DNA from: Sulfuricurvum sp.
Lineage (GTDB): Bacteria > Campylobacterota > Campylobacteria > Campylobacterales > Sulfurimonadaceae
DNA length: 64,000 nucleotides
Assembly (NCBI GenBank): GCA_030696775.1
Contig: JAUYRN010000005.1
Coordinates: 124,001-188,000, forward strand
Reading direction: 5' to 3'
The notes below the pieces were generated by a model that worked only from the letters and a program-made list of their open reading frames with translations, did no database searches and was not told where the DNA came from. This document shows, in pieces, positions 1 through 64,000 of this stretch (position 1 is its first letter; every line of letters begins with the position of its first letter). Position numbers and translations under genes: made by a program.

Positions 1-299
1 AATTGGTTTATGAAGGAAAAAATAATTCATCATTTACGACTTACCGTAACTTATTAGTGTATAAAACGAGAGATGGAAATGGTTTTAATTTACGTTTAGC
101 TTCCTTAAATAGTAGTGGAAGCAGACAATTAACAAGCAGCGGTGATAATGATTATCCGAGATTTTCCTACGATGGTGAAGCTATTTTGCACATTAAACAA
201 GAAGGGTCTCGAAGTTTGGTAGGGATTATTAGAGTAGGGATCAATAAAAGTTTTACTTTTCCACTGCATGTTGGTCGAATACAATCCCTCGATTGGTGA
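1..299 (+). CDS. tolB: TolB, C-terminal part (cut by window start)
   Basis: C-terminal 98 or so residues of the periplasmic beta-propeller protein of the Tol-Pal envelope system; the reading frame is open from the window edge and stops with TGA at 297-299. Visible are propeller-type strands such as NLRLASLNSSGSRQLTSSG and a following DNDYPRFSYDGEAI strand, the repeated pattern in which TolB counts structure elements before a YPxFSxDG turn. The family call is supported mainly by the genes that follow: pal starts 50 bases downstream and cpoB directly after it, the standard tolB-pal-cpoB order. TolB contacts Pal at the outer membrane and helps constriction during division. The N-terminal two thirds lie outside the window. 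Confidence 0.8.
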   Translation, partial: LVYEGKNNSSFTTYRNLLVYKTRDGNGFNLRLASLNSSGSRQLTSSGDNDYPRFSYDGEAILHIKQEGSRSLVGIIRVGINKSFTFPLHVGRIQSLDW

Positions 300-310
300 T
301 TAACCTTTTT

Positions 311-320
311 TGGGTATAAT
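311..320 (+). promoter_or_regulatory. Probable -10 promoter element upstream of pal
   Basis: TGGGTATAAT sits about 30 bases before the pal start codon, followed by an AAGGAG ribosome site. Campylobacterota sigma-70 promoters typically have an extended -10 and a weak -35, which fits. It would give pal-cpoB a promoter of their own within the tol operon. Confidence 0.5.
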
Positions 321-349
321 TCGCTACAGATAATATTAAGGAGTTTCAA

Positions 350-907
350 ATGAAACGTATAACGTATGTGAGTGCAATTTTAGCACTATTGGTATTTAGC
401 GGATGTTCAACTAAAGCTCCAACGATTGATGCAACTGCAAATGGAAGCGCTTCAAACAGTAGTGCAAATCAAGCTTCAGGTACAGCACAAAGTTCTACAG
501 GTGCAGATTCAGCTGTTATAGCTCCCCTTACCAATGCAAATGCTGCAGATACAAACAGCAATGCTAATGGAAGTGTTAATGCTGCCAAGGGTGTGACTAG
601 CATCTTGTTTGATTATGACAAATTTGATATTCGTGCTGACATGCAAGAAAACGTAAAAACCAACAGTGCTTTGGTTAAAAATAAAACGTTTAAACTTGAA
701 GGTAACTGCGATGAGTTCGGTAGTGATGAATATAACTTTGCACTAGGACTAAAACGAGCAAATGCAGTTAAATCAGCTTTGGTTAATGAAGGTATTAGTG
801 CAGATTCTATTAGCATGACAAGCCTAGGTGAAGGCAATCCTGTTTGTTTGGAAAAAACTCAAGAGTGCTGGGCTAAAAATCGTCGTGTTGATCTCAAGCT
901 CCCGTAA
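350..907 (+). CDS. pal: Peptidoglycan-associated lipoprotein Pal
   Basis: Outer-membrane lipoprotein that anchors the outer membrane to peptidoglycan and partners TolB. A lipoprotein signal ends in VFSGC with the lipidated Cys at residue 19. Residues 20-80 form a Ser/Ala/Asn/Thr-rich linker, and an OmpA-like peptidoglycan-binding domain covers about 82-185, with the DEFGSDEYN segment (121-129), the helix containing R136 and the closing NRRVD (177-181) that line the diaminopimelate site. Length (185 aa) is normal for the family. The start follows an AAGGAG site. The stop codon abuts the ATG of the next gene, so pal and cpoB are surely cotranscribed. Two extra Cys (166 and 173) near the C terminus could form a disulfide; this is inference. 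Confidence 0.93.
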   Translation: MKRITYVSAILALLVFSGCSTKAPTIDATANGSASNSSANQASGTAQSSTGADSAVIAPLTNANAADTNSNANGSVNAAKGVTSILFDYDKFDIRADMQENVKTNSALVKNKTFKLEGNCDEFGSDEYNFALGLKRANAVKSALVNEGISADSISMTSLGEGNPVCLEKTQECWAKNRRVDLKLP

Positions 908-1777
908 ATGCGTTCACTAGTCGTTATTACGCTTCTATCTTCTCTTCTATGTGCAGCAGAACCTTCGGTTTTTGGTGCAGGAGATCTTAATAACCCTAAT
1001 CCATATGGTCTTACGCATGAAGAAAAATTAATTTTAGAGAATAAAAAAGAGTTAGAGGGCATTGCGCATAAGAATAATGTCCAGACTGCTCGTGTTGAGT
1101 CCGTTGCAGAGCGTTTAGACGGAATGCAGGCAATCGTAGAAGGGCTTGGGCAATCTGTTAATGAACATCGAATGGCTTTAGCAAAAATAAATGAATCGAT
1201 AACGGATCAAAATAGTTCCAAATCGATTGATGACTTGGTTAAGCAAAGTTCTATAAACAGTGATAATATTATTCAGCTTAAAACGCTAATAGAAGAGCTT
1301 TCGGCTACAGTCGATCAAATAAATACATCATACGTAACCAAAGAAGAGTTTAGCTCTTTGGTTAAGCAACTCAAAATATCACTTCCCGCAACTGCAAATG
1401 CTCCAAAAAAGATGGATAACGTTAATCTTGAAAAAGAAGCAAAAAAACTCTTTGACCAAAAAAAATATTCTGAAGCACAAACATATTTTGAGTTGATGAT
1501 ACAAAAAAAATATAAAACTGCAGATGCTTATTTTTGGTTAGGTGAAACGTGTTTTGAGCAAAAAAAATACAAAGAAGCTATTTCATATTATAAGCAAAGT
1601 GCTGCTGGAAATGAAAAAGGATCGACAATGCCGACACTTCTTCTTCATACCGGTATATCTATGGAAAAAAATGGAGACATTGGAAATGCTAAAGCATTCT
1701 ACAATGCAACTATTTCAAAATTTTCTGGTTCTGGTGCAGCTGAGGAAGCGAAAGTAAAACTCTCTAAACTCAAATAG
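908..1777 (+). CDS. cpoB: Cell division coordinator CpoB (YbgF), TPR protein
   Basis: Periplasmic Tol-Pal accessory protein linking envelope constriction to peptidoglycan synthesis in well-studied relatives. A signal peptide (about 1-17, MRSLVVITLLSSLLCAA) is followed by a helical coiled-coil trimerisation region (about 30-140) and by C-terminal tetratricopeptide repeats (about 175-289; EAKKLFDQKKYSEAQTYF, then AYFWLGETCFEQKKYKEA). The 289-aa length fits YbgF-family proteins. It begins immediately after the pal stop codon (TAA then ATG, no gap), showing translational coupling. Behind it, TAGCTATA (1775-1782) and TATAGCTA (1802-1809) form an 8-bp inverted repeat that may end the operon. Confidence 0.85.
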   Translation: MRSLVVITLLSSLLCAAEPSVFGAGDLNNPNPYGLTHEEKLILENKKELEGIAHKNNVQTARVESVAERLDGMQAIVEGLGQSVNEHRMALAKINESITDQNSSKSIDDLVKQSSINSDNIIQLKTLIEELSATVDQINTSYVTKEEFSSLVKQLKISLPATANAPKKMDNVNLEKEAKKLFDQKKYSEAQTYFELMIQKKYKTADAYFWLGETCFEQKKYKEAISYYKQSAAGNEKGSTMPTLLLHTGISMEKNGDIGNAKAFYNATISKFSGSGAAEEAKVKLSKLK

Positions 1778-1853
1778 CTATATGATGGTTTTCAGCCTAT
1801 CTATAGCTAAATGTGCTAAAATCGCATTATCTTAAAATTTGTAAGGCAAGTCA

Positions 1854-2375
1854 ATGGCAATTGAAGCAAATCAGATCGTTTCGATCGAATATGAAGTTCG
1901 CGATGGTGCGAATGTTGTGGACAGTAATATTGGTGGTCAACCATTAGTATTTATGTTTGGAAAAGGGCAAATCATTCCTGGTTTAGAAAATGGGATTGCA
2001 CACATGTCTATGGGTGAAAAAGGTGATGTGATGGTTAAAGCTGTCGATGCCTACGGCGATTATAATGAAGATGCACAGCAAGAGCTTCCACGTGAGCAAT
2101 TTGCAGGTATCGATTTAAATCCTGGTATGACATTGTATGGTCAAGGCGAAGATGGCGGAACCGTTCAAGTTACTGTTAAAGAGGTTAAAGGTGATAATGT
2201 TATTATCGACTTTAATCATCCTCTTGCTGGTAAAGATTTAATGTTCAGCGTAACGATCAACGTTGTTCGTGATCCTTCTGCAGAAGAAGCTATGAGCGGT
2301 ATCCCTGCTGAAAATGCTGTTGATGACAGCGGATGTTGCGGAAGCGGTGGTAACCACGGCTGTGGATGTCACTAA
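1854..2375 (+). CDS. slyD: SlyD-type FKBP peptidyl-prolyl isomerase
   Basis: Cytoplasmic prolyl cis-trans isomerase and metallochaperone. The FKBP fold is split by an inserted chaperone flap, giving the SlyD signature: VSIEYEVRDG at the start, GGQPLVFMFGKGQIIPGLE, then the insert, and FNHPLAGKDLMFSVTI at the end of the fold. The last 15 residues carry five Cys and two His (GCCGSGGNHGCGCH), the metal-binding tail that in well-studied SlyD delivers nickel to hydrogenase or urease, relevant if this organism oxidises hydrogen. Length 173 aa. A -10-like GCTAAAAT lies about 40 bases upstream. The downstream gene overlaps the stop. Confidence 0.92.
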   Translation: MAIEANQIVSIEYEVRDGANVVDSNIGGQPLVFMFGKGQIIPGLENGIAHMSMGEKGDVMVKAVDAYGDYNEDAQQELPREQFAGIDLNPGMTLYGQGEDGGTVQVTVKEVKGDNVIIDFNHPLAGKDLMFSVTINVVRDPSAEEAMSGIPAENAVDDSGCCGSGGNHGCGCH

Positions 2376-3129
2376 TTTCTTAACTGCTTCAAGCGCCTCG
2401 CTTGAGGCGTTTAAAACTGCTAATCTACTAAAAGGTCTATCGGTTAGTGCCATAATTATTGGTGCTCGAGGGACTGGAAAACTTACTCTTGCTCGCTACA
2501 TATTACCCCATGCTCCTGTTATTGATGCCAGTAATTTTGATGAACTTATGGATTCATTGGAAAAGCATAGCGCCATTATTATCCATAGAATTGATGATAT
2601 TTCCAATATAAAGCGGTTTGAAGAGACTCTAAATCGAACTAAAACACGTATTATCGCAACAGGTGGATTTCGTTTTTCTCAGGAACAATTAGAAAATATT
2701 TTTTCTATTCGTCTGAGTATCCCTTCTTTGAGTGAACGTCCTGAAGATATTGCTTTGTTATGCGATCTCTTTACGCGAGAAGCTCAAGAAACATTTGGGA
2801 AAATGGATCCTATCGATACGAGTAAATTCATTCCGGATGTGAGTGAAAATGCTCTCTCCTTGCGTAGACAAGTTTATTTGCATTGCTTGTTAAGCAGTGT
2901 TGGTGAAGATGATCTCATGGGTATCATGGAAAATTTCTTATTTCAGAAGCTGGGCAGTAATAATGATTACAGAAAGTTTTTGCATTTATATGAAGTTCCT
3001 TTGATCCGTGCAGGAATAAAGAAATTTAAATCACAGTTGCAATTATCGGATAAATTAGGACTCAATCGTAATACTCTACGTAAAAAAATCACAGAACATG
3101 CACAGTATAAACTTGAAATAAAGGAATAA
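2362..3129 (+). CDS. P-loop ATPase-like protein with C-terminal Fis-type helix-turn-helix
   Basis: About 255 aa. A Walker A-like GARGTGKLT near residue 35 and an AAA+-like layout (IIIHRIDDI strand, then FRFSQEQLENIFSIRLSIPSLSERPEDIALL) recall the ATPase domain of sigma-54 activators, including the SL-RPEDI stretch after sensor I. The end, QLQLSDKLGLNRNTLRKKI, is a Fis-type DNA-binding helix-turn-helix. It lacks a GAFTGA loop and is much shorter than a true NtrC-type activator, so a sigma-54 role is uncertain. Start choice: an ATG at 2314 would overlap slyD by 62 bases; GTG at 2362 gives a 14-base overlap and is preferred. It runs 2 bases into fabD and is probably cotranscribed with it. Confidence 0.7.
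   Translation: MDVTNFLTASSASLEAFKTANLLKGLSVSAIIIGARGTGKLTLARYILPHAPVIDASNFDELMDSLEKHSAIIIHRIDDISNIKRFEETLNRTKTRIIATGGFRFSQEQLENIFSIRLSIPSLSERPEDIALLCDLFTREAQETFGKMDPIDTSKFIPDVSENALSLRRQVYLHCLLSSVGEDDLMGIMENFLFQKLGSNNDYRKFLHLYEVPLIRAGIKKFKSQLQLSDKLGLNRNTLRKKITEHAQYKLEIKE
2394..2409 (+). terminator. Hairpin just after slyD, inside the start of the next gene
   Basis: CGCCTC-GCTT-GAGGCG forms a 6-bp G+C-rich stem 18 bases after the slyD stop, followed by TTTAAAA. It looks like an intrinsic terminator but lies within the first codons of the overlapping P-loop protein gene, so it may act as a partial terminator or attenuator. The T-run is short. Confidence 0.35.
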
Positions 3130-3131
3130 AA

Positions 3132-4070
3132 ATGAACTCAAAAAAAATAGCAATGATTTTTCCGGGACAAGGCTCTCAAAGTATTGGTATGGGAAAGTCT
3201 TTTTATGAAAACAGTCCATTAGCTCGCGAAATGTTTGAGCGTGCAGGCGAACGTATCGGTGTTGATTTTAGCAAATTATTGTTTGAAGAAAATGAGCAGA
3301 TTAATGAGACGGCGTATACTCAACCTGCTATTTTATTGGTTTCTTTGATTGCTTATAAATTATTTCAAGAAGCTCGCCCCACGGATGCCGTATTATTTTT
3401 GGGTCACTCATTGGGTGAATTTAGTGCATTGTGCGCGAGTGGTGCGATTGATTACGTCGATGCGGTGGAGTTGGTACATACTCGTGGGTTGCTAATGCAA
3501 AATGCATGTGCTGATATTAATGCCGGTATGATGGCGATTTTAGGTCTTGATGACAGTGTCGTTGAAGAAGTTTGTCTAAAAGCCAATGCAGAGGGTAAGC
3601 GGATTTGGCCTGCTAACTTTAACCAAAATGGTCAACTTGTTGTCGCTGGAATCAAAGAAGATTTAAGTGCCATGGAAAGTGTCTTCAAAGAAGCGGGAGC
3701 AAAACGGGCATTGTTGCTGAATATGTCGATTGCGAGCCACTGTCCTCTTCTTTCAAGTGCAATGGAACCATTGGGCGAAGCGATGGAAGCAAAGGTCAAT
3801 GATACCTTTAGTGCACCGATTGTTTCTAATGCCACGACGCAAAAATATGCAACTAAAAAAGAAGCAATTGAATGGTTGAAAATTCAATTGATCCAACCGG
3901 TTAAATACAAACAATCCATCGAAGCCATTGCAAGTGAAATCGATGTGATGATTGAGTTTGGTAACGGTGCGGTGTTAAAAGGGCTCAACAAGCGTAATGC
4001 ACCTGAAGTTGAGACAATGGGAATATCCGACATGGAATCACTTGCAAAGGTATGCGAAGCACTCTCATGA
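3132..4070 (+). CDS. fabD: Malonyl-CoA:ACP transacylase FabD
   Basis: Transfers malonyl from CoA to acyl carrier protein, supplying extender units for type II fatty acid synthesis in the cytoplasm. The N-terminal PGQGSQ motif is at residues 11-16, the nucleophile elbow GHSLGE at 91-96 (Ser93) and the catalytic His at SHCPLL (His203). Length 312 aa is typical. The stop overlaps the following ATG (ATGA), so translation is coupled to the amidase gene downstream. fabD lies apart from other fab genes here. Confidence 0.95.
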   Translation: MNSKKIAMIFPGQGSQSIGMGKSFYENSPLAREMFERAGERIGVDFSKLLFEENEQINETAYTQPAILLVSLIAYKLFQEARPTDAVLFLGHSLGEFSALCASGAIDYVDAVELVHTRGLLMQNACADINAGMMAILGLDDSVVEEVCLKANAEGKRIWPANFNQNGQLVVAGIKEDLSAMESVFKEAGAKRALLLNMSIASHCPLLSSAMEPLGEAMEAKVNDTFSAPIVSNATTQKYATKKEAIEWLKIQLIQPVKYKQSIEAIASEIDVMIEFGNGAVLKGLNKRNAPEVETMGISDMESLAKVCEALS

Positions 4071-4825
4071 AAGCAGCTTTACTCCAGTTTGCACCCAAGC
4101 TCAATCGCTCTAATTTAGAGAGGGTTTTAGCGCTCATCGATATTAACTCAGATGCGGATGTAGTTGTTTTTCCTGAACTGGCACTGAGTGGCTATATGCT
4201 TCAAGATAAACTTTTTGAAGATGCATGGAATCTTGATGAGTTAGTGCCGTTGGCAAAGGCTAGTAACGTGTGTGATATTGCAATAGGTGCTGCCATTTGG
4301 GATGATGGAAAGGTGTACAATAGCGCCCTTTATTTTTCTAAAGGTGTGTTGCTTCATATTCATCACAAAAACCATCTTCCTACGTATGGAATGTTTGAAG
4401 AAGGGCGTTACTTTGCTGCTGGAAATGAAATAAAGAGTTTTCAAACAGCGTATGGCACTGCTGTTATGGTTGTGTGTGAAGATGTTTGGCGAGCACAGAC
4501 ATTTGCTACTCTTGCAACATTGGATGTTGATGTCATTTATGTATTGGCTGCTTCCCCTGCACGTGACTTTAGTGATGAGGGATTGCTGATAGAATCTCAA
4601 TGGGATGCCTTGTTAAAATCTCTTGCACTGCTAACGAAAGCATATGTTGTTTTTGTCAACCGTGTCGGATTTGAAGATGGACTTGGATTTTGGGGAGGAA
4701 GTAGGGTGATTACTCCTATTGGTTCTGTTGAGCATCAACTCTCTCTTTTGGATGAAGAGTCAAAAATTGTTTCATTGAATCATAAACTTCAAAAATTAGA
4801 GCGTTATATTGCAAAAAATACCTAA
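4067..4825 (+). CDS. Carbon-nitrogen hydrolase (nitrilase superfamily)
   Basis: Amidase-type member of the nitrilase superfamily, 252 aa. The Glu-Lys-Cys triad is intact: Glu37 in VVFPELALSGY, Lys101 in HHKNHLPTYG, Cys137 in VVCEDVWRAQ. The arrangement resembles the glutaminase half of glutamine-dependent NAD synthetase, so it could supply ammonia, but no synthetase domain is attached and the substrate cannot be read from sequence. The start is ATG 4067, overlapping the fabD stop, rather than the in-frame ATG at 4052. mtnN follows after 11 bases. A second family member at 22240 lacks two of the triad residues. Confidence 0.8.
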   Translation: MKAALLQFAPKLNRSNLERVLALIDINSDADVVVFPELALSGYMLQDKLFEDAWNLDELVPLAKASNVCDIAIGAAIWDDGKVYNSALYFSKGVLLHIHHKNHLPTYGMFEEGRYFAAGNEIKSFQTAYGTAVMVVCEDVWRAQTFATLATLDVDVIYVLAASPARDFSDEGLLIESQWDALLKSLALLTKAYVVFVNRVGFEDGLGFWGGSRVITPIGSVEHQLSLLDEESKIVSLNHKLQKLERYIAKNT

Positions 4826-4836
4826 GAGGAACTAAA

Positions 4837-5529
4837 ATGAAAATAGCCATTATGGGAGCGATGAGAGAAGAGATCGATCCAATATTAGAAAGTGTCGGCA
4901 CCTATCAGACGCTTGAACATGCTGGAAATGTATTTTACACGTGCACGTATAAAAACCATGAACTGGTAATTGCGTATTCAAAAATTGGAAAAGTTTTTTC
5001 TGCAATTACTGCTTCGGTCATGTTGGAACGTTTCGGTGCTGAAGTTTTACTCTTTAGCGGTGTAGCAGGCGGAATTTCCAAAGAGTTGAAAATCGGTGAT
5101 TTAATTATGGCGTCTGCATTGTGCCAGCATGATGTTGATATTGTCGCTTTTGGTCACCCGTATGGGTTTATTCCTGAGGGAACGTTGATGATTGAATCCG
5201 ATGCGAATCTTCGTTCTCTTGCCTCTGAAGTCGCCATCGATATGGGTGTTGATTTGTATGAAGGAATTATTGCAACAGGCGATCAATTTGTTGCTAGTGG
5301 CGAGCGAAAATCATGGATACAGCAAACGTTTAATGCGGATGCGTTAGAGATGGAAGGGGCAAGTGTTGCATGTGTTTGCCAAAACTTCGGTATTCCATTT
5401 TTTGTTTTACGTGCGATCAGCGATACTGCAGATGGCGGAGCAAGTGATGATTTTGATGCATTTTTGAAAACGTCTGCTGCTGAGAGTGCTAAGTTTATTT
5501 TAGAGATGGTAAAACGCATTGGTGATTAA
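4837..5529 (+). CDS. mtnN: 5'-methylthioadenosine/S-adenosylhomocysteine nucleosidase
   Basis: Hydrolyses MTA, SAH and 5'-deoxyadenosine to adenine plus the thio-sugar; in Campylobacterota it also serves the futalosine route to menaquinone (family knowledge). Visible: MGAMREEIDPIL with the conserved Glu12, the phosphorylase-like GVAGGI (75-80), TGDQFVAS (147-154), the substrate loop LEMEGAS (Glu171/Glu173) and catalytic Asp196 in ISDTADG. Length 230 aa is standard. Its end overlaps the probable GTG start of the next gene. Confidence 0.94.
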   Translation: MKIAIMGAMREEIDPILESVGTYQTLEHAGNVFYTCTYKNHELVIAYSKIGKVFSAITASVMLERFGAEVLLFSGVAGGISKELKIGDLIMASALCQHDVDIVAFGHPYGFIPEGTLMIESDANLRSLASEVAIDMGVDLYEGIIATGDQFVASGERKSWIQQTFNADALEMEGASVACVCQNFGIPFFVLRAISDTADGGASDDFDAFLKTSAAESAKFILEMVKRIGD

Positions 5530-6277
5530 GTTAAACAAGAAGATTATGAGTAAAATTGGACAAACGAATGCAGCTTTTAATCTTATAGAAGAGGGTGATA
5601 AAATCCTCGTCGGCCTTAGTGGTGGCAAAGATTCATTGACGATGATACACGCACTTCGTGAGCAGCAGAGACGTGCTCCCTTTAACTTTGAGCTTATAGC
5701 CGTCACGGTAACGTATGGTATGGGTGAAGATTTAACGAAGCTCAGTGAACATTGTGCTGAGCATGGGATTACTCATCATATTCATGCAACCAATACGTAT
5801 GAGATTGCTACCGATAAAATTCGTAAAAACTCATCTTTTTGCAGTTTTTTTTCCCGTATGCGACGCGGTGCTCTTTACGAGGCAGCGATTGAACACGGAT
5901 GCAATAAAGTCGCACTTGGGCATCACCTCGATGATGCAGCGGAAAGTTTTTTCATGAATATGATTTATAACGGTCATATGAGAGCACTTGCTCCGAAATA
6001 TAAGGCGGGTAATGGATTGATCGTCATTCGACCGCTCATCCAGTTACGTGAACGTCAGCTTGCAGTATGTGCTCTAGAGAACGAAATGCCGACAATCGGT
6101 GATGAGATGTGCCCATCCATGCGGTTCGATGTCAAAATGCCTCATGCTCGCGCTTCTATGAAAGTAATGTTAGGAGAGATGGAAGAAAAGCATCCGAATT
6201 TATTTGTTTCAATAAACTCGGCATTTGGTCATATTAGCGATGAAACATTTTTTGATCCTGAAAGATTTAGTTTATAA
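5522..6277 (+). CDS. ttcA: TtcA-like tRNA 2-thiocytidine synthetase (PP-loop)
   Basis: PP-loop ATPase of the TtcA/TtuA class that inserts sulfur into tRNA cytidine 32. The PP-loop SGGKDSL is at about residues 33-39 and GHHLDDAAESFFMN carries the family helix. TtcA enzymes hold an iron-sulfur cluster with a CxxC pair plus one distal Cys. Here the expected CSxCSR segment reads FCSFFSR, so the second Cys is Phe; a distal Cys is present in GDEMCPSMRFD. The protein resembles TtcA from the first codons (IKLNKKIMSKIGQTNAAF), so the GTG at 5522, overlapping mtnN, is chosen over ATG 5546. The 3' end overlaps mutY tail to tail by 11 bases. Confidence 0.78.
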   Translation: MIKLNKKIMSKIGQTNAAFNLIEEGDKILVGLSGGKDSLTMIHALREQQRRAPFNFELIAVTVTYGMGEDLTKLSEHCAEHGITHHIHATNTYEIATDKIRKNSSFCSFFSRMRRGALYEAAIEHGCNKVALGHHLDDAAESFFMNMIYNGHMRALAPKYKAGNGLIVIRPLIQLRERQLAVCALENEMPTIGDEMCPSMRFDVKMPHARASMKVMLGEMEEKHPNLFVSINSAFGHISDETFFDPERFSL

Positions 6278-7217
6278 ATTCCAGTATTTTATGATCCGCA
6301 CGGCTCAGTGAAAGCTCGGAAATTTCTTCCAAGCTAAACCATTCGAACTCTTCGTCAACATCGTTACTTTTACATCGATAAACATCTGCTTCTAAGGCGA
6401 AGTGGCTGTAGTGTTGAGTGATGTGACCTAGGTATTCATTTTTAAATTCGTTTAGCTCTTCATACTGAGCAAATCCCCATAATCCTGATAAAAACCGTTC
6501 TTGTCTCTGATAGAGAGCAAATTTACCATTATTTTCAAAGATAACAATATTTCTATTGCGAACGGGTTTTACTTTTTTCATTTTAGGTGCTGGATAGAGG
6601 AGGGGAGAGTTTTTTCCTTGGCAAGTAGACTCAAAGGGACAATGCTCACATAACGGTTTTTTAGGTAAACATAGCGTTGAGCCTACATCCATCATTGCTT
6701 GATTGTATTCATACGGATGATTTGAATCAAAAAGAGTATAGGCGTATTCCCATAGTTTTTTTTCATTGCGGTCAACGAGTCTGAAATAGCGATAGAGTAT
6801 TCGCTTAACGTTGGCATCCATGATGGGTAACGCTTCACGGTAGGCAAAAGCGGCTACTGCATGAGCGGTGGAGCGCCCAATACCGGGTAACTGCATCAAG
6901 TCAAATGCATTGAGCGGAAGGACGCCATCGCATTGACGAGATGCTGCATGAAGATTACGAGCTCTTGTGTAGTAGCCTAATCCTTCCCATTTTTTTAGGA
7001 CATCATCGACATGAGCTTCTGCTAAATCTTGTAACGTAGGGAAGCTATCCAAAAATGGGAAGTAAAACCGCTCTAAGACTGTTTTGACTTGCGTTTGCTG
7101 GAGCATTATTTCACTGATATATATTTTATAAGGATCACTTGTCATACGCCATGGTAAATCGTGACGACCATTAGCCTTATACCAGAAAAGTAGTGCTTGT
7201 TGAGGGGTTGATTGCAT
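6267..7217 (-). CDS. mutY: A/G-specific adenine DNA glycosylase MutY
   Basis: Removes adenine mispaired with 8-oxoguanine. Helix-hairpin-helix LPGIGRSTAHAVAAFAY at about 110-126, catalytic Glu36 (SEIMLQQTQV), Asp134 (MDANVKR) and a [4Fe-4S] site C-x6-C-x2-C-x5-C at Cys183, 190, 193 and 199. The C-terminal portion (from about 220) is the NUDIX-like 8-oxoG recognition domain. 316 aa, somewhat shorter than the E. coli enzyme because that domain is reduced. It is transcribed convergently with the ttcA-like gene and is alone on its strand. Confidence 0.95.
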   Translation of the reverse strand: MQSTPQQALLFWYKANGRHDLPWRMTSDPYKIYISEIMLQQTQVKTVLERFYFPFLDSFPTLQDLAEAHVDDVLKKWEGLGYYTRARNLHAASRQCDGVLPLNAFDLMQLPGIGRSTAHAVAAFAYREALPIMDANVKRILYRYFRLVDRNEKKLWEYAYTLFDSNHPYEYNQAMMDVGSTLCLPKKPLCEHCPFESTCQGKNSPLLYPAPKMKKVKPVRNRNIVIFENNGKFALYQRQERFLSGLWGFAQYEELNEFKNEYLGHITQHYSHFALEADVYRCKSNDVDEEFEWFSLEEISELSLSRADHKILEFIN

Positions 7218-7411
7218 TTAGAAATTGTAGCGAAAATAATGAGGACCTTGGTATTACCCGCTCTCATTAGCAGCTCCAACGTCTCATTCGAAATATTGTA
7301 TCAAATTCCGATAGAATGAATTGATCATTTTTTAATCATAATTTGAATTTTTAAGATACTTTAGGGTAACAGAGTATACAAATACAGATAACTATCTTAA
7401 AGGAGTGTGTG

Positions 7412-7987
7412 ATGGTCAGTGTAAGTGAAATCTTTACAGACTCTATTGAGATCAAAGGGTCAAAATTTATCGCTTTTTGTATGCCTGTGTCTCTATATGA
7501 ATACGAGATGCAACGTTTGAAGTCACTGCATTCAAAAGCAGTTCATTTTGTAAGTGCATACCGATTGTTAAATGAATTCGATCAGATTGTTGAATACAGT
7601 GGAGATGACGGTGAGCCAAAAGGGACATCGGGTAAACCTACTTTATCTGTATTGCAAGGGCATGGGCTTATCAATGCTGCTATTATCACCGTTCGTTATT
7701 TTGGTGGGACAAAACTGGGACCAGGTGGTTTAGTACGAGCCTATGCTGAGGCTGCTAATGCGGCATACGCGCAAGCAATTTTACAGCCATATGAAAAACT
7801 TCTTATGCATAAAATCGAATGTGATTACTCAAATATTTCAATGGTGGAGTATGAGAGTGCTCAATCAGATATTCAAATAATTTCTAAAGAATTTGGCGAT
7901 AAAGGTGCACTCTTTGAGATTGAGGGCACTGCGGAAAAGTTGGAGAAGCTTTATGGTGTGCTAGGGCGGAGCATTCGACGAGTATAA
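7412..7987 (+). CDS. yigZ: YigZ/IMPACT family protein
   Basis: 191 aa. The N-terminal UPF0029 domain is recognisable by the conserved run GDDGEPKGTSGKPTL and the following ITVRYFGGTKLGPGGLVRAY, hallmarks of bacterial YigZ and eukaryotic IMPACT. The C-terminal part is the ferredoxin-like DUF1949 half. The biochemical role in bacteria is not settled; RNA or ribosome-related functions have been proposed for the family. ATG 7412 is preferred over the GTG three bases earlier because of the AAGGAG site at 7399. It converges on the DUF3137 gene with no spacer. Confidence 0.88.
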   Translation: MVSVSEIFTDSIEIKGSKFIAFCMPVSLYEYEMQRLKSLHSKAVHFVSAYRLLNEFDQIVEYSGDDGEPKGTSGKPTLSVLQGHGLINAAIITVRYFGGTKLGPGGLVRAYAEAANAAYAQAILQPYEKLLMHKIECDYSNISMVEYESAQSDIQIISKEFGDKGALFEIEGTAEKLEKLYGVLGRSIRRV

Positions 7988-8953
7988 TTACTCTTTACTC
8001 CATAATTTCTCATTTAATTTTAATTCTTCCACTAATCCGATGGTATATCGTAAGGTATTTATGTACTCCATTGCTTGTTTGAAATCCAGCAGAGAAGTAA
8101 ATACAGCAGGTTCAAAGAGATCTTTTTTGGTTCCGATACCGATATGGATATGATTATGGACAAAAGAAACGAAAAGCGGATGGGTTATTTTCTTCTGAAA
8201 TTCCAAAATCCGTTTCATCATCGAATGGCTAAGAATATAGCGTGCTTCGATGGGGTCATTCCCATAGACGACAAAAGCTTTTTCAAATTCGGGATCATCC
8301 AGGCGGATGAGGTCATCGCGTGAAAAATTGATGGATTGGAGCCATCCACCGATAAGAGTGCCGAAGTTTTTTTCGGCTTGATCGGGGAGGATGACGGTTT
8401 TACTTTTGAAATATTTATTAAACTCGGCGACAAGAAAAAGCCCACGAAAAAGAGTTTGCCATTGAGTTCGTCCTTTGGAGTCTTTGGTCTGATATTCGGC
8501 ATGAACATCGGAAAATTCCAGTGGAACGCCATCAATTGAGCCTTTAACGTAATCATTACCGTTGTATCGATCAACTTTGTGATTAAAGAGCTGTGAACGC
8601 TCAAAGAGGTGCTGTGAAATCATAAAATCAGGATTGTAGAGAAGATTTGAATCGATAGCACCGATAAGTGGAGTAATGATCTTGCTTTTGAAGTCTTTCG
8701 CATACCCTTGAGTCATAAAACGATAGGTAATAGATGCAAGAACGATAAAACCAATGGCAACAGCTATCATAAGTGGATGAAATAGCCCGAAGTTTTTCCC
8801 CATCCAAATAGCAGTAAGCGTGAAAACAACGGCTCCCATCCCCCCATACCATTTTAACTGAGAGATGATTTGCATCCTCGTTTTTTCGAGTTCGTTGAGA
8901 GAGGGATAAAGCTCTTTGTAATAAAAATCAGTAAGTTCGGAAAGCGATTTCAT
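7988..8953 (-). CDS. DUF3137 membrane protein (LemA partner)
   Basis: 321 aa. Two membrane segments near the N terminus (about 35-52 and 58-77) are followed by a long soluble region whose pattern (VPLEFSDVHAEYQTKDSKGRTQWQTLFRGLFLVAEF) matches the DUF3137 family. Such proteins are commonly encoded beside lemA, as here: the start overlaps the lemA stop by 4 bases. Function is unknown; the second half, with HNHIHIGIGTKKDLFEP, is predicted to be cytoplasmic. Membrane topology is inference. Confidence 0.75.
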   Translation of the reverse strand: MKSLSELTDFYYKELYPSLNELEKTRMQIISQLKWYGGMGAVVFTLTAIWMGKNFGLFHPLMIAVAIGFIVLASITYRFMTQGYAKDFKSKIITPLIGAIDSNLLYNPDFMISQHLFERSQLFNHKVDRYNGNDYVKGSIDGVPLEFSDVHAEYQTKDSKGRTQWQTLFRGLFLVAEFNKYFKSKTVILPDQAEKNFGTLIGGWLQSINFSRDDLIRLDDPEFEKAFVVYGNDPIEARYILSHSMMKRILEFQKKITHPLFVSFVHNHIHIGIGTKKDLFEPAVFTSLLDFKQAMEYINTLRYTIGLVEELKLNEKLWSKE

Positions 8954-9507
8954 TTATTAAATAGAGCACCAACATCAACATTTTGACGTTCACTTACCGT
9001 GATTTCAAAAACAGCTTTACGTTGCAGATTCATCCAGCCGGCTATTATATTCGTCGGAAACATTTCGATAGCATTATTTAGATCCGTAACTGCTTGGTTG
9101 TAGGCACGGCGTGCAGCAGATATTTGCTCTTCAATTTCGTTGAGTGAACGCTGTAAATGCATGACATTTTCGTTGGCTTTTAGGTCCGGATAGGCTTCCA
9201 TCGCAATGTTAATAGCACCTAAAGCAGAGGTGAGTTGGGCATCAAGAGATATTTTTTGCTCATCGCTGATTCCTGGTTTCATTGCTTGTGCACGAAGCTC
9301 TGTCACTTTTTCTAACGTTGATTTTTCGTGTTCCATGTATTGTGAAACAGACGCAACAAGGTTCGGGATCAGGTCAAACCGTTTTTTTAAAACCGTATCA
9401 ACCCCTGCGAAAATATTTTCAACTTGATTTTTTTTGCCAATAAGTGAGTTGTATATCAAAATGGCGATAATTGAGAGTACACCTAATATGATCAGAGCTA
9501 TTTGCAT
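8950..9507 (-). CDS. lemA: LemA family protein
   Basis: 185 aa with one N-terminal membrane helix (about 3-20, IALIILGVLSIIAILIY) and a helical bundle carrying the family features: YNSLIGKKNQVENIFAGVDTVLKKRFDLIPNL near residue 25 and the central AINIAMEAYPDLKANENV. LemA proteins are widespread, of unresolved function and probably expose the bundle outside the membrane. A -10-like TATTAT lies at about 9544-9549 on the minus strand, giving a lemA-DUF3137 operon. Confidence 0.92.
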   Translation of the reverse strand: MQIALIILGVLSIIAILIYNSLIGKKNQVENIFAGVDTVLKKRFDLIPNLVASVSQYMEHEKSTLEKVTELRAQAMKPGISDEQKISLDAQLTSALGAINIAMEAYPDLKANENVMHLQRSLNEIEEQISAARRAYNQAVTDLNNAIEMFPTNIIAGWMNLQRKAVFEITVSERQNVDVGALFNK

Positions 9508-9604
9508 GTGTTTACCTACTTTTTTGTGGTGTTTATATTGGACTATAATACCATAACCTGAAGTATTTAGTCAAAATTACAAGGAAAAGGGGTTATATGA
9601 TTGA

Positions 9605-10708
9605 TTATATTTCAAGTTTTGCAATTTCTTCTGTACTCATCCCCATTTCTTCGGCCTCATGAGTAAGCCAAGCCATAAAGAGCTTATAGGCCACTGCAAG
9701 CAATACAGAACCGACAAATAATCCCAAGATTCCCCAAGTCATGAGTCCACCGATTGCTCCGAGTAAAATGACAAGCATCGGGGCATCAACTCCGCGCCCC
9801 AGAAGAAGAGGCTTGAGGACATTATCACTAAATCCCAGCATAATACTAAAAATAGTAAATCCTATTGCCATCGCAGTTGTGGCAGTAAAAAACATATAAA
9901 TAATAGGAAAGATGAGAACAATAATAGTAGGGAGTTGTGCAATAGCAATGAGCATAATTAAGATAGCCCATACAATTGGAAAGGGGATGCCAAATAATAC
10001 ACATCCAATGTATCCTGCAATCGATTGAATCAGTGCAATACCAATGACACCTTGAACAACACTTCGGATTGTCATTGTGGAAAGTTTTACCCATTCTATA
10101 CCTTGCTTACCTGCAAGACGACGAGCAATAGTATGCATTAATGCAGTTGATGATTCGCTCATACTGGTAAATACAGCCGCAATAGCCATGGATGCCATAA
10201 AGGCAACAACCGACATAATTCCGCCGCCAATGCTTGATAATATAGGTTTAATGTATAAAGAAACATCATCTTTGTGAGCTATGGCAAATTTATTGAGATT
10301 GCTTGATGCCTCAGACCAGAGGCCAAATAACCGTTCTCCGATGAAAGGCCATGAAGCCACTTTTTCATTAGGCAAAGGAATGTGAAGAACTCCTGCTTTA
10401 AATTCAGCAAGAAGAGACTGAATATTACTTGCAAGTGAGATTCCAAGACTGATAGTAGGTAGTAGCAGAAGGATAAAGACGAAAAGAGTGAAATAAATTG
10501 ATACCTTTGTACGCGATATTTTGAGAGTATTCTCGCCTAGAGTGATAATGGGATTTATCGTTACTGCGATGATAATTGCCCAAAAAATGATCCCTAAAAA
10601 AGGTTGAATAATTAAAAAAGATCCATACAGAATAAGACCTACAATAAGAATCTTGGCTAAGGTTTCAAGAATATGATTATCATGTAGTTTGTGAGCATTT
10701 TTGACCAT
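9605..10708 (-). CDS. AI-2E family (PerM-like) membrane transporter
   Basis: 367 aa polytopic membrane protein. Paired N-terminal helices (ILIVGLILYGSFLIIQPFLGIIFWAIIIAVTINPII), a central soluble section with amphipathic helices, and C-terminal helices including IVWAILIMLIAIAQLPTIIVLIFPIIYMFF and GFSDNVLKPLLLGRGVDAPMLVILLGAIGGL, the last stretch being a strong marker of the AI-2E/UPF0118 family. Substrates differ between members (autoinducer-2 export, Na+/H+ exchange) and cannot be assigned. It stands alone, with a promoter-sized gap to the divergent gene at 10881. Confidence 0.88.
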   Translation of the reverse strand: MVKNAHKLHDNHILETLAKILIVGLILYGSFLIIQPFLGIIFWAIIIAVTINPIITLGENTLKISRTKVSIYFTLFVFILLLLPTISLGISLASNIQSLLAEFKAGVLHIPLPNEKVASWPFIGERLFGLWSEASSNLNKFAIAHKDDVSLYIKPILSSIGGGIMSVVAFMASMAIAAVFTSMSESSTALMHTIARRLAGKQGIEWVKLSTMTIRSVVQGVIGIALIQSIAGYIGCVLFGIPFPIVWAILIMLIAIAQLPTIIVLIFPIIYMFFTATTAMAIGFTIFSIMLGFSDNVLKPLLLGRGVDAPMLVILLGAIGGLMTWGILGLFVGSVLLAVAYKLFMAWLTHEAEEMGMSTEEIAKLEI

Positions 10709-10880
10709 TTAGCCTCTTCGCATTTGTTTGAATTGTGAACATTATATAGTGTTAAAACTTAATGGTTTTTTTTGTTCTCTGAATGTAAAGTTATGCAAAA
10801 TTGATAAGTGAAAGTTTGTGCTGGGTTTAGACTACAACTATTTAAATAAATGGTGATAAAATAACAAAAAAGGGGATATT

Positions 10881-11318
10881 GTGAAATTAATATTAGCAGT
10901 CATATACAGCAGTATAATGATAGGATTTGGCGGTTGTGCACAATCAGGAGTTCCTCAAGTTGATGCAGATGCTTCAAGATACGAAATGATGTCTCAGTCA
11001 GGTGTTATCACGGATGTGCGGGCAGTTGTAGTGAAAGATGAAGGCAGTGGTGGATTTTTAGGTGCTATAGTTGGAGGTGTTCTTGGTTCGACGATGGGCG
11101 GTGGTAGAGGTTCAGTACTTACAACATTAGGTGGAGGACTTGTGGGCGCATATGCTGGAAATGAGATAGGCAAGTCAAATGCACAAGAGCTTTCCGTTAC
11201 ATTAGATAATAGACAAGAGGTCGTTGTTGTTTCTAAAGGAACACAATTTTTTGTTGGACAACGCGTTAAAATCGTTAAACGTAATGGTCGTGTTTATAAT
11301 GTTGAGTTGGCAAAATAA
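10881..11318 (+). CDS. Glycine-zipper (SlyB/17-kDa antigen-like) outer-membrane lipoprotein
   Basis: 145 aa, GTG start after AAAAAGGGG. The lipoprotein signal ends at FGGC (Cys19). A central glycine zipper (GFLGAIVGGVLGSTMGGG, then GGGLVGAYAGNEIGKS) is the 2TM glycine-zipper domain of SlyB and related lipoproteins. The C-terminal part (ELSVTLDNRQEVVVVSKGTQFFVGQRVKIV) is the usual small beta domain. Such proteins support outer-membrane integrity. The next small secreted protein follows 34 bases later and may share its transcript. Confidence 0.8.
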   Translation: MKLILAVIYSSIMIGFGGCAQSGVPQVDADASRYEMMSQSGVITDVRAVVVKDEGSGGFLGAIVGGVLGSTMGGGRGSVLTTLGGGLVGAYAGNEIGKSNAQELSVTLDNRQEVVVVSKGTQFFVGQRVKIVKRNGRVYNVELAK

Positions 11319-11352
11319 TTATTCTATAGTGCGTAAACTAAAAAGGTAGAAA

Positions 11353-11556
11353 ATGTTTAAATGGATAGTATTGTGGACAGTATTGCTCTCATCGTTTATA
11401 AATGCAGATGATTCTGCTATAAAATCGTTGCAAAAAAAGCCTCCATATCAAAGTGTGAATCAAAAGTCGGAAGCACTTAAAGAAAAACCGATCAAAATAA
11501 GTAAAGAGCAAAAGAAAAATAAATCATATCCCCGTGGTGTAATTGAAACCCATTAA
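11353..11556 (+). CDS. Small secreted lysine-rich protein, unknown
   Basis: 67 aa. A clear signal peptide (FKWIVLWTVLLSSFINA, cleavage near residue 18) leaves a mature peptide of about 49 residues, rich in Lys and without Cys. It begins after AAAAAGGTAG and ends just before the convergent YjdF-like gene. No family recognised. The short length leaves some doubt, but the signal peptide and ribosome site argue for a real gene. Confidence 0.5.
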   Translation: MFKWIVLWTVLLSSFINADDSAIKSLQKKPPYQSVNQKSEALKEKPIKISKEQKKNKSYPRGVIETH

Positions 11557-11569
11557 GAGCTAAATATCT

Positions 11570-12163
11570 TTATGCTTTACGTTTTAATTTTAAAAGTCGT
11601 CGGTACCAAAAGATAAAAGCGAAGAGAGATCCTAAATAACATACAAGCATGTCTTTTTGAGAGTCCCAAGGATCTCCTTGTATGCCCAAAAAGGCCGTAC
11701 CAAGTTCGGCATGAGTTACTTCGGTTGCTATCCATTCGATGACTTCATATGTGCCTGAAGCCGCAAGAAGAAAGATAAAGGTGAAAATGAGAGTTGTCTT
11801 GATTGATTTTTGGAATGTTATAAATAACTCATAGAAGGGGAGAAATAGCAAAAATCCAAACAAGAAATGGGTTACCCTGTCATAATGATTACGCTCGAAT
11901 CTAAAAAGCTGAGTGATCGAAGAAAACCACGGCATTTCACTGTAGGTATAGTGAGCACCGATACTATGCAAAACAAAGAAGATAAATAGCATCCACACAC
12001 TTGCATTTGAAAAGCCAATGCGACGATCACTCCAGATAAGAATCGGCAGAGCAATAAAGACTAAGAGGTTTTCCAGTAGCCAGTCTTCTCGATACCATGG
12101 ATCGATACCAAGCAAAAGCCATATAAAAATATAGAGAGTGAATAAGGTATGTTTTAGTTTCAT
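11570..12163 (-). CDS. DUF2238 (YjdF-like) membrane protein
   Basis: 197 aa with about six membrane helices. Family markers are NHYDRVTHFLFGFLL, ASGTYEVIEWIA and the closing GIQGDPWDSQKDMLVCYLGSL, a polar stretch containing conserved acidic residues and typical of YjdF/DUF2238. The role of the family is unknown; the conserved charged residues within membrane segments suggest transport or an enzyme. It is monocistronic as far as seen, with the tRNA cluster upstream. Confidence 0.78.
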   Translation of the reverse strand: MKLKHTLFTLYIFIWLLLGIDPWYREDWLLENLLVFIALPILIWSDRRIGFSNASVWMLFIFFVLHSIGAHYTYSEMPWFSSITQLFRFERNHYDRVTHFLFGFLLFLPFYELFITFQKSIKTTLIFTFIFLLAASGTYEVIEWIATEVTHAELGTAFLGIQGDPWDSQKDMLVCYLGSLFAFIFWYRRLLKLKRKA

Positions 12164-12220
12164 GGATAAATGATAGCATAAAGAAATTAGAATAAGGAAA
12201 AGGGAAATGTTAAAGATAGG

Positions 12221-12297
12221 TGGCGCAGTCGACGGGACTCGAACCCGCGACCTCCTGCGTGACAGGCAGGCGTTCTAACCAACTGAACTACGACTGC
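12221..12297 (-). tRNA. tRNA-Asp (GTC)
   Basis: On the minus strand the acceptor GCAGTCG pairs with CGACTGC, then discriminator G and an encoded CCA. The anticodon arm CCTGC-CTGTCAC-GCAGG presents GTC, and the T arm carries GGTTCGAGTCC. Last gene of the four-tRNA cluster. Confidence 0.95.
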
Positions 12298-12304
12298 ACA
12301 ACTA

Positions 12305-12380
12305 TGGTGGGAATTACAAGACTCGAACTTGTGACATCTACCTTGTAAGGGTAGCGCTCTACCAACTGAGCTAAACTCCC
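12305..12380 (-). tRNA. tRNA-Val (TAC)
   Basis: Acceptor GGGAGTT pairs with AATTCCC (one G-T), followed by A and CCA. The anticodon arm CTACC-CTTACAA-GGTAG presents TAC; the D arm reads AGCTCAGTTGGTAGAGC and the T loop GTTCGAGTC. Seven bases separate it from tRNA-Asp. Confidence 0.95.
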
Positions 12381-12399
12381 GATGTCTCTTTTGAACAAA

Positions 12400-12475
12400 T
12401 GGCGACCCCTAAAGGATTTGAACCTCTGTTCTTACCATGAAGTGATAATGTCCTTGGCCACTAGACGAAAGGGTC
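12400..12475 (-). tRNA. tRNA-Glu (TTC)
   Basis: Acceptor GACCCTT pairs with AGGGGTC, discriminator G, encoded CCA. The anticodon arm TTATC-ACTTCAT-GGTAA presents TTC. The D arm TCGTCTAGTGGCCAAGGA is typical of tRNA-Glu. Confidence 0.95.
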
Positions 12476-12493
12476 ACTTAAAACTATAAACCA

Positions 12494-12569
12494 TGGTGTC
12501 CCGTGATGGATTCGAACCATCGACCCCTTCATTAAAAGTGAAATGCTCTACCAGCTGAGCTAACGGGAC
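12494..12569 (-). tRNA. tRNA-Lys (TTT)
   Basis: Acceptor GTCCCGT pairs with ACGGGAC, then A and encoded CCA. The anticodon loop CTTTTAA presents TTT. The D arm reads AGCTCAGCTGGTAGAGC. First gene of the cluster in transcription order (Lys, Glu, Val, Asp). Confidence 0.95.
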
Positions 12570-12671
12570 CTCTTCAACCATCATAAAAACGCTGATTGGG
12601 AGGGCGAAATTATAGGGGAAAGAAGTTGTTTTGTCAAGGATAAATAAGCGATTAGATAAAAAGATTCTATC

Positions 12672-12691
12672 ATTCCCACTAAAGTGGGAAT
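12672..12691 (-). terminator. Hairpin downstream of cinA
   Basis: ATTCCCACT-AA-AGTGGGAAT, a perfect 9-bp stem 15 bases after the cinA stop, followed on the minus strand by a T-rich tract (AATCTTTTTATC). It is a likely terminator for cinA. The ATTCCC/GGGAAT ends also resemble dispersed repeat families, so a repeat origin is possible. Confidence 0.6.
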
Positions 12692-12706
12692 TTGGCTACT
12701 AAATTT

Positions 12707-13798
12707 TCAACTAAAGAACAGCTCTCTTTCTATGTTTAAAAGCATTTTAACAGCCATCAAGACACTTTGTTCTTGGATGTAATTGCGATCACCTTCGAAA
12801 TAAAATCGTTCAGTATGTACGGATGTTTTGGATCGTGCACTAATGTAAACGGTTCCAACCGGTTTTAGATCACTTCCTCCAGTAGGTCCTGCTACACCGC
12901 TAATGGCGAGAGCAAAATCGGCATAACTGACATTCAAAGCACCCTCAGACATTTGGTTTACTACGTCTGCACTGACTGCTCCATGAGTTTCGAGTGATTC
13001 TTCCTCAACGGCAAGCCAATTGGCTTTTAAAATATTGTCATAGGTGATAAGTGAGCCTTCGTAAATATAGGAAGCGCCATTTTGTGATGTGAAATAATAC
13101 GCAAGCGAGCCTCCGCTGCAACTTTCGGCAAAAGAGATCTTCTTTTGATTTTTGGAGAGTTTTTCGATGATGAAAGCTGCAATATTGGAAGCTGCAATAA
13201 CTTTATGATGCAACAGTCCTTTGGACGAGGCAATAAACTGAGCCATATTTCCATGTTTTCTTGCTGTAATCTTTACCCGTACCCACCCTTCGATAAGTTC
13301 ACAGGATTCAAGTTTGACATCAAAATTTTGAGCGAGCGGGTCAAGCAAGGCAGAAACACTGGAGAGTTCTTCATTGAAAACATGAATCCAACCACTTCGA
13401 TGTTCATCCTCGATTAAAACAGGAGGGAGTTTTTTCCCCTCATGAGCTAAAATAACGTTGATTTCGGAAGTATTATAAGAGAGGAGATAGCTGCCATTTT
13501 CTAAAATACTCGCACGTGAGGGGATAAGCATGGAGTCTTTTAAGACTTGATTATCTGCAGTCACGGTACTAAGAAGTTTTCCAACGATGGTAAATGTGCT
13601 TTTTGTGGTGATAATAACGATTTTGGATTCAGTCTTTAAGAGTTGATCGAGATGAAGAAACAGTCCTTTGTCGGATTCTTCAAAATAACTGATAGAGTCA
13701 ATAGTGGAGAGTTTTTCTTTGATACTGCGTAAAAGATAACGCTCGTACGATTCATTCAAAATCAACCTATTTCCGACAAAAAGGACATCTCGTTTCAT
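12707..13798 (-). CDS. cinA: CinA family protein (nicotinamide-nucleotide amidase)
   Basis: 363 aa. The C-terminal domain (about 205-360) is the CinA amidase that hydrolyses NMN to nicotinate mononucleotide: SFAESCSGGSLAYYFTSQNGAS, YDNILKANWLAV, AVSADVVNQMSEGAL and ISGVAGPTGGSDLKPVGTVYIS. The N-terminal half corresponds to the molybdopterin-binding-like (COG1058) domain but is divergent and lacks the usual opening GDELL-type motif, so only the amidase activity is safely predicted. It is divergent from ileS with a 114-base gap. Confidence 0.85.
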   Translation of the reverse strand: MKRDVLFVGNRLILNESYERYLLRSIKEKLSTIDSISYFEESDKGLFLHLDQLLKTESKIVIITTKSTFTIVGKLLSTVTADNQVLKDSMLIPSRASILENGSYLLSYNTSEINVILAHEGKKLPPVLIEDEHRSGWIHVFNEELSSVSALLDPLAQNFDVKLESCELIEGWVRVKITARKHGNMAQFIASSKGLLHHKVIAASNIAAFIIEKLSKNQKKISFAESCSGGSLAYYFTSQNGASYIYEGSLITYDNILKANWLAVEEESLETHGAVSADVVNQMSEGALNVSYADFALAISGVAGPTGGSDLKPVGTVYISARSKTSVHTERFYFEGDRNYIQEQSVLMAVKMLLNIERELFFS

Positions 13799-13871
13799 TT
13801 TTTCACCCTCAATAATTTAGGACAGTATATCATATAGGGCTTTTGACAGCAAAATTTAAACCCCTAAAAGC

Positions 13872-13877
13872 TATAAT
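13872..13877 (+). promoter_or_regulatory. Probable -10 element of ileS
   Basis: TATAAT within AAAAGCTATAATGCAC, about 35 bases before the ileS ATG and preceded by A+T-rich sequence. It is the only good -10 match in the cinA-ileS gap on this strand. Confidence 0.5.
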
Positions 13878-13912
13878 GCACAACTTTTTAACTACAATTT
13901 TTAAGGGATCCA

Positions 13913-16669
13913 ATGGATTACAAAGATACCCTCCTTTTACCACAAACACAGTTTCCTATGCGTGGAAATTTGATTAACAATGAACCCCTCCGCTATGCAT
14001 CGTGGATATCTTCGGATGTGTACAGTCGTATGAAAACCAATCGCAAGGGAGCCCAAAGCTTCACGCTTCATGATGGACCTCCTTACGCGAACGGGCATAC
14101 TCATATCGGTCATGCTTTGAATAAAATTCTTAAAGATATTATCGTTAAGTACAATTATTTTAATGGAAAATCAGTCCGTTTCACCCCAGGTTGGGATTGT
14201 CATGGATTGCCTATTGAGCAACAGGTTGAAAAAAAGTTGGGCGGAAAACAAAAAAAAGAGCTTCTTAGTACGGCTGAAGTACGTAAGCTTTGTCGTGAAC
14301 ATGCCGCAGAATTTGTCGATATTCAACGCAGTGAATTTAAAAAATTGGGTATCGTTGCCGATTGGGACAATCCGTATTTGACGATGGACTATAAATTTGA
14401 AGCCAATATCTATCGTACTCTTTGTTCGGTTGCTAAAAAAGGGCTTTTAATTGAGCGTTCTAAGCCGGTTTACTGGAGCTGGGCTGAGCGTACTGCTCTT
14501 GCAGAAGCCGAAGTTGAATACGAAGATAAAGAAGATTACTCGATCTATGTAGCGTTTGAACTCTCCGATGAAGCCAAAGTGCGTGCTGGGATTGAGGGGA
14601 AAGCGGCGATTGTTATCTGGACGACAACTCCATGGACACTTCCTGCCAATACCGGTATTTCTCTCAATCCTGAAGAGGTGTATGTTCGAACAAGCGATGG
14701 GTATATTGTTGCCGAAAAACGCTATGAAGCGATGATTGAAGAGGGCGTATTGACAGGTTCGGTTGTTCAAAAAATCGATTCACAAAAATTTGAAAATCTT
14801 TATGCAATCAACCCTCTTAACGGTCGTGGTTCACACTTGGTTCTGGGTGAGCATGTTTTGATGGAAAATGGATCGGGATGTGTTCATACTGCACCGGGGC
14901 ACGGTGAGGATGACTATCGTATCGGTCTACGTTATAACTTAGAAGTCGTGATGCCGGTCGATGAGACGGGATGTTATGACTCTACGCTGGTCCATGAAAA
15001 ACTTCTCCCGAATCCTGAAGAGTTTGTGGGGATGCATATTTTCAAAGCGAATGAGCCAATCCTTGCTTTATTAGGGGAAAGTTTACTAAAAGTTTCCAAA
15101 TTTCGCCACTCCTATCCCCATTGCTGGCGTTCGCATACGCCGTTGATTTTCCGTGCAACACGTCAGTGGTTTATTGCAGTTGATGGGATTCCTGAAGGGG
15201 AAACCAAGACTCTCCGCTCTATCGCACAAGAAGAAGTGGCAAAAACAACATTTTATCCTGAAACCGGACGCAACCGTTTAGGCTCCATGGTTGAAAATCG
15301 TCCCGATTGGTGTATCTCTCGCCAACGTGACTGGGGTGTTCCTATCGCATTTTTTCGTGTCAAAGAGACGGGTGAAGTGATCTTGGATGAGAAAACACTG
15401 AATTTTATTGCAATGATTTTCGAGATGCATGGAACGGATGCCTGGTACTCCATGAGCATTGCTGAATTGCTCTATCCTGGATGTCCTCATAAAGCGGATG
15501 ATTTGGAAAAAGTGACCGACATTTTAGATGTATGGTTTGACAGCGGTTCAACGTGGAATGCGGTACTCAAATCACGTAACTACGATGCGGGAACCTATCC
15601 TGCTGATTTGTACATAGAAGGTTCGGATCAGCATCGCGGATGGTTCCAATCTTCACTCTTTTTGAGTGCGGCGGTGGAACATATCGCTCCGTATAAAGCT
15701 ATTTTGACTCACGGGTTTACCGTTGATGAAAAAGGCGAAAAGATGTCGAAATCCAAAGGCAATGTTGTCGCTCCCGATACGGTGCTCAAAGAGTACGGTT
15801 CAGAGATCTTGCGTTTGTGGGTCGCGATGAGTGATTATCAAGGGGATCTCAAAATCTCAGGTAATATTCTCAAGCAAACCGCAGAGCAATACCGAAAACT
15901 TCGTAATACCTTTCGTATTATGCTCGCAAACCTCGATGGGCTTGAAGCTATCGTCCCTTATGAGCAAATGGGTGAAATCGATAAATGGATTGTGGCAAAA
16001 GCAAAAGAAGTGTTCGATGAGACCCATAAATTGTTTGGAGAGTACAACTTTGTCCAAGGGATGAGCGGGCTGAATTATTTTATCGTCAATGAGCTTAGCG
16101 GTGTGTACATCGATATTACCAAAGACCGTATGTATTGTGATGCTTCTGACTCAGCTAGCCGAAGATCAACGCAAAGTGCCATGGCGATTATCGCAGGATC
16201 GATGCTTGGACTTATTGCTCCAATACTTACGTATACTGCGGATGAAATTTTTGAAAATGCACCGGCACTTCTCAAAGGAGATGCAGCTGATATTTTTGAT
16301 GTTGTTTATGCTTCGATTAAACCAGTAACAAGCAACTGGGATGACGTAAATACAAAAGCGGTTCGTGTAGGACTGAATGAAGTCGTAGATGGATTGAAAA
16401 AAGAAAAAATTATTAAAAATACCCTTGAATTGGTTGTTTCAACAAAATCTTCATTATTGAAATCAATGAAAAAAGAGGACATTGAAGAATACTTGGTTAT
16501 TTCTAAATGGTGTGCATGCGAGTTGAAAGATATTTTAGGAACTTTTGAAATTGAAGGTGAAAAATTTAATATTGCTCGTGCTTCTAAAGCGAAGTGCCCG
16601 CGTTGTTGGAAATATCACAGCGAAGATGAAGATACCTTATGTGAACGTTGTGCGAGTGTTGTTGCATGA
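13913..16669 (+). CDS. ileS: Isoleucyl-tRNA synthetase
   Basis: Charges tRNA-Ile in the cytoplasm. Class I signatures: HIGH at residues 64-67 (GHTHIGHALNK) and KMSKS at 610-614, with the editing CP1 domain between them (IVIWTTTPWTLPANTGISL). The C-terminal zinc ribbon has Cys895, 898, 910 and 913 (CPRCW and CERC). At 918 aa it is the usual bacterial form. The stop overlaps a short membrane-peptide gene (ATGA). Confidence 0.97.
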   Translation: MDYKDTLLLPQTQFPMRGNLINNEPLRYASWISSDVYSRMKTNRKGAQSFTLHDGPPYANGHTHIGHALNKILKDIIVKYNYFNGKSVRFTPGWDCHGLPIEQQVEKKLGGKQKKELLSTAEVRKLCREHAAEFVDIQRSEFKKLGIVADWDNPYLTMDYKFEANIYRTLCSVAKKGLLIERSKPVYWSWAERTALAEAEVEYEDKEDYSIYVAFELSDEAKVRAGIEGKAAIVIWTTTPWTLPANTGISLNPEEVYVRTSDGYIVAEKRYEAMIEEGVLTGSVVQKIDSQKFENLYAINPLNGRGSHLVLGEHVLMENGSGCVHTAPGHGEDDYRIGLRYNLEVVMPVDETGCYDSTLVHEKLLPNPEEFVGMHIFKANEPILALLGESLLKVSKFRHSYPHCWRSHTPLIFRATRQWFIAVDGIPEGETKTLRSIAQEEVAKTTFYPETGRNRLGSMVENRPDWCISRQRDWGVPIAFFRVKETGEVILDEKTLNFIAMIFEMHGTDAWYSMSIAELLYPGCPHKADDLEKVTDILDVWFDSGSTWNAVLKSRNYDAGTYPADLYIEGSDQHRGWFQSSLFLSAAVEHIAPYKAILTHGFTVDEKGEKMSKSKGNVVAPDTVLKEYGSEILRLWVAMSDYQGDLKISGNILKQTAEQYRKLRNTFRIMLANLDGLEAIVPYEQMGEIDKWIVAKAKEVFDETHKLFGEYNFVQGMSGLNYFIVNELSGVYIDITKDRMYCDASDSASRRSTQSAMAIIAGSMLGLIAPILTYTADEIFENAPALLKGDAADIFDVVYASIKPVTSNWDDVNTKAVRVGLNEVVDGLKKEKIIKNTLELVVSTKSSLLKSMKKEDIEEYLVISKWCACELKDILGTFEIEGEKFNIARASKAKCPRCWKYHSEDEDTLCERCASVVA

Positions 16670-16781
16670 TGAGAGAACCGGTATCATTGCTTTTTATTGC
16701 TGAGACGGTTGGCGTTATTTTCGCAATTATCGCGTTGGGAATTTTGATGGTAAAAAATGCAAAACGTAAAAAGGAATCTGT

Positions 16782-16785
<4 letters not shown>
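16666..16785 (+). CDS. 39-residue single-pass membrane peptide
   Basis: An unbroken frame [20 protein letters not shown] followed by [19 protein letters not shown]: one hydrophobic helix (about 8-29) and a basic tail, so the C terminus should face the cytoplasm. Its start overlaps the ileS stop (ATGA) and its stop overlaps the gatA ATG (GTATGA), placing it tightly in the ileS-gatA operon. Both overlaps, plus an AAAAAGG ribosome site for gatA inside its end, suggest translational coupling. Function unknown. A second ATG at 16669 is an alternative start. Confidence 0.6.
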
Positions 16786-19576
<2,791 letters not shown>

Positions 19577-19593
19577 CATAATTCCCTATTAAG

Positions 19594-19615
19594 CTAATGG
19601 CCATTAAGCCATTAG
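19594..19615 (+). terminator. Hairpin after guaB
   Basis: CTAATGGC-CATTAA-GCCATTAG, an 8-bp perfect stem 18 bases behind the guaB stop. There is no T-run after it, so termination is only possible, not shown. Confidence 0.4.
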
Positions 19616-19677
19616 GATAAGATGGGAAAAGTTCTGTGATGTTGATACAATAGCGCAAAATTACCTAAAGGATGAAA

Positions 19678-20943
19678 ATGCAACTTCAAACTGAAGCCCT
19701 CCATGCCGGATACGATAAAGATAGTCAAAGTACGATGGCAGTCCCTATCTACCAAACGACTGCGTATGAGTTCCGCGATGTGGAACATGCGGCAAATTTG
19801 TTTGCTCTCAAAGAACTGGGGAATATTTATACACGTCTGAACAATCCTACAACCGATGTGTTTGAAAAACGGTTTGCCACGTTAGAAGGCGGTGCAGCCG
19901 GTTTGGCAACAGCTAGTGGAATGGCAGCAATTTTTTATGCGATTGCCAATGCGGCAGAAGCAGGAGATAATATTCTCTGTGCACGTCAGCTTTACGGAGG
20001 AACTGTAACGCAGGCTTCGTATACATTAAAACGTTTTGGGATTGAAGCACGTTATTTTGATGTTCAAAACCCTAGCGAAATTGAAGCGTTGGTGGACGAT
20101 AAAACCAAAGTGATCTTTTTTGAGAGTTTGACCAATCCAAGTATCGATGTTGCCGATATTGCTGCCATCACCGCTATTGCTAAAAAACACGGTATTCTCT
20201 CCATTGTGGATAATACGGTAGCAACTCCAGTGTTATGCCGTCCCTTAGAGCATGGTGTGGATGTCGTTGTTCACAGTGCAAGCAAATATACAACAGGGCA
20301 GGGGCTTGCTATTGGCGGGATACTTGTAGAGCGTCATGATTTAGTTGATTTTATCCGTTCTAATCCTCGTTATCCGCAGTTTAATGAGCCGGATGAGAGT
20401 TACCACGGTTTAGTGTATGTCGACGTTCCATTGCCTCTATTTTGCCTACGTGCACGTCTTTCACTTTTACGTGATTTAGGAGCAGTTGTATCACCGTTTA
20501 ATTCATGGTTGTTTATACAAGGGATTGAAACTCTCTCTCTTCGTATGCGTGAACACTCTCGTAATGCGCAAGCGGTAGCAGAATTTTTAGAAAGTCATCC
20601 AAAAGTGATAAAAGTCAATTATCCAGGTTTAAAAAGTAACAGTAACTATGCCAATGCGCAACGCTATTTTGATGGCGGTATGTCAAGTGGGTTATTAAGC
20701 TTTGAAGTAGATGATTTTGAATTGGCAAAGAAAATTGTAGATGCAACCAATCTCTTTTCATTGGTGGTTAATATCGGGGATTCTAAATCTATTATCACCC
20801 ATCCAGCTTCCACAACTCATCAACAATTAAGTGCTGAAGAATTGGTAGCATGCGGTGTCCCCTCAGGGCTTATTCGTTTGAGTATCGGACTTGAAGCGAC
20901 AGACGATTTGATTGCTGATTTAGTTCAGGCACTAAACGCGTAA
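19678..20943 (+). CDS. metY: O-acetylhomoserine sulfhydrylase (MetY)
   Basis: PLP enzyme that makes homocysteine from O-acetylhomoserine and sulfide, a direct sulfide-assimilating methionine route that suits a sulfur-metabolising bacterium. Cys/Met metabolism signatures: YTRLNNPTTDVFEKR, ESLTNPSIDV, VDNTVATPVLCRP and the PLP Lys in HSASKYTTGQG (Lys203). About 421 aa. ATG 19678 is preferred over ATG 19672 because the AAAGG site at 19665 is better spaced. metX follows after 8 bases, forming a metY-metX operon. A -10-like GATACAAT lies near 19643. Confidence 0.94.
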   Translation: MQLQTEALHAGYDKDSQSTMAVPIYQTTAYEFRDVEHAANLFALKELGNIYTRLNNPTTDVFEKRFATLEGGAAGLATASGMAAIFYAIANAAEAGDNILCARQLYGGTVTQASYTLKRFGIEARYFDVQNPSEIEALVDDKTKVIFFESLTNPSIDVADIAAITAIAKKHGILSIVDNTVATPVLCRPLEHGVDVVVHSASKYTTGQGLAIGGILVERHDLVDFIRSNPRYPQFNEPDESYHGLVYVDVPLPLFCLRARLSLLRDLGAVVSPFNSWLFIQGIETLSLRMREHSRNAQAVAEFLESHPKVIKVNYPGLKSNSNYANAQRYFDGGMSSGLLSFEVDDFELAKKIVDATNLFSLVVNIGDSKSIITHPASTTHQQLSAEELVACGVPSGLIRLSIGLEATDDLIADLVQALNA

Positions 20944-20951
20944 AGGGTACT

Positions 20952-22049
20952 ATGTTAAACCTGCAGATTCACAGTGAGCATTTCACAAACCCTCTTTATT
21001 TAGAGAGTGGGCGAATTTTAGAGCCATACGATATCGTCTATGAGACGTACGGTACTCTTAATGAGACTAAAGATAATGTGATTGTGGTTTGTCATGCCCT
21101 TACGGGTTCTCATCATGCGGCTGGAACGTATGATGGGGATAACAAAGCCGGATGGTGGGATGGTCTTATAGGTCAGGGAAAAGCGGTTGATACCGATCAT
21201 TTTTTCGTGATCTGCGCGAATGTCATCGGAAGTTGTTTTGGCTCTACAGGTCCTATGTCACCCCGCTATCCTTATAACGAGCCTTATCGTTATAAATTCC
21301 CAGTTGTGACGATATTGGACATGGTAAGAGCGCAACGCATTTTATTTGATCGTTTGGGTATCCATGAAGTGCATGCGGTTATCGGTGGTTCGATGGGCGG
21401 GATGCAAGCCTTGGCATTTGGGGTATTTTTCCCCAATTTTGCCAAAAAAATTATTGCGATGGCATCGACTCACGCTACCCAAGCCTGGGCAATTGCATTT
21501 AATAAAGTAGCCCAAGAGGCGATTCTTAAAGACCCTGAATTTAAAAATGGATATTATGACCCTGAAGTGATTCATGAAAATGGTCTTAGCGGTATGGCGA
21601 TAGGACGGATGGCAGGACATATTAGTTTTTTGTCGCCTCAATCCATGGAGCGAAAGTTTGGTCGTGAATACAAACGTAATGATGGATTGTACGAGTTATT
21701 TGGAAAGTTCCAAGTTGAATCGTATTTGGAGTACAATGGATACAATTTTACAAAATGGTTTGATCCTCTGAGTTATTTGTACATTACCAAAGCCATTAAT
21801 ATCTATGATCTCTCACGAGGATTTGACTCTTTGGAAGAAGCGCTTGGTCGTATTAGTGCGGACCTTCACTTGGTTGGATTTGAAAAAGACATTCTCTTTT
21901 TACCATCTGAGATGGAAATGATAGCATCAACAATGCATGCTATTGGAAAAGAAAATGTTGATTATGTTGAAATTAAAAGCGATTATGGCCATGATGCTTT
22001 TTTGGTAGAAATTGATAAAATTGAGCAATACGTAAAGGATGCATTATGA
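20952..22049 (+). CDS. metX: Homoserine O-acetyltransferase (MetX)
   Basis: Alpha/beta-hydrolase-fold enzyme activating homoserine for MetY. The nucleophile elbow is GGSMGGMQAL with Ser147; the catalytic His is His347 in YGHDAFLVE; the family oxyanion region CHALTGSHHAAG is at 47-58 and ANVIGSCFGSTGPMS at 90-103. 365 aa. Whether acetyl or succinyl is transferred cannot be settled by eye, but the MetY partner argues for acetyl. The stop overlaps xseB (ATGA). Confidence 0.93.
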   Translation: MLNLQIHSEHFTNPLYLESGRILEPYDIVYETYGTLNETKDNVIVVCHALTGSHHAAGTYDGDNKAGWWDGLIGQGKAVDTDHFFVICANVIGSCFGSTGPMSPRYPYNEPYRYKFPVVTILDMVRAQRILFDRLGIHEVHAVIGGSMGGMQALAFGVFFPNFAKKIIAMASTHATQAWAIAFNKVAQEAILKDPEFKNGYYDPEVIHENGLSGMAIGRMAGHISFLSPQSMERKFGREYKRNDGLYELFGKFQVESYLEYNGYNFTKWFDPLSYLYITKAINIYDLSRGFDSLEEALGRISADLHLVGFEKDILFLPSEMEMIASTMHAIGKENVDYVEIKSDYGHDAFLVEIDKIEQYVKDAL

Positions 22050-22240
22050 ATGAAGAGATAAGTTTTGAGACAAAAATAACGAATGCAAAAGCTATTTTAG
22101 AAAAATTAATGGACCCGACTTTGGCTATGGATGAGAGTGTTAAGGCCTATGAACAGGGTATGAATGAGCTTAAAATGGCTGAAAAAATGTTAGAACAAGC
22201 GCAATTACAAATTCAAATTATCAAAAATCAGGATCAATAA
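22046..22240 (+). CDS. xseB: Exodeoxyribonuclease VII small subunit
   Basis: 64 aa acidic helical protein with the family pattern FETKITNAKAILEKLMDPTLAMDESVKAYEQGMNELKMAEKMLEQAQLQI. Partners XseA in degrading single-stranded DNA; xseA is not in the window. It overlaps metX by 4 bases upstream and the next gene by 1 base (TAATG), so all three are coupled. Confidence 0.9.
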   Translation: MNEEISFETKITNAKAILEKLMDPTLAMDESVKAYEQGMNELKMAEKMLEQAQLQIQIIKNQDQ

Positions 22241-23031
22241 TGCGTTGTGCCATCTTACAGCTTCCCTCAATCGGTATGGGGGGTTCTACCTTAGACAACT
22301 ATACACGTGCTGCACATAATAAGGGTGTTAAGCTAATGGTGTTGGGCGAATATCTTCTTAATCCCTTTTTTAAAGAGCTGATTCAAACACCGATTTCAAT
22401 GATTCGTGAACAAAGCATCCATCAAATCGAAACACTAAAAACTCTTGCTCTCAAATACGATATGGTTTTTATAGCTCCTATTATTACCGTCAAAAAAAAT
22501 GAGTGTACAAAGATGATTGCCAAAATTACAGGGCGAAGCGTGAGTTATTACCCTCAACAGTTTTTGATCAACTATCCTCACTGGAATGAAGAGAATTTTT
22601 TTGCTAACCCTATTGAAGCAATAAAATCACCTATGATATTTGGACTAAACGGTTTTAAATTTGCAGTTATGGGTGGATTTGAACTCCATTTTGATCCTCT
22701 ATGGAGTGCAATTGCCACTAAAAATGTTGATGTTGTCTTAGTCCCAAGTGCATCAACGTTTGAATCGCACAATCGTTGGCGAGAATTAATTAAAATGAGA
22801 GCATTTACTCATAACTGTTACATTCTTCGTGCAAATCGTGTTGGTGAATACTGTGATGAAAAACATGCATGGAAGTTCTATGGAGATTCCATGGTTGTTT
22901 CACCTGATGGCGATATTGAAGCAGATTTGGGAAATACCGAAGAACTTCTTATTGTTGATTTAGACCGTAAATCCCTTAATGATTCGAAAAAAGGATGGGG
23001 TTTTAAAGAGGCACTCAAAAAACGACAATAA
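22240..23031 (+). CDS. Nitrilase-fold protein lacking two catalytic residues
   Basis: 263 aa with the nitrilase-superfamily layout: conserved Glu37 in VLGEYLLNP, a strand-turn where the catalytic Lys is expected, and the stretch VMGGFELHFDPLWSAIATKNVDVVLVPSAS that normally contains the nucleophile. Here the Lys position reads YYPQQFL (Gln106/107) and the Cys position reads VMGGFE (Gly145/146), so the Glu-Lys-Cys triad is broken and the protein is probably not an amidase. It may bind a ligand or a partner. It starts on the last base of the xseB stop and is coupled to xseB; the sensor kinase gene begins one base after its end. Confidence 0.7.
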   Translation: MRCAILQLPSIGMGGSTLDNYTRAAHNKGVKLMVLGEYLLNPFFKELIQTPISMIREQSIHQIETLKTLALKYDMVFIAPIITVKKNECTKMIAKITGRSVSYYPQQFLINYPHWNEENFFANPIEAIKSPMIFGLNGFKFAVMGGFELHFDPLWSAIATKNVDVVLVPSASTFESHNRWRELIKMRAFTHNCYILRANRVGEYCDEKHAWKFYGDSMVVSPDGDIEADLGNTEELLIVDLDRKSLNDSKKGWGFKEALKKRQ

Positions 23032-23032
23032 T

Positions 23033-24973
23033 ATGCAGTATCTCTGGTGGTTTTTCTTACTATTAGCAACGGCTTTAGAGGCAAAAACTCTCCATCTATG
23101 TTCGGATTCATCGTATGATCTTGCCCCGTATGTCTCATCTTTTGAAGATGCCAGTCGGGATTTGAATCTTTCGGATGTTTTACATCAACCATTTGTTCCC
23201 AACCAACAAGAAAGCATCAATTTTGGCTTTACGCATTCTGCGTATTGGTTCAAGATAGAGATGACGCGTGATGCTCATGCTGCACATAAAGAATGGTGGC
23301 TTTCAATAGAATACCCATTGTTAGAAAAAATTGATCTTTATCTACTTTCAAAGACGGGTGAAATTATTCTGACTGAAAGAATGGGGTCTTCTTTACTCTC
23401 TTCCCAAAATAAAGTTCCCTTGCATAATTATGTTACACAAATCAGACTGGAAGAGTATCCTGAAGCAACATTAATGATGCGGGTTCAAACTCAAGGATCA
23501 ATGCAGGTTCCTCTAACATTGCATTCTTCTGAAGGACTATTTGAAGAAATTGAATACAGCTCTCTGGCCATAGGCATTTTTTATGGAATTTTTATCGTTA
23601 TCTTTTTATACAATATTGTTATTTATTTTTATACAAAAGATACAAATTATCTTCGTTATTTACTTTTTTTAATCACCTTTATTTTTTGGCAAATGTCATT
23701 TGACGGTACAGGACGTACGTATATATGGGAAAAATGCAGATGGATGATAGATCATGGACCAGGTTTTTGGATTGCTTTTTCATCGTTTAGCGCATTGTAT
23801 TTCGGACGAGGATTTTTACAAACAAAAGGGACTTCTCCTAAGCTTGATATGGTTTTAAAATCAATGATGTTTTTGAGTTTTGGTCTTTCTATAATTTCGG
23901 CAATTTTACCTTATTCACAAACCATACTTATTAGTGCCAGTATGGTTATTTTTTCGACTTTTTTATTATTAACTGCCGGTATCATGATGATAAAACATGC
24001 TCATCGTGTAGCTCGTTTTTACCTATCAGGTTGGAGTTTTTTTCTCGTTGGGACTATGATTTTTACATTTAATAAATTTGAGTTGATTCCAAATTTTTAT
24101 GGAGTAAATCATGTCCAGCAAATTGGAGCAGCATTTGAGATGATTTTTCTCTCATGGGCATTAGCGGATCGTGTTTATTGGCTACAATCGGAGTATATTG
24201 CTAAAATTAATAATTTGAATGAGACACTAAGTGAAAAAGTAGCCGAATCATTGGCTGCAGTTCGCAAAAAGGATGAACTTTTTGTTCAGCAATCGCGTTT
24301 AGCCGCTCTTGGAGAGATGATCGAACAAATTGCACACCAGTGGCGACAACCGCTCAATACACTATCTCTGATTAATCAAAATCTTTATTTTAAGCGCCAT
24401 ATGGGAGAATGTGATGATAATTTATATGAGACATCACATGAGCAATTTCAAGAGAATTTACAGTATATGTCAAAGACTATTGATGATTTTCGCAATTATT
24501 ATAAAATGGACAAGCACAAAGAGGCGGAGGATATAGTTGAAGTAGCAGAAATTGCACTTCGTCTTAGTGCAGTATTATTAAATGATGCAAAAATAACAGG
24601 ACATATTGAGAGAAAAACGACGACTAAAGCCATATTAGCTAAAAATGAAATGATTCAAGTATTTATGAATCTTATTAAAAATGCTCACGATGCGATATTG
24701 GAACGTCATATAAAATCCGGAGAAATCAATATTACTATTTTTGAGGTAGAAGGATTTTTAGAACTCTGGATTGAAGATAATGCCGGAGGTATTGATGAAT
24801 CGATTATGGATAAGATTTTTACTATTTATTTTACCACTAAACCTGCCAATCAAGGGACAGGATTAGGATTACACATGTGTCGGTATATTATTGAAGAGAG
24901 TTTTGGCGGATCAATACGAGTAAAAAATACGCGTCTAGGGGCTAAATTTATTATTCAATTACCTATTGGTTAG
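23033..24973 (+). CDS. 7TMR-DISM sensor histidine kinase
   Basis: 646 aa. Signal-like N terminus, then a periplasmic 7TMR-DISMED2-type beta domain (about 20-175; NFGFTHSAYWFKIEM, EWWLSIEYPLLEKIDLYLL), seven membrane helices (about 180-390; IFYGIFIVIFLYNIVIYFYTKDTNYLRYLLF is typical), a coiled linker, and a HisKA/HATPase kinase core with phosphoacceptor His435 in IAHQWRQPLN and the G-box GTGLGLHM. Start ATG 23033, one base after the preceding stop, chosen over the upstream in-frame codon. No response regulator lies next to it, so its partner is elsewhere. Such kinases often sense carbohydrate-like ligands; the ligand is unknown here. Confidence 0.9.
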   Translation: MQYLWWFFLLLATALEAKTLHLCSDSSYDLAPYVSSFEDASRDLNLSDVLHQPFVPNQQESINFGFTHSAYWFKIEMTRDAHAAHKEWWLSIEYPLLEKIDLYLLSKTGEIILTERMGSSLLSSQNKVPLHNYVTQIRLEEYPEATLMMRVQTQGSMQVPLTLHSSEGLFEEIEYSSLAIGIFYGIFIVIFLYNIVIYFYTKDTNYLRYLLFLITFIFWQMSFDGTGRTYIWEKCRWMIDHGPGFWIAFSSFSALYFGRGFLQTKGTSPKLDMVLKSMMFLSFGLSIISAILPYSQTILISASMVIFSTFLLLTAGIMMIKHAHRVARFYLSGWSFFLVGTMIFTFNKFELIPNFYGVNHVQQIGAAFEMIFLSWALADRVYWLQSEYIAKINNLNETLSEKVAESLAAVRKKDELFVQQSRLAALGEMIEQIAHQWRQPLNTLSLINQNLYFKRHMGECDDNLYETSHEQFQENLQYMSKTIDDFRNYYKMDKHKEAEDIVEVAEIALRLSAVLLNDAKITGHIERKTTTKAILAKNEMIQVFMNLIKNAHDAILERHIKSGEINITIFEVEGFLELWIEDNAGGIDESIMDKIFTIYFTTKPANQGTGLGLHMCRYIIEESFGGSIRVKNTRLGAKFIIQLPIG

Positions 24974-25003
24974 ATTAAATTACATTAAAGGGAAGTGATT
25001 ACT

Positions 25004-25681
25004 ATGATGCATTATTTTCATCGACAAGTACAGTTATGGGGGGAGGAAACTCAACTCTCTCTTCAATCCAAACGAATTGCTATTATTGGAAGCGGTGGAC
25101 TTGGTTCATCACTTGCCTTTGCATTGGGAGCATCGGGGATTGGTGAAATCCATATGATTGATTTTGATACGGTTAGTTTGCACAATATTCATCGTCAAAT
25201 TGCTTTTAAGAGCGGTGATGAAGGTAAATTTAAAGCAGAAGTATGTGCTCAATTGATTGAATCACGCTGCCCGTATGTCAAAGCTACTGCTCATGTTTGT
25301 AATTTTGATGAATTTACAAAAAAAAATATTGAGGTAGATTTGATTATTGATGGAACGGATAATCTACCTTCTCGCGGAGCGATTAATACCTATGCGATAT
25401 CCAAAAGACTACCATGGGTATATGGATCCGTTGAAGCATTTAATGGACAAGTATGTTTTTTTGAGGAAGCATCATTTACTGAGCTGTTTAAGATCACACA
25501 GAAGACACCGGCTGGTATTGCTGCTCCGATTGTAATGCATATTGCATCATTACAAGCAAATTTAGCATTACGCTATTTGGCTGGCTTGAATGTACAAAAA
25601 GATAAGCTTTATTATTTATTTTTTAATGATGAAGGAGAATTGGTAACGCAAAAATTTGCATTACCTAAAAGCGAAAGATGA
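25004..25681 (+). CDS. ThiF/MoeB/HesA family adenylyltransferase
   Basis: About 225 aa. E1-like fold that adenylates the C terminus of a ubiquitin-like sulfur carrier (ThiS or MoaD). Seen: the opening YFHRQVQLWGEETQLSL, nucleotide loop IIGSGGLGSSLAFALGASGIGEIHMIDFD, the Arg finger in HNIHRQIAF and LIIDGTDNLPSR. No zinc-binding CxxC pairs and no rhodanese domain are present, so it resembles a short MoeB/ThiF variant. ATG 25004 fits the AAAGGGAAG ribosome site better than GTG 24995. It probably shares a transcript with the kinase gene, 30 bases upstream. Confidence 0.83.
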   Translation: MMHYFHRQVQLWGEETQLSLQSKRIAIIGSGGLGSSLAFALGASGIGEIHMIDFDTVSLHNIHRQIAFKSGDEGKFKAEVCAQLIESRCPYVKATAHVCNFDEFTKKNIEVDLIIDGTDNLPSRGAINTYAISKRLPWVYGSVEAFNGQVCFFEEASFTELFKITQKTPAGIAAPIVMHIASLQANLALRYLAGLNVQKDKLYYLFFNDEGELVTQKFALPKSER

Positions 25682-25709
25682 TCTCTGCGTAAATGAATCA
25701 AGTCTTTTA

Positions 25710-25739
25710 GCACAGTCAGGAGTTAATTCCTGACTGTGC
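25710..25739 (+). terminator. Strong hairpin between convergent genes
   Basis: GCACAGTCAGGA-GTTAAT-TCCTGACTGTGC, a perfect 12-bp stem in the 62-base gap between the ThiF-like gene and the convergent cytochrome gene. T-runs are poor on both sides, yet stem strength and position suit a bidirectional terminator. Confidence 0.6.
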
Positions 25740-25743
25740 GATT

Positions 25744-26190
25744 CTATAATGTTGGGATGTGTTTTGCTAAAGCATTAATTTGCTCAGGCGTAAACATTTT
25801 TACTTGTCCTTGCATTAATCCTTTCATCTCTTTTCCATATGAACCAGCTTGATAGCCTTGGAGTGCATCTTTAATTTGTTGTTCTGTAAAATGTGCAATG
25901 ATTTGTGACTTTCCTAGTGCTGCTTTTTCAGCTTTATTACCATGACACGCAGCACATTTTTGAGAAAAGAGGGCTCCGCCATCTACTTCTGAAGGGGTTG
26001 AAACTGCAACCGTTTCTACTGTTGGCTTTATTTCACTGACTGGAACAGATATAGTAGTGTTTTTTTCAGATATTTCAGCAGGGGTTTCGGCAGTTTGAGA
26101 CACTTGTTGCGTATCAGGTGTAGAATCTTTGGTTGAATTACCGCAACCAATTAATAGAATGGAACATACCACGGGAAGAATAAATTTCAT
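25744..26190 (-). CDS. Monohaem cytochrome c lipoprotein
   Basis: 148 aa. The lipoprotein signal ends LLIGC (Cys16). A Ser/Thr/Glu/Pro-rich linker (17-70) leads to a small class I cytochrome c domain with haem motif CAACH at 79-83 and a distal Met in the GEMKGLMQGQ-type stretch (KEMKGLMQGQVKMF). It is an envelope-anchored electron carrier; the partner is not visible here. Confidence 0.85.
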   Translation of the reverse strand: MKFILPVVCSILLIGCGNSTKDSTPDTQQVSQTAETPAEISEKNTTISVPVSEIKPTVETVAVSTPSEVDGGALFSQKCAACHGNKAEKAALGKSQIIAHFTEQQIKDALQGYQAGSYGKEMKGLMQGQVKMFTPEQINALAKHIPTL

Positions 26191-26310
26191 ATGCGTTCTC
26201 CTAAATTATTTTAGGACATTTTAGTAAAGTTTAGTTTGATTTGATGTTAAAGAGGAAAAGAAATGCATTTCGCGCCGAAGCACGAAACTAAGTTATAACT
26301 TACGTTAAAC

Positions 26311-26538
26311 TTATTTAGCAGGTGTAGCAGCAGGTGCAACTTCAGCAGCAGGCGCAGCAGCGTCAACAGCAGCAGCGTCAGCAGCAGGTGCTTCAACAGC
26401 AGCAGCATCAGCAGCAGGCATAGCTTCAGCAGCAGGTGCTACTTCTTCAGTTGCAGCAGGTGCAGCTTCAGTTTTTGCAGATTCGCTGCATCCGATAAAC
26501 ATAGCAGCTAAAAGCATAGCAGAAACGATTTTCATCAT
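26311..26538 (-). CDS. Ala-rich small lipoprotein
   Basis: 75 aa. Signal MMKIVSAMLLAAMFIGC with lipidation Cys17, then almost only Ala, Pro, Glu, Asp and Val in loosely repeated units (APAADAAAVEA, APAADAAAVDA). The DNA shows a matching GCAGCAG-type low-complexity tract. An AAGGAG-like site (on the minus strand AAGGAGTC) precedes the ATG. It may be an outer-membrane spacer protein; function unknown. Repeat-driven length variation between strains is likely. Confidence 0.6.
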   Translation of the reverse strand: MMKIVSAMLLAAMFIGCSESAKTEAAPAATEEVAPAAEAMPAADAAAVEAPAADAAAVDAAAPAAEVAPAATPAK

Positions 26539-26722
26539 GTAAGACTCCTTAAGAAATATGGCGGAAGTATACCACTTTCCCCCCCACCTTTGTCAAGTAT
26601 TTTGATGAAAATGTGCAAAGTTTTTTTGAAAACCCCTATTTTTGGGACTTTATAGCGTTTTGTTTTTATTTTCACTTCTTTTCTTTACGCACTTAAAAGT
26701 TATTTCTCATCTTTTTATCGGA

Positions 26723-26728
26723 TATAAT
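26723..26728 (+). promoter_or_regulatory. Probable -10 element of the deacetylase gene
   Basis: TATAAT in TCGGATATAATCCTAT, about 35 bases upstream of the ATG at 26762. The rest of the 26539-26761 gap is A+T-rich and contains no open frame of note. Confidence 0.5.
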
Positions 26729-26761
26729 CCTATTTTATTTTAGTGCAAAAGAGATTTTTTA

Positions 26762-27568
26762 ATGATATTCCCCTTTTTCCTTGTTCGCATGGTCTTTTTG
26801 TTGACTTTATTTTTCGGCACGGCATTCGCTGCGGAGAGAAAAGTTCCTGTTTTATGTTATCACCGTTTCGGTGTGGAAGTTGCTGATTCGATGATGATTA
26901 AAAACTCCGCGTTTGCTGAGCAGATGGAGTGGCTCAAAACGCACGGGTATATGGTGATCTCACTCGACACGGCAATGGGCTATGTCAATGGTAAACTTAA
27001 AACAATCCCTGCCAAATCAGTCGTTATTACTGTCGATGACGGACACAAAAGTGTTTACACCGATATGGCGCCGATAGTGAAAAAATACAAAATTCCCGTC
27101 ACACTCTTTATCTATCCCAGTGCAATCGCTAACGCCAAATATGCGATGAACTGGGAACAGTTACGCGAACTGGAAACGACGAAACTGTTCCATGTCGAGT
27201 CGCATACCTACTGGCACCCGAATTTCAAAAAAGAGAAGAAAAAACTCTCATCGGTGGAGTACGCCAAATTCGTTGATAAACAGCTTGGCGGAGCGAAGAA
27301 AAAACTCGAAGAGCGTATGGGACATGAGATCAAGTATCTCGCATGGGTATTTGGTATATATGATGATGCGTTGCTCGTCGATGCAAAAAGATCAGGATAC
27401 TCGGCAGCATTTACGATTGATCGACAACATGCCTCATCCAGTGATAATACAATGGCGTTGGGACGTTATATGGTTATTAGTAAACATACGATTAAAGATT
27501 TTGAGAGAATGGTGGACGGAACGGAAGATCGGATGCTTCCTGCAAAAAAAGAGGTTATTGGGTATTAA
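26762..27568 (+). CDS. Secreted polysaccharide deacetylase (NodB-like)
   Basis: 268 aa with a signal peptide (about 1-23, cleaved after TAFA). The NodB homology domain shows the metal-binding motif TVDDGH (Asp92/Asp93), the zinc ligands His148 and His152 in ESHTYWHPN, and VPVLCYHRFG at the start. These enzymes remove acetyl groups from extracellular polysaccharide such as poly-N-acetylglucosamine or peptidoglycan; the substrate here is unknown. The usual F in TFDDG is V. Codon use looks a little more G+C-rich than in neighbouring genes. Confidence 0.85.
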   Translation: MIFPFFLVRMVFLLTLFFGTAFAAERKVPVLCYHRFGVEVADSMMIKNSAFAEQMEWLKTHGYMVISLDTAMGYVNGKLKTIPAKSVVITVDDGHKSVYTDMAPIVKKYKIPVTLFIYPSAIANAKYAMNWEQLRELETTKLFHVESHTYWHPNFKKEKKKLSSVEYAKFVDKQLGGAKKKLEERMGHEIKYLAWVFGIYDDALLVDAKRSGYSAAFTIDRQHASSSDNTMALGRYMVISKHTIKDFERMVDGTEDRMLPAKKEVIGY

Positions 27569-27573
27569 ATTGT

Positions 27574-27579
27574 TATAAT
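27574..27579 (+). promoter_or_regulatory. Probable -10 element of dapC
   Basis: TATAAT in TTGTTATAATATAAG, directly after the deacetylase stop and about 34 bases before the TTG start of the aminotransferase gene. Confidence 0.45.
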
Positions 27580-27612
27580 ATAAGTATAAAATTCCACTAC
27601 AAAGACCGTCCT

Positions 27613-28749
27613 TTGCACTTTGAACCGTATCCTTTTGAAAAACTAGCCACTTTGCTGGAAGGGGTTATCCCAAATTCAGCCTATTCACCTATTGCACTTA
27701 CGATTGGTGAACCGCAATTTGATACTCCAGCATTTATCCAAAAATCGCTTGCCATGCATTCTGAAGAGCTACGCCGTTATCCAAAAACTGCCGGTGAAGC
27801 TTATCTTAATGATTCTATGAGAGCCTTTGTCAAAAGTCGTTTTGGTGTTGAGCTTAAAGCAAATGAACTGATTAGCTCATTCGGGACACGTGAAGTGCTC
27901 TTTAATTTTCCTCAGTATTATTTGTTTGATAAAAAAGAGCCGGTGATGGCGTATACGAATCCGTTTTATCAGATTTATGAAGGAGCGGCGATTGCTTCTC
28001 GCTCAAAAGTGATTCACCTCAATTTGACCGAGCAAAACGCTTTCAAGCCTGTCGTCAATGAAGACGAGCTTGCGGTTTGTGACTTGGTGATTTTGAATTT
28101 TCCAAATAATCCGACGGCTTCAGTATTGTCGATTGAGGAACTGGGTGCGTGGGTAGAACTTGCATTGAAGCATGATTTTCTCCTTATTAACGATGAATGT
28201 TACAGTGAGATTTATACAGCTCAGAAAGTTCCTTCACTTTTGGAAGCTTCTGTTTATGTTGGTAATACATCCTTTAAAAATGTTCTCGTCATTAACTCGA
28301 TTTCCAAACGCTCTTCTGCTCCGGGATTACGAAGCGGATTTATTGCAGGCGATGCAGATATTTTAAAAGGGTATGCTCAATATCGCACGTATGTCGGTTG
28401 TGCATCCCCTCTCCCTCTTCAAGCCGCCGCAGCAATGGCATGGTCGGATGATGAGCACGTGCAAGTGGCACGTGATGTCTATGCACAAAATTTTAAAGCT
28501 GCACAGGAAATTTTAGGGATTGAGACGTCGGATGCAACATTTTATGTTTGGCTCAAAGTCGATAACGCATTGGAATTTACACAGCGTCTCTACCGTGACT
28601 ACAACGTCAAAGTTCTTCCTGGAGAATTTTTGGCTCGTGAAGATAAAGAGGGTGAAAATCCCGGAATCGGCTATATTCGCATTGCGCTGGTCGAAGAAAC
28701 CATCAAAATCATAGAAGCACTTAATCGCCTAAAGGAGGCACTGTCATGA
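27613..28749 (+). CDS. dapC: Succinyldiaminopimelate transaminase-like aminotransferase
   Basis: PLP class I/II aminotransferase, 378 aa, most likely acting in lysine/diaminopimelate synthesis as in related epsilonproteobacteria. PLP Lys232 in NSISKRSSAPGLRSGF; LNFPNNPTAS and NDECYSEIY are the cofactor-binding strands. The frame has no ATG near its start; TTG at 27613 opens HFEPYPFEKL, which looks like the true N terminus. Its neighbours (an unknown gene then murC) make it part of a cell-wall precursor operon. The stop overlaps the next ATG. Confidence 0.82.
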   Translation: MHFEPYPFEKLATLLEGVIPNSAYSPIALTIGEPQFDTPAFIQKSLAMHSEELRRYPKTAGEAYLNDSMRAFVKSRFGVELKANELISSFGTREVLFNFPQYYLFDKKEPVMAYTNPFYQIYEGAAIASRSKVIHLNLTEQNAFKPVVNEDELAVCDLVILNFPNNPTASVLSIEELGAWVELALKHDFLLINDECYSEIYTAQKVPSLLEASVYVGNTSFKNVLVINSISKRSSAPGLRSGFIAGDADILKGYAQYRTYVGCASPLPLQAAAAMAWSDDEHVQVARDVYAQNFKAAQEILGIETSDATFYVWLKVDNALEFTQRLYRDYNVKVLPGEFLAREDKEGENPGIGYIRIALVEETIKIIEALNRLKEALS

Positions 28750-29207
28750 ACGAACTCAAAGAAAAAATACATCAAGCCCAAAGTGAAGGGGATATCGCAT
28801 CCTTGTATGTTCTTGAAGCGCAGGCACATGAGATGTTTGATGATGATACCTTAATGGCGTATTATGCAAATATTTTGGATTTAGCCTTGGAAAGATTGAC
28901 GAATGCTTTAGAAAATCTAGAACGTCTTGATATGAATGAAGTGCAAGATTTTGCAACACTTCGTGCTTTGTATGAGTATGCCGTTGAGCATTACAGTGCA
29001 GGTTCGGCTACGGATGCAAGTGCGCTGTTTGAAGTTATCGGCGGATTGAGTGAAGATGAAAGTTTTAATGAAGCGATGAAAATTCATAGAAGCGCATGTG
29101 ATACGAAGATTCCGTTTGATGATTTTATCGAAGAGTACGTGGATATGAACGCGGTGCAAGAGAGCGGAAAATTTTATATCAGTTTTTTCAAAAAGGAAAT
29201 AGCATGA
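28746..29207 (+). CDS. Conserved-looking hypothetical protein between dapC and murC
   Basis: 153 aa, acidic and predicted almost wholly helical (DDDTLMAYYANILDLALERLTNALENLERL; FATLRALYEYAVEHYSAG). No signal, membrane helix or Cys motif (one Cys only). Four-base overlaps with dapC upstream and murC downstream (both ATGA) show a tight operon and suggest a role tied to cell-wall precursor synthesis, though none can be assigned. I do not recognise a named family. Confidence 0.7.
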   Translation: MNELKEKIHQAQSEGDIASLYVLEAQAHEMFDDDTLMAYYANILDLALERLTNALENLERLDMNEVQDFATLRALYEYAVEHYSAGSATDASALFEVIGGLSEDESFNEAMKIHRSACDTKIPFDDFIEEYVDMNAVQESGKFYISFFKKEIA

Positions 29208-30514
29208 AAATTCATTTTATAGGTATCGGCGGGATTGGTATTTCGGGATTAGCCAAATACATGCGTTTTAGCGGACACGAAGTCAGTGGATCGGACATGA
29301 AAGATACGCATATAACGGAGCTATTACGTAAGCGTGGGATTACGGTATTTATCGGTCATGATGCGCACAATATTCCTGAAGATTGTGAATTGGTTATTCA
29401 TTCAGCCATTATCAAACCGACAAACTCAGAAGTGGTCGAGGCAAAACGTCGCGGGATTGATGTATTACACCGTCGTGATGCACTATTGCGGATTTTGAAT
29501 GAGAAAAAAGTTTACGCGGTATGCGGAGCTCACGGTAAAAGTACGACAACGGCCATTTTAGCGGCGATTATGGACGGAAGTGCCATTATCGGTGCGGAAT
29601 CCAAAGGCTTTGGCTCGAATGTCCGTTTCGACGGAAGTACCGATGTAATGCTTTTTGAAGCGGATGAAAGTGATGGAAGTTTTTTAAATTCAAATCCATA
29701 TTGCTCGATTGTGACCAATGCTGAGCCTGAGCACATGGAGTACTACAACTACAACATAGATGAGTTTCATCATGCCTATCAGCGTTTTATCGAGATGGGA
29801 AGTGTACGGGTTATCAATGCGGAAGATCCGTTTATGTCAACGTTGACGTGTGATGCCTTACGCCTTTATCCTAGTACCGACATTACGAATATCACGTATA
29901 CCCTCATCGATGATGAACCGTACACCCGTTTTCATCTCAAAGGATTTGGTGAGTTTGAAGTTTGGGGATTTGGAGAGCATATTGCGATGGATGCTGCGTT
30001 GGCGATTATGGCAGCGGCTCAGAGCATGAGTATTGCTTCGATTCGTGTTCATTTGCTCAATTTCCGTGGGATTAAAAAGCGTTTTGACGTAATTTTTAAA
30101 GGCTCTGATCGTGTTATCGTGGATGATTATGCTCACCACCCGACTGAGATCAAAGCTACGATGCAATCGCTTAAAATTTATGCTGAACTCAAAGGATTTG
30201 AGAAGGTTATTGCGATTTGGCAACCACATAAATATTCTCGAACGATTGATAATCTGCAAGCATTTATTGAGTGTTTTGAGGGAGTGGATGAATTGGTTAT
30301 CCTCCCTGTATGGGCAGCTAGCGAAGAACATCGTGAGATTGATTTTGCAGGAGAATTTGGACGTTATAACCTGATTCTTGCTGATAAGCTCCACCGTGAA
30401 GGCGATACTATCCAAGTTGTCATTGGTGATGAGGTTCTCAAAACATATGATAAAGATTTAATCGTTGGATTTGGGGCAGGGGATTTAACCTATCAGTTAC
30501 GAGGGATTAAGTAA
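29204..30514 (+). CDS. murC: UDP-N-acetylmuramate-L-alanine ligase
   Basis: Adds the first L-Ala to UDP-MurNAc in the cytoplasm. IGIGGIGISGLAKYM at 6-20 binds the UDP substrate; the P-loop GAHGKSTTT at 108-116; DADESDGSF-type loop (EADESDGSF) and DDYAHHPTEIKAT in the central and C-terminal domains. 436 aa, slightly shorter than the E. coli enzyme. It follows the unknown gene by overlap and is followed after 3 bases by a small membrane protein gene. Confidence 0.96.
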   Translation: MKIHFIGIGGIGISGLAKYMRFSGHEVSGSDMKDTHITELLRKRGITVFIGHDAHNIPEDCELVIHSAIIKPTNSEVVEAKRRGIDVLHRRDALLRILNEKKVYAVCGAHGKSTTTAILAAIMDGSAIIGAESKGFGSNVRFDGSTDVMLFEADESDGSFLNSNPYCSIVTNAEPEHMEYYNYNIDEFHHAYQRFIEMGSVRVINAEDPFMSTLTCDALRLYPSTDITNITYTLIDDEPYTRFHLKGFGEFEVWGFGEHIAMDAALAIMAAAQSMSIASIRVHLLNFRGIKKRFDVIFKGSDRVIVDDYAHHPTEIKATMQSLKIYAELKGFEKVIAIWQPHKYSRTIDNLQAFIECFEGVDELVILPVWAASEEHREIDFAGEFGRYNLILADKLHREGDTIQVVIGDEVLKTYDKDLIVGFGAGDLTYQLRGIK

Positions 30515-30517
30515 GCT

Positions 30518-30847
30518 ATGGGATATTTAGTCTGGTTTGGGATTGTCGTAGTCGTTTTTGTTTGGATGCATTATTTTACTGCATTGACACTTCGACAAAA
30601 AGGGTTTGTTTCGTTGATACTTGCCATGATTGTGGGCAATGCAATTCTTTATAATATTATGAATGATTTAGAAAGTAAGCATGTTGCGGCGATTGAACTT
30701 AAATTTACCAATGGTGAAACATTGATTTGTGATAATGTAAAGGTTAATAATAAAGATTTTACTTACAGTGTGGGAACTCAAAGTTTTATCGGTAATAAAG
30801 ATTCCCATTATGCGCAACAGATTTTTAGTGCATCCGAGTGTGAATGA
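30518..30847 (+). CDS. Small membrane protein, unknown
   Basis: 109 aa. Two hydrophobic segments (about 3-25 and 31-50: LVWFGIVVVVFVWMHYF, GFVSLILAMIVGNAILYNI) precede a soluble C-terminal 55 residues with two Cys (ICDNVKVNN; SASECE). It lies in the murC-mutS2 operon, overlapping mutS2 by four bases (ATGA). Function unknown. Confidence 0.65.
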   Translation: MGYLVWFGIVVVVFVWMHYFTALTLRQKGFVSLILAMIVGNAILYNIMNDLESKHVAAIELKFTNGETLICDNVKVNNKDFTYSVGTQSFIGNKDSHYAQQIFSASECE

Positions 30848-33063
30848 ATAATCTCTCCGCTAATCTTGCAGAACTTTTCGGCAAGCTCGATCTTCTTCCT
30901 CATCTTAAAGCTTTAGAACACTTTTTTTCACGAGCGCAAAATATCGCCCTTCAGGGGGATCAAGAGCGTCATTTTCGTTTTATCGAAGCACTCGATGCAT
31001 TGGAGTTTAAAGCACCGCCTAAAAGTGTACCGTTTGAAGGAAGTATCAATCATCTGAAAAAACAGGGTGTTTTACGGTTTGAAGACATTTTTGAGTTTCT
31101 CAAAATAGTACGGTATTTTCGTACTCTTCGCAATAAAGGATTCACAGGACTTATCGGTGAGTGGATGGGGACGATTCATATCCCTGAGCCGTTTAGTGAA
31201 ATCGATGAGTTCTTCGATGAAAGCGGAACATTTATCGAATCAAGGGATGAAGAGCTTCATAGAATATCGATTCGGATCAAAGCCATTAAAAATGATATTA
31301 ATGAGTCGATTAAACGACTATTTTTTACTCAAAAACTCTCACCTTATTTGGTTGATACCCAAATTCACTACATCAATGACGAAGAGTGTCTATTGGTTCG
31401 TGGAGGATTTAATCATGTTTTAAAAGGCTCTATTATCGGTCGAACCGGCGCAGGGTTTTTCTATGTTGCTCCCGATAGTATTTTGCGCTCCAAAGAACAG
31501 CTTCGACATATCAACCAAGAACGCGATAGCAAGCTCTACGAATACGCTAAAAAGTTTTCATCAAAACTCTCACCTTTAACGCCGTTTATTGGATTTATAG
31601 ACCGTGAGTTTGAGCGATTTGACCATTATCAAGCGCGCGTACTTTTCGCCCGTGCGCACAATTATGCGATTGTAAAGCCTCAAAATAACAGTGTTATTAT
31701 TTTGGATGAGTTTGCTCATCCAGCCCTCCATAAACCCAAGCCCATCAGCGTTGAGTTTCGAGGAAATTTGCTTATGATTACCGGAGTTAATGCCGGAGGA
31801 AAAACGATGCTTCTCAAATCCATCCTCAGTGCGTGTGCGATGGCAAAATATCTTATCCCCATGAAGCTCAATCCCCACAAATCACGTATCGGAAGCTTTA
31901 AACGCCTTGAAGCAGTGATTGATGACCCGCAAAGTGTGAGTAATGATATTTCAACTTTTGCAGGAAGGATGGTGCAATTTAGCCATCTTTTTGAGCATAA
32001 AAATGCTTTGGTCGGAGTGGATGAGATTGAACTTGGAACGGACAGTGATGAGGCAGCTGCACTTTTTGCTGTAGTGTTGGATGAACTTATCAAGCGAGGT
32101 CAGAAAATCATCGTTACAACGCACCATAAGCGTCTTGCCGCATTGATGGCAGACAGAGACGATGTGGAGCTTCTAGCGGCCATCTATGATGAAGAGCGAC
32201 GTGTTCCGACGTACGAGTTTCTGAACGGGACAATCGGTAAAAGTTATGCGTTTGAAACGGCATTACGGTATGGAATCAATGCAAACATTATCACCAAAGC
32301 CAAAGCAGTCTACGGTGAAAATCATGAAAAGCTCAATATCTTAATTGAGCGCGGAAGTGAGATGGAACGTAATTTAAAGCGTAAAAACAAAGAGGTCGAT
32401 GAGAGACTGGATAGTTTAAAAGAGCAGGAACGGTTACTCAAAGAAGGACGTGAAAATTTACGTCAGGAACTTGACAGCGAAAAAAATCGTTTACGAGCCC
32501 AATACGATTTGGCAATCAATGAAGCCAAAGAGGCCGCACGAGGTCTGGATATGGCAGCCATTCATCGCCAGTTAAACAAAGCTACCGCATTGATTCCTAA
32601 AAACCCAGCTCCTAAGATTGCACAACCTGAGCCGATTAAATACGAAGTAGGTCAAGCGGTAAAATACCGTGCGCAACGTGGGACGATAGTGAGTATCGGT
32701 ACTAAAGATGCGATGATCGAAGTGGAAGGGATGCGTTTACGTGTCAAGCTCATAGATCTAAAACCAAGCGGTAATCTCCCTAAAAAAATCAAGCCTTCTC
32801 ATACCGCGCAGATTGACCAAAAAAGTGGCCTTAAACTCGATCTTCATGGATTACGAGGGGAAGAAGCATGTGAAAAAGCCGATAAATTTTTGTCTGATGC
32901 GCTTTTGCAAGGGTTCGATGAGGTAATTATCTATCACGGTATCGGGACGGGCAAGCTCTCCTACGCCATCAAAGAGTTTTTAAAAGTCCATCCAAGTGTC
33001 AAAAGTTTTAGTGATGCTCCTCAGCATCTTGGCGGATTTGGTGCGAAGATCGTAAGGCTTTAA
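30844..33063 (+). CDS. mutS2: MutS2 with C-terminal Smr domain
   Basis: 739 aa. MutS-type ATPase: Walker A GVNAGGKT (314-321), Walker B region ALVGVDEIELGTDSDE, then a coiled-coil (about 490-580) and an Smr nuclease domain (about 660-739: LDLHGLRGEEACEK, YHGIGTGKLSYAIKEFL). Mismatch-recognition domains I are absent, as expected. MutS2 limits recombination in Helicobacter and acts on collided ribosomes in Bacillus. The final ~110 bases recur in decayed form at 37123-37230. Confidence 0.95.
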   Translation: MNNLSANLAELFGKLDLLPHLKALEHFFSRAQNIALQGDQERHFRFIEALDALEFKAPPKSVPFEGSINHLKKQGVLRFEDIFEFLKIVRYFRTLRNKGFTGLIGEWMGTIHIPEPFSEIDEFFDESGTFIESRDEELHRISIRIKAIKNDINESIKRLFFTQKLSPYLVDTQIHYINDEECLLVRGGFNHVLKGSIIGRTGAGFFYVAPDSILRSKEQLRHINQERDSKLYEYAKKFSSKLSPLTPFIGFIDREFERFDHYQARVLFARAHNYAIVKPQNNSVIILDEFAHPALHKPKPISVEFRGNLLMITGVNAGGKTMLLKSILSACAMAKYLIPMKLNPHKSRIGSFKRLEAVIDDPQSVSNDISTFAGRMVQFSHLFEHKNALVGVDEIELGTDSDEAAALFAVVLDELIKRGQKIIVTTHHKRLAALMADRDDVELLAAIYDEERRVPTYEFLNGTIGKSYAFETALRYGINANIITKAKAVYGENHEKLNILIERGSEMERNLKRKNKEVDERLDSLKEQERLLKEGRENLRQELDSEKNRLRAQYDLAINEAKEAARGLDMAAIHRQLNKATALIPKNPAPKIAQPEPIKYEVGQAVKYRAQRGTIVSIGTKDAMIEVEGMRLRVKLIDLKPSGNLPKKIKPSHTAQIDQKSGLKLDLHGLRGEEACEKADKFLSDALLQGFDEVIIYHGIGTGKLSYAIKEFLKVHPSVKSFSDAPQHLGGFGAKIVRL

Positions 33064-33069
33064 GTGCCA

Positions 33070-33765
33070 ATGAGAGAAATCGAAGACAATTTATTAACAT
33101 GGAAAATGACACTTTGTGAGTCTGTTGATATTGGTGGGCTGTATTCACGAAACAAAATTGCTCACAAATGGAAAGCTACATTTAGAAGCCTTGAACTTCG
33201 AGAAACAGTATCATGGCGAACTCAAGATTTATTGCAACAATCATTATTTCTCTTTGATGCCGGCCATCTACTTGGTGCACGTATATTATTGAGATCGGCC
33301 TTTGAAACACTTGCAATTCTTATCTATCTCAATCAGATTACGCGTAAAGTATTGTTTGATGAGTTGAATTTTCATGAATTTTCTGACAAAACATCTACTT
33401 TACTTCTTGGGTCTCGTGACGACTCAACGCCACTTAAAGCGCTAAATATAATGACAGTTATTGAGAAGTGTAATTCTAGGTATCCAGATATACAAAATTT
33501 ATATGCACAGCTATCGGAAAGTGCACATCCAAATTATACGGGTGTTTGTATTGGATACTCCGATTTAGATAAAGAAAGCTTTATAACTACCTATTCGAAT
33601 AAGTGGAAGAAAATGCATGAAGATCATCATCTTGATTTCATGAAGTCATGTGTAGCTATATTCCATCATGAGTATAATGAAGAGTGGATTGATGCATTTG
33701 AGAAGCTTGAAGTATGGATAACCGATAATGATGCACAACTTGAGGCAACTAAAGTTGGCATTTAA
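33070..33765 (+). CDS. Unknown protein, DUF5677/HEPN-like helical fold
   Basis: 231 aa, all-helical in appearance. HLLGARILLRSAFETLAILIYL and the later LYAQLSESAHPNYTG resemble the pattern of DUF5677-type proteins, in which an R..FE helix and an S..HP motif recur; the resemblance is by eye. It is more A+T-rich than mutS2, starts 6 bases after its stop (ATG 33070; a GTG at 33064 is an alternative) and differs in codon use, so it looks acquired. An integron-like short site overlaps its stop. Function unknown; such genes often occur in accessory regions. Confidence 0.6.
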   Translation: MREIEDNLLTWKMTLCESVDIGGLYSRNKIAHKWKATFRSLELRETVSWRTQDLLQQSLFLFDAGHLLGARILLRSAFETLAILIYLNQITRKVLFDELNFHEFSDKTSTLLLGSRDDSTPLKALNIMTVIEKCNSRYPDIQNLYAQLSESAHPNYTGVCIGYSDLDKESFITTYSNKWKKMHEDHHLDFMKSCVAIFHHEYNEEWIDAFEKLEVWITDNDAQLEATKVGI

Positions 33766-33791
33766 CAATGTATTCATTTTAAACGTTAGGC
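33760..33791 (+). other. attC-like pair of core boxes at the end of the unknown gene
   Basis: ATTTAAC (33760-33766, matching RYYYAAC) and GTTAGGC (33785-33791, matching GTTRRRY) lie 18 bases apart, the order of integron recombination boxes. The site is shorter than known attC sites and the two boxes pair imperfectly, so this may be chance. Confidence 0.2.
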
Positions 33792-33869
33792 AGTAGAGAA
33801 GGTCATAGTGAAAAAAGTCTTGATTTTAAAAAGATACATTATTCATCTAAGATTGACGAAAATTGGACA

Positions 33870-35579
33870 TTACGACGAACAGCTGACATGAGATATTCCA
33901 GCGATGTCAAAGAACTCAGAGGGTTTTAGGCGATAGCATTTTTCCTCTATCTCGTTGGACTGCTCATCATATGGATGTGTCATAACCTCTTGCAATTCCC
34001 TAATAAGCGTATAGTCTCCGGTAGTGGCTTGTTGATAGGCGGGCACCAGGAACCACTCTCGCAGCGTGTATTTTGGGTTAACACGTTTCATTTGTTCTGA
34101 AAGATTCTCCCGCGACTCGGGCGTTGTTACATTTATGAGTGATTTCCATTTCTCCAGCCACTGCGACCAGCCCTCGAGGAGTTTTTTATCAAGAAACGTC
34201 TCATCGTAAAAGCTTTTTAGGAGTGGACTTATATCCTCGGGCAATGACGAGAGTTCACGGAAGAAAATCGTATAATCGACGTGAGTGTTGATCATAAGAA
34301 TAAAGAGTTCTTGGAAGAGAGGTGCATTAAAGGTGCACAGACCCAGTTTTGCAGCCAACATCTTTTCCATTTGCTCTTGCATCACTTCAGAAAAACCATG
34401 GTCAATCTCATCTAACTGGCGTAGAACATCCGGATTTGACTCTATCAGCGGTTTGAGTGCCGTGTAAAACATATGAAAGTTACGTTCGGCTGCCTGAGGC
34501 TGATTGAGAAATGAGAAGTGGACTCCGCCACCCGTCCAAGGCTGATATTTCGGGTCAAACATATCGATAAATCCAAACGGGCCGTAATCGAGGGTAAAGC
34601 CACCTGCCGCACAGTTGTCGCTGTTGAAGTTTCCTTGGCAGTAGCCCACGCGAATCCAATTGGCTACCAGTGATGTGAGTCGATCGCGAAACTGGGTTGC
34701 CAACAAGAGCACTTTTTCCTCAAAAGGTAAATGCGTATCAATGACGTCACTGTATTCACGATCGATGAGGTGCAACACGATCTGCTCAAGCTCTTTGTGA
34801 GCTTTTGAGTGTTCTTGTTTACGCGCACGACGGCCGAAAAGCTCGATCTGCCCCACCCGAAGAAAGGACGGTGCTACCCGTGTCGTGATCGCGACGTCCT
34901 CTTCGATCATCACTTCTGGGTCTCTGGAATGCGATCCTTGGTTAAACCACGGTCGTTTTACTGTCTCAGATTTGGAGGTATATAAGGTCAATGAACGTGA
35001 GGTCGGTACTCCAAGAGAGTGCATATGCTCTTGTGCCAAAAACTCGCGAATACTGGAACGCAATACCGCTCGACCGTCGGCTCCACGGCAGTAGGGTGTT
35101 CTGCCACCCCCTTTGAGCTGCATTTCCCAGCGTTTTCCGTTGATGTTGGCCTCAAGGATGGAAACGGCACGACCGTCGCCGTAGCCGTTGCCTGTTTGGA
35201 AGGGACACTGCTGGTAGTATTCACTCCCATTGATGGAGAGAGCATATCCCGTTGCCCAACCCACCGTTCGAAGTGGCTGAGGTACATTCGATATATCACC
35301 GGAGAACATTCGCATGAAATCCTCACGTGTTACTAAGCTATCATCAAATCCAAGTTCGTTAAAAAAATTCTTACTGTGCGCTATGTAGTGCGGCTCTTTA
35401 ATGGGTGTAGGATTTACGGAGACATAGTGCCCGGAGAAGACTTGTCGCGCAGAGTGGTCGACTCCGTTTGCTTTCGCCTCAGGATCTGGGGTGAGGGTGT
35501 CTAGGAGTGAATAATCTGCCAAGCGTGCTAGATCGTCCAGTGTTTTTACGGGTGCAGAAGTCTTATTCATGGCGTTCAC
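33870..35579 (-). CDS. selO: SelO/YdiU family protein AMPylase
   Basis: 569 aa. Pseudokinase-fold enzyme that transfers AMP to protein Ser/Thr/Tyr and responds to oxidative stress in studied members. Visible: [63 protein letters not shown] (family core), and [26 protein letters not shown] with the metal-binding Asn/Asp. The C terminus is SCSS: Cys567 is third from the end, the place of selenocysteine in the human protein; the real stop is TAA. Its coding DNA is visibly richer in G+C than mutS2 or ligA, and it lies in the accessory segment between mutS2 and the mutS2 relic. Confidence 0.9.
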
Positions 35580-35695
35580 ATATCTTCCTTAAAGTGTATT
35601 CTTTGTGTGTTTAGAGGAATTATATATGTGGAAGGTCAAACAAGAGATAGCAAAAGAATTTAATCCTTTTGTTCAAGATTAGGGGATCAGGTGAA

Positions 35696-36304
35696 TCAGA
35701 CGATCCAATGTCTGATTGGAATCCCCATCCTGATTCGATAGCGTACCAGCGGAAAGACGACCAAAGAGGCACCGATGGTCATGTAGACGGGTAACAACAG
35801 GTTCTGTAGCGTATAGTGTTCGATTCCAAAAATAGCGATGAACGATCCTAGAAAAAAACAAATCCATGCCAGTGGAGCTTCCTCATTGGGAGTACTCATC
35901 ACAAAGCGCAATGTCGGTAAGAGGGCACAAAAATCTGCAGCTATGGCTATGACCGTGGGTAAGACTCCTGAATTGTCTCTAAAGATGAGCCAAACCACGA
36001 TGGCGCAGAGTCCTACAAGCAGTGAGAACTTTTCAATCGTGTCTGGTTTGATATACTCACCTTTAAAGAGGGTCAACACAAAGATCAGTGTGGGATTGAT
36101 CCAAAAAATAACGGTGAGCATCTTGATGACCTGATCGGCGCTATCGGGGGTGATCAGCCAAAAGGCAAAACCGATCACACTCCAAATAAACCAGGAAATA
36201 CGGTTGGGTTTGACGGTACCCCGAAAGATGCTGATCGTATAAGGGACAATGGAGACAGCTAGAATGAATTGGGCTAACAGACCAAAGTAGTAGGGTTCTA
36301 GCAT
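35696..36304 (-). CDS. PQ-loop/SWEET-like membrane protein
   Basis: 202 aa, about six to seven membrane helices. The first repeat has VPYTISIFRGTVKPNRISWFIWSVIGFAFW, the second ALLPTLRFVMSTPNEEAPLAWICFFLGS; the internal duplication, P-T/R and W-containing helices recall PQ-loop/SemiSWEET proteins, which move sugars or amino acids. Substrate unknown. It follows no obvious partner and shares the higher-G+C character of selO. Confidence 0.6.
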   Translation of the reverse strand: MLEPYYFGLLAQFILAVSIVPYTISIFRGTVKPNRISWFIWSVIGFAFWLITPDSADQVIKMLTVIFWINPTLIFVLTLFKGEYIKPDTIEKFSLLVGLCAIVVWLIFRDNSGVLPTVIAIAADFCALLPTLRFVMSTPNEEAPLAWICFFLGSFIAIFGIEHYTLQNLLLPVYMTIGASLVVFPLVRYRIRMGIPIRHWIV

Positions 36305-36373
36305 CTTATTAGATGATCACGGATGAATTCGATAGTCATTTACTGATTCTTTTTGGCATATTATATAAGAAAA

Positions 36374-36394
36374 GGTGGCCGGTTACTTTTTTTT
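36374..36394. repeat. GTGGCCGGTTACTTTTTT-type dispersed sequence
   Basis: GGTGGCCGGTTACTTTTTTT, and a related GGGGACAGGCTACTTTT-like sequence at 37078-37094, resemble short sequences commonly seen beside REP-associated (RAYT) transposases. No transposase gene is present. The resemblance is from memory and not tested. Confidence 0.25.
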
Positions 36395-36439
36395 CCCAAT
36401 TAATCTAGTAGCAGTATAATTCCTGTAATAGGAGAATTA

Positions 36440-36574
36440 ATGAAAAAAGTTCTTATTCTAAGCGGTGCAGGGATCAGTGCTGAGAGCGGTAATCGAACCT
36501 TTCGTGATGCTGACGGATTGAGGGAAGAATACGATGTGATGGAGACGGATATCGAGAATTTTCTTGTTTCATAG
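36440..36574 (+). pseudogene. Truncated sirtuin (CobB-like) gene
   Basis: 44 codons with a good ribosome site (AGGAG). The start MKKVLILSGAGISAESGNRT then FRDADGLREEYDVME is the NAD-binding beginning of a Sir2 deacylase (GAGISAESG, then the FRD segment), but the frame stops with TAG at 36572 and no further sirtuin sequence follows. The remaining 200 or so residues, including the catalytic His and zinc Cys pairs, are missing, so this is a remnant. Confidence 0.7.
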
Positions 36575-36640
36575 ATTCCACTATGAAATATGTAATTTTA
36601 TGTTATAGTAAAAAGATATTAATAGAAAAAAGGGGTCATA

Positions 36641-37069
36641 ATGAAACGTTTTCTCATATCAGCGGCAATTACCGCTGCTACTCTCAGTGTTCCGGCACTC
36701 GCTGCCGATGTTGGTGTTTCGGTTAGTATCGGACAACCAGGGTTTTATGGTCAACTTAACATCGGAGATTTTCCGCAACCAAGGGTGCTTTACAGCCAAC
36801 CGATAATCGTTGAGCGGGGGGTATCGATGAATCGTCAGCCTGTCTATCTTCGCGTCCCGTCGGGTCACGCCAGAAATTGGAAGAAGCACTGTCGCGAATA
36901 CCACGCCTGCGGTGAGCGGGTCTTATTTGTACGCGATGACTGGTACGAAAATCAATATGTTCCGCGTTATCAAGAACAACACCGTGATCGCGGGTATGAC
37001 CACCGTGACAATGGCCGGGGTAATGATCATGGGAATAAAGGTCACGGCAATAAGCATGAAAGAGACTAA
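36641..37069 (+). CDS. Secreted His/Arg-rich basic protein, unknown
   Basis: 142 aa with a signal peptide cleaved after ALA (about residue 21). The mature part opens VGVSVSIGQPGFYGQLNIGDFPQPRVLY and includes VYLRVPSGHARNWKKHCREYHACGERVLFVRDDWY, a pattern seen in many small proteobacterial periplasmic proteins with two Cys likely forming a disulfide. The last 35 residues are a low-complexity Arg/His/Asp/Gly tail (NGRGNDHGNKGHGNKHERD), possibly metal-binding. G+C is higher than that of the flanking housekeeping genes, consistent with transfer. Confidence 0.65.
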   Translation: MKRFLISAAITAATLSVPALAADVGVSVSIGQPGFYGQLNIGDFPQPRVLYSQPIIVERGVSMNRQPVYLRVPSGHARNWKKHCREYHACGERVLFVRDDWYENQYVPRYQEQHRDRGYDHRDNGRGNDHGNKGHGNKHERD

Positions 37070-37122
37070 AAAATAAAGGGGACAGGCTACTTTTAGCCTA
37101 TGCGTCTGGATAAAAACTGGAA

Positions 37123-37230
37123 ATCACGGTATCGGGACGGGAAAACTTTCTTGTACCGTTAAAGAGTTTCTCAAAATCCATCCAAGTGCCAAAAGTTTCA
37201 CTGATGCGCTTCAGCATTGGGGGGATTTGG
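37123..37230 (+). pseudogene. Decayed second copy of the mutS2 3' end (Smr domain)
   Basis: Aligns base for base with mutS2 32933-33041: identical over the first 19 bases, then about four fifths identical, with the encoded HGIGTGKLS, KEFLKIHPSAKSF and DALQH recognisable. A one-base deletion after CAGCAT (37217) breaks the frame, and the upstream 2 kb of mutS2 are absent. It marks the far edge of the accessory segment that starts at the mutS2 stop codon. Confidence 0.75.
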
Positions 37231-37287
37231 AACAAATATTGTACATTTGTAGTAAAATAATGGTAATTTTAGAAAAAAAGGTTTTTT

Positions 37288-40207
<2,920 letters not shown>

Positions 40208-40242
40208 GAGGCAAGCTTTAGTGCCATAGCGGCTAGCGTAGT

Positions 40243-40263
40243 AAAAGGGGCTTTGCTCCTTTT
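40243..40263 (+). terminator. Bidirectional terminator between ligA and the NDH-2-like gene
   Basis: AAAAGGGGC-TTT-GCTCCTTTT gives a 9-bp stem with one G-T pair, with A-run before and T-run after the core. It lies in the 71-base convergent gap. Confidence 0.7.
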
Positions 40264-40278
40264 GCGTTTAAAATATAT

Positions 40279-41472
40279 TTAACGTCGCTTTCCGATAGCG
40301 CTTCGTCGGCGCAGGGGGGCAGTGTACATCCAAAAAATAGCCTTTTTGATTAAATAGGCGAGGTACCCTTTTACTTTGATTCCTCCTGGGAGCAGTCCTG
40401 CACCGTATTCGCCTCCAAGAGCAATCATCAACCCTTGATTGGTAAAGCTGAAAGGCTGATAAGGCTGTCCTTTTTCTCTTAAAGCGATATTGCGCACCAC
40501 ATGCTCTGCGCTTCGTTCTGCAAGCTGTGCGGTAGGAGGGTAAGGCTTACCCTGTTCATCAGAGAGATTGGCAACATCACCGATGGCAAAGATCGTAGGA
40601 TAGTTTTCAATCGAAAGGTCATTTAACACATTCAGATGACCTTTTGCATTGACTTTAAATTTTAGTCGCTCTGTCAATGCCGAAGCACATACTCCTCCGG
40701 TAAAAATCATAAATTCAAAATCGAGTAATTCTCCATTATCCAGGAGGATTGAATGCTCACGTACTTCGCTGATTCGGTTGTTATGCCAGACATGGACTCC
40801 GAGTTTTAAGAGACGCTCATGAGAACTCTCAATCAAAAATGGATCCATTCCGAATAATATCGTCTCATACGCATCGATGAGATAAACATCGACACCACGG
40901 CATCCGAAGTTTCCATTTTGATAAAAACGGTTGGCATACGCTGCCATCTCTGCTGCAATTTCAACACCGGAGAGTCCTGCTCCGCCAATGACAATGTTAA
41001 ACGGTTTTGCATCGCATCCTTGCTTTTGTGCTTCAATACGATCTAAAAGAGCCCGTTCAAATTGTTGTTTGAAATCTAAAGCGGTAGGGATACTTTTGAC
41101 TCCATGGGTATATTCACGTAATCCCGGGATGAAGGTAGGAAAGTAAGTACGGCTTCCGGTGGCGATGATGAGGTAGTCATAGGATATTTTTTGCGTTGGG
41201 GTAACAATCTCTTTGGTATCGGATTCGATTGTCAGTACTTCTTCACAAACAAAACGAACTAAACCGAAACTTTTCGTCAAGGAGGGAAGGTCGATCATAA
41301 TATGAGACATATCTACTTTATTGGCGATGAAATCATACACTTCGGCTTGCATGTAATGATACGCGTTTTGATCGATCAAGGTGACATGAATATGCGTCGA
41401 TTTAGAAAGATGCTCCATCGCTCGTATGCCACCATATCCTCCACCAATGATTGCGACATGAATAGGTTGCAT
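40279..41472 (-). CDS. FAD/NAD(P)-dependent oxidoreductase, NDH-2-like
   Basis: 397 aa. N-terminal FAD loop HVAIIGGGYGGIRAMEHL, an NAD(P) loop FNIVIGGAGLSGVEIAAEM, ATGSRTYFP and the C-terminal FAIGDVANLSD that contacts FAD. This is the type II NADH:quinone dehydrogenase/sulfide:quinone-type superfamily. The paired redox Cys of sulfide:quinone reductase are not evident, so NADH dehydrogenase is the better guess. A C-terminal amphipathic helix (GGIKVKGYLAYLIKKAIFWMYTAPL) probably attaches it to the membrane. ATG 41472 is preferred over 41517 because of the AAGGA site. Confidence 0.8.
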   Translation of the reverse strand: MQPIHVAIIGGGYGGIRAMEHLSKSTHIHVTLIDQNAYHYMQAEVYDFIANKVDMSHIMIDLPSLTKSFGLVRFVCEEVLTIESDTKEIVTPTQKISYDYLIIATGSRTYFPTFIPGLREYTHGVKSIPTALDFKQQFERALLDRIEAQKQGCDAKPFNIVIGGAGLSGVEIAAEMAAYANRFYQNGNFGCRGVDVYLIDAYETILFGMDPFLIESSHERLLKLGVHVWHNNRISEVREHSILLDNGELLDFEFMIFTGGVCASALTERLKFKVNAKGHLNVLNDLSIENYPTIFAIGDVANLSDEQGKPYPPTAQLAERSAEHVVRNIALREKGQPYQPFSFTNQGLMIALGGEYGAGLLPGGIKVKGYLAYLIKKAIFWMYTAPLRRRSAIGKRR

Positions 41473-41557
41473 ACAAATCCTTACCCTAAAATTTTGACGC
41501 AATGGTATCCTAAACAAAGTTATGTCACGATAACGTATTACAATACGATGGATTAAT

Positions 41558-42268
41558 ATGAGACTTGATAGTTATTTAGTGGAATGCGGATTAGTGGAAA
41601 GTCGAAATAAAGCACAACAGCTGATTAAAGATCATGCCGTGAGTGTGGATGGAAAAATCATTGATAAAGTATCATTTGAAGCCGATGAAACGATGAAGGT
41701 AGAAATAGCTGATATTGCGCTGTATGTGAGTCGATCAGCCATTAAACTAAAAGGATTTCTCCCGTTTACCGAGTGGAATTTAAAAGGGCTTCATGCTCTT
41801 GATATTGGTTCAAGTACGGGTGGATTTACTCAGGTTTTACTTGAAGAAGGTGTGGAAAGTGTCACGTGTGTCGATGTAGGAAGCGATCAGTTACATCCGA
41901 GTTTACGAAGTGATTCACGCGTAACAGTTCATGAAAATACGGATATTCGTAATTTTTCGAGAGAAAAAACCTATGAAATAGTAACGTGTGATGTCGCTTT
42001 TATACCATTGGAACTTATTTTAGAGTCAATTAATCAATTGGCATCAAAATACATTGTTGTTTTGTTTAAACCACAGTTTCAAGTAGGACGTGAAGTCAAG
42101 CGTGATAAAAATGGAGTGGTGAAAGATAACAGCGCAATCGGTAAAGCAATGATCCGTTTTGAGGATACCTGTTCTTTGATAGGATGGAAATTAGTGGCTA
42201 AAGAAGTAGCACACATAGCGGGTAAAGAAGGAAATCAGGAGACGTGCTATGGATTTATCAAAGGTTGA
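41558..42268 (+). CDS. tlyA: TlyA family rRNA 2'-O-methyltransferase
   Basis: 236 aa. S4 RNA-binding domain at 1-60 (RLDSYLVECGLVESRNKAQQLI), then an FtsJ-like methyltransferase with SAM motif LDIGSSTGGFTQ (81-92) and the K-D-K-E type residues in VLFKPQFQVG. TlyA methylates 16S and 23S rRNA cytidines, and affects capreomycin sensitivity and virulence in relatives. Short (type I) form. ribF overlaps its 3' end by 20 bases. Confidence 0.92.
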   Translation: MRLDSYLVECGLVESRNKAQQLIKDHAVSVDGKIIDKVSFEADETMKVEIADIALYVSRSAIKLKGFLPFTEWNLKGLHALDIGSSTGGFTQVLLEEGVESVTCVDVGSDQLHPSLRSDSRVTVHENTDIRNFSREKTYEIVTCDVAFIPLELILESINQLASKYIVVLFKPQFQVGREVKRDKNGVVKDNSAIGKAMIRFEDTCSLIGWKLVAKEVAHIAGKEGNQETCYGFIKG

Positions 42269-43076
42269 TTCGATCGCCATTGGCGGATTTGATGGGATGC
42301 ATGTAGGGCATCAGTCACTTTTTGGCGAATTAGGTGCTCATGGTGCCATTGTGGTTATCGAAACAGGATATGCGAATCTCACTCCCTCACGCGAGCGTGA
42401 ACACTACACGCATTATCCAATTGTCTACTATTCATTAGAGGATATTCGCCATTTAGAAGGGGAAGAATTTGTTGCTATGCTTCAAAAACGGTTTCCCCAT
42501 TTAAAAAAGATTGTGGTTGGCTATGATTTTCATTTTGGAAAAAACCGCCGTTATTCTCATGCCAATTTGGGTGAATTATTTAAGGGTGAAGTCAAGGTAA
42601 TCGAGCAGGTATGTATCGAAGGAGATTCCGTTCATTCGCATAAAATCCGTGCCAAAATTCAGATTGGAGATATAAGCGGAGCAAACCGTTTTTTAGGACA
42701 TAATTATCAAATCAAAGGTTCGGCTATCAAAGGGCAGGGGATTGGTAAAACTAGCCTTGTCCCGACGATCAATCTGGAATGCCCCGGATTTTTACTCCCG
42801 TATGAAGGAGTTTATGCGGCATTGGTCAGACTTGATGAGGAAGAACATTTTCATCCGTGTGTTGTTTTTATCGGACACAGAGTAACCACGGATGGGCGTT
42901 ATGCTATCGAAATCCATGTTTTAGGAGAAACGATCGGAGTATGTACGACAGCATCGATCAGTTTTGTAAAATTTTTACGAAAAAACCAAAAATTTGACTC
43001 ATTGGAACTTCTCAAAAAAGCAATTGGAAGCGATATTCAAAAGGCAAAAAAAGAACTTTGTCATTTGAGTTTATAA
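42249..43076 (+). CDS. ribF: Bifunctional riboflavin kinase/FAD synthetase
   Basis: 275 aa. The nucleotidyltransferase half has AIGGFDGMHVGHQSL (10-24, the GxxHxGH signature) and IVVGYDFHFGKNRR; the kinase half includes KGQGIGKTSLVPTINL and the end of the fold ETIGVCTTASISFVKFLR. Makes FMN and FAD. The start overlaps tlyA by 20 bases (ATG 42249), so the genes are coupled. Confidence 0.92.
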   Translation: MDLSKVDSIAIGGFDGMHVGHQSLFGELGAHGAIVVIETGYANLTPSREREHYTHYPIVYYSLEDIRHLEGEEFVAMLQKRFPHLKKIVVGYDFHFGKNRRYSHANLGELFKGEVKVIEQVCIEGDSVHSHKIRAKIQIGDISGANRFLGHNYQIKGSAIKGQGIGKTSLVPTINLECPGFLLPYEGVYAALVRLDEEEHFHPCVVFIGHRVTTDGRYAIEIHVLGETIGVCTTASISFVKFLRKNQKFDSLELLKKAIGSDIQKAKKELCHLSL

Positions 43077-43087
43077 GAATAAAGAAC

Positions 43088-43116
43088 CCCTTGAATTAAT
43101 TAATTCAGTTTTTTCT
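43088..43116 (+). terminator. Terminator after ribF
   Basis: An A+T-rich palindrome GAATTAATTAATTC flanked by paired C..TT and AG, followed at once by TTTTTT. It is positioned just behind the ribF stop and before the promoter of the next gene. Confidence 0.5.
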
Positions 43117-43129
43117 CATAAAATTGGAC

Positions 43130-43135
43130 TATAAT
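43130..43135 (+). promoter_or_regulatory. Probable -10 element of the cytochrome gene
   Basis: TATAAT in TTGGACTATAATCTTT, 28 bases upstream of the ATG at 43163, which is itself preceded by TTGGAGG. Confidence 0.5.
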
Positions 43136-43162
43136 CTTTTAATGTCAATTTGGAGGTTTATA

Positions 43163-43585
43163 ATGAAAGCACGTGAATTACTAGTAGTTGGTTTTGTATC
43201 TTTGTTAATGTCGAGTTACTGTGACGCAAAAATATTAGAGACGCCCAGTATGATTTATAAAAATCGTTGTGCTAACTGTCACGGATTAAAAGCGAACGGT
43301 GTACCAAAACTCAAAGAACAATCGGGAACTACAGCGAAAGAGGCTGCACAACAGGGTGCTTCTTCACAAGAAAGAGAAAATATTTACGGTCCTCCATTGA
43401 CTACTATGAGCCGAGAAGATTTACTGATAAAATTGAAGGACTTGAGAAACAAAGATTTTGATAGTAAGTCTGCTCATTCTGTAATGCAAAAAAATCTTAA
43501 ACATGTTGAAGAACGTGAAGGTAAAATCAGCGACGAAAAAATGGCTGACTACATTTACACGACTTTTGGTTCCAGTTCTAAATAA
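43163..43585 (+). CDS. Periplasmic monohaem cytochrome c
   Basis: 140 aa. Signal peptide (about 1-22, LLVVGFVSLLMSSYCDA), then a class I cytochrome c with CANCH at 36-40 and a Met ligand candidate in PLTTMSREDLL. ATG 43163 after GGAGG is chosen rather than the longer frame from 43124, which would spoil the signal peptide. Resembles the small cytochromes c of Campylobacterota that serve oxidases or peroxidases. A hairpin CCTCAGC-ATTTATT-GCGGAGG follows the stop (43595-43616). Confidence 0.85.
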   Translation: MKARELLVVGFVSLLMSSYCDAKILETPSMIYKNRCANCHGLKANGVPKLKEQSGTTAKEAAQQGASSQERENIYGPPLTTMSREDLLIKLKDLRNKDFDSKSAHSVMQKNLKHVEEREGKISDEKMADYIYTTFGSSSK

Positions 43586-43837
43586 TTTCTTTTAGTCCTC
43601 AGCATTTATTGCGGAGGGCGTTTACTGACTGCTTATTAAAGATATTTCATTTTTTTAATAGGCTTTGTAAAAATTTTACGCAAAAATGAGTAATTTTAGG
43701 CACCTAAATCCCTATATCTTTCCATTCATGATCATATTATGAGCCAAAATCATTCATTACATTGTTTGAGTTTATAGGAATTTAATCTCAAAAACGGTAA
43801 AATCCCACTAATTATTTACATAAAAGGAACACACCAC

Positions 43838-44515
43838 ATGGGCGAGTTGTTTACTTTCTTCGGGCTTTTAAGTCACGAGCATTCTTTCATTTATCTTACA
43901 CACATGCTTCTTGCAGCTGCAATTGTTCTATTAATTGCAAAAATGGCAACGAGCAATATGCGTCTTGTTCCAACAGGATGTCAAAACGTTATGGAAGCGT
44001 ATTTGGGTGGTGTATTGGCAATGGGCGCTGATGTTATGGGTAAAACCGAAGCACGTCGTTATCTTCCTCTCGTTGCAACAATCGGTCTTTTCGTCGGTGT
44101 TGCAAACGTTATCGGTGTTATTCCAGGATTTGAAGCACCGAGTGCATTTTTGGATTTCACTCTTGCATTAGCATTGGTTGTTTTCACGTACTACAACTTC
44201 GAAGGTATTCGTCGTAATGGTCTTATCACTTACTTCAAACACTTCATGGGTCCTGTATGGTGGTTGGCATGGTTGATGTTCCCAATCGAGATTGTTTCTC
44301 ACATCTCTCGTATTATTTCTCTTAGCTTCCGATTATTCGGTAACGTTAAAGGGGATGATATGTTCTTGATGGTCATTTTGATGTTGGCTCCATGGGCTTT
44401 GCCAATGATTCCTTTTGCACTATTAACGTTTATGGCGTTCTTACAAGCGTTCATTTTCATGATGCTGACGTACGTTTACCTCGGTGGTGCTGTACTTCTT
44501 AGCGACGATCACTAA
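43838..44515 (+). CDS. atpB: ATP synthase F0 subunit a
   Basis: 225 aa, six membrane helices. The proton-path Arg165 lies in [21 protein letters not shown] and the closing [16 protein letters not shown] are also standard. In this group atpB is usually separated from the other ATP synthase genes, as here. Upstream (43586-43837) is A+T-rich with a -10-like GGTAAAAT at about 43796. A small membrane protein follows 8 bases downstream. Confidence 0.96.
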
Positions 44516-44522
44516 GCCTCAC

Positions 44523-44792
44523 ATGAAACGTAATACTCACGATCTCCTTTTGAGCTTTCTTAGCGGTTCCTCTTGGGCATTTGCTATTATCGGAGCGTGG
44601 GTTACGTTTCAATCCTTCGTTTTTTTAGGTCTTGTGACCGCTCTTCTTTTTACCTTTCTCTTTGTATTTATCGCACTTTTTGTGATTGTAATTTTAGAAA
44701 ATCTTTTACTCTCTCGTGATCGATATGATGAAACACTTAAACAAACTGCGCTTCTTGAAGAGATACGAGACACCGTAAAAACACCTTCCTAA
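44523..44792 (+). CDS. Small two-helix membrane protein after atpB
   Basis: 89 aa starting at ATG 44523. Two hydrophobic segments (about 10-30 and 32-56: WAFAIIGAWVTFQSFVFLGL; LFTFLFVFIALFVIVILENLLL) and an acidic cytoplasmic-looking tail (DRYDETLKQTALLEEIRD). It is spaced to be cotranscribed with atpB. I do not recognise a family; an assembly role like that of AtpI is conceivable but not supported by sequence. Confidence 0.65.
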   Translation: MKRNTHDLLLSFLSGSSWAFAIIGAWVTFQSFVFLGLVTALLFTFLFVFIALFVIVILENLLLSRDRYDETLKQTALLEEIRDTVKTPS

Positions 44793-44937
44793 ATCACTTC
44801 GTCAGAATAAATTGTAAAACTGCTATCGTATTTATTTCAGTAGTTAAACTTTGATATAATAGCCGTATGGCTACTTTTTAATTTAGCTAATTATGTTGCT
44901 CTTGAAACTATCCGATTGCACTAGATAGGATTTAGTG

Positions 44938-44943
44938 TATAAT
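44938..44943 (+). promoter_or_regulatory. Probable -10 element upstream of the 54-aa gene
   Basis: TATAAT in TTAGTGTATAATTTC, 29 bases before ATG 44973. A second TATAAT at 44855-44860 could start a longer leader. Confidence 0.45.
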
Positions 44944-44972
44944 TTCTACAATCAAACTAAAAAGGGGAGACC

Positions 44973-45137
44973 ATGGCATTTAAGATGACCAAAAGTGGTA
45001 AAGTTGTTAAAACATACTTTCGTGGCAAACTACCTAAAGCTGTAATTATAGCAGTAGAAAACAATCCTCAGGGTGATAAAGCGGTTCAAAAAGCGATGAA
45101 TATCATCAAAAACGCCAAGGTGGTGTGGGATTTTTAA
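44973..45137 (+). CDS. 54-residue basic protein, possibly the N-terminal part of the next gene
   Basis: Strong ribosome site (AAGGGGAGA) and ATG. MAFKMTKSGKVVKTYFRGKL leads into a Lys-rich sequence ending NAKVVWDF. The stop TAA at 45135 falls right after a run of five T (45131-45135). Removing one T would join the frame to the following acetyltransferase-like frame as ...WDFKPRKFVATKL. It is therefore either a separate small protein or the first part of a broken or frameshifted gene. Confidence 0.55.
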   Translation: MAFKMTKSGKVVKTYFRGKLPKAVIIAVENNPQGDKAVQKAMNIIKNAKVVWDF

Positions 45138-45588
45138 GCCTCGAAAGTTCGTAGCCACCAAACTACCAACTGCTTACCTCACAAAGACCTCTAGCGAACA
45201 AGAACGCCAGTTTATCAAGCAACTCTCTACTTCAGCCGAAAAAGGCTCTATTGTTGTTTATGCGCTTGAACTCGATAATTCTTTGGCTGGACTTATCGGT
45301 TTATCCACTTCACGGGTTGATTCCATCTCTACGATTCAGATTGATTATTTGTTTGTTTCCGGTGAACATCGAGGCAGTGCATTTGAAGAACTCGCCAATA
45401 CCAAAATTTCTACCTATCTTATCGATTTGGCTATTGTATTGGCAAAAAAAATCAGCTCAGAGGTTGGAGTTCGCTGGCTTGCACTGGTTCCAGACAATGA
45501 CAAGCTCGAAGAGTTTTATACCAAAGAATTCGGATTTAAACCGCATAACGACAGAGACAAACAGCGTTATCTTTTCCTCAAAATTTAA
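45130..45588 (+). pseudogene. GNAT-type acetyltransferase frame lacking a normal start codon
   Basis: Open from a stop at 45097 to 45588, with no ATG, GTG or TTG until the TTG at 45283. The sequence KPRKFVATKLPTAYLTKTS comes before AGLIGLSTSRVDSISTIQI, then DYLFVSGEHRGSAFEEL and WLALVPDNDKLEEFYTKEFGF, a GNAT N-acetyltransferase pattern with the acceptor region near the end. Since the conserved part clearly begins before 45283, the gene seems to be continued from the 54-aa frame through a one-base shift at the T-run. Mutation, sequencing error or programmed slippage are all possible. Confidence 0.5.
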
Positions 45589-45671
45589 ATTCTTTTATTT
45601 TCGTCATACCGTGCTCTCCTCTCAAAATTAAGGGCATAAAAGATACCATTAAAACACATATGAATTTTTTA

Positions 45672-45721
45672 CCGTTCATGGTGAGCACTTGTGCCCTTTG
45701 GGTATGTCGAACTATGAACGG
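45672..45721. repeat. REP-like inverted repeat
   Basis: CCGTTCAT (45672-45679) and ATGAACGG (45714-45721) bracket GGTGAGC...GTCGAAC, the two halves of a short palindromic repeat widespread in bacteria (CCGTTCATGGTGAGC, then TTGTCGAACCATGAACGG). Here the loop is enlarged by about 18 bases containing two small palindromes (GCAC-TT-GTGC and CCC-TTT-GGG). It lies just before the Septu-like genes. Confidence 0.55.
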
Positions 45722-45747
45722 AAATACGAAGTAGATAGGGAAATGGG

Positions 45748-47607
45748 ATGGAATTAGTCTATTTATGGGTTGAGGATTATAAAAATATTCATCAGCAGGG
45801 TTTTAATTTTAGTGGGCGGTATCGATGCGATTATGACCATGAGAAAAATGAACTAACTATTGATGAAAACAAAGAGTATGTCCATGTCTTTCCTAAAAAC
45901 ATCAATATAACGGCAATTGTTGGAGAAAATGGGAGTGGAAAAAGTAGTATATTTGAAGTCTTAACTTTTTTATTTTATCAAGGAGTTATAGCAAATAGAG
46001 AAGATAAAACATTTTTTCTTTTTTATAAAGACGATAGATTTTTTATTCAATGTGAAAATTATAAACATCAAGAAATTGAATTAGAAGACTTTATTGAAAT
46101 AAAAAATAATACATCAATAGCTATAAACAAACAGTTTTGTGCCAGAACTATGATGCCATTAATACACTTTTCTAATTGTATAAGTGATATTACGAAAAAT
46201 CATCGCTTGAAAAATTTAAACAACTACGATAAATTTTATAATGGAATTCAGCCAAAAATTCCTTCTATGCCCAGTGAAGATTCGTATGATAATTTTAATT
46301 TAAAGTTTCAAAGCATAATGAAAGAAAATGATACTTTTTTTAACTTTGTTGATGAAAATTTTATTTTTGATAGTTATCAATGTGAAATACATTTTCAAGA
46401 AATAGAAGTTAGCATTGTTCAATACGATAATAAAGAATTTAGTGAATATATAAGTTTTCAAAATAAAAAGCATTTAAATAATGAAGAATTGTTGTATAAA
46501 ATGTTAATAATTCTTGCAATAGAAATGGCAACACGAAAAATTTACAATTCAAGACATTCTTCACTAAAACCAAATACTGCAAATGCTGAAATATTGAAAC
46601 AATATATTAAAGAAAATATTGAAGATAAAATCATTAATATAATAGATAACTTTAATGATTCATTTTTAAGTTTAACATTAGAAATTTGTAAAAATAGTTT
46701 AGAAAAAATTGATGAGTCTTTTCCAAAAGAAATATTTGATGTAAACTTATTTTCTAGTTATTCTCAATACGAACCAAAAGAACCTATGAACACTTTCCAT
46801 AAATTTTTTGAAGATTATTCAGTTCCTCAATCTAACACAATATTTCAAAGTCAGATTTTTAAGATAGAAGATAATTATTTAGAAAATATTTATAGTAATG
46901 AACTTTTAAATTTTATGATGAACAATAATATTTTAAGATGTAATTTTTTAAATTCAAAAAAAAATAATTGCCATTTTTTAGAACTTAGTTCAGGTGAAAA
47001 ACTTTTTTTGAATGTATTGACAAATTTTTCATATACACTTTTTAGATTGCAAGATGACTTTAGAAGTGTACTATTATTTGATGAGATTGAATTGTCTTTT
47101 CATCCTAATTGGCAAAAAAAATTGTTAAAAAGTTTTATTCATATCCAAGATGAAATATCAAAAGGTAAAAGATTGTATTTTCATTTGATATTTACTTCTC
47201 ACTCCCCATTTCTCCTTTCTGACCTCCCCAAAAAGAATGTGATGTTTTTAAAAGATGGAAAAAAAGATAATCCAGATATTCAACAAACTTTTGGAGCAAA
47301 TATCCACACTCTCCTTTCTCACGGTTTTTTTATGAATGATGGTTTGATGGGTGAGTTTGCGAAAAGTAAAATCAATGAAGTCATCACTTTGCTGAACAGG
47401 AAAAGAAAACTATCTAAAAAAAATCAAAAGTTTTGTAAAGATATTATTTCTATCATCGGTGAGCCGCTTTTGCAAAATACACTACATCATCAACTTAATC
47501 AAAAGCTAGATACAAATGAAACCGAACTTCAAAAACTTGAAAGAGAACAAAAAGAGATTCAAGCAAAAATAGATAAATTAAAAAGTACACATCATGAAAC
47601 AAATTGA
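45748..47607 (+). CDS. AAA ATPase, PtuA-like component of a Septu-type defence system
   Basis: 619 aa SMC/RecF-like ATPase. Walker A GENGSGKSS at 59-67, ABC-type signature LSSGEK at 413-418, Walker B LLFDEIEL with Asp445/Glu446, and the H-loop FTSHSPF; the middle (90-400) is a long variable helical region and the end (590-619) a Glu/Lys coiled coil. No nuclease or TOPRIM domain, so it is not an OLD protein. It overlaps the HNH gene by 14 bases, the PtuA-PtuB arrangement in which the ATPase arms the nuclease against phage. The gene is far more A+T-rich than its neighbours, pointing to horizontal transfer. The Septu label rests on architecture; other ATPase-HNH systems are possible. Confidence 0.75.
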   Translation: MELVYLWVEDYKNIHQQGFNFSGRYRCDYDHEKNELTIDENKEYVHVFPKNINITAIVGENGSGKSSIFEVLTFLFYQGVIANREDKTFFLFYKDDRFFIQCENYKHQEIELEDFIEIKNNTSIAINKQFCARTMMPLIHFSNCISDITKNHRLKNLNNYDKFYNGIQPKIPSMPSEDSYDNFNLKFQSIMKENDTFFNFVDENFIFDSYQCEIHFQEIEVSIVQYDNKEFSEYISFQNKKHLNNEELLYKMLIILAIEMATRKIYNSRHSSLKPNTANAEILKQYIKENIEDKIINIIDNFNDSFLSLTLEICKNSLEKIDESFPKEIFDVNLFSSYSQYEPKEPMNTFHKFFEDYSVPQSNTIFQSQIFKIEDNYLENIYSNELLNFMMNNNILRCNFLNSKKNNCHFLELSSGEKLFLNVLTNFSYTLFRLQDDFRSVLLFDEIELSFHPNWQKKLLKSFIHIQDEISKGKRLYFHLIFTSHSPFLLSDLPKKNVMFLKDGKKDNPDIQQTFGANIHTLLSHGFFMNDGLMGEFAKSKINEVITLLNRKRKLSKKNQKFCKDIISIIGEPLLQNTLHHQLNQKLDTNETELQKLEREQKEIQAKIDKLKSTHHETN

Positions 47608-48460
47608 TTCATCAAGCATCAATATAGATGAATATTTCAATGCTATTGATGTAGAAAGTATTAAAACTAAGCTTTCAGATGCTAAATATCACACTATCAC
47701 AAATGATTTAGAGAATATCATCAAAGCGGATTTAAACACTATCAAAAATGATTATTTAGCTTTAAGTGATAGTTATTCTCCTGATGAAATAAAAGAAATT
47801 GAAAAAGCTTTTAACTATACAGCTCATAGAAAAAAAGTAAAATTTATGGAGTACTTCAAAAAACTTAATATTAAAAGTTGCCCATTTTGCAATAACAATT
47901 ATATTTACTTTTATACAGAAGATGCAAGAAAATTTAATACATTAGCGACATTGGAACACTATTATCCAAAAGGAAAATATCCTCATCTCTCTTTGTCTTT
48001 TTATAATCTTATTCCATCATGTAGCACGTGTAATAGCAAATTTAAAGGCAATGTTACACATGAGGGAGAGATACTTCACCCTTATTATGAAGATTTTGAT
48101 GATAAAGCCAAATTTAGCGTCGGTGTTGATAGTTTATCCGTTCATAAAAGTATAAAATTATCTGTCAAGTTAGAATCAAATGATGATAGATGCAAAAAAA
48201 GTATCGATAGATTTCAACTCGATAAAATCTATACACAACACAGCGATATAGCCCAAGAGATATGGAATAAAGCCCAAGTTTATAATGATTCAAGGATAGA
48301 TGAGTTGTATGAGAGTTTCTATAAAAATTTAGGCTATTCAAAAGAAGAGGTTAAAAATATGATTTTTTGTAATTATCTTGATCAAAAAGATATTAACAAA
48401 CGAAATCATGCCAAACTGACGCAAGATATTTTAAAACAGTTTGAATTGATACGTAAATGA
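47594..48460 (+). CDS. HNH endonuclease, PtuB-like effector
   Basis: 288 aa. The zinc pair CPFC (Cys96, 99) and a second pair CSTCN (Cys143, 146) flank LEHYYPKGKYPHLSLSFYNLIPSC, the HNH core of PtuB-type proteins: His122 and Asn138 with the EHYYPK form of the usual DHFYPK. An N-terminal helical region (1-90) and a C-terminal helical tail (200-288) surround it. Starts inside the end of the ATPase gene and ends in an ATGA overlap with the thiE-like gene, so the pair has been fitted into an existing operon. A+T-rich like its partner. Confidence 0.8.
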   Translation: MKQIDSSSINIDEYFNAIDVESIKTKLSDAKYHTITNDLENIIKADLNTIKNDYLALSDSYSPDEIKEIEKAFNYTAHRKKVKFMEYFKKLNIKSCPFCNNNYIYFYTEDARKFNTLATLEHYYPKGKYPHLSLSFYNLIPSCSTCNSKFKGNVTHEGEILHPYYEDFDDKAKFSVGVDSLSVHKSIKLSVKLESNDDRCKKSIDRFQLDKIYTQHSDIAQEIWNKAQVYNDSRIDELYESFYKNLGYSKEEVKNMIFCNYLDQKDINKRNHAKLTQDILKQFELIRK

Positions 48461-49077
48461 GTTTAAAATCCTACCTCATAACTGATCCCACTTTTTATGG
48501 CAGTAATGCTGACTCACTAGAGGGTGCGCTTGATGTTGTTTTATCCCATACTCTTCCCGATTTTGTCTTATTAAGAGATAAGCAAACATCAGATTATTCG
48601 AATCTTGCACAGACATTTGTCACTGTATGCCGTTATTATAATATTCCTAAAGTTTTATTGCATGGTGACTATACCCTTGCAAATGCATTAAAAGCGGATG
48701 GGGTGCATCTCACATCGATGCAGTTTGACGCTATCCCTTTGGCCAAAGATTTAGGGTTGTTTGTAATTATCAGTACCCATACTCATGATGAAGCACTAAA
48801 AGCACAGGAATTAGGTGCAGATGCGATCACCTACAGTCCGATTTTTATCTCTCCCAACAAGGGTGAGCCCAAGGGTTTAGAGGATTTAAAAGAAATAGTG
48901 GATAAAATAAGAGTACCTATTTTTGCGTTGGGTGGGATTACGACTCAAGAGCAAATACATGCGGTGGAAGAGTGTGGCGTATACGGCTTCGCTTCTATCC
49001 GCTATTTTATCGATTATCCCCGTCATTTTGTGCTCACGTGCCCTATAGGGTATGACACGGAATCTAATTCTTTTTAA
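48457..49077 (+). CDS. thiE: Thiamine phosphate synthase/TenI family protein
   Basis: 206 aa TIM-barrel. Core motifs: DFVLLRDKQTSDY, VLLHGDYTLANALKADGVHL, IISTHTHDEALKAQELGADAITYSPIF and VPIFALGGITTQEQI with the phosphate loop. ThiE joins the pyrimidine and thiazole parts of thiamine; TenI homologues are close and lack the pyrophosphate Asp/Lys set, and the choice between them is not certain (the QYREK-type motif reads LLRDKQ). The last 15 residues (TCPIGYDTESNSF) run into repeat-like DNA and may be an extension. Confidence 0.75.
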   Translation: MSLKSYLITDPTFYGSNADSLEGALDVVLSHTLPDFVLLRDKQTSDYSNLAQTFVTVCRYYNIPKVLLHGDYTLANALKADGVHLTSMQFDAIPLAKDLGLFVIISTHTHDEALKAQELGADAITYSPIFISPNKGEPKGLEDLKEIVDKIRVPIFALGGITTQEQIHAVEECGVYGFASIRYFIDYPRHFVLTCPIGYDTESNSF

Positions 49078-49084
49078 AAAATGG

Positions 49085-49105
49085 ATACCGTATCAAGTAC
49101 GGTAT
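49085..49105. repeat. REP-like inverted repeat after thiE
   Basis: ATACCGTA-TCAAG-TACGGTAT, a perfect 8-bp stem followed by GACG. It is a variant of the widespread GGATCCCGGATCAAG-type repeat (TCAAG centre, then TATGACG). Lies between thiE and gatB. Confidence 0.55.
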
Positions 49106-49164
49106 GACGAATGTGTCAAGCATGGAATGTCGGAATGAAATTATAAATCAAGGAACTAATCATT

Positions 49165-50595
49165 ATGTTTGAAACCATTATCGGTTTGGAAGTACACGTC
49201 CAGCTTAACACTCAGTCTAAACTTTTTTGCTCATGTCCAACGAGTTTTAATCACGAACAAAACACCAACACATGCCCGACATGTTTAGCACTTCCGGGAG
49301 CATTGCCGGTACTTAACAAAGAAGCAGTTCGTAAAGCAGGTATGTTTGGTACAGCAGTTGGTGCGACTATCAACAGAACATCATTTTTTGACCGTAAAAG
49401 TTATTTTTACCCTGATAGCCCAAGTGCCTACCAAATCACACAGCTTTATACTCCGATCGTTGAACATGGTAATTTGGTTATCGATTTTGAAGATGGAAGC
49501 CACAAAACAATTCGTATTAACCGTGCTCACATCGAAGCGGATGCGGGAAAAAATATCCATGAGGGGGCTATCTCTAAAGTGGATTTGAACCGTGCCGGGA
49601 CACCACTTTTGGAAATCGTATCTGAGCCTGATATGCGTTCAGGGGATGAAGCGATTTTGTATCTTAAAAAGCTTCACTCAATAGTGCGTTATTTGGATAT
49701 ATCGGATGCCAACATGCAAGAAGGGTCTTTCCGAGTAGATGTCAATGTCTCTATTCGTCCTAAGGGAGATGAGAAGCTTTATACCCGTGTTGAGATCAAG
49801 AACATTAACAGTTTCCGATTTATCCAAAAAGCGATTGAACTTGAAGTAGCGCGTCAACGTGAAGCGTGGGAAGATGGCGTATACGAGTCAGAAATCAGAC
49901 AAGAAACTCGTCTTTTCGATCAAGCGAAACAAGAAACACGTTCGATGCGTGGAAAAGAAGAAGCAGCGGATTATCGATATTTTCCTGAACCTGATTTACT
50001 CAAAGTGGTTGTGGATGATGCGATGTATGCGGATGTTATTAATATTCCTGAACTTCCCGATGCAAAAAAAGAGCGGCTGGTTAGCGAGTATGGACTTCGC
50101 GAGTATGATGCGGCTGTTATCACAGCGGATCTTGATACGGCTCACTATTTCGAATCGATGCTGACGTGTGGCATTACCGCTAAAAATGCAGTAACATGGC
50201 TTACTGTTGAGCTTCAAGGGCGACTAAAAGGCGGTATGGGTGCACATGAGTCGGCAATCACCGCACAAACGCTTGGCGGATTGGTTAAGCGTATCGAAGA
50301 AAACGTTATCAGCGGCAAAGCGGGCAAAGAGATTTTGGATTATTTGATTGAAAATGAGACGGATCAGATTGATGACGTGATTGAAAAATTGGGACTCAAA
50401 CAAGTAAGCGATACAGGGGCATTAGAAGCACTTATCGATGAAGTTCTTAACGCTAATCCTGAAAAATTGGCAGAATACAAATCGGGTAAAGATAAACTTT
50501 TCGGATTTTTTGTCGGTCAAGCAATGAAAGCATCTAAAGGTTCGGCAAATCCTCAAACTCTTAATGATCTTTTAGTCGCAAAATTAGCGCAGTAA
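49165..50595 (+). CDS. gatB: Asp-tRNA(Asn)/Glu-tRNA(Gln) amidotransferase subunit B
   Basis: Kinase/transamidase subunit of Gat[25 protein letters not shown] with the zinc Cys pairs (CSC and CPTC), [28 protein letters not shown]-like [15 protein letters not shown], and a C-terminal YqeY-like tail domain. 476 aa, complete. Its partner gatA is 31 kb upstream in the ileS-guaB operon. Confidence 0.96.
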
Positions 50596-50603
50596 GAATT
50601 TTT

Positions 50604-52163
50604 ATGTTAAGCAGGTGGATAGTAGGTTTTGCTTTTTTCCTTCACACCTACCACCCCTATCAGCGGACTAAAATCTTTTTTTACAATCTTTTAGAAAATC
50701 AGAACTATAAATATAAAAAGTCTTTTGATATGTTCATGATGGGACTTATTTTTTTAAGTGTCTATATTCTGATCCGTTCGGTTAAACATGAAATACCTCA
50801 TGGATGGCTGCTGTTTAATAATTACGCTATTTCATTAATATTTTTGGTTGAATATCTTCTTCGTTTTTGGTTGCACAGCAACAGTTCTAAAACCATTATT
50901 GAACAATATGAAAGTGATATTTTCCTCCATCGTCCTTTCTCTTTTGCGGGAGCAATGAAAACCATTTTCTTGCAAAAAATGGAGTATGTTTTTTCACCCA
51001 CTGCATTAATTGATTTACTTGCTATTATGCCATTTTTCCATGAGTTTAGATTATTACGTATTTTTATTCTTTTCCGAGTATTAAAACTTTTTCGCTATGC
51101 CAAAAGTTTGCAGCGTCTCATGTCTATTCTTGCTTCCAAAAAGTTTGAAATCTTTACACTGATTCTCTTTACACTGATTATGATTATGGTCTCGTCTGTG
51201 CTCATATACGTAATGGAAGCAAATAATCCAGAGTCACGTATCAATACTCTTTTTGATGCAGTTTATTGGTCGGTTGTGACCATTTTTACGGTTGGATATG
51301 GTGATTTTGTCCCTGTTACGCACGGGGGAAGAATTGTTGCGATGATGATTATTGTCTCAGGTATTGCGGTTATCTCATTTTCAACTTCGATTGTTGTTTC
51401 GGCGTTTACTGAGAAGCTCGATGAAATCAAAGAAGAGAAGGTGATTGACAGAGTAAATGCTCTTAAGCGGATGTATCTCGTGTGCGGGTTTTCACCCTTG
51501 GCACATGAGGTGATCCGAAAGTTGCATAAACATCATGTGCCGATCGTTGTTCTTGAAAAAGATATTAAAAAAGTGCAAGAAGCGCGAAGCAATGGATTGT
51601 TGGCATTGCACTATGATTCTGCTTCTTTGCATACCTACAGCCATTTGAAATTTGATTTTGAGCATCAGATTGAAGCGGTTATTTTATTGCACGAGAGCGA
51701 TGTTTCCAATATTTATACCGCATTGACGATACGTGAGCTGACGAAGACTATTCCTTTGTACTCGGTTTTACAGCATCCTATAAATCGAAAAAAACTTTTT
51801 CTTGCTGGGATTAATCACATTGTTAATACCTATGAATTGGTGGGGATGATGAGTAAAATTATTGCTCGTCAACCGGTTGCTTTTGAAGTGATTCATGCAT
51901 TGCGTTCTGAGGAAACTTCTACGGTGATTGATGAGATCATTCTTGATGCACAGATGAAAGATCGGTTTTATGCCCTATTGGAAGATCCATTGTTTCATCA
52001 GCGCTTTAGTGTTTTGGGCATTTACAGTACACAAGCCAAACAATTTCATTTTAATCCTCATCCTGATAAAAGTATTGAATCCGGGGATGTTGCGATTGTT
52101 CTAGCCAACAGAGGGCTGATTGATGAGTTTCGGTCAAAACTCCACCGAAGAGGAAAATTATGA
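50604..52163 (+). CDS. Voltage-gated-type K+ channel with RCK (TrkA-N) domain
   Basis: 519 aa. Six membrane helices in the voltage-sensor plus pore layout: a positively charged S4-like helix (FRLLRIFILFRVLKLFRYAKSL, Arg/Lys every third residue) and the pore with selectivity filter TVGYGD at 229-234. Cytoplasmic RCK_N domain from about 290 (MYLVCGFSPLAHEVIRKL, the Rossmann strand with a non-canonical GFSPLA loop), then a degenerate RCK_C half. The next gene, overlapping by 4 bases, encodes a second TrkA-type RCK protein. Confidence 0.88.
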   Translation: MLSRWIVGFAFFLHTYHPYQRTKIFFYNLLENQNYKYKKSFDMFMMGLIFLSVYILIRSVKHEIPHGWLLFNNYAISLIFLVEYLLRFWLHSNSSKTIIEQYESDIFLHRPFSFAGAMKTIFLQKMEYVFSPTALIDLLAIMPFFHEFRLLRIFILFRVLKLFRYAKSLQRLMSILASKKFEIFTLILFTLIMIMVSSVLIYVMEANNPESRINTLFDAVYWSVVTIFTVGYGDFVPVTHGGRIVAMMIIVSGIAVISFSTSIVVSAFTEKLDEIKEEKVIDRVNALKRMYLVCGFSPLAHEVIRKLHKHHVPIVVLEKDIKKVQEARSNGLLALHYDSASLHTYSHLKFDFEHQIEAVILLHESDVSNIYTALTIRELTKTIPLYSVLQHPINRKKLFLAGINHIVNTYELVGMMSKIIARQPVAFEVIHALRSEETSTVIDEIILDAQMKDRFYALLEDPLFHQRFSVLGIYSTQAKQFHFNPHPDKSIESGDVAIVLANRGLIDEFRSKLHRRGKL

Positions 52164-52864
52164 AGCCACGCTGCGCTGCAATCTTCGGATACAATGAGTA
52201 TTCCAAGCAAATTGTGAAACAAATAACCAGCACATTTGACAATGTTGGAGTATTTGTCATTGATGAAGTCGAGTTTTTAGAGGCAAAAAATGATGGTATT
52301 AATGCTGGTAGATTTGATTTAAGTGATGATTGGCAATCGATAGAGGCACAATTTGATGTCGAGGGGCTGGTTGTTTTTTGTGCTCTTGCGGATGATGCAG
52401 AAAATGTTTTTTTGACCATTTCTCTTCGTGCAACATTTGAAAAACTTTTTATTATTGCTCTTGCTCAAGACAATGAGAGCATGATGAAGATGAAAAGTGC
52501 AGGCGCAGACAAAGTGATGCCAATTTTGCAAATTGCAGCGAATGTTATCCATGATATTTTGAGTAAACCGATTATGACGCAAGTTTTGCATGACGTTTTG
52601 TATGAAGACAGTCCTTTGAACATTATGGAAGTAGAAGTGGGAGATACTTCCCCTTTTAATGGACTCTATTTGCATGATCTCCATTTTAAGCGTGATTTTG
52701 ATCTTATTTTATTGGCGATAGTCGATCAGGAGATGGGGACAACGTTTAGTTTTGCATCAAAAGGGCACAATCACCATATTGATGCAGGAGATATTTTGGT
52801 TTTTATGGGTTATACAGATAAATTAAATCTGATAAAGCAATGGAATGATGGGGTGAGTATATGA
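52160..52864 (+). CDS. TrkA-type RCK regulator of the K+ channel
   Basis: 234 aa, no membrane helices. RCK_N with Rossmann start AAIFGYNEYSKQIVKQI (GxNxxS in place of GxGxxG) and a C-terminal RCK_C with NIMEVEVGDTSPFNGLYLHDL and DAGDILVFMGYTDKL. Its start overlaps the channel stop and its stop overlaps gpsA (ATGA), so it is made with the channel and probably forms the gating ring with its RCK domain. Confidence 0.82.
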   Translation: MKPRCAAIFGYNEYSKQIVKQITSTFDNVGVFVIDEVEFLEAKNDGINAGRFDLSDDWQSIEAQFDVEGLVVFCALADDAENVFLTISLRATFEKLFIIALAQDNESMMKMKSAGADKVMPILQIAANVIHDILSKPIMTQVLHDVLYEDSPLNIMEVEVGDTSPFNGLYLHDLHFKRDFDLILLAIVDQEMGTTFSFASKGHNHHIDAGDILVFMGYTDKLNLIKQWNDGVSI

Positions 52865-53748
52865 AAGTAGGAGTCATTGGTGCTGGGAAATGGGGTGAAG
52901 CTCTTGCATTTGCACTCAGTGAAAAAAACGATGTTATAATCACTTCTCGTACCCCTCGTGATTGGAAAAATTTTAAATCATTATCTGAAGTATTAGCGTG
53001 TGAGTACCTCATAATCACGGTTCCTGCACAGCAAGTTGCCCAGTGGCTTGAGGAAAATTTTATCTACCATGGACAAAAAATATTGGTTGCAGCAAAAGGG
53101 ATTGAAGCTTCATCCGGAAGATTTTTAAATGAGATTTATGCACAGTATATTCCGGAAGAAAATCTCAGTTTTTTATCGGGTCCTTCATTTGCGTCAGAAG
53201 TCATTCGCTCATTGCCGACGGCGTTGGTGATTAACTCGCGCTCTACACAAACTGCCCATGAGTTTGCGGCATTGTTTCCGAAATTTATTCGTACCTATAT
53301 CAGTGATGACGTGATGGGTGCAGAAATTGCAGGTGCTTATAAAAATGTTATTGCGATTGCTGCTGGTATTTGTGAAGGATTGGGTTTAGGACATAATGCG
53401 GCGGCTTCTCTTATATCCAGAGGTTTAGTAGAGATGCAACGCTTTGGCAAGGTCTATGGTGCGGATGACGATACATTTTTAGGTCTTAGCGGGGCAGGGG
53501 ATTTATTTTTGACAGCCAGTTCATCCATGTCACGTAACTACCGAGTTGGTTTAGGTTTAGCAAGTGGAAAAACCAAAGAGGCAGTATGTTCTGAAATCGG
53601 TGAAGTGAGTGAGGGGATCGGTACGGCATATGCACTTCATGAGATCGCGCAAACCAAAGGAATTTATCTCCCGATTGCTGCGGAAGTCTATGCTATTTTA
53701 GAGGGGAAATCTCCAAAACAGAGTTTAAAAGATTTGATAGAACGGTAA
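52861..53748 (+). CDS. gpsA: Glycerol-3-phosphate dehydrogenase [NAD(P)+]
   Basis: Provides sn-glycerol-3-phosphate for phospholipid synthesis. IGAGKWGEALAFAL at 5-18 (dinucleotide loop), AAKGIEASSG, LSGPSFASEV, the active-site Lys in EIAGAYKNVIAIAAGI and GLSGAGDLFLTASS. 295 aa, compact bacterial form. Terminal gene of the channel operon. Confidence 0.94.
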   Translation: MKVGVIGAGKWGEALAFALSEKNDVIITSRTPRDWKNFKSLSEVLACEYLIITVPAQQVAQWLEENFIYHGQKILVAAKGIEASSGRFLNEIYAQYIPEENLSFLSGPSFASEVIRSLPTALVINSRSTQTAHEFAALFPKFIRTYISDDVMGAEIAGAYKNVIAIAAGICEGLGLGHNAAASLISRGLVEMQRFGKVYGADDDTFLGLSGAGDLFLTASSSMSRNYRVGLGLASGKTKEAVCSEIGEVSEGIGTAYALHEIAQTKGIYLPIAAEVYAILEGKSPKQSLKDLIER

Positions 53749-53754
53749 TGATTT

Positions 53755-53780
53755 GTCATTCCCGCGAAGGCGGGGATGAC
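53755..53780. repeat. REP-like inverted repeat after gpsA
   Basis: GTCATTCCCGC-GAAG-GCGGGGATGAC, an 11-bp stem with one mismatch (T-G), of the widespread GTCATTCCCGCGAAAGCGGG type. It lies 6 bases behind the gpsA stop and may double as a terminator. Confidence 0.6.
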
Positions 53781-53807
53781 GAATACAATAATTAAAAGGG
53801 AAAAAAT

Positions 53808-54098
53808 ATGCTAGTACACATCGTCATGTTTCAATTCAAAGAAGAAAATAAAGAGGCGAATTTAGTGCAGGTTAAAGCAATGCTTGACGCACTTCCTTCT
53901 AAAATAGATACACTTAAAAGTATGGAAGTCGGTATGGATATAAGCCGTAGCGAACGCTCATTTGATTTGGTTTTGACTTCACTGTTTGAAGATCAGGGAG
54001 GGCTAAATGAATATGCTGTTCATCCTGCACATTTGGAAGTTGTGAGTGTTATCAAAGAAGTAACAAGTCTTGCAAAAGTGGTTGATTATATCCAATAG
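53808..54098 (+). CDS. Dabb (stress-responsive A/B barrel) domain protein
   Basis: 96 aa, one domain. Opening VHIVMFQFKEENKE, ALPSKIDTLKSMEVGMDISRSERSFDLVLTSLFEDQGGLNEYAVHPAHLEVVSVIKEV is the complete Dabb fold with the conserved YAVHPAH. These small dimeric barrels include haem- or ligand-binding and stress-induced members; role unknown. AAAAGGG ribosome site. Confidence 0.88.
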   Translation: MLVHIVMFQFKEENKEANLVQVKAMLDALPSKIDTLKSMEVGMDISRSERSFDLVLTSLFEDQGGLNEYAVHPAHLEVVSVIKEVTSLAKVVDYIQ

Positions 54099-54165
54099 TT
54101 TTTGAACTCATTTTTTTCTTATTTGGTTGGAGTAGAATATTTCTATACCAATTCGGAGGTTTCGT

Positions 54166-54501
54166 ATGAAAACATTAATGAGTTTAGTATCGGCTTCGGC
54201 TATTTTGGCAACGTTAGCATTTGCTGAAACACCTGTACAAAATCAAGAGCAGGTTCAAAATAAAGTGCAAAATGAAATTCAAAATCGCTTTAGAACGATG
54301 AGTACAGATGAATTGTTAGAAAAACGGGGAACAATGACATCTCAACAAGAGCGTGAACAGCTTCATAATGAACTGATGACCCGTGAGCAAAAAATGACGA
54401 AAGAACAAAAAGAAAAGTTCAATAAGCGTCCTCCTGAAAATCGTATTCCAAAAGGAATGGGTCAAGGCGGAGGAGCTGGTGGCGGTAAAGGAGGGCGTTA
54501 A
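54166..54501 (+). CDS. Secreted DUF1104-like protein
   Basis: 111 aa. Signal peptide cleaved after AFA (about residue 20). Gln/Asn-rich stretch (NQEQVQNKVQNEIQNRF), a helical segment FRTMSTDELLEKRGTMTSQQEREQLHNELMTREQKMTKEQKEKF recalling the Campylobacterota DUF1104 family (MSTDELLE), and a Gly-rich tail. Ribosome site TCGGAGG. The stop sits in a terminator hairpin. Function unknown. Confidence 0.65.
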   Translation: MKTLMSLVSASAILATLAFAETPVQNQEQVQNKVQNEIQNRFRTMSTDELLEKRGTMTSQQEREQLHNELMTREQKMTKEQKEKFNKRPPENRIPKGMGQGGGAGGGKGGR

Positions 54502-54513
54502 TCGTCCTTTTTT
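54492..54513 (+). terminator. Intrinsic terminator after the DUF1104-like gene
   Basis: AGGGCG-TTAAT-CGTCCT then TTTTT; six base pairs with one G-T. The hairpin includes the stop codon. Confidence 0.75.
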
Positions 54514-54534
54514 ACGTTAAAGAGGCATTATTAA

Positions 54535-56484
54535 TTATTTTTTAAGTGCCTCTATTTCTTCTACTTTTTCCTCGATTGTCAGTAACTCTTCTACTTTTTC
54601 TTCATAAAGCGCTTTGGTTTTTTCGAGTTCATCCGCCAAAGTACGAATTCCCTTTTCTTCATAACACTTTGGATTTGCTAAACATGCGTTAAGTTCATCC
54701 ATTTTAGCTTCAATTAGTTCAATTTCTTTGGGTAATGTTTCCAAAGCTCGAGTCTCATTGTAGGTGAGTTTGAATATTTTTGGCTTGTCTTGAATGGCTG
54801 TTTGAGATACTGGTTTTGCGAATTCCAGTGCCATGGCATCTATTTCTTGAAGCTCTTTCTCATCGTCGAGGTATTCACTGTAAGCTTTAAGACTCTCTTC
54901 GATCGTCCCGTCCCCTTTAAAAATAAAGAGTTTTTTAGCAATTTTATCAACAAAATAGCGGTCATGGCTTACCAATATGACAGCTCCGGGAAAATTTTGG
55001 AGTTTCTCTTCTAAAATATTGATAGTTGGGATATCGAGATCATTGGTCGGCTCATCGAGGATGAGAATGTCTACTTTTTTGGTGAAAAGGAGGGCAAGGG
55101 CTACTCGATTTTTTTCTCCACCGCTGAGCGTCCCGATTTTTTTATCCAAAAATTCTCTGGGAAAAAGAAAGTTTTTGAGATAGCCGTAGACATGATAATC
55201 TGTCCCTTGTGCGTCCACTCGATCACCGCCATGAGGACAAAATGTCTCAACGAGGTTAAGTGAATCATCGAGCATTTCGCGGTGCTGATCGAAATAGCCA
55301 ATGCTTAGTTCCCCTTGCTTGATAATTCCGCTTGTGGGTTTAAGTCGTCCTAGAAGTGCTTTGAGGAGAGTTGATTTTCCGCTTCCGTTAGGTCCTACGA
55401 CGGCTATGACATCTTTTTGCAAAATCCGCGTTGAAAAATCTTTGATGAGAAGTTTATCCCCTAGTGTCAGGCCTAAATGCTCCAATTCAAAGAGCATCTT
55501 TTGACGATTTACCCCTTCTCCACGGTTGAAATGTTTGGCTTCGCGTTCCAGCTCGAGACGCATTTTATGAATTTTACTGGGGTTGTTTTTGGCATCTTCG
55601 CGTAAAGCCAATACCCGTTCTTTCCGTCCTTCGTTACGTTTTAGACGTGCTTTAACTCCACGGGATAGCCATTCATTTTCAGTTTTAAGCAGTTTGAGTA
55701 GGTTGTCGTGCTGTTGTGCCATCGTGCGTAATAATTCTTGCTTTTGTGTCAAATAATTGCTGTAACCTCCTGTGAATTCACGCAGAGCGCAATCTTCAAC
55801 TTCGATGGTTTTCGTGGCGATTTGGTCGATAAAATAACGGTCATGGGAGATAAAAAGGAGAGTAAACTTTTCTTTTAAAATCAGTTCTTCGAGAAACTCT
55901 ACCATGTAAACGTCGAGGTGATTGGTGGGTTCATCCAGTAGGAGAATATCAGGCTTGAGAAGCAGTAATGATGCGAGAGCAACACGGCGTTGCTCCCCAC
56001 CGCTGAGTAAATCAACGTTTTTATTTTCATACTCCGTGAGCATAAAGTGATGCATGATACGCACGATTTTATCGTCCAAATTCCAAGCGTTATGATGATC
56101 TAGGAAATTACTTAAACGTGCTTGTTCATCCAGTAGTGCAGTATTTTCAAATTCGGTTGCGAGAAGAGCAGAAATCTCATCAAAACGGACTTTGGACGTT
56201 CGTAGTTCTCCCAATCCTGCTTCGACTGCTTCTCGAACGGTGTGAGACGGGTCAAATTTCGGAACTTGAGAGAGCATTTTGATCTCAATTCCTTGGCGTG
56301 TCATGCGCTCGCCCTCATCAGCATCAAGTGAGCCGTGGACGATTTTCATCAGAGTTGATTTGCCGCTGCCGTTTTTGCCGACGATAACAACACGCTCACC
56401 CTCATCGATGTGAAAGTTAATACTTTCTAAAATTTTCTGCGCTTCGTAGTGTTTGCTAACACCGAGTAGATCGACTAATGCCAT
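54535..56484 (-). CDS. uup: ABC-F ATPase (Uup-like)
   Basis: 649 aa. Two ABC domains: first Walker A GKNGSGKST (36-44) and signature LSGGEQRRVALASLLLLKPDILLLDEPTNHLD; second GPNGSGKST and LSGGEKNRVALALL. The C-terminal ~100 residues are a Glu/Lys coiled coil as in Uup. ABC-F proteins act on ribosomes or, for Uup, on branched DNA; no membrane helices. Its start region (GGAATAATTTATGGCA on the coding strand) exists twice: here and at 58404-58419, so an ancestral upstream gene has been split off by the island between. Confidence 0.92.
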   Translation of the reverse strand: MALVDLLGVSKHYEAQKILESINFHIDEGERVVIVGKNGSGKSTLMKIVHGSLDADEGERMTRQGIEIKMLSQVPKFDPSHTVREAVEAGLGELRTSKVRFDEISALLATEFENTALLDEQARLSNFLDHHNAWNLDDKIVRIMHHFMLTEYENKNVDLLSGGEQRRVALASLLLLKPDILLLDEPTNHLDVYMVEFLEELILKEKFTLLFISHDRYFIDQIATKTIEVEDCALREFTGGYSNYLTQKQELLRTMAQQHDNLLKLLKTENEWLSRGVKARLKRNEGRKERVLALREDAKNNPSKIHKMRLELEREAKHFNRGEGVNRQKMLFELEHLGLTLGDKLLIKDFSTRILQKDVIAVVGPNGSGKSTLLKALLGRLKPTSGIIKQGELSIGYFDQHREMLDDSLNLVETFCPHGGDRVDAQGTDYHVYGYLKNFLFPREFLDKKIGTLSGGEKNRVALALLFTKKVDILILDEPTNDLDIPTINILEEKLQNFPGAVILVSHDRYFVDKIAKKLFIFKGDGTIEESLKAYSEYLDDEKELQEIDAMALEFAKPVSQTAIQDKPKIFKLTYNETRALETLPKEIELIEAKMDELNACLANPKCYEEKGIRTLADELEKTKALYEEKVEELLTIEEKVEEIEALKK

Positions 56485-56494
56485 AAATTATTCC
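56479..56494. repeat. 16-bp direct repeat, copy at uup start
   Basis: TGCCATAAATTATTCC on the plus strand, containing the uup start codon. An exact second copy is at 58404-58419, where it covers the stop of the upstream membrane protein gene. The two copies bracket the toxin-antitoxin/nuclease island. Confidence 0.75.
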
Positions 56495-56784
56495 TAAGTT
56501 CTTTGGTGCCAATAAAATGGTTTTTGATTTTGATGCATAACGGCGATAATGGTAATATGGTCGTTTGTATGCTGATACACAAGTCCAAAGGGAAAACGAT
56601 TGCATAAACAACGTCGTGTACTTTTAGTCATTGATTGCCATGCATTGGGGAAATCGATAATGCGTAATATAGTTGCATAAACTTCTTGTGCGAATTCTAA
56701 TCCTAATCCTATTTGTTGTTCTTCATAATAATCAATAGCATGATTAAATTCTAATTCAGCATCAGGGAAAAAACTAAAATTCAT
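56494..56784 (-). CDS. RelE/ParE family toxin
   Basis: 96 aa. The ParE-type fold is visible in SFFPDAELEFNHAIDYYEEQQIGLGLEFAQEVYATILRIIDFPNAW and in the later strands FPFGLVYQHTNDHITIIAVMHQNQKPFYW. Such proteins inhibit gyrase (ParE) or cleave mRNA at the ribosome (RelE); which applies is not readable. The stop TAG lies right beside the uup ATG. Four-base overlap with the antitoxin gene upstream. Confidence 0.85.
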   Translation of the reverse strand: MNFSFFPDAELEFNHAIDYYEEQQIGLGLEFAQEVYATILRIIDFPNAWQSMTKSTRRCLCNRFPFGLVYQHTNDHITIIAVMHQNQKPFYWHQRT

Positions 56785-57014
56785 TTGCTAAGGCGATTTT
56801 TGATTTTTTGAAAGACTTCTTTCCCATCTATTGGGGTAATTGTTCCTGAATCGAGTATTTGAACACGTTTTTCAATCTCTTGTTTCCATAACTCTTCAAC
56901 AATCTCTGAGTGAGGGTTTAAACTTGACAATAATTTTTCAATCAATTTTGTTTTGATATCAATAGGCATAAAATCCACTTGTGATAAGAGCTGGTTTGTG
57001 TCTAGTGCTACCAT
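56781..57014 (-). CDS. Antitoxin of the RelE/ParE pair (addiction module component type)
   Basis: 77 aa. LLSQVDFMPIDIKTKLIEKLLSSLNPHSEIVEELWKQEIEKRVQILDSGTITPIDGKEVFQKIKNRL follows the CHP02574 'addiction module' pattern (LLS; EELW..E...R; G..I..V). It has no DNA-binding domain of its own beyond the short N terminus. Overlaps the toxin start (ATGA) and precedes it, the usual antitoxin-toxin order. Confidence 0.85.
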   Translation of the reverse strand: MVALDTNQLLSQVDFMPIDIKTKLIEKLLSSLNPHSEIVEELWKQEIEKRVQILDSGTITPIDGKEVFQKIKNRLSK

Positions 57015-57217
57015 GATATACGCCCTTTTAATGAAATACTTATTCTACGGACATTATAGCTAAAACAGGAGAATTCAAAATACGGTTTCATTAAAAAGAT
57101 AAATGAAATGTTTATGCCTTGGAGAGAATATTTGCGCGAATTATAGCGGATAGGAGTTTGTGAGTGGTGATGCTACAACTTTATTGCTTTTGTCATGAAA
57201 AAAGTATAATAGTTTTT

Positions 57218-57236
57218 TTAACATTTAACGCCTCGT
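57218..57236. repeat. 19-bp inverted repeat, left arm
   Basis: TTAACATTTAACGCCTCGT, the exact reverse complement of 58273-58291. It contains the stop codon of the nuclease gene. A TATAAT box at 57205-57210 on the plus strand points across it. Confidence 0.85.
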
Positions 57237-58063
57237 TGGATAGACCCGTTGGATTTTGGATGGTTGGATGTTAATTTTATTACCTGTATATCTGCGTTTA
57301 TTAGCTGTTTGATTGCAGGGATAGTATTTAGTTGGCTATTATGCAGTTTGTCTGTTGTTTTAACCTCGACAAAACAAACAATATTTTCCTTGACTAGTGT
57401 TAAGTCTGGCCATCCATTCCGATGTTCTGGATTCATAGCAATCCATTTAGCAATAAGACAATACTCATCTTTCGTAAGTGCATCATACATTTTCTCTAAA
57501 AAATTCATATTAAGACCTGGATACCATTCATTTATAGCTGGATAGGATAAGATTTCTTCGCATGCTGATAGGTATTTGGAACGATCAGTTTCATATATCT
57601 CTTTCATGATGCTATTGAGTTGATCTTCATTCTTTTCTGCTAAGACATTAATGCCTTTAAGACAAGCATCTTCTCTCGCGTTAATGCATGTTCCATAAAA
57701 GTAACTTGTTTTTGTTAATTCATCCAAGCATAAACCCTTTAAAACCAATCCGATAGCTCCACCTTCACAATAAGCCCCTACAAAGCCAAGATTAGAGAAA
57801 TATTGCCATGCCCAAATTTCAGGTTTTTTGGATTTATCCCATTCAAGTACTTGAATCGGCAAGCTAAGCTTTTCGCATTGCAACACAAGAGAGAGATTGG
57901 AAATAATATATCGCTCACCTTCTTCAGTAATATTAAATTCATTATTGAGATAGTTTCTAGAAGCTAGCCCTTTTAATTGAGTTTTGTTAGCACTAGATAC
58001 ACAATTTCCATTGTAGGCGTCCATTAGGATTTTTTTCATAGAGTCTGTTAGTGGGCGATTCAT
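57218..58063 (-). CDS. VRR-NUC domain nuclease-like protein
   Basis: 281 aa. C-terminal VRR-NUC (PD-(D/E)xK) motif: RNGWPDLTLVKENIVCFVEVKTTDKLHNSQ with Asp220, Glu233, Lys235 and Gln244. The preceding 200 residues are uncharacterised: an N-terminal helical section (TEEGERYIISNLSL looks like a winged-helix segment) and five or six Cys scattered (including CEGGAIGLVLKGLCL and YGTCINAREDACL). VRR-NUC proteins are structure-specific nucleases (FAN1 type, phage resolvases). The gene stop lies within the left inverted repeat; the start is at 58063, and 210 bases separate it from the right arm. A+T-rich; acquired. Confidence 0.72.
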   Translation of the reverse strand: MNRPLTDSMKKILMDAYNGNCVSSANKTQLKGLASRNYLNNEFNITEEGERYIISNLSLVLQCEKLSLPIQVLEWDKSKKPEIWAWQYFSNLGFVGAYCEGGAIGLVLKGLCLDELTKTSYFYGTCINAREDACLKGINVLAEKNEDQLNSIMKEIYETDRSKYLSACEEILSYPAINEWYPGLNMNFLEKMYDALTKDEYCLIAKWIAMNPEHRNGWPDLTLVKENIVCFVEVKTTDKLHNSQLNTIPAIKQLINADIQVIKLTSNHPKSNGSIQRGVKC

Positions 58064-58201
58064 TTATTTTCCTTTTCAACGTCTTGCTTACCAGAAAATT
58101 TTCTCTCACTCTTCTGTATAAGAGTGTCTAATGCCTGTCTACATTCCCACTTAAAAAGTCACTGCCATTAAGTTAAGAAACCAATGGTTATTTCTGCTTT
58201 C

Positions 58202-58258
58202 GGAAGTGGGACTTTAGTCCCGCTATTTATCCTTTTGCGACACTGAAGTGTCACTTCC
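58202..58258. repeat. Cloverleaf-like repeat with three nested palindromes
   Basis: Outer stem GGAAGTG (58202-58208)/CACTTCC (58252-58258); inside it two 6-bp hairpins, GGGACT-TT-AGTCCC (58208-58221) and GACACT-GA-AGTGTC (58239-58252). The GGGACTTTAGTCCC unit is a common short repeat in bacteria. It lies inside the 19-bp inverted repeats, upstream of the nuclease gene. Confidence 0.6.
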
Positions 58259-58272
58259 AAAAAGCTAAATAT

Positions 58273-58291
58273 ACGAGGCGTTAAATGTTAA
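58273..58291. repeat. 19-bp inverted repeat, right arm
   Basis: ACGAGGCGTTAAATGTTAA, exact reverse complement of 57218-57236. Together the arms bracket a 1036-base interior with the nuclease gene. Confidence 0.85.
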
Positions 58292-58403
58292 TACTGAAAT
58301 TTTTATATGCCCAAATTTTCATCCCGTATGGGTTTGAGAATTCTTAATCTATAACTTCACCACTCCTCAGAAGGTGTCGAACCATTCAAAATATTTTATC
58401 AAG

Positions 58404-58419
58404 TGCCATAAATTATTCC
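58404..58419. repeat. 16-bp direct repeat, copy at the end of the membrane protein gene
   Basis: TGCCATAAATTATTCC, identical to 56479-56494. It includes the TAA of the membrane protein gene at 58413. The sequence past it on the island side (ATGGCACTTGATAAA) does not continue as the uup gene. Confidence 0.75.
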
Positions 58420-58736
58420 GTAGGTGTGGAGATGGTAAAACAGGTATTACGTGAGAGATACCATGTCGCGATGGCATAATCTGTATATGGATATTCACTC
58501 TGTGATGGAGGTATGGAATCATGAAGCAGTTTGGAACGAATGATCCCAAAAATGATAAAGCCCAACAGCAATGAGCCAATAGCAATAAACCAATCGCTTT
58601 TCAACCATACTAAAAGGGCTAAAGCGTAATTTCCATAGCTCAAAGCCCATCCCAAACAACGTGCCATAAATCGACACCTGCGTGTCGGAAGGGTTGGGGT
58701 TGGGTCAATGTGGAAGGTAAAAGGTTCATTATTCAT
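58413..58736 (-). CDS. Small two-helix membrane protein after nasA
   Basis: 107 aa. Two hydrophobic segments (about 30-46 and 49-66: LSYGNYALALLVWLKSD; FIAIGSLLLGFIIFGII) inside polar ends; the N terminus is Pro-rich (TFHIDPTPTLPTRRCRF). It begins 22 bases after the nasA stop and is likely cotranscribed. Family not recognised. Before insertion of the island its stop would have abutted the uup start. Confidence 0.6.
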   Translation of the reverse strand: MNNEPFTFHIDPTPTLPTRRCRFMARCLGWALSYGNYALALLVWLKSDWFIAIGSLLLGFIIFGIIRSKLLHDSIPPSQSEYPYTDYAIATWYLSRNTCFTISTPTE

Positions 58737-58758
58737 AGGGCGAATTATAGCGAAATAG

Positions 58759-60786
58759 TCATATCCTTTTTGTACTTAGGGTGACTTGTGCAGATTTTAA
58801 AGCAGTTTGAAATGAAAAAGGGTCGTTAATGGTGGGGACTAACGTATTTATGGGAGCTTTCGGATAACCAAAAGGGGCAAAAAGATGGCGTGAAGCGAGT
58901 TCTCCAAAACGAATAGGCAACTCAAGCTGTCCAAGTTCATTGGAAACTATAACGCTGTCACCTTCATTTAGATTCATCGCAAGCGCTTCGGAAGCATTCA
59001 TAAGCAGATATGGATGTTCTTCATCTTTTAGGAGTTCATCGACCAAGCCTGTTCGGGTCATGGTGTGCCATTGTTTTTTGGTTCTCCCTGTAATCAGGAC
59101 ATAGTGTTCATCAGCAAGAGTTAAAGTGGAGGATATGATGGGGTGAAACTGTACTTTACCCGATGTTGTTGGAAATGTCTCATCGGTATAAAGGCGTTCT
59201 CCTCCCCATTGATAGGAGAGGGTGTCATACTCTTGTGTACTTTGGTCGCATAATCGTTTTGCAGTTAGGGCTTTATACTCATCGTACACGTCTTGGGTAT
59301 TAGGGTACTCAAATCCGCGCAATCCTAGTTTTCTGGCAATATCACAAATAATATCAAGGTCGCTTTTCGCTCCCGATGGCGGAGATTTAAACGGACGTAC
59401 GCGTTTGATGAAACGTTCTGAATTGGTCATGCTCCCCTCTTTTTCGCCCCATCCGAAAGTTGGCAATACCAAGTTTGCTAATGCAGCTGTTTCGCTGAGG
59501 GTGCAATCTTGAACGACTAAAAAAAGATCAGGAGATTCAAGTGCATGTTTCGTTTTTGCGACATCGGGCAAACTTAGGAGAGGATTGGTGCAAGCGACCC
59601 ATAAAAATTTGATTTTATCGCAGAGTATGGAATCTACGGTTTCGGTAATGGTGATTCCTACCTCTGGTGAGATGGCATTTTTCGGAAGATTCCAGTGAGT
59701 TTCACAAGCGATTCGGTCATCTCGATTACGAACATCACGGTATCCGGGTAGGGCATTGGAGAGATAGCCTGTCTCTCGTCCTCCCATGGCATTGGGCTGA
59801 CCTGTCAGAGATAAAGGTGAGCCTTTAGCAGCATTTAGCCTGCCTGTTGCTAAAAAGAGATTGATAAAACCTATGTTGCGCATCACTCCATCTTGTGCTT
59901 GATTGAGTCCTTGACACCACAGACCGAGTATTTTTTTATCCGATCCCAGCGCTTGAAGGAGTTGTTCGGAGGCTTCTATAGCTAAACCGCACGATTTGAT
60001 GGCATCGAGATAGGGAGTTTTAAGGGCTTCGACCAGAGTGTTTTCAAATCCTTGCGAGGAACGTTGGATGAAATCGATGTCGCACTCATTTCGTCGGTAA
60101 AGTTCACCTAAGAGAGCATTGTAAAATAGGGTATCGCTTCCGCTGTGCAGACCAATCCAAAGATCACTTTTTTGCGCCGTTTCGGTACGGATAGGATCAA
60201 TAGTGATGATGAGTGTATCGGGATGAGATTTTTTACGTGCCAAGATGCGTCGAAACACAATCGGATGTGCCCATGCAGGGTTCGAACCGCTGATGAGTAT
60301 CACATCGGCATTATCAATGTCTTGGTAATTACCTACGGGGCCGTCGCTTCCAAAAACCATTTTGTGGGCTGTCACGGCGCTTGCCATACAGAGTCGTGAG
60401 TTGGCATCGACGTTGTTGGTTCCTAAATGTCCTTTTATCAATTTGGTAAAAAGATAGCTCTCTTCAGTCAGAAGCTGTCCTGAGAGGTAAAAATAGAGCT
60501 CTTCTTTAGAAAGAGTCGTAATATTTTGAGCAACAAGATCGATGGCTTTATCCCAAGAAATCTCTTGAAATTGGTGAGTTTTATCTTCGCGATACAAGGG
60601 TGCATGTAGACGTGCGGTATCAAGCGCTTTTGCCATTTGAATCGGTTTAAAACATAAATCTCCTAAGGTGGAGGGATTGCTTTTGTCCCCTTTGACTCGG
60701 ACACCTTTATCGCTGCATTCTACATTTAAAGCACACCCAGTACCGCAAAATGGGCATCCTGTAGAGATTGGCTGTAATGTTTCCAT
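58759..60786 (-). CDS. nasA: Assimilatory nitrate reductase catalytic subunit NasA-like
   Basis: 675 aa molybdopterin-guanine dinucleotide enzyme. N-terminal [4Fe-4S] site Cys11, 14, 18 and 45 (GCPFCGTGC...LCFK), then conserved SRLCMASAVTAHKMVFGSDGPVGNYQDI and LVLPTFGWGEKEGSMTNSERFIKRV. No Tat signal, so it is cytoplasmic, unlike NapA. Adjacency to nirA and cobA supports nitrate reduction for nitrogen assimilation. No flavoprotein or electron-transfer subunit is next to it; reduced ferredoxin is the likely donor. ATG 60786, directly after the nirA stop, is preferred over GTG 60795. Confidence 0.85.
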   Translation of the reverse strand: METLQPISTGCPFCGTGCALNVECSDKGVRVKGDKSNPSTLGDLCFKPIQMAKALDTARLHAPLYREDKTHQFQEISWDKAIDLVAQNITTLSKEELYFYLSGQLLTEESYLFTKLIKGHLGTNNVDANSRLCMASAVTAHKMVFGSDGPVGNYQDIDNADVILISGSNPAWAHPIVFRRILARKKSHPDTLIITIDPIRTETAQKSDLWIGLHSGSDTLFYNALLGELYRRNECDIDFIQRSSQGFENTLVEALKTPYLDAIKSCGLAIEASEQLLQALGSDKKILGLWCQGLNQAQDGVMRNIGFINLFLATGRLNAAKGSPLSLTGQPNAMGGRETGYLSNALPGYRDVRNRDDRIACETHWNLPKNAISPEVGITITETVDSILCDKIKFLWVACTNPLLSLPDVAKTKHALESPDLFLVVQDCTLSETAALANLVLPTFGWGEKEGSMTNSERFIKRVRPFKSPPSGAKSDLDIICDIARKLGLRGFEYPNTQDVYDEYKALTAKRLCDQSTQEYDTLSYQWGGERLYTDETFPTTSGKVQFHPIISSTLTLADEHYVLITGRTKKQWHTMTRTGLVDELLKDEEHPYLLMNASEALAMNLNEGDSVIVSNELGQLELPIRFGELASRHLFAPFGYPKAPINTLVPTINDPFSFQTALKSAQVTLSTKRI

Positions 60787-60787
60787 T

Positions 60788-62686
60788 TTATTCACCCGTT
60801 TCGAATTTTTTCAGTTCAATAACGATTTCGGTAAATACTTTCGATCGTGTCAGAGGATTAGGCTCTACCATTTTTTCGAGTATCGTTGCGTAGCGTGCAA
60901 GTTCGGAAGATTTATGACGGTAGCTTTTTTTCTCTTCTGCGAGAGGCTCATCGGTATCGTAAGGCTTATTTTGTGTGGCTCCATAAATGATAGCGCAACC
61001 AAATTCAAAAATCTCATCTTGTTCTTTGTGTGAACCGCCATGATGCTTGAGATTAAATGACAGCAGTGCTTCGAGTTTATTTTCCAGACGCATTTGTCGG
61101 TTCCATCGCATCAAAAATCCGATAGAAGCATTGGTATAACGCACTTGCAAACGGAGAATGAATTTTTCCAAACTCTCTTTGCTGACGCGCAAGTCACGAT
61201 ATTGACGCATGAGTTCCGCAACGTATTCACGTGCGTGCTCTAAGACGATTCCTTTTAGTAAGAGATGTCCTTCTCCACCCTCGCCACTGAGTGTTCCGCC
61301 GATGAAAATATCGACACCCAAGACTGTTTTTCCATTATAAGGAGTTTTGCAGCCCAAAAAGCCTAAATCTCCTGCACCGTGAATACCGCATCCTTTGACA
61401 CATGCGGACCAATACAAACGCATTTTTGCATCTTCCATCGGTACTTCACGCGATAAATACTCTCCCATTTTTATGGCATCGGGTTTGTTGGGAATGACAC
61501 CAAATGGACAATGTTCGGTTCCTGCACACGCGATGAGGTTTGCCATATAGGGAGAGGGACGGTTTGGATATTTGACAAATAACGGTAAGGCTAGTGCCGT
61601 AGTTTCATCCATGATTCCTGTAATGATGAGGTTTTGCTCGATGGTGAGACGAATGGCACCGTTTTGAGAGGCAGCAATATCGGCAGCATCGCTCAAATCA
61701 CTTCCGCTAAATACACCTGATGGGACGGCCGAGTAGAGGGCAAATGACCCGTCTTTGAGAGAAACTTTTCCGTAATGATCGCCTCCTTCGAGGCAGCTGA
61801 GAGTCTCGCCTGAGAGAGGCATTGTGTGAGAAAGTTGCTCTTCGATAGCGTTTCTAAATTCTGCCATTCCGACGGCTTCGATGAGAAAAACAAGACGATT
61901 TTTATTGCGATTGTCCCGAAAGCCGTATTTTTTAAAGAGTTGTACGACTGCTTTAAAAACGTTAACCGTTTCATGAGGCAGGACAAACATATCGGCACTT
62001 TTTGCCAATGTTCCGACACGTCCGCCTAAAAAGAGGTTAAAACCATATACGCCATCTTTTTGTGCGAGAGTTAGGGCAAAATCCTGACCGAAGATATTAC
62101 AGCGATTGGATAGGGAGCCATTGATTCCAATATTGAATTTACGAGGAAGTGTTGTAATCCACGCTTCATTTTTCAAAAATATTTTTTGAATTTCTTGCAT
62201 GATGTGAGAAGAGGAGATGATATTGTCCATCGCCAACCCATCGAGAGGATCGATGAGAATATTACGGAAGTTATCCACACCCGTTTGGTAGCTTGTAAGA
62301 CCGACGCTTTCCAGCAGACTTAGTGCTTCAGGTATATTTTCAATGGTGATGTAGCGTAATTCGATCTGCATACGTGTTGTGATGTCGATGTAGTCTTGAC
62401 CAAAACGTGTTGCTACATCGGCTAGTGTCTGTGCTTGTTCTACACTTAAAGCCCCACCGGCAATACGTACCCGAATCATAAACTTTTCAGGGGTAGCCGG
62501 ACGGTCAAAGACACCGAAACTTTTGAGGACGAAATCCTTGTCTTCGTCGGTGATGGAAGCATACCCTGTTTTGGAATATCCGATCAGTCGTTCCCATGCC
62601 TCTGAGGCACTAAAAGCATCTTTGATAGTTTCGGTTTTGTGTCGTTTGGCACTGCGTGCTTCATTAGCCTGCATTAGCGATGTCAT
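60788..62686 (-). CDS. nirA: Siroheme nitrite/sulfite reductase, NirA-like
   Basis: 633 aa. The siroheme-[4Fe-4S] ligands follow the C-x5-C...C-x3-C rule: Cys387/Cys393 (CAGTEHC) and Cys429/Cys433 (CVKGC). Earlier half-domains have FMIRVRIAGGALSVEQAQTLADVATRFG and RQTGVDNFRNI-like TGVDNFRNILIDPL. In the context of nasA it is best called ferredoxin-dependent nitrite reductase; sulfite reductase is the alternative. A C-terminal extension of ~100 residues after the fold is unusual. ATG 62686 after AAGGAGACC is chosen; the longer frame to 62917 overlaps cobA and looks non-coding. Confidence 0.85.
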   Translation of the reverse strand: MTSLMQANEARSAKRHKTETIKDAFSASEAWERLIGYSKTGYASITDEDKDFVLKSFGVFDRPATPEKFMIRVRIAGGALSVEQAQTLADVATRFGQDYIDITTRMQIELRYITIENIPEALSLLESVGLTSYQTGVDNFRNILIDPLDGLAMDNIISSSHIMQEIQKIFLKNEAWITTLPRKFNIGINGSLSNRCNIFGQDFALTLAQKDGVYGFNLFLGGRVGTLAKSADMFVLPHETVNVFKAVVQLFKKYGFRDNRNKNRLVFLIEAVGMAEFRNAIEEQLSHTMPLSGETLSCLEGGDHYGKVSLKDGSFALYSAVPSGVFSGSDLSDAADIAASQNGAIRLTIEQNLIITGIMDETTALALPLFVKYPNRPSPYMANLIACAGTEHCPFGVIPNKPDAIKMGEYLSREVPMEDAKMRLYWSACVKGCGIHGAGDLGFLGCKTPYNGKTVLGVDIFIGGTLSGEGGEGHLLLKGIVLEHAREYVAELMRQYRDLRVSKESLEKFILRLQVRYTNASIGFLMRWNRQMRLENKLEALLSFNLKHHGGSHKEQDEIFEFGCAIIYGATQNKPYDTDEPLAEEKKSYRHKSSELARYATILEKMVEPNPLTRSKVFTEIVIELKKFETGE

Positions 62687-63440
62687 GTGCGGTCTCCTTG
62701 ATTTCATGGATGTATTTTGGAAGTTTGGATTCGAGTGCGACGACATCACCAAAAATGATGATGGCAGGTTTGGGTGCTTTTTTGGCAGCTTTAGGCAAAT
62801 CCAACAGGGTTGTGATAATCGTGCTTTGATGTTCTGTTGTGGCATTGGAAACGATAGCGACATTGAGCGCAGGGTTAATCCCTTTTTCCAGTGCTTCGGC
62901 TGTGATTTGCTTTGCACGGCTCAGTCCCATCAAAACGATCGTTGTATGGTGCTTCATGTTTAGCAAGGGTATCCATTCCAAGTTCACACGATCACCTGCT
63001 AGATGAGCGGATACAACCGACATTCCAGTAGCATATCCGCGTGCAGTCGGGGCGATTCCGGCTGAGAGCGGACCGCAGAGTGCTGAAGATATCCCCGGAA
63101 TTACTTCGGTATGAATACCACATTCAGCGGCATAAATGGCTTCTTCCGTTCCTCGTCCGAAAATATAAGGATCACCGCACTTAAGACGACCGACATTCAA
63201 ACCGCTCAGGGCATATTTGGCAATGAGGATATTAATCTCCTCTTGGGTTGAGCTGTGGTGACCTTTTTCTTTTCCAACGAAGACGACTTTAGTCTGCAAC
63301 GGAATCAAATCAATAATCTCTTGGGTAAGGAGATGATCGATCAAGGCAATATCGAGTTTTTGAATGGTTTTTAGGGCTTTGAGGGTTAGTAAATCGGCAT
63401 CTCCCGGTCCGCATCCAATCAAATAAAGGTGTCCGCTCAT
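62664..63440 (-). CDS. cobA: Uroporphyrinogen-III C-methyltransferase
   Basis: 258 aa SUMT. YLIGCGPGDADLLTLKALKTIQ at the start, LKCGDPYIFGRGTEEA, VIPGISSALCGPLSAGIAPTARGYATGMSVVSAH and TTIVLMGLSRA are all standard. Makes precorrin-2 for siroheme, the cofactor of the next gene. Overlaps nirA by 23 bases. The last residues (KETAHDIANAG) match the usual tail. Transcribed divergently from the siroheme synthase gene. Confidence 0.93.
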   Translation of the reverse strand: MSGHLYLIGCGPGDADLLTLKALKTIQKLDIALIDHLLTQEIIDLIPLQTKVVFVGKEKGHHSSTQEEINILIAKYALSGLNVGRLKCGDPYIFGRGTEEAIYAAECGIHTEVIPGISSALCGPLSAGIAPTARGYATGMSVVSAHLAGDRVNLEWIPLLNMKHHTTIVLMGLSRAKQITAEALEKGINPALNVAIVSNATTEHQSTIITTLLDLPKAAKKAPKPAIIIFGDVVALESKLPKYIHEIKETAHDIANAG

Positions 63441-63541
63441 CGTATTTTCCTTATTAGGACTTTTTAATCTTCAAAATAATAGTGTAAAATGAGGGTTAGA
63501 AATGCAATAGATTGATTATTTTTTAAGCATAAAGGAATGTT

Positions 63542-64000
63542 ATGGCACTTTTCCCCATGTTCGTTGATTTGAAAGATCAAGATTGTCTCGTAATCGGTGC
63601 GGGTGAAGTGGCGCTTCGTAAGATTGAGCAACTGGTGAAGTTCGTACCAAACCTCACGGTCATCGCACCTGCTGTCCATGAAGAGATATATCAATTAGCA
63701 CATGATCATTCAATCGTCATTATCCAGCGTGAGTATGATTTGGAAGATTGTGAAAATCGATTTTTGGTTATTGGTGCGTTGGATGATCTACGTGAGCAGG
63801 AAAAAATTTATGCTGCTTGTATGACATTAAAGATTCCCGTCAACTGTGTCGATTCTCCGGCATTGTGCAGTTTTATTTTTCCTGCTTTGATTGTTGATGG
63901 AGATTTGTGTGTAGGGATTAATACGTCGGGGAAGGCACCTGCCGTGAGTTCAGCGTTGCGTCAGTATCTTACGGCTCTTATTCCTAAAAGAATTTCAAAA
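63542..64000 (+). CDS. Siroheme synthase N-terminal domain protein (precorrin-2 dehydrogenase/ferrochelatase), partial
   Basis: Open to the window end, 153 codons. LFPMFVDLKDQDCLVIGAGEVALRKIEQLVKFV is the NAD-binding start, and PVNCVDSPALCSFIFPALIVDGDLCVGINTSGKAPAVSSALRQYL is the CysG/Met8 active-site region. With cobA it completes the route from uroporphyrinogen III to siroheme. AAAGGA ribosome site, and a -10-like TAAAAT near 63484. The 101-base divergent gap to cobA probably contains both promoters. Confidence 0.88.
   Translation, partial: MALFPMFVDLKDQDCLVIGAGEVALRKIEQLVKFVPNLTVIAPAVHEEIYQLAHDHSIVIIQREYDLEDCENRFLVIGALDDLREQEKIYAACMTLKIPVNCVDSPALCSFIFPALIVDGDLCVGINTSGKAPAVSSALRQYLTALIPKRISK

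Follow-up and report, generated by a model that had tools for sequence, protein, structure and literature searches.

A nuclease-like gene in a Sulfuricurvum genome lies between two inward-facing copies of a transposon end, and this pair of arms is part of a 1925-bp insertion. The arms are TIR copies of a Sulfuricurvum family of TIRYT ('TIRtron') elements, whose transposase is of the Y1/HUH, TnpA-REP-like type and has an HTH tail. The segment is most likely an accessory-nuclease cassette assembled with TIRYT ends, and was perhaps moved in trans by them. The kind of element is known; its arrangement here is new. The window referred to below is the whole 64,000-nucleotide stretch of DNA that was analysed, and the features in question are listed in Table 1.

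Table 1. Features of the insertion and its boundaries, in window coordinates
Feature	Position	Strand	Description
Direct repeat, left copy, 16 bp, TGCCATAAATTATTCC	56479-56494	+	bounds the 1925-bp insertion
ParE-type toxin gene	56494-56784	-	PF05016, 27.9 bits, above cut-off
Antitoxin gene (Unstab_antitox)	56781-57014	-	PF09720, E = 6e-11
TATAAT box	57205-57210	+	points into the segment, antisense to the present orientation of the nuclease gene, judged from the sequence
Left arm	57218-57236	+	TIRYT-type terminal-repeat sequence, TTAACATTTAACGCCT + CGT
VRR-NUC-like nuclease gene, 281 aa, stand-alone	57218-58063	-	GWPDL...FVEVK...Q
REPIN/BIME	58202-58260		two inverted GTGG-type REPs, one hairpin, z = -5.1
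Right arm	58273-58291	-	perfect inverted copy of the left arm
Remnant tail beside the right arm	58292-58396		resembles DNA at other arm loci (L118, L116)
Direct repeat, right copy, 16 bp	58404-58419	+	bounds the 1925-bp insertion

The arms (TTAACATTTAACGCCTCGT) form a perfect 19-bp inverted repeat with 1036 bp between them. A preliminary description of this DNA had reported them at these positions, together with the stop codon of the gene inside the left arm (TTA at 57218-57220) and the plus-strand TATAAT box, and all three were verified. It did not include the genus-wide occurrence of the arms, the REPIN, the 16-bp direct repeat or the empty site in relatives. No third copy of the arm was found window-wide at up to three mismatches, and the pair is not a chance occurrence, since shuffled sequence gives only 0.02 expected matches for the window. 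The left arm turns its TTAA side towards the toxin-antitoxin pair and its inner side towards the nuclease gene.

The 1925-bp block is a lineage-specific insertion. The sequence TGCCATAAATTATTCC is present once in genome G012 (~95% identical) and in G007, and twice in the window, with 1909 bp between the copies and a net gain of 1925 bp. G012 and G007 lack the block at precisely this place, and the other relatives in the comparison lack it at the aligned site. In relatives, the flanking ABC-F gene and 107-aa gene are adjacent or nearly so, and in several of the more distant ones an ordinary small gene separates the two. The insert contains the ParE-type toxin-antitoxin pair, the left arm, the nuclease gene, the REPIN, the right arm and ~110 bp of remnants. 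The GC content is 35% in the nuclease gene and 33% in the toxin-antitoxin pair, against 42-44% in the neighbours. Within the remnants, 58292-58321 resembles DNA just past an antitoxin gene that adjoins an arm in L118, and 58323-58396 is similar to the stretch that precedes a PemK toxin gene in L116. At L116:9007-9342 (genome G004), a duplicate of the mutS 5' end (~200 aligned bases) lies beyond accessory DNA adjoining mutS and an arm, and is reminiscent of the window's 16-bp duplication in a longer form.

The REPIN consists of two inverted REPs with a GT[AG]G foot, is repeated in the genome and is accompanied there by a RAYT. Its relative (106 bp, 90%) is on contig C18 of the same genome (L129:5514-5618, G000:C18), where it sits upstream of a gene for a 682-aa KAP-like NTPase. 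Contig C10 encodes a RAYT with related REPs, which is probably the cognate of the REPIN in the window. The segment resembles REPtron/REPIN and RAYT systems in holding a REPIN for which the genome has a related copy and probably the cognate RAYT, whereas the 19-bp arms lack the GT[AG]G foot and stable hairpin and belong to another transposase group.

The VRR-NUC label given to the nuclease in the preliminary description is borderline. The PD-(D/E)XK residues of the PD...EVK...Q pattern are all present (D220, E233, K235, and Q244), but the match to PF08774 (VRR-NUC, E = 4e-4) scores 20.9 bits, short of the gathering score of 23.8. No homologue was detected in 99 relatives, nor, in scans that reach close relatives only, among one genome per species over 84,980 species or in viral contigs. 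A PDB sequence search returned no credible match, no PADLOC model matches the protein, no NCBIfam family was found for it, and a single-sequence AlphaFold prediction reached a pLDDT of only 43. Judging from its domain and from the defence-like neighbours at other arms, it is probably a stand-alone restriction or defence-type enzyme.

The arm sequence is nearly restricted to Sulfuricurvum. Allowing one mismatch, the arm 16-mer TTAACATTTAACGCCT has 41 sites in 17 of the 41 Sulfuricurvum genomes, and the reversed 16-mer, used as a control, has none in the same 41 genomes. In the genome of the window, one more exact 16-bp copy (contig C21) adjoins a gene for a 1234-aa YobI-like NTPase. Family-wide, 19 of 228 genomes have a match, 17 of them within the genus, and the longer arm pattern has a copy in only 2 of 187 family genomes outside the genus. 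When one genome per species was scanned (84,980 species), 11 contigs matched, 10 of which are Sulfuricurvum or other Campylobacterota by record title, and the arm variant of the window, TTAACATTTAACGCCTCGTAT, was not found in viral contigs. The preliminary description had staked its proposal on other copies of the arms being present in some genome; because they recur across many, it survives on that point. The consensus over the aligned arm sites is TTAAYATTTAACGCCTGACCC[GA]TAT. About one-third of the sites are the ends of transposase copies themselves. Solo arms are common, and clearly accessory DNA is absent beside some of them.

In four genomes (G021, G026, G029, and G033), two outward-facing copies of the repeat, ~820 bp apart, surround a gene whose product (253-258 aa) combines a Y1_Tnp domain with a C-terminal HTH. 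The profile matches have E-values of 4e-13 for PF01797, 2e-5 for HTH_23 (just above cut-off) and 1e-4 for HTH_28 (below cut-off). These transposase copies end in perfect inverted repeats 14-22 bp long (up to GGGTCAGGCGTTAAATATTAAT), and a second, related transposase in G029 (46% identical) has a 26-bp TIR, GGGTCAGGTATTCAATCTTCACTTTT. A MITE-like arm pair of 75 bp occurs in L145. The TTAA side lies inside the element in the transposase copies, and the arms in the window are reversed relative to that. ATAC abuts six of seven 5' ends of transposase copies (one pair among these is a local duplication), an ATAC or ATAT-type junction is found at only one of six 3' ends, and the majority of solo arms abut ATAC or ATAT. 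The outer junction of the right arm in the window is also ATAC, followed directly by GAGGCGTTAAATGTTAA, as at the 5' ends of most transposase copies. By analogy, this junction is suggestive of the tetranucleotide target that adjoins IS200/IS605 elements at their left end.

The name TIRtron/TIRYT is that of De Nocera et al. 2013 (PMC3733652), and TIRYT is subclass 2.1 of Quentin et al. 2018 (PMC6006769), which is marked by HTH_23/HTH_28 tails and by the box GGGGWSAS. The Sulfuricurvum family shares with the published elements a Y1/HUH transposase gene with an HTH_23/HTH_28-like C-terminus, long flanking TIRs, a TIR outer box (GGGTCAGG) close to GGGGWSAS, and TIRs scattered through the genome, single or paired. 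It differs in that the ends are found inside-out around nuclease, HNH, YceI/pirin, and RelE genes at lineage-specific insertions; the available text of PMC3733652 and PMC6006769 describes no such non-transposase cargo between TIRs. A further difference is that both arms in the window lack the GACC of the outer box (ACG-AGGCG), which is otherwise conserved among the aligned arm sites and likewise missing elsewhere only in L102 and L108. Among the papers searched, none combines Sulfuricurvum, transposase and inverted repeat. Related genomes carry the Y1_Tnp/HTH gene with these repeats as its ends; between the arms of the window there is a VRR-NUC-like gene instead, and no cognate TIRYT was found in the genome assembly. 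The feature in the window is therefore not itself a TIRtron, only the bearer of its ends. No Y1 transposase other than the RAYT on C10 was found in the genome, so the TIRYT family is represented here by its ends and not by an enzyme.

Small gene sets enclosed by inside-out pairs are found in other species too. The cargo is an HNH-like gene with a 397-aa gene in L109, a pair of 71-aa and 186-aa genes in L118, YceI and pirin genes with a 149-aa gene in L100, and a YefM/RelE-like pair between transposase remnants in L124. With kinship ignored, six adjacent non-transposase arm pairs are found within 2.5 kb against 0.056 expected, and four inside-out non-transposase pairs against 0.013. At three loci (L118, L109, and L108), an insertion separates genes that sit side by side, or almost so, in relatives. 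The first insertion (in G012) measures 3.2 kb, has three arms and is missing from G000 and G028; of its parts, G009 has only the BrnT/BrnA-like toxin-antitoxin part. The second (in G006), 4.6 kb long, separates secF from leuS, two genes that are neighbours in at least nine other genomes. The third (in G007) is in a variable spot, empty in G012, where the window has a PtuAB-like ATPase/HNH pair. This pair (window 45748-48460, 26% GC) comprises an AAA ATPase (619 aa) and an HNH protein (288 aa), PtuA/PtuB-like (retron Ec78/Septu-like), and the spot has a 371-aa gene and an arm in G007.

The last 13-40 bp of a RelE gene are fused to an arm at unrelated sites (L103, L105, L109, L120, L122, and L145), and the whole RelE gene is kept only in L105. 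L103 and L109 have a common left arm with the RelE tail and an 89-bp leader, followed by different cargo. From this series, one end seems to be fixed and the other variable, which is the pattern of one-ended HUH transposition. In composite transposons and one-ended HUH elements (IS91/ISCR), foreign genes lie beside or between copies of element ends. The likeness to these systems is in that placement of foreign genes and in the fixed and the variable end of the RelE-tail series; unlike in them, no complete element flanks the arms on either side, and no such enzyme was identified here.

Taken as a whole, a pair of TIRYT ends stands inside-out around the nuclease gene, and we think it probable that the block was assembled, and supplied with its nuclease, by a TIRYT enzyme acting in trans. 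The enzyme, of which none would be left in the genome, may have cleaved and joined ssDNA at the arm ends, and recombination between the repeated ends could have helped in assembling the block. Against this reading count the reversed arms, the missing GACC, the lack of a cognate TIRYT, the boundary at the 16-bp repeat, the share of arm sites that are transposase ends, the solo arms without clearly accessory DNA and the fact that no movement was observed. As the insertion is bounded by the direct repeat and not by the arms, the arms may have been passengers. The preliminary description had called the segment mobilisable, and this is plausible and supported in part: the arms are transposon-end sequences in many genomes, and the segment is within a lineage-specific insertion.

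It is possible, though on balance doubtful, that the arms are static relics, that is, TIR ends (often with a piece of a toxin gene) scattered in a REP-like manner. The segment would then not have moved as a unit, and the nuclease gene would merely lie between two ends in a recombination-prone accessory spot. The frequency of solo arms, the fusion of some of them to the 13-40 bp RelE gene end in unrelated places, the boundary at the 16-bp repeat and the lack of a TIRYT in the genome are all consistent with this. Two findings argue against it: in at least four genomes, whole small gene sets are enclosed by inside-out pairs, much more often than chance would give, and the cargo beside the same left arm differs between L103 and L109.

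The reading as a cassette assembled with TIRYT ends could be taken further, to a gene-cassette system in Sulfuricurvum that works with TIRYT ends in trans by docking, capture and exchange via one-ended ssDNA transposition, integron-like but without an integrase; we consider this extension improbable. A solo end, often with a toxin-gene tail, would be the docking point at fixed chromosomal spots, and single accessory or defence genes would be captured and exchanged beside it by the Y1/HUH enzyme. TIRYT and RAYT enzymes occur widely, and their host functions are known only in part. Should the ends of these enzymes prove to transport accessory and defence genes from one chromosomal site to another, bacteria would have a way of capturing genes that has attracted little notice. 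With its clean empty site, the window offers a clear case, and the question can be tested on the RelE-tail series and on the difference in cargo between L103 and L109.

The preliminary description also proposed that the segment is invertible. That a site-specific recombinase flips it and the TATAAT box thereby turns the nuclease on or off is very improbable, despite the perfect inverted arms and the promoter-like box outside them, pointing in. The arms are Y1/HUH transposase ends common to the genus, most of them solo or at other spacings, and we know of no reversible inversion by this transposase family. Tyrosine recombinases are encoded elsewhere in the genome; among the ORFs listed at 50000-64000 we recognised no invertase-like gene and no recombinase linked to the arms, and in the assembled sequence the segment was not seen in the other orientation. 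A TATAAT box also adjoins the arm upstream of a transposase gene, pointing into that gene, so such a box needs no switch as its explanation. Promoter inversion is not needed in the explanation by TIRYT ends.

Least credible of all is movement by an integron integrase, with the arms as the R boxes of an attC site or as two half-sites. The letters ATTTAAC and GTTAAAT, noted earlier as integron core boxes, are present and fit RYYYAAC/GTTRRRY, but they do not behave as such boxes. attC sites are roughly 50-150 bp long, whereas these boxes are more than 1 kb apart, and the conserved stretch runs past them and matches the transposase TIRs. A scan for R-box pairs with a folded interior, which is crude and unspecific (61 matches in 146 kb of shuffled DNA), found no attC-like hairpin within 57218-58291, and no integron integrase over the curated cut-off was found in the genome (TIGR02249, best 86.9 bits against 265). 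Integron cassettes and CALIN are also small gene cassettes, some of them toxin-antitoxin or defence-like, with letters that fit the R-box consensus; the window differs in having no attC or integrase and in its spacing. The same scan recovers a convincing attC-like site at the cargo end of a related arm locus (L103:2920-2977, G040:C56), TCATAAC...GTTATGC, which ends a 279-aa cargo gene next to an arm. This cargo is probably a Sulfuricurvum integron cassette beside a TIRYT end.

Among 49 proteins on the TTAA side of arms and 41 on the GACCC side, ParE was counted four times against none listed, CopG twice against none listed and PemK twice on each side; since this tally has no genome-wide control, a toxin-antitoxin enrichment on the TTAA side is suggestive only and is not claimed. 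Short tandem copies occur at the GACCC side of arms, for example GTATTTTGTATTTTG. Tandem duplications of 5-12 bp lie exactly at the outer (GACCC/ATAC) junction in L105, L110, L111, L112, L113, and L116, and in L115 the duplication there is 61 bp long.
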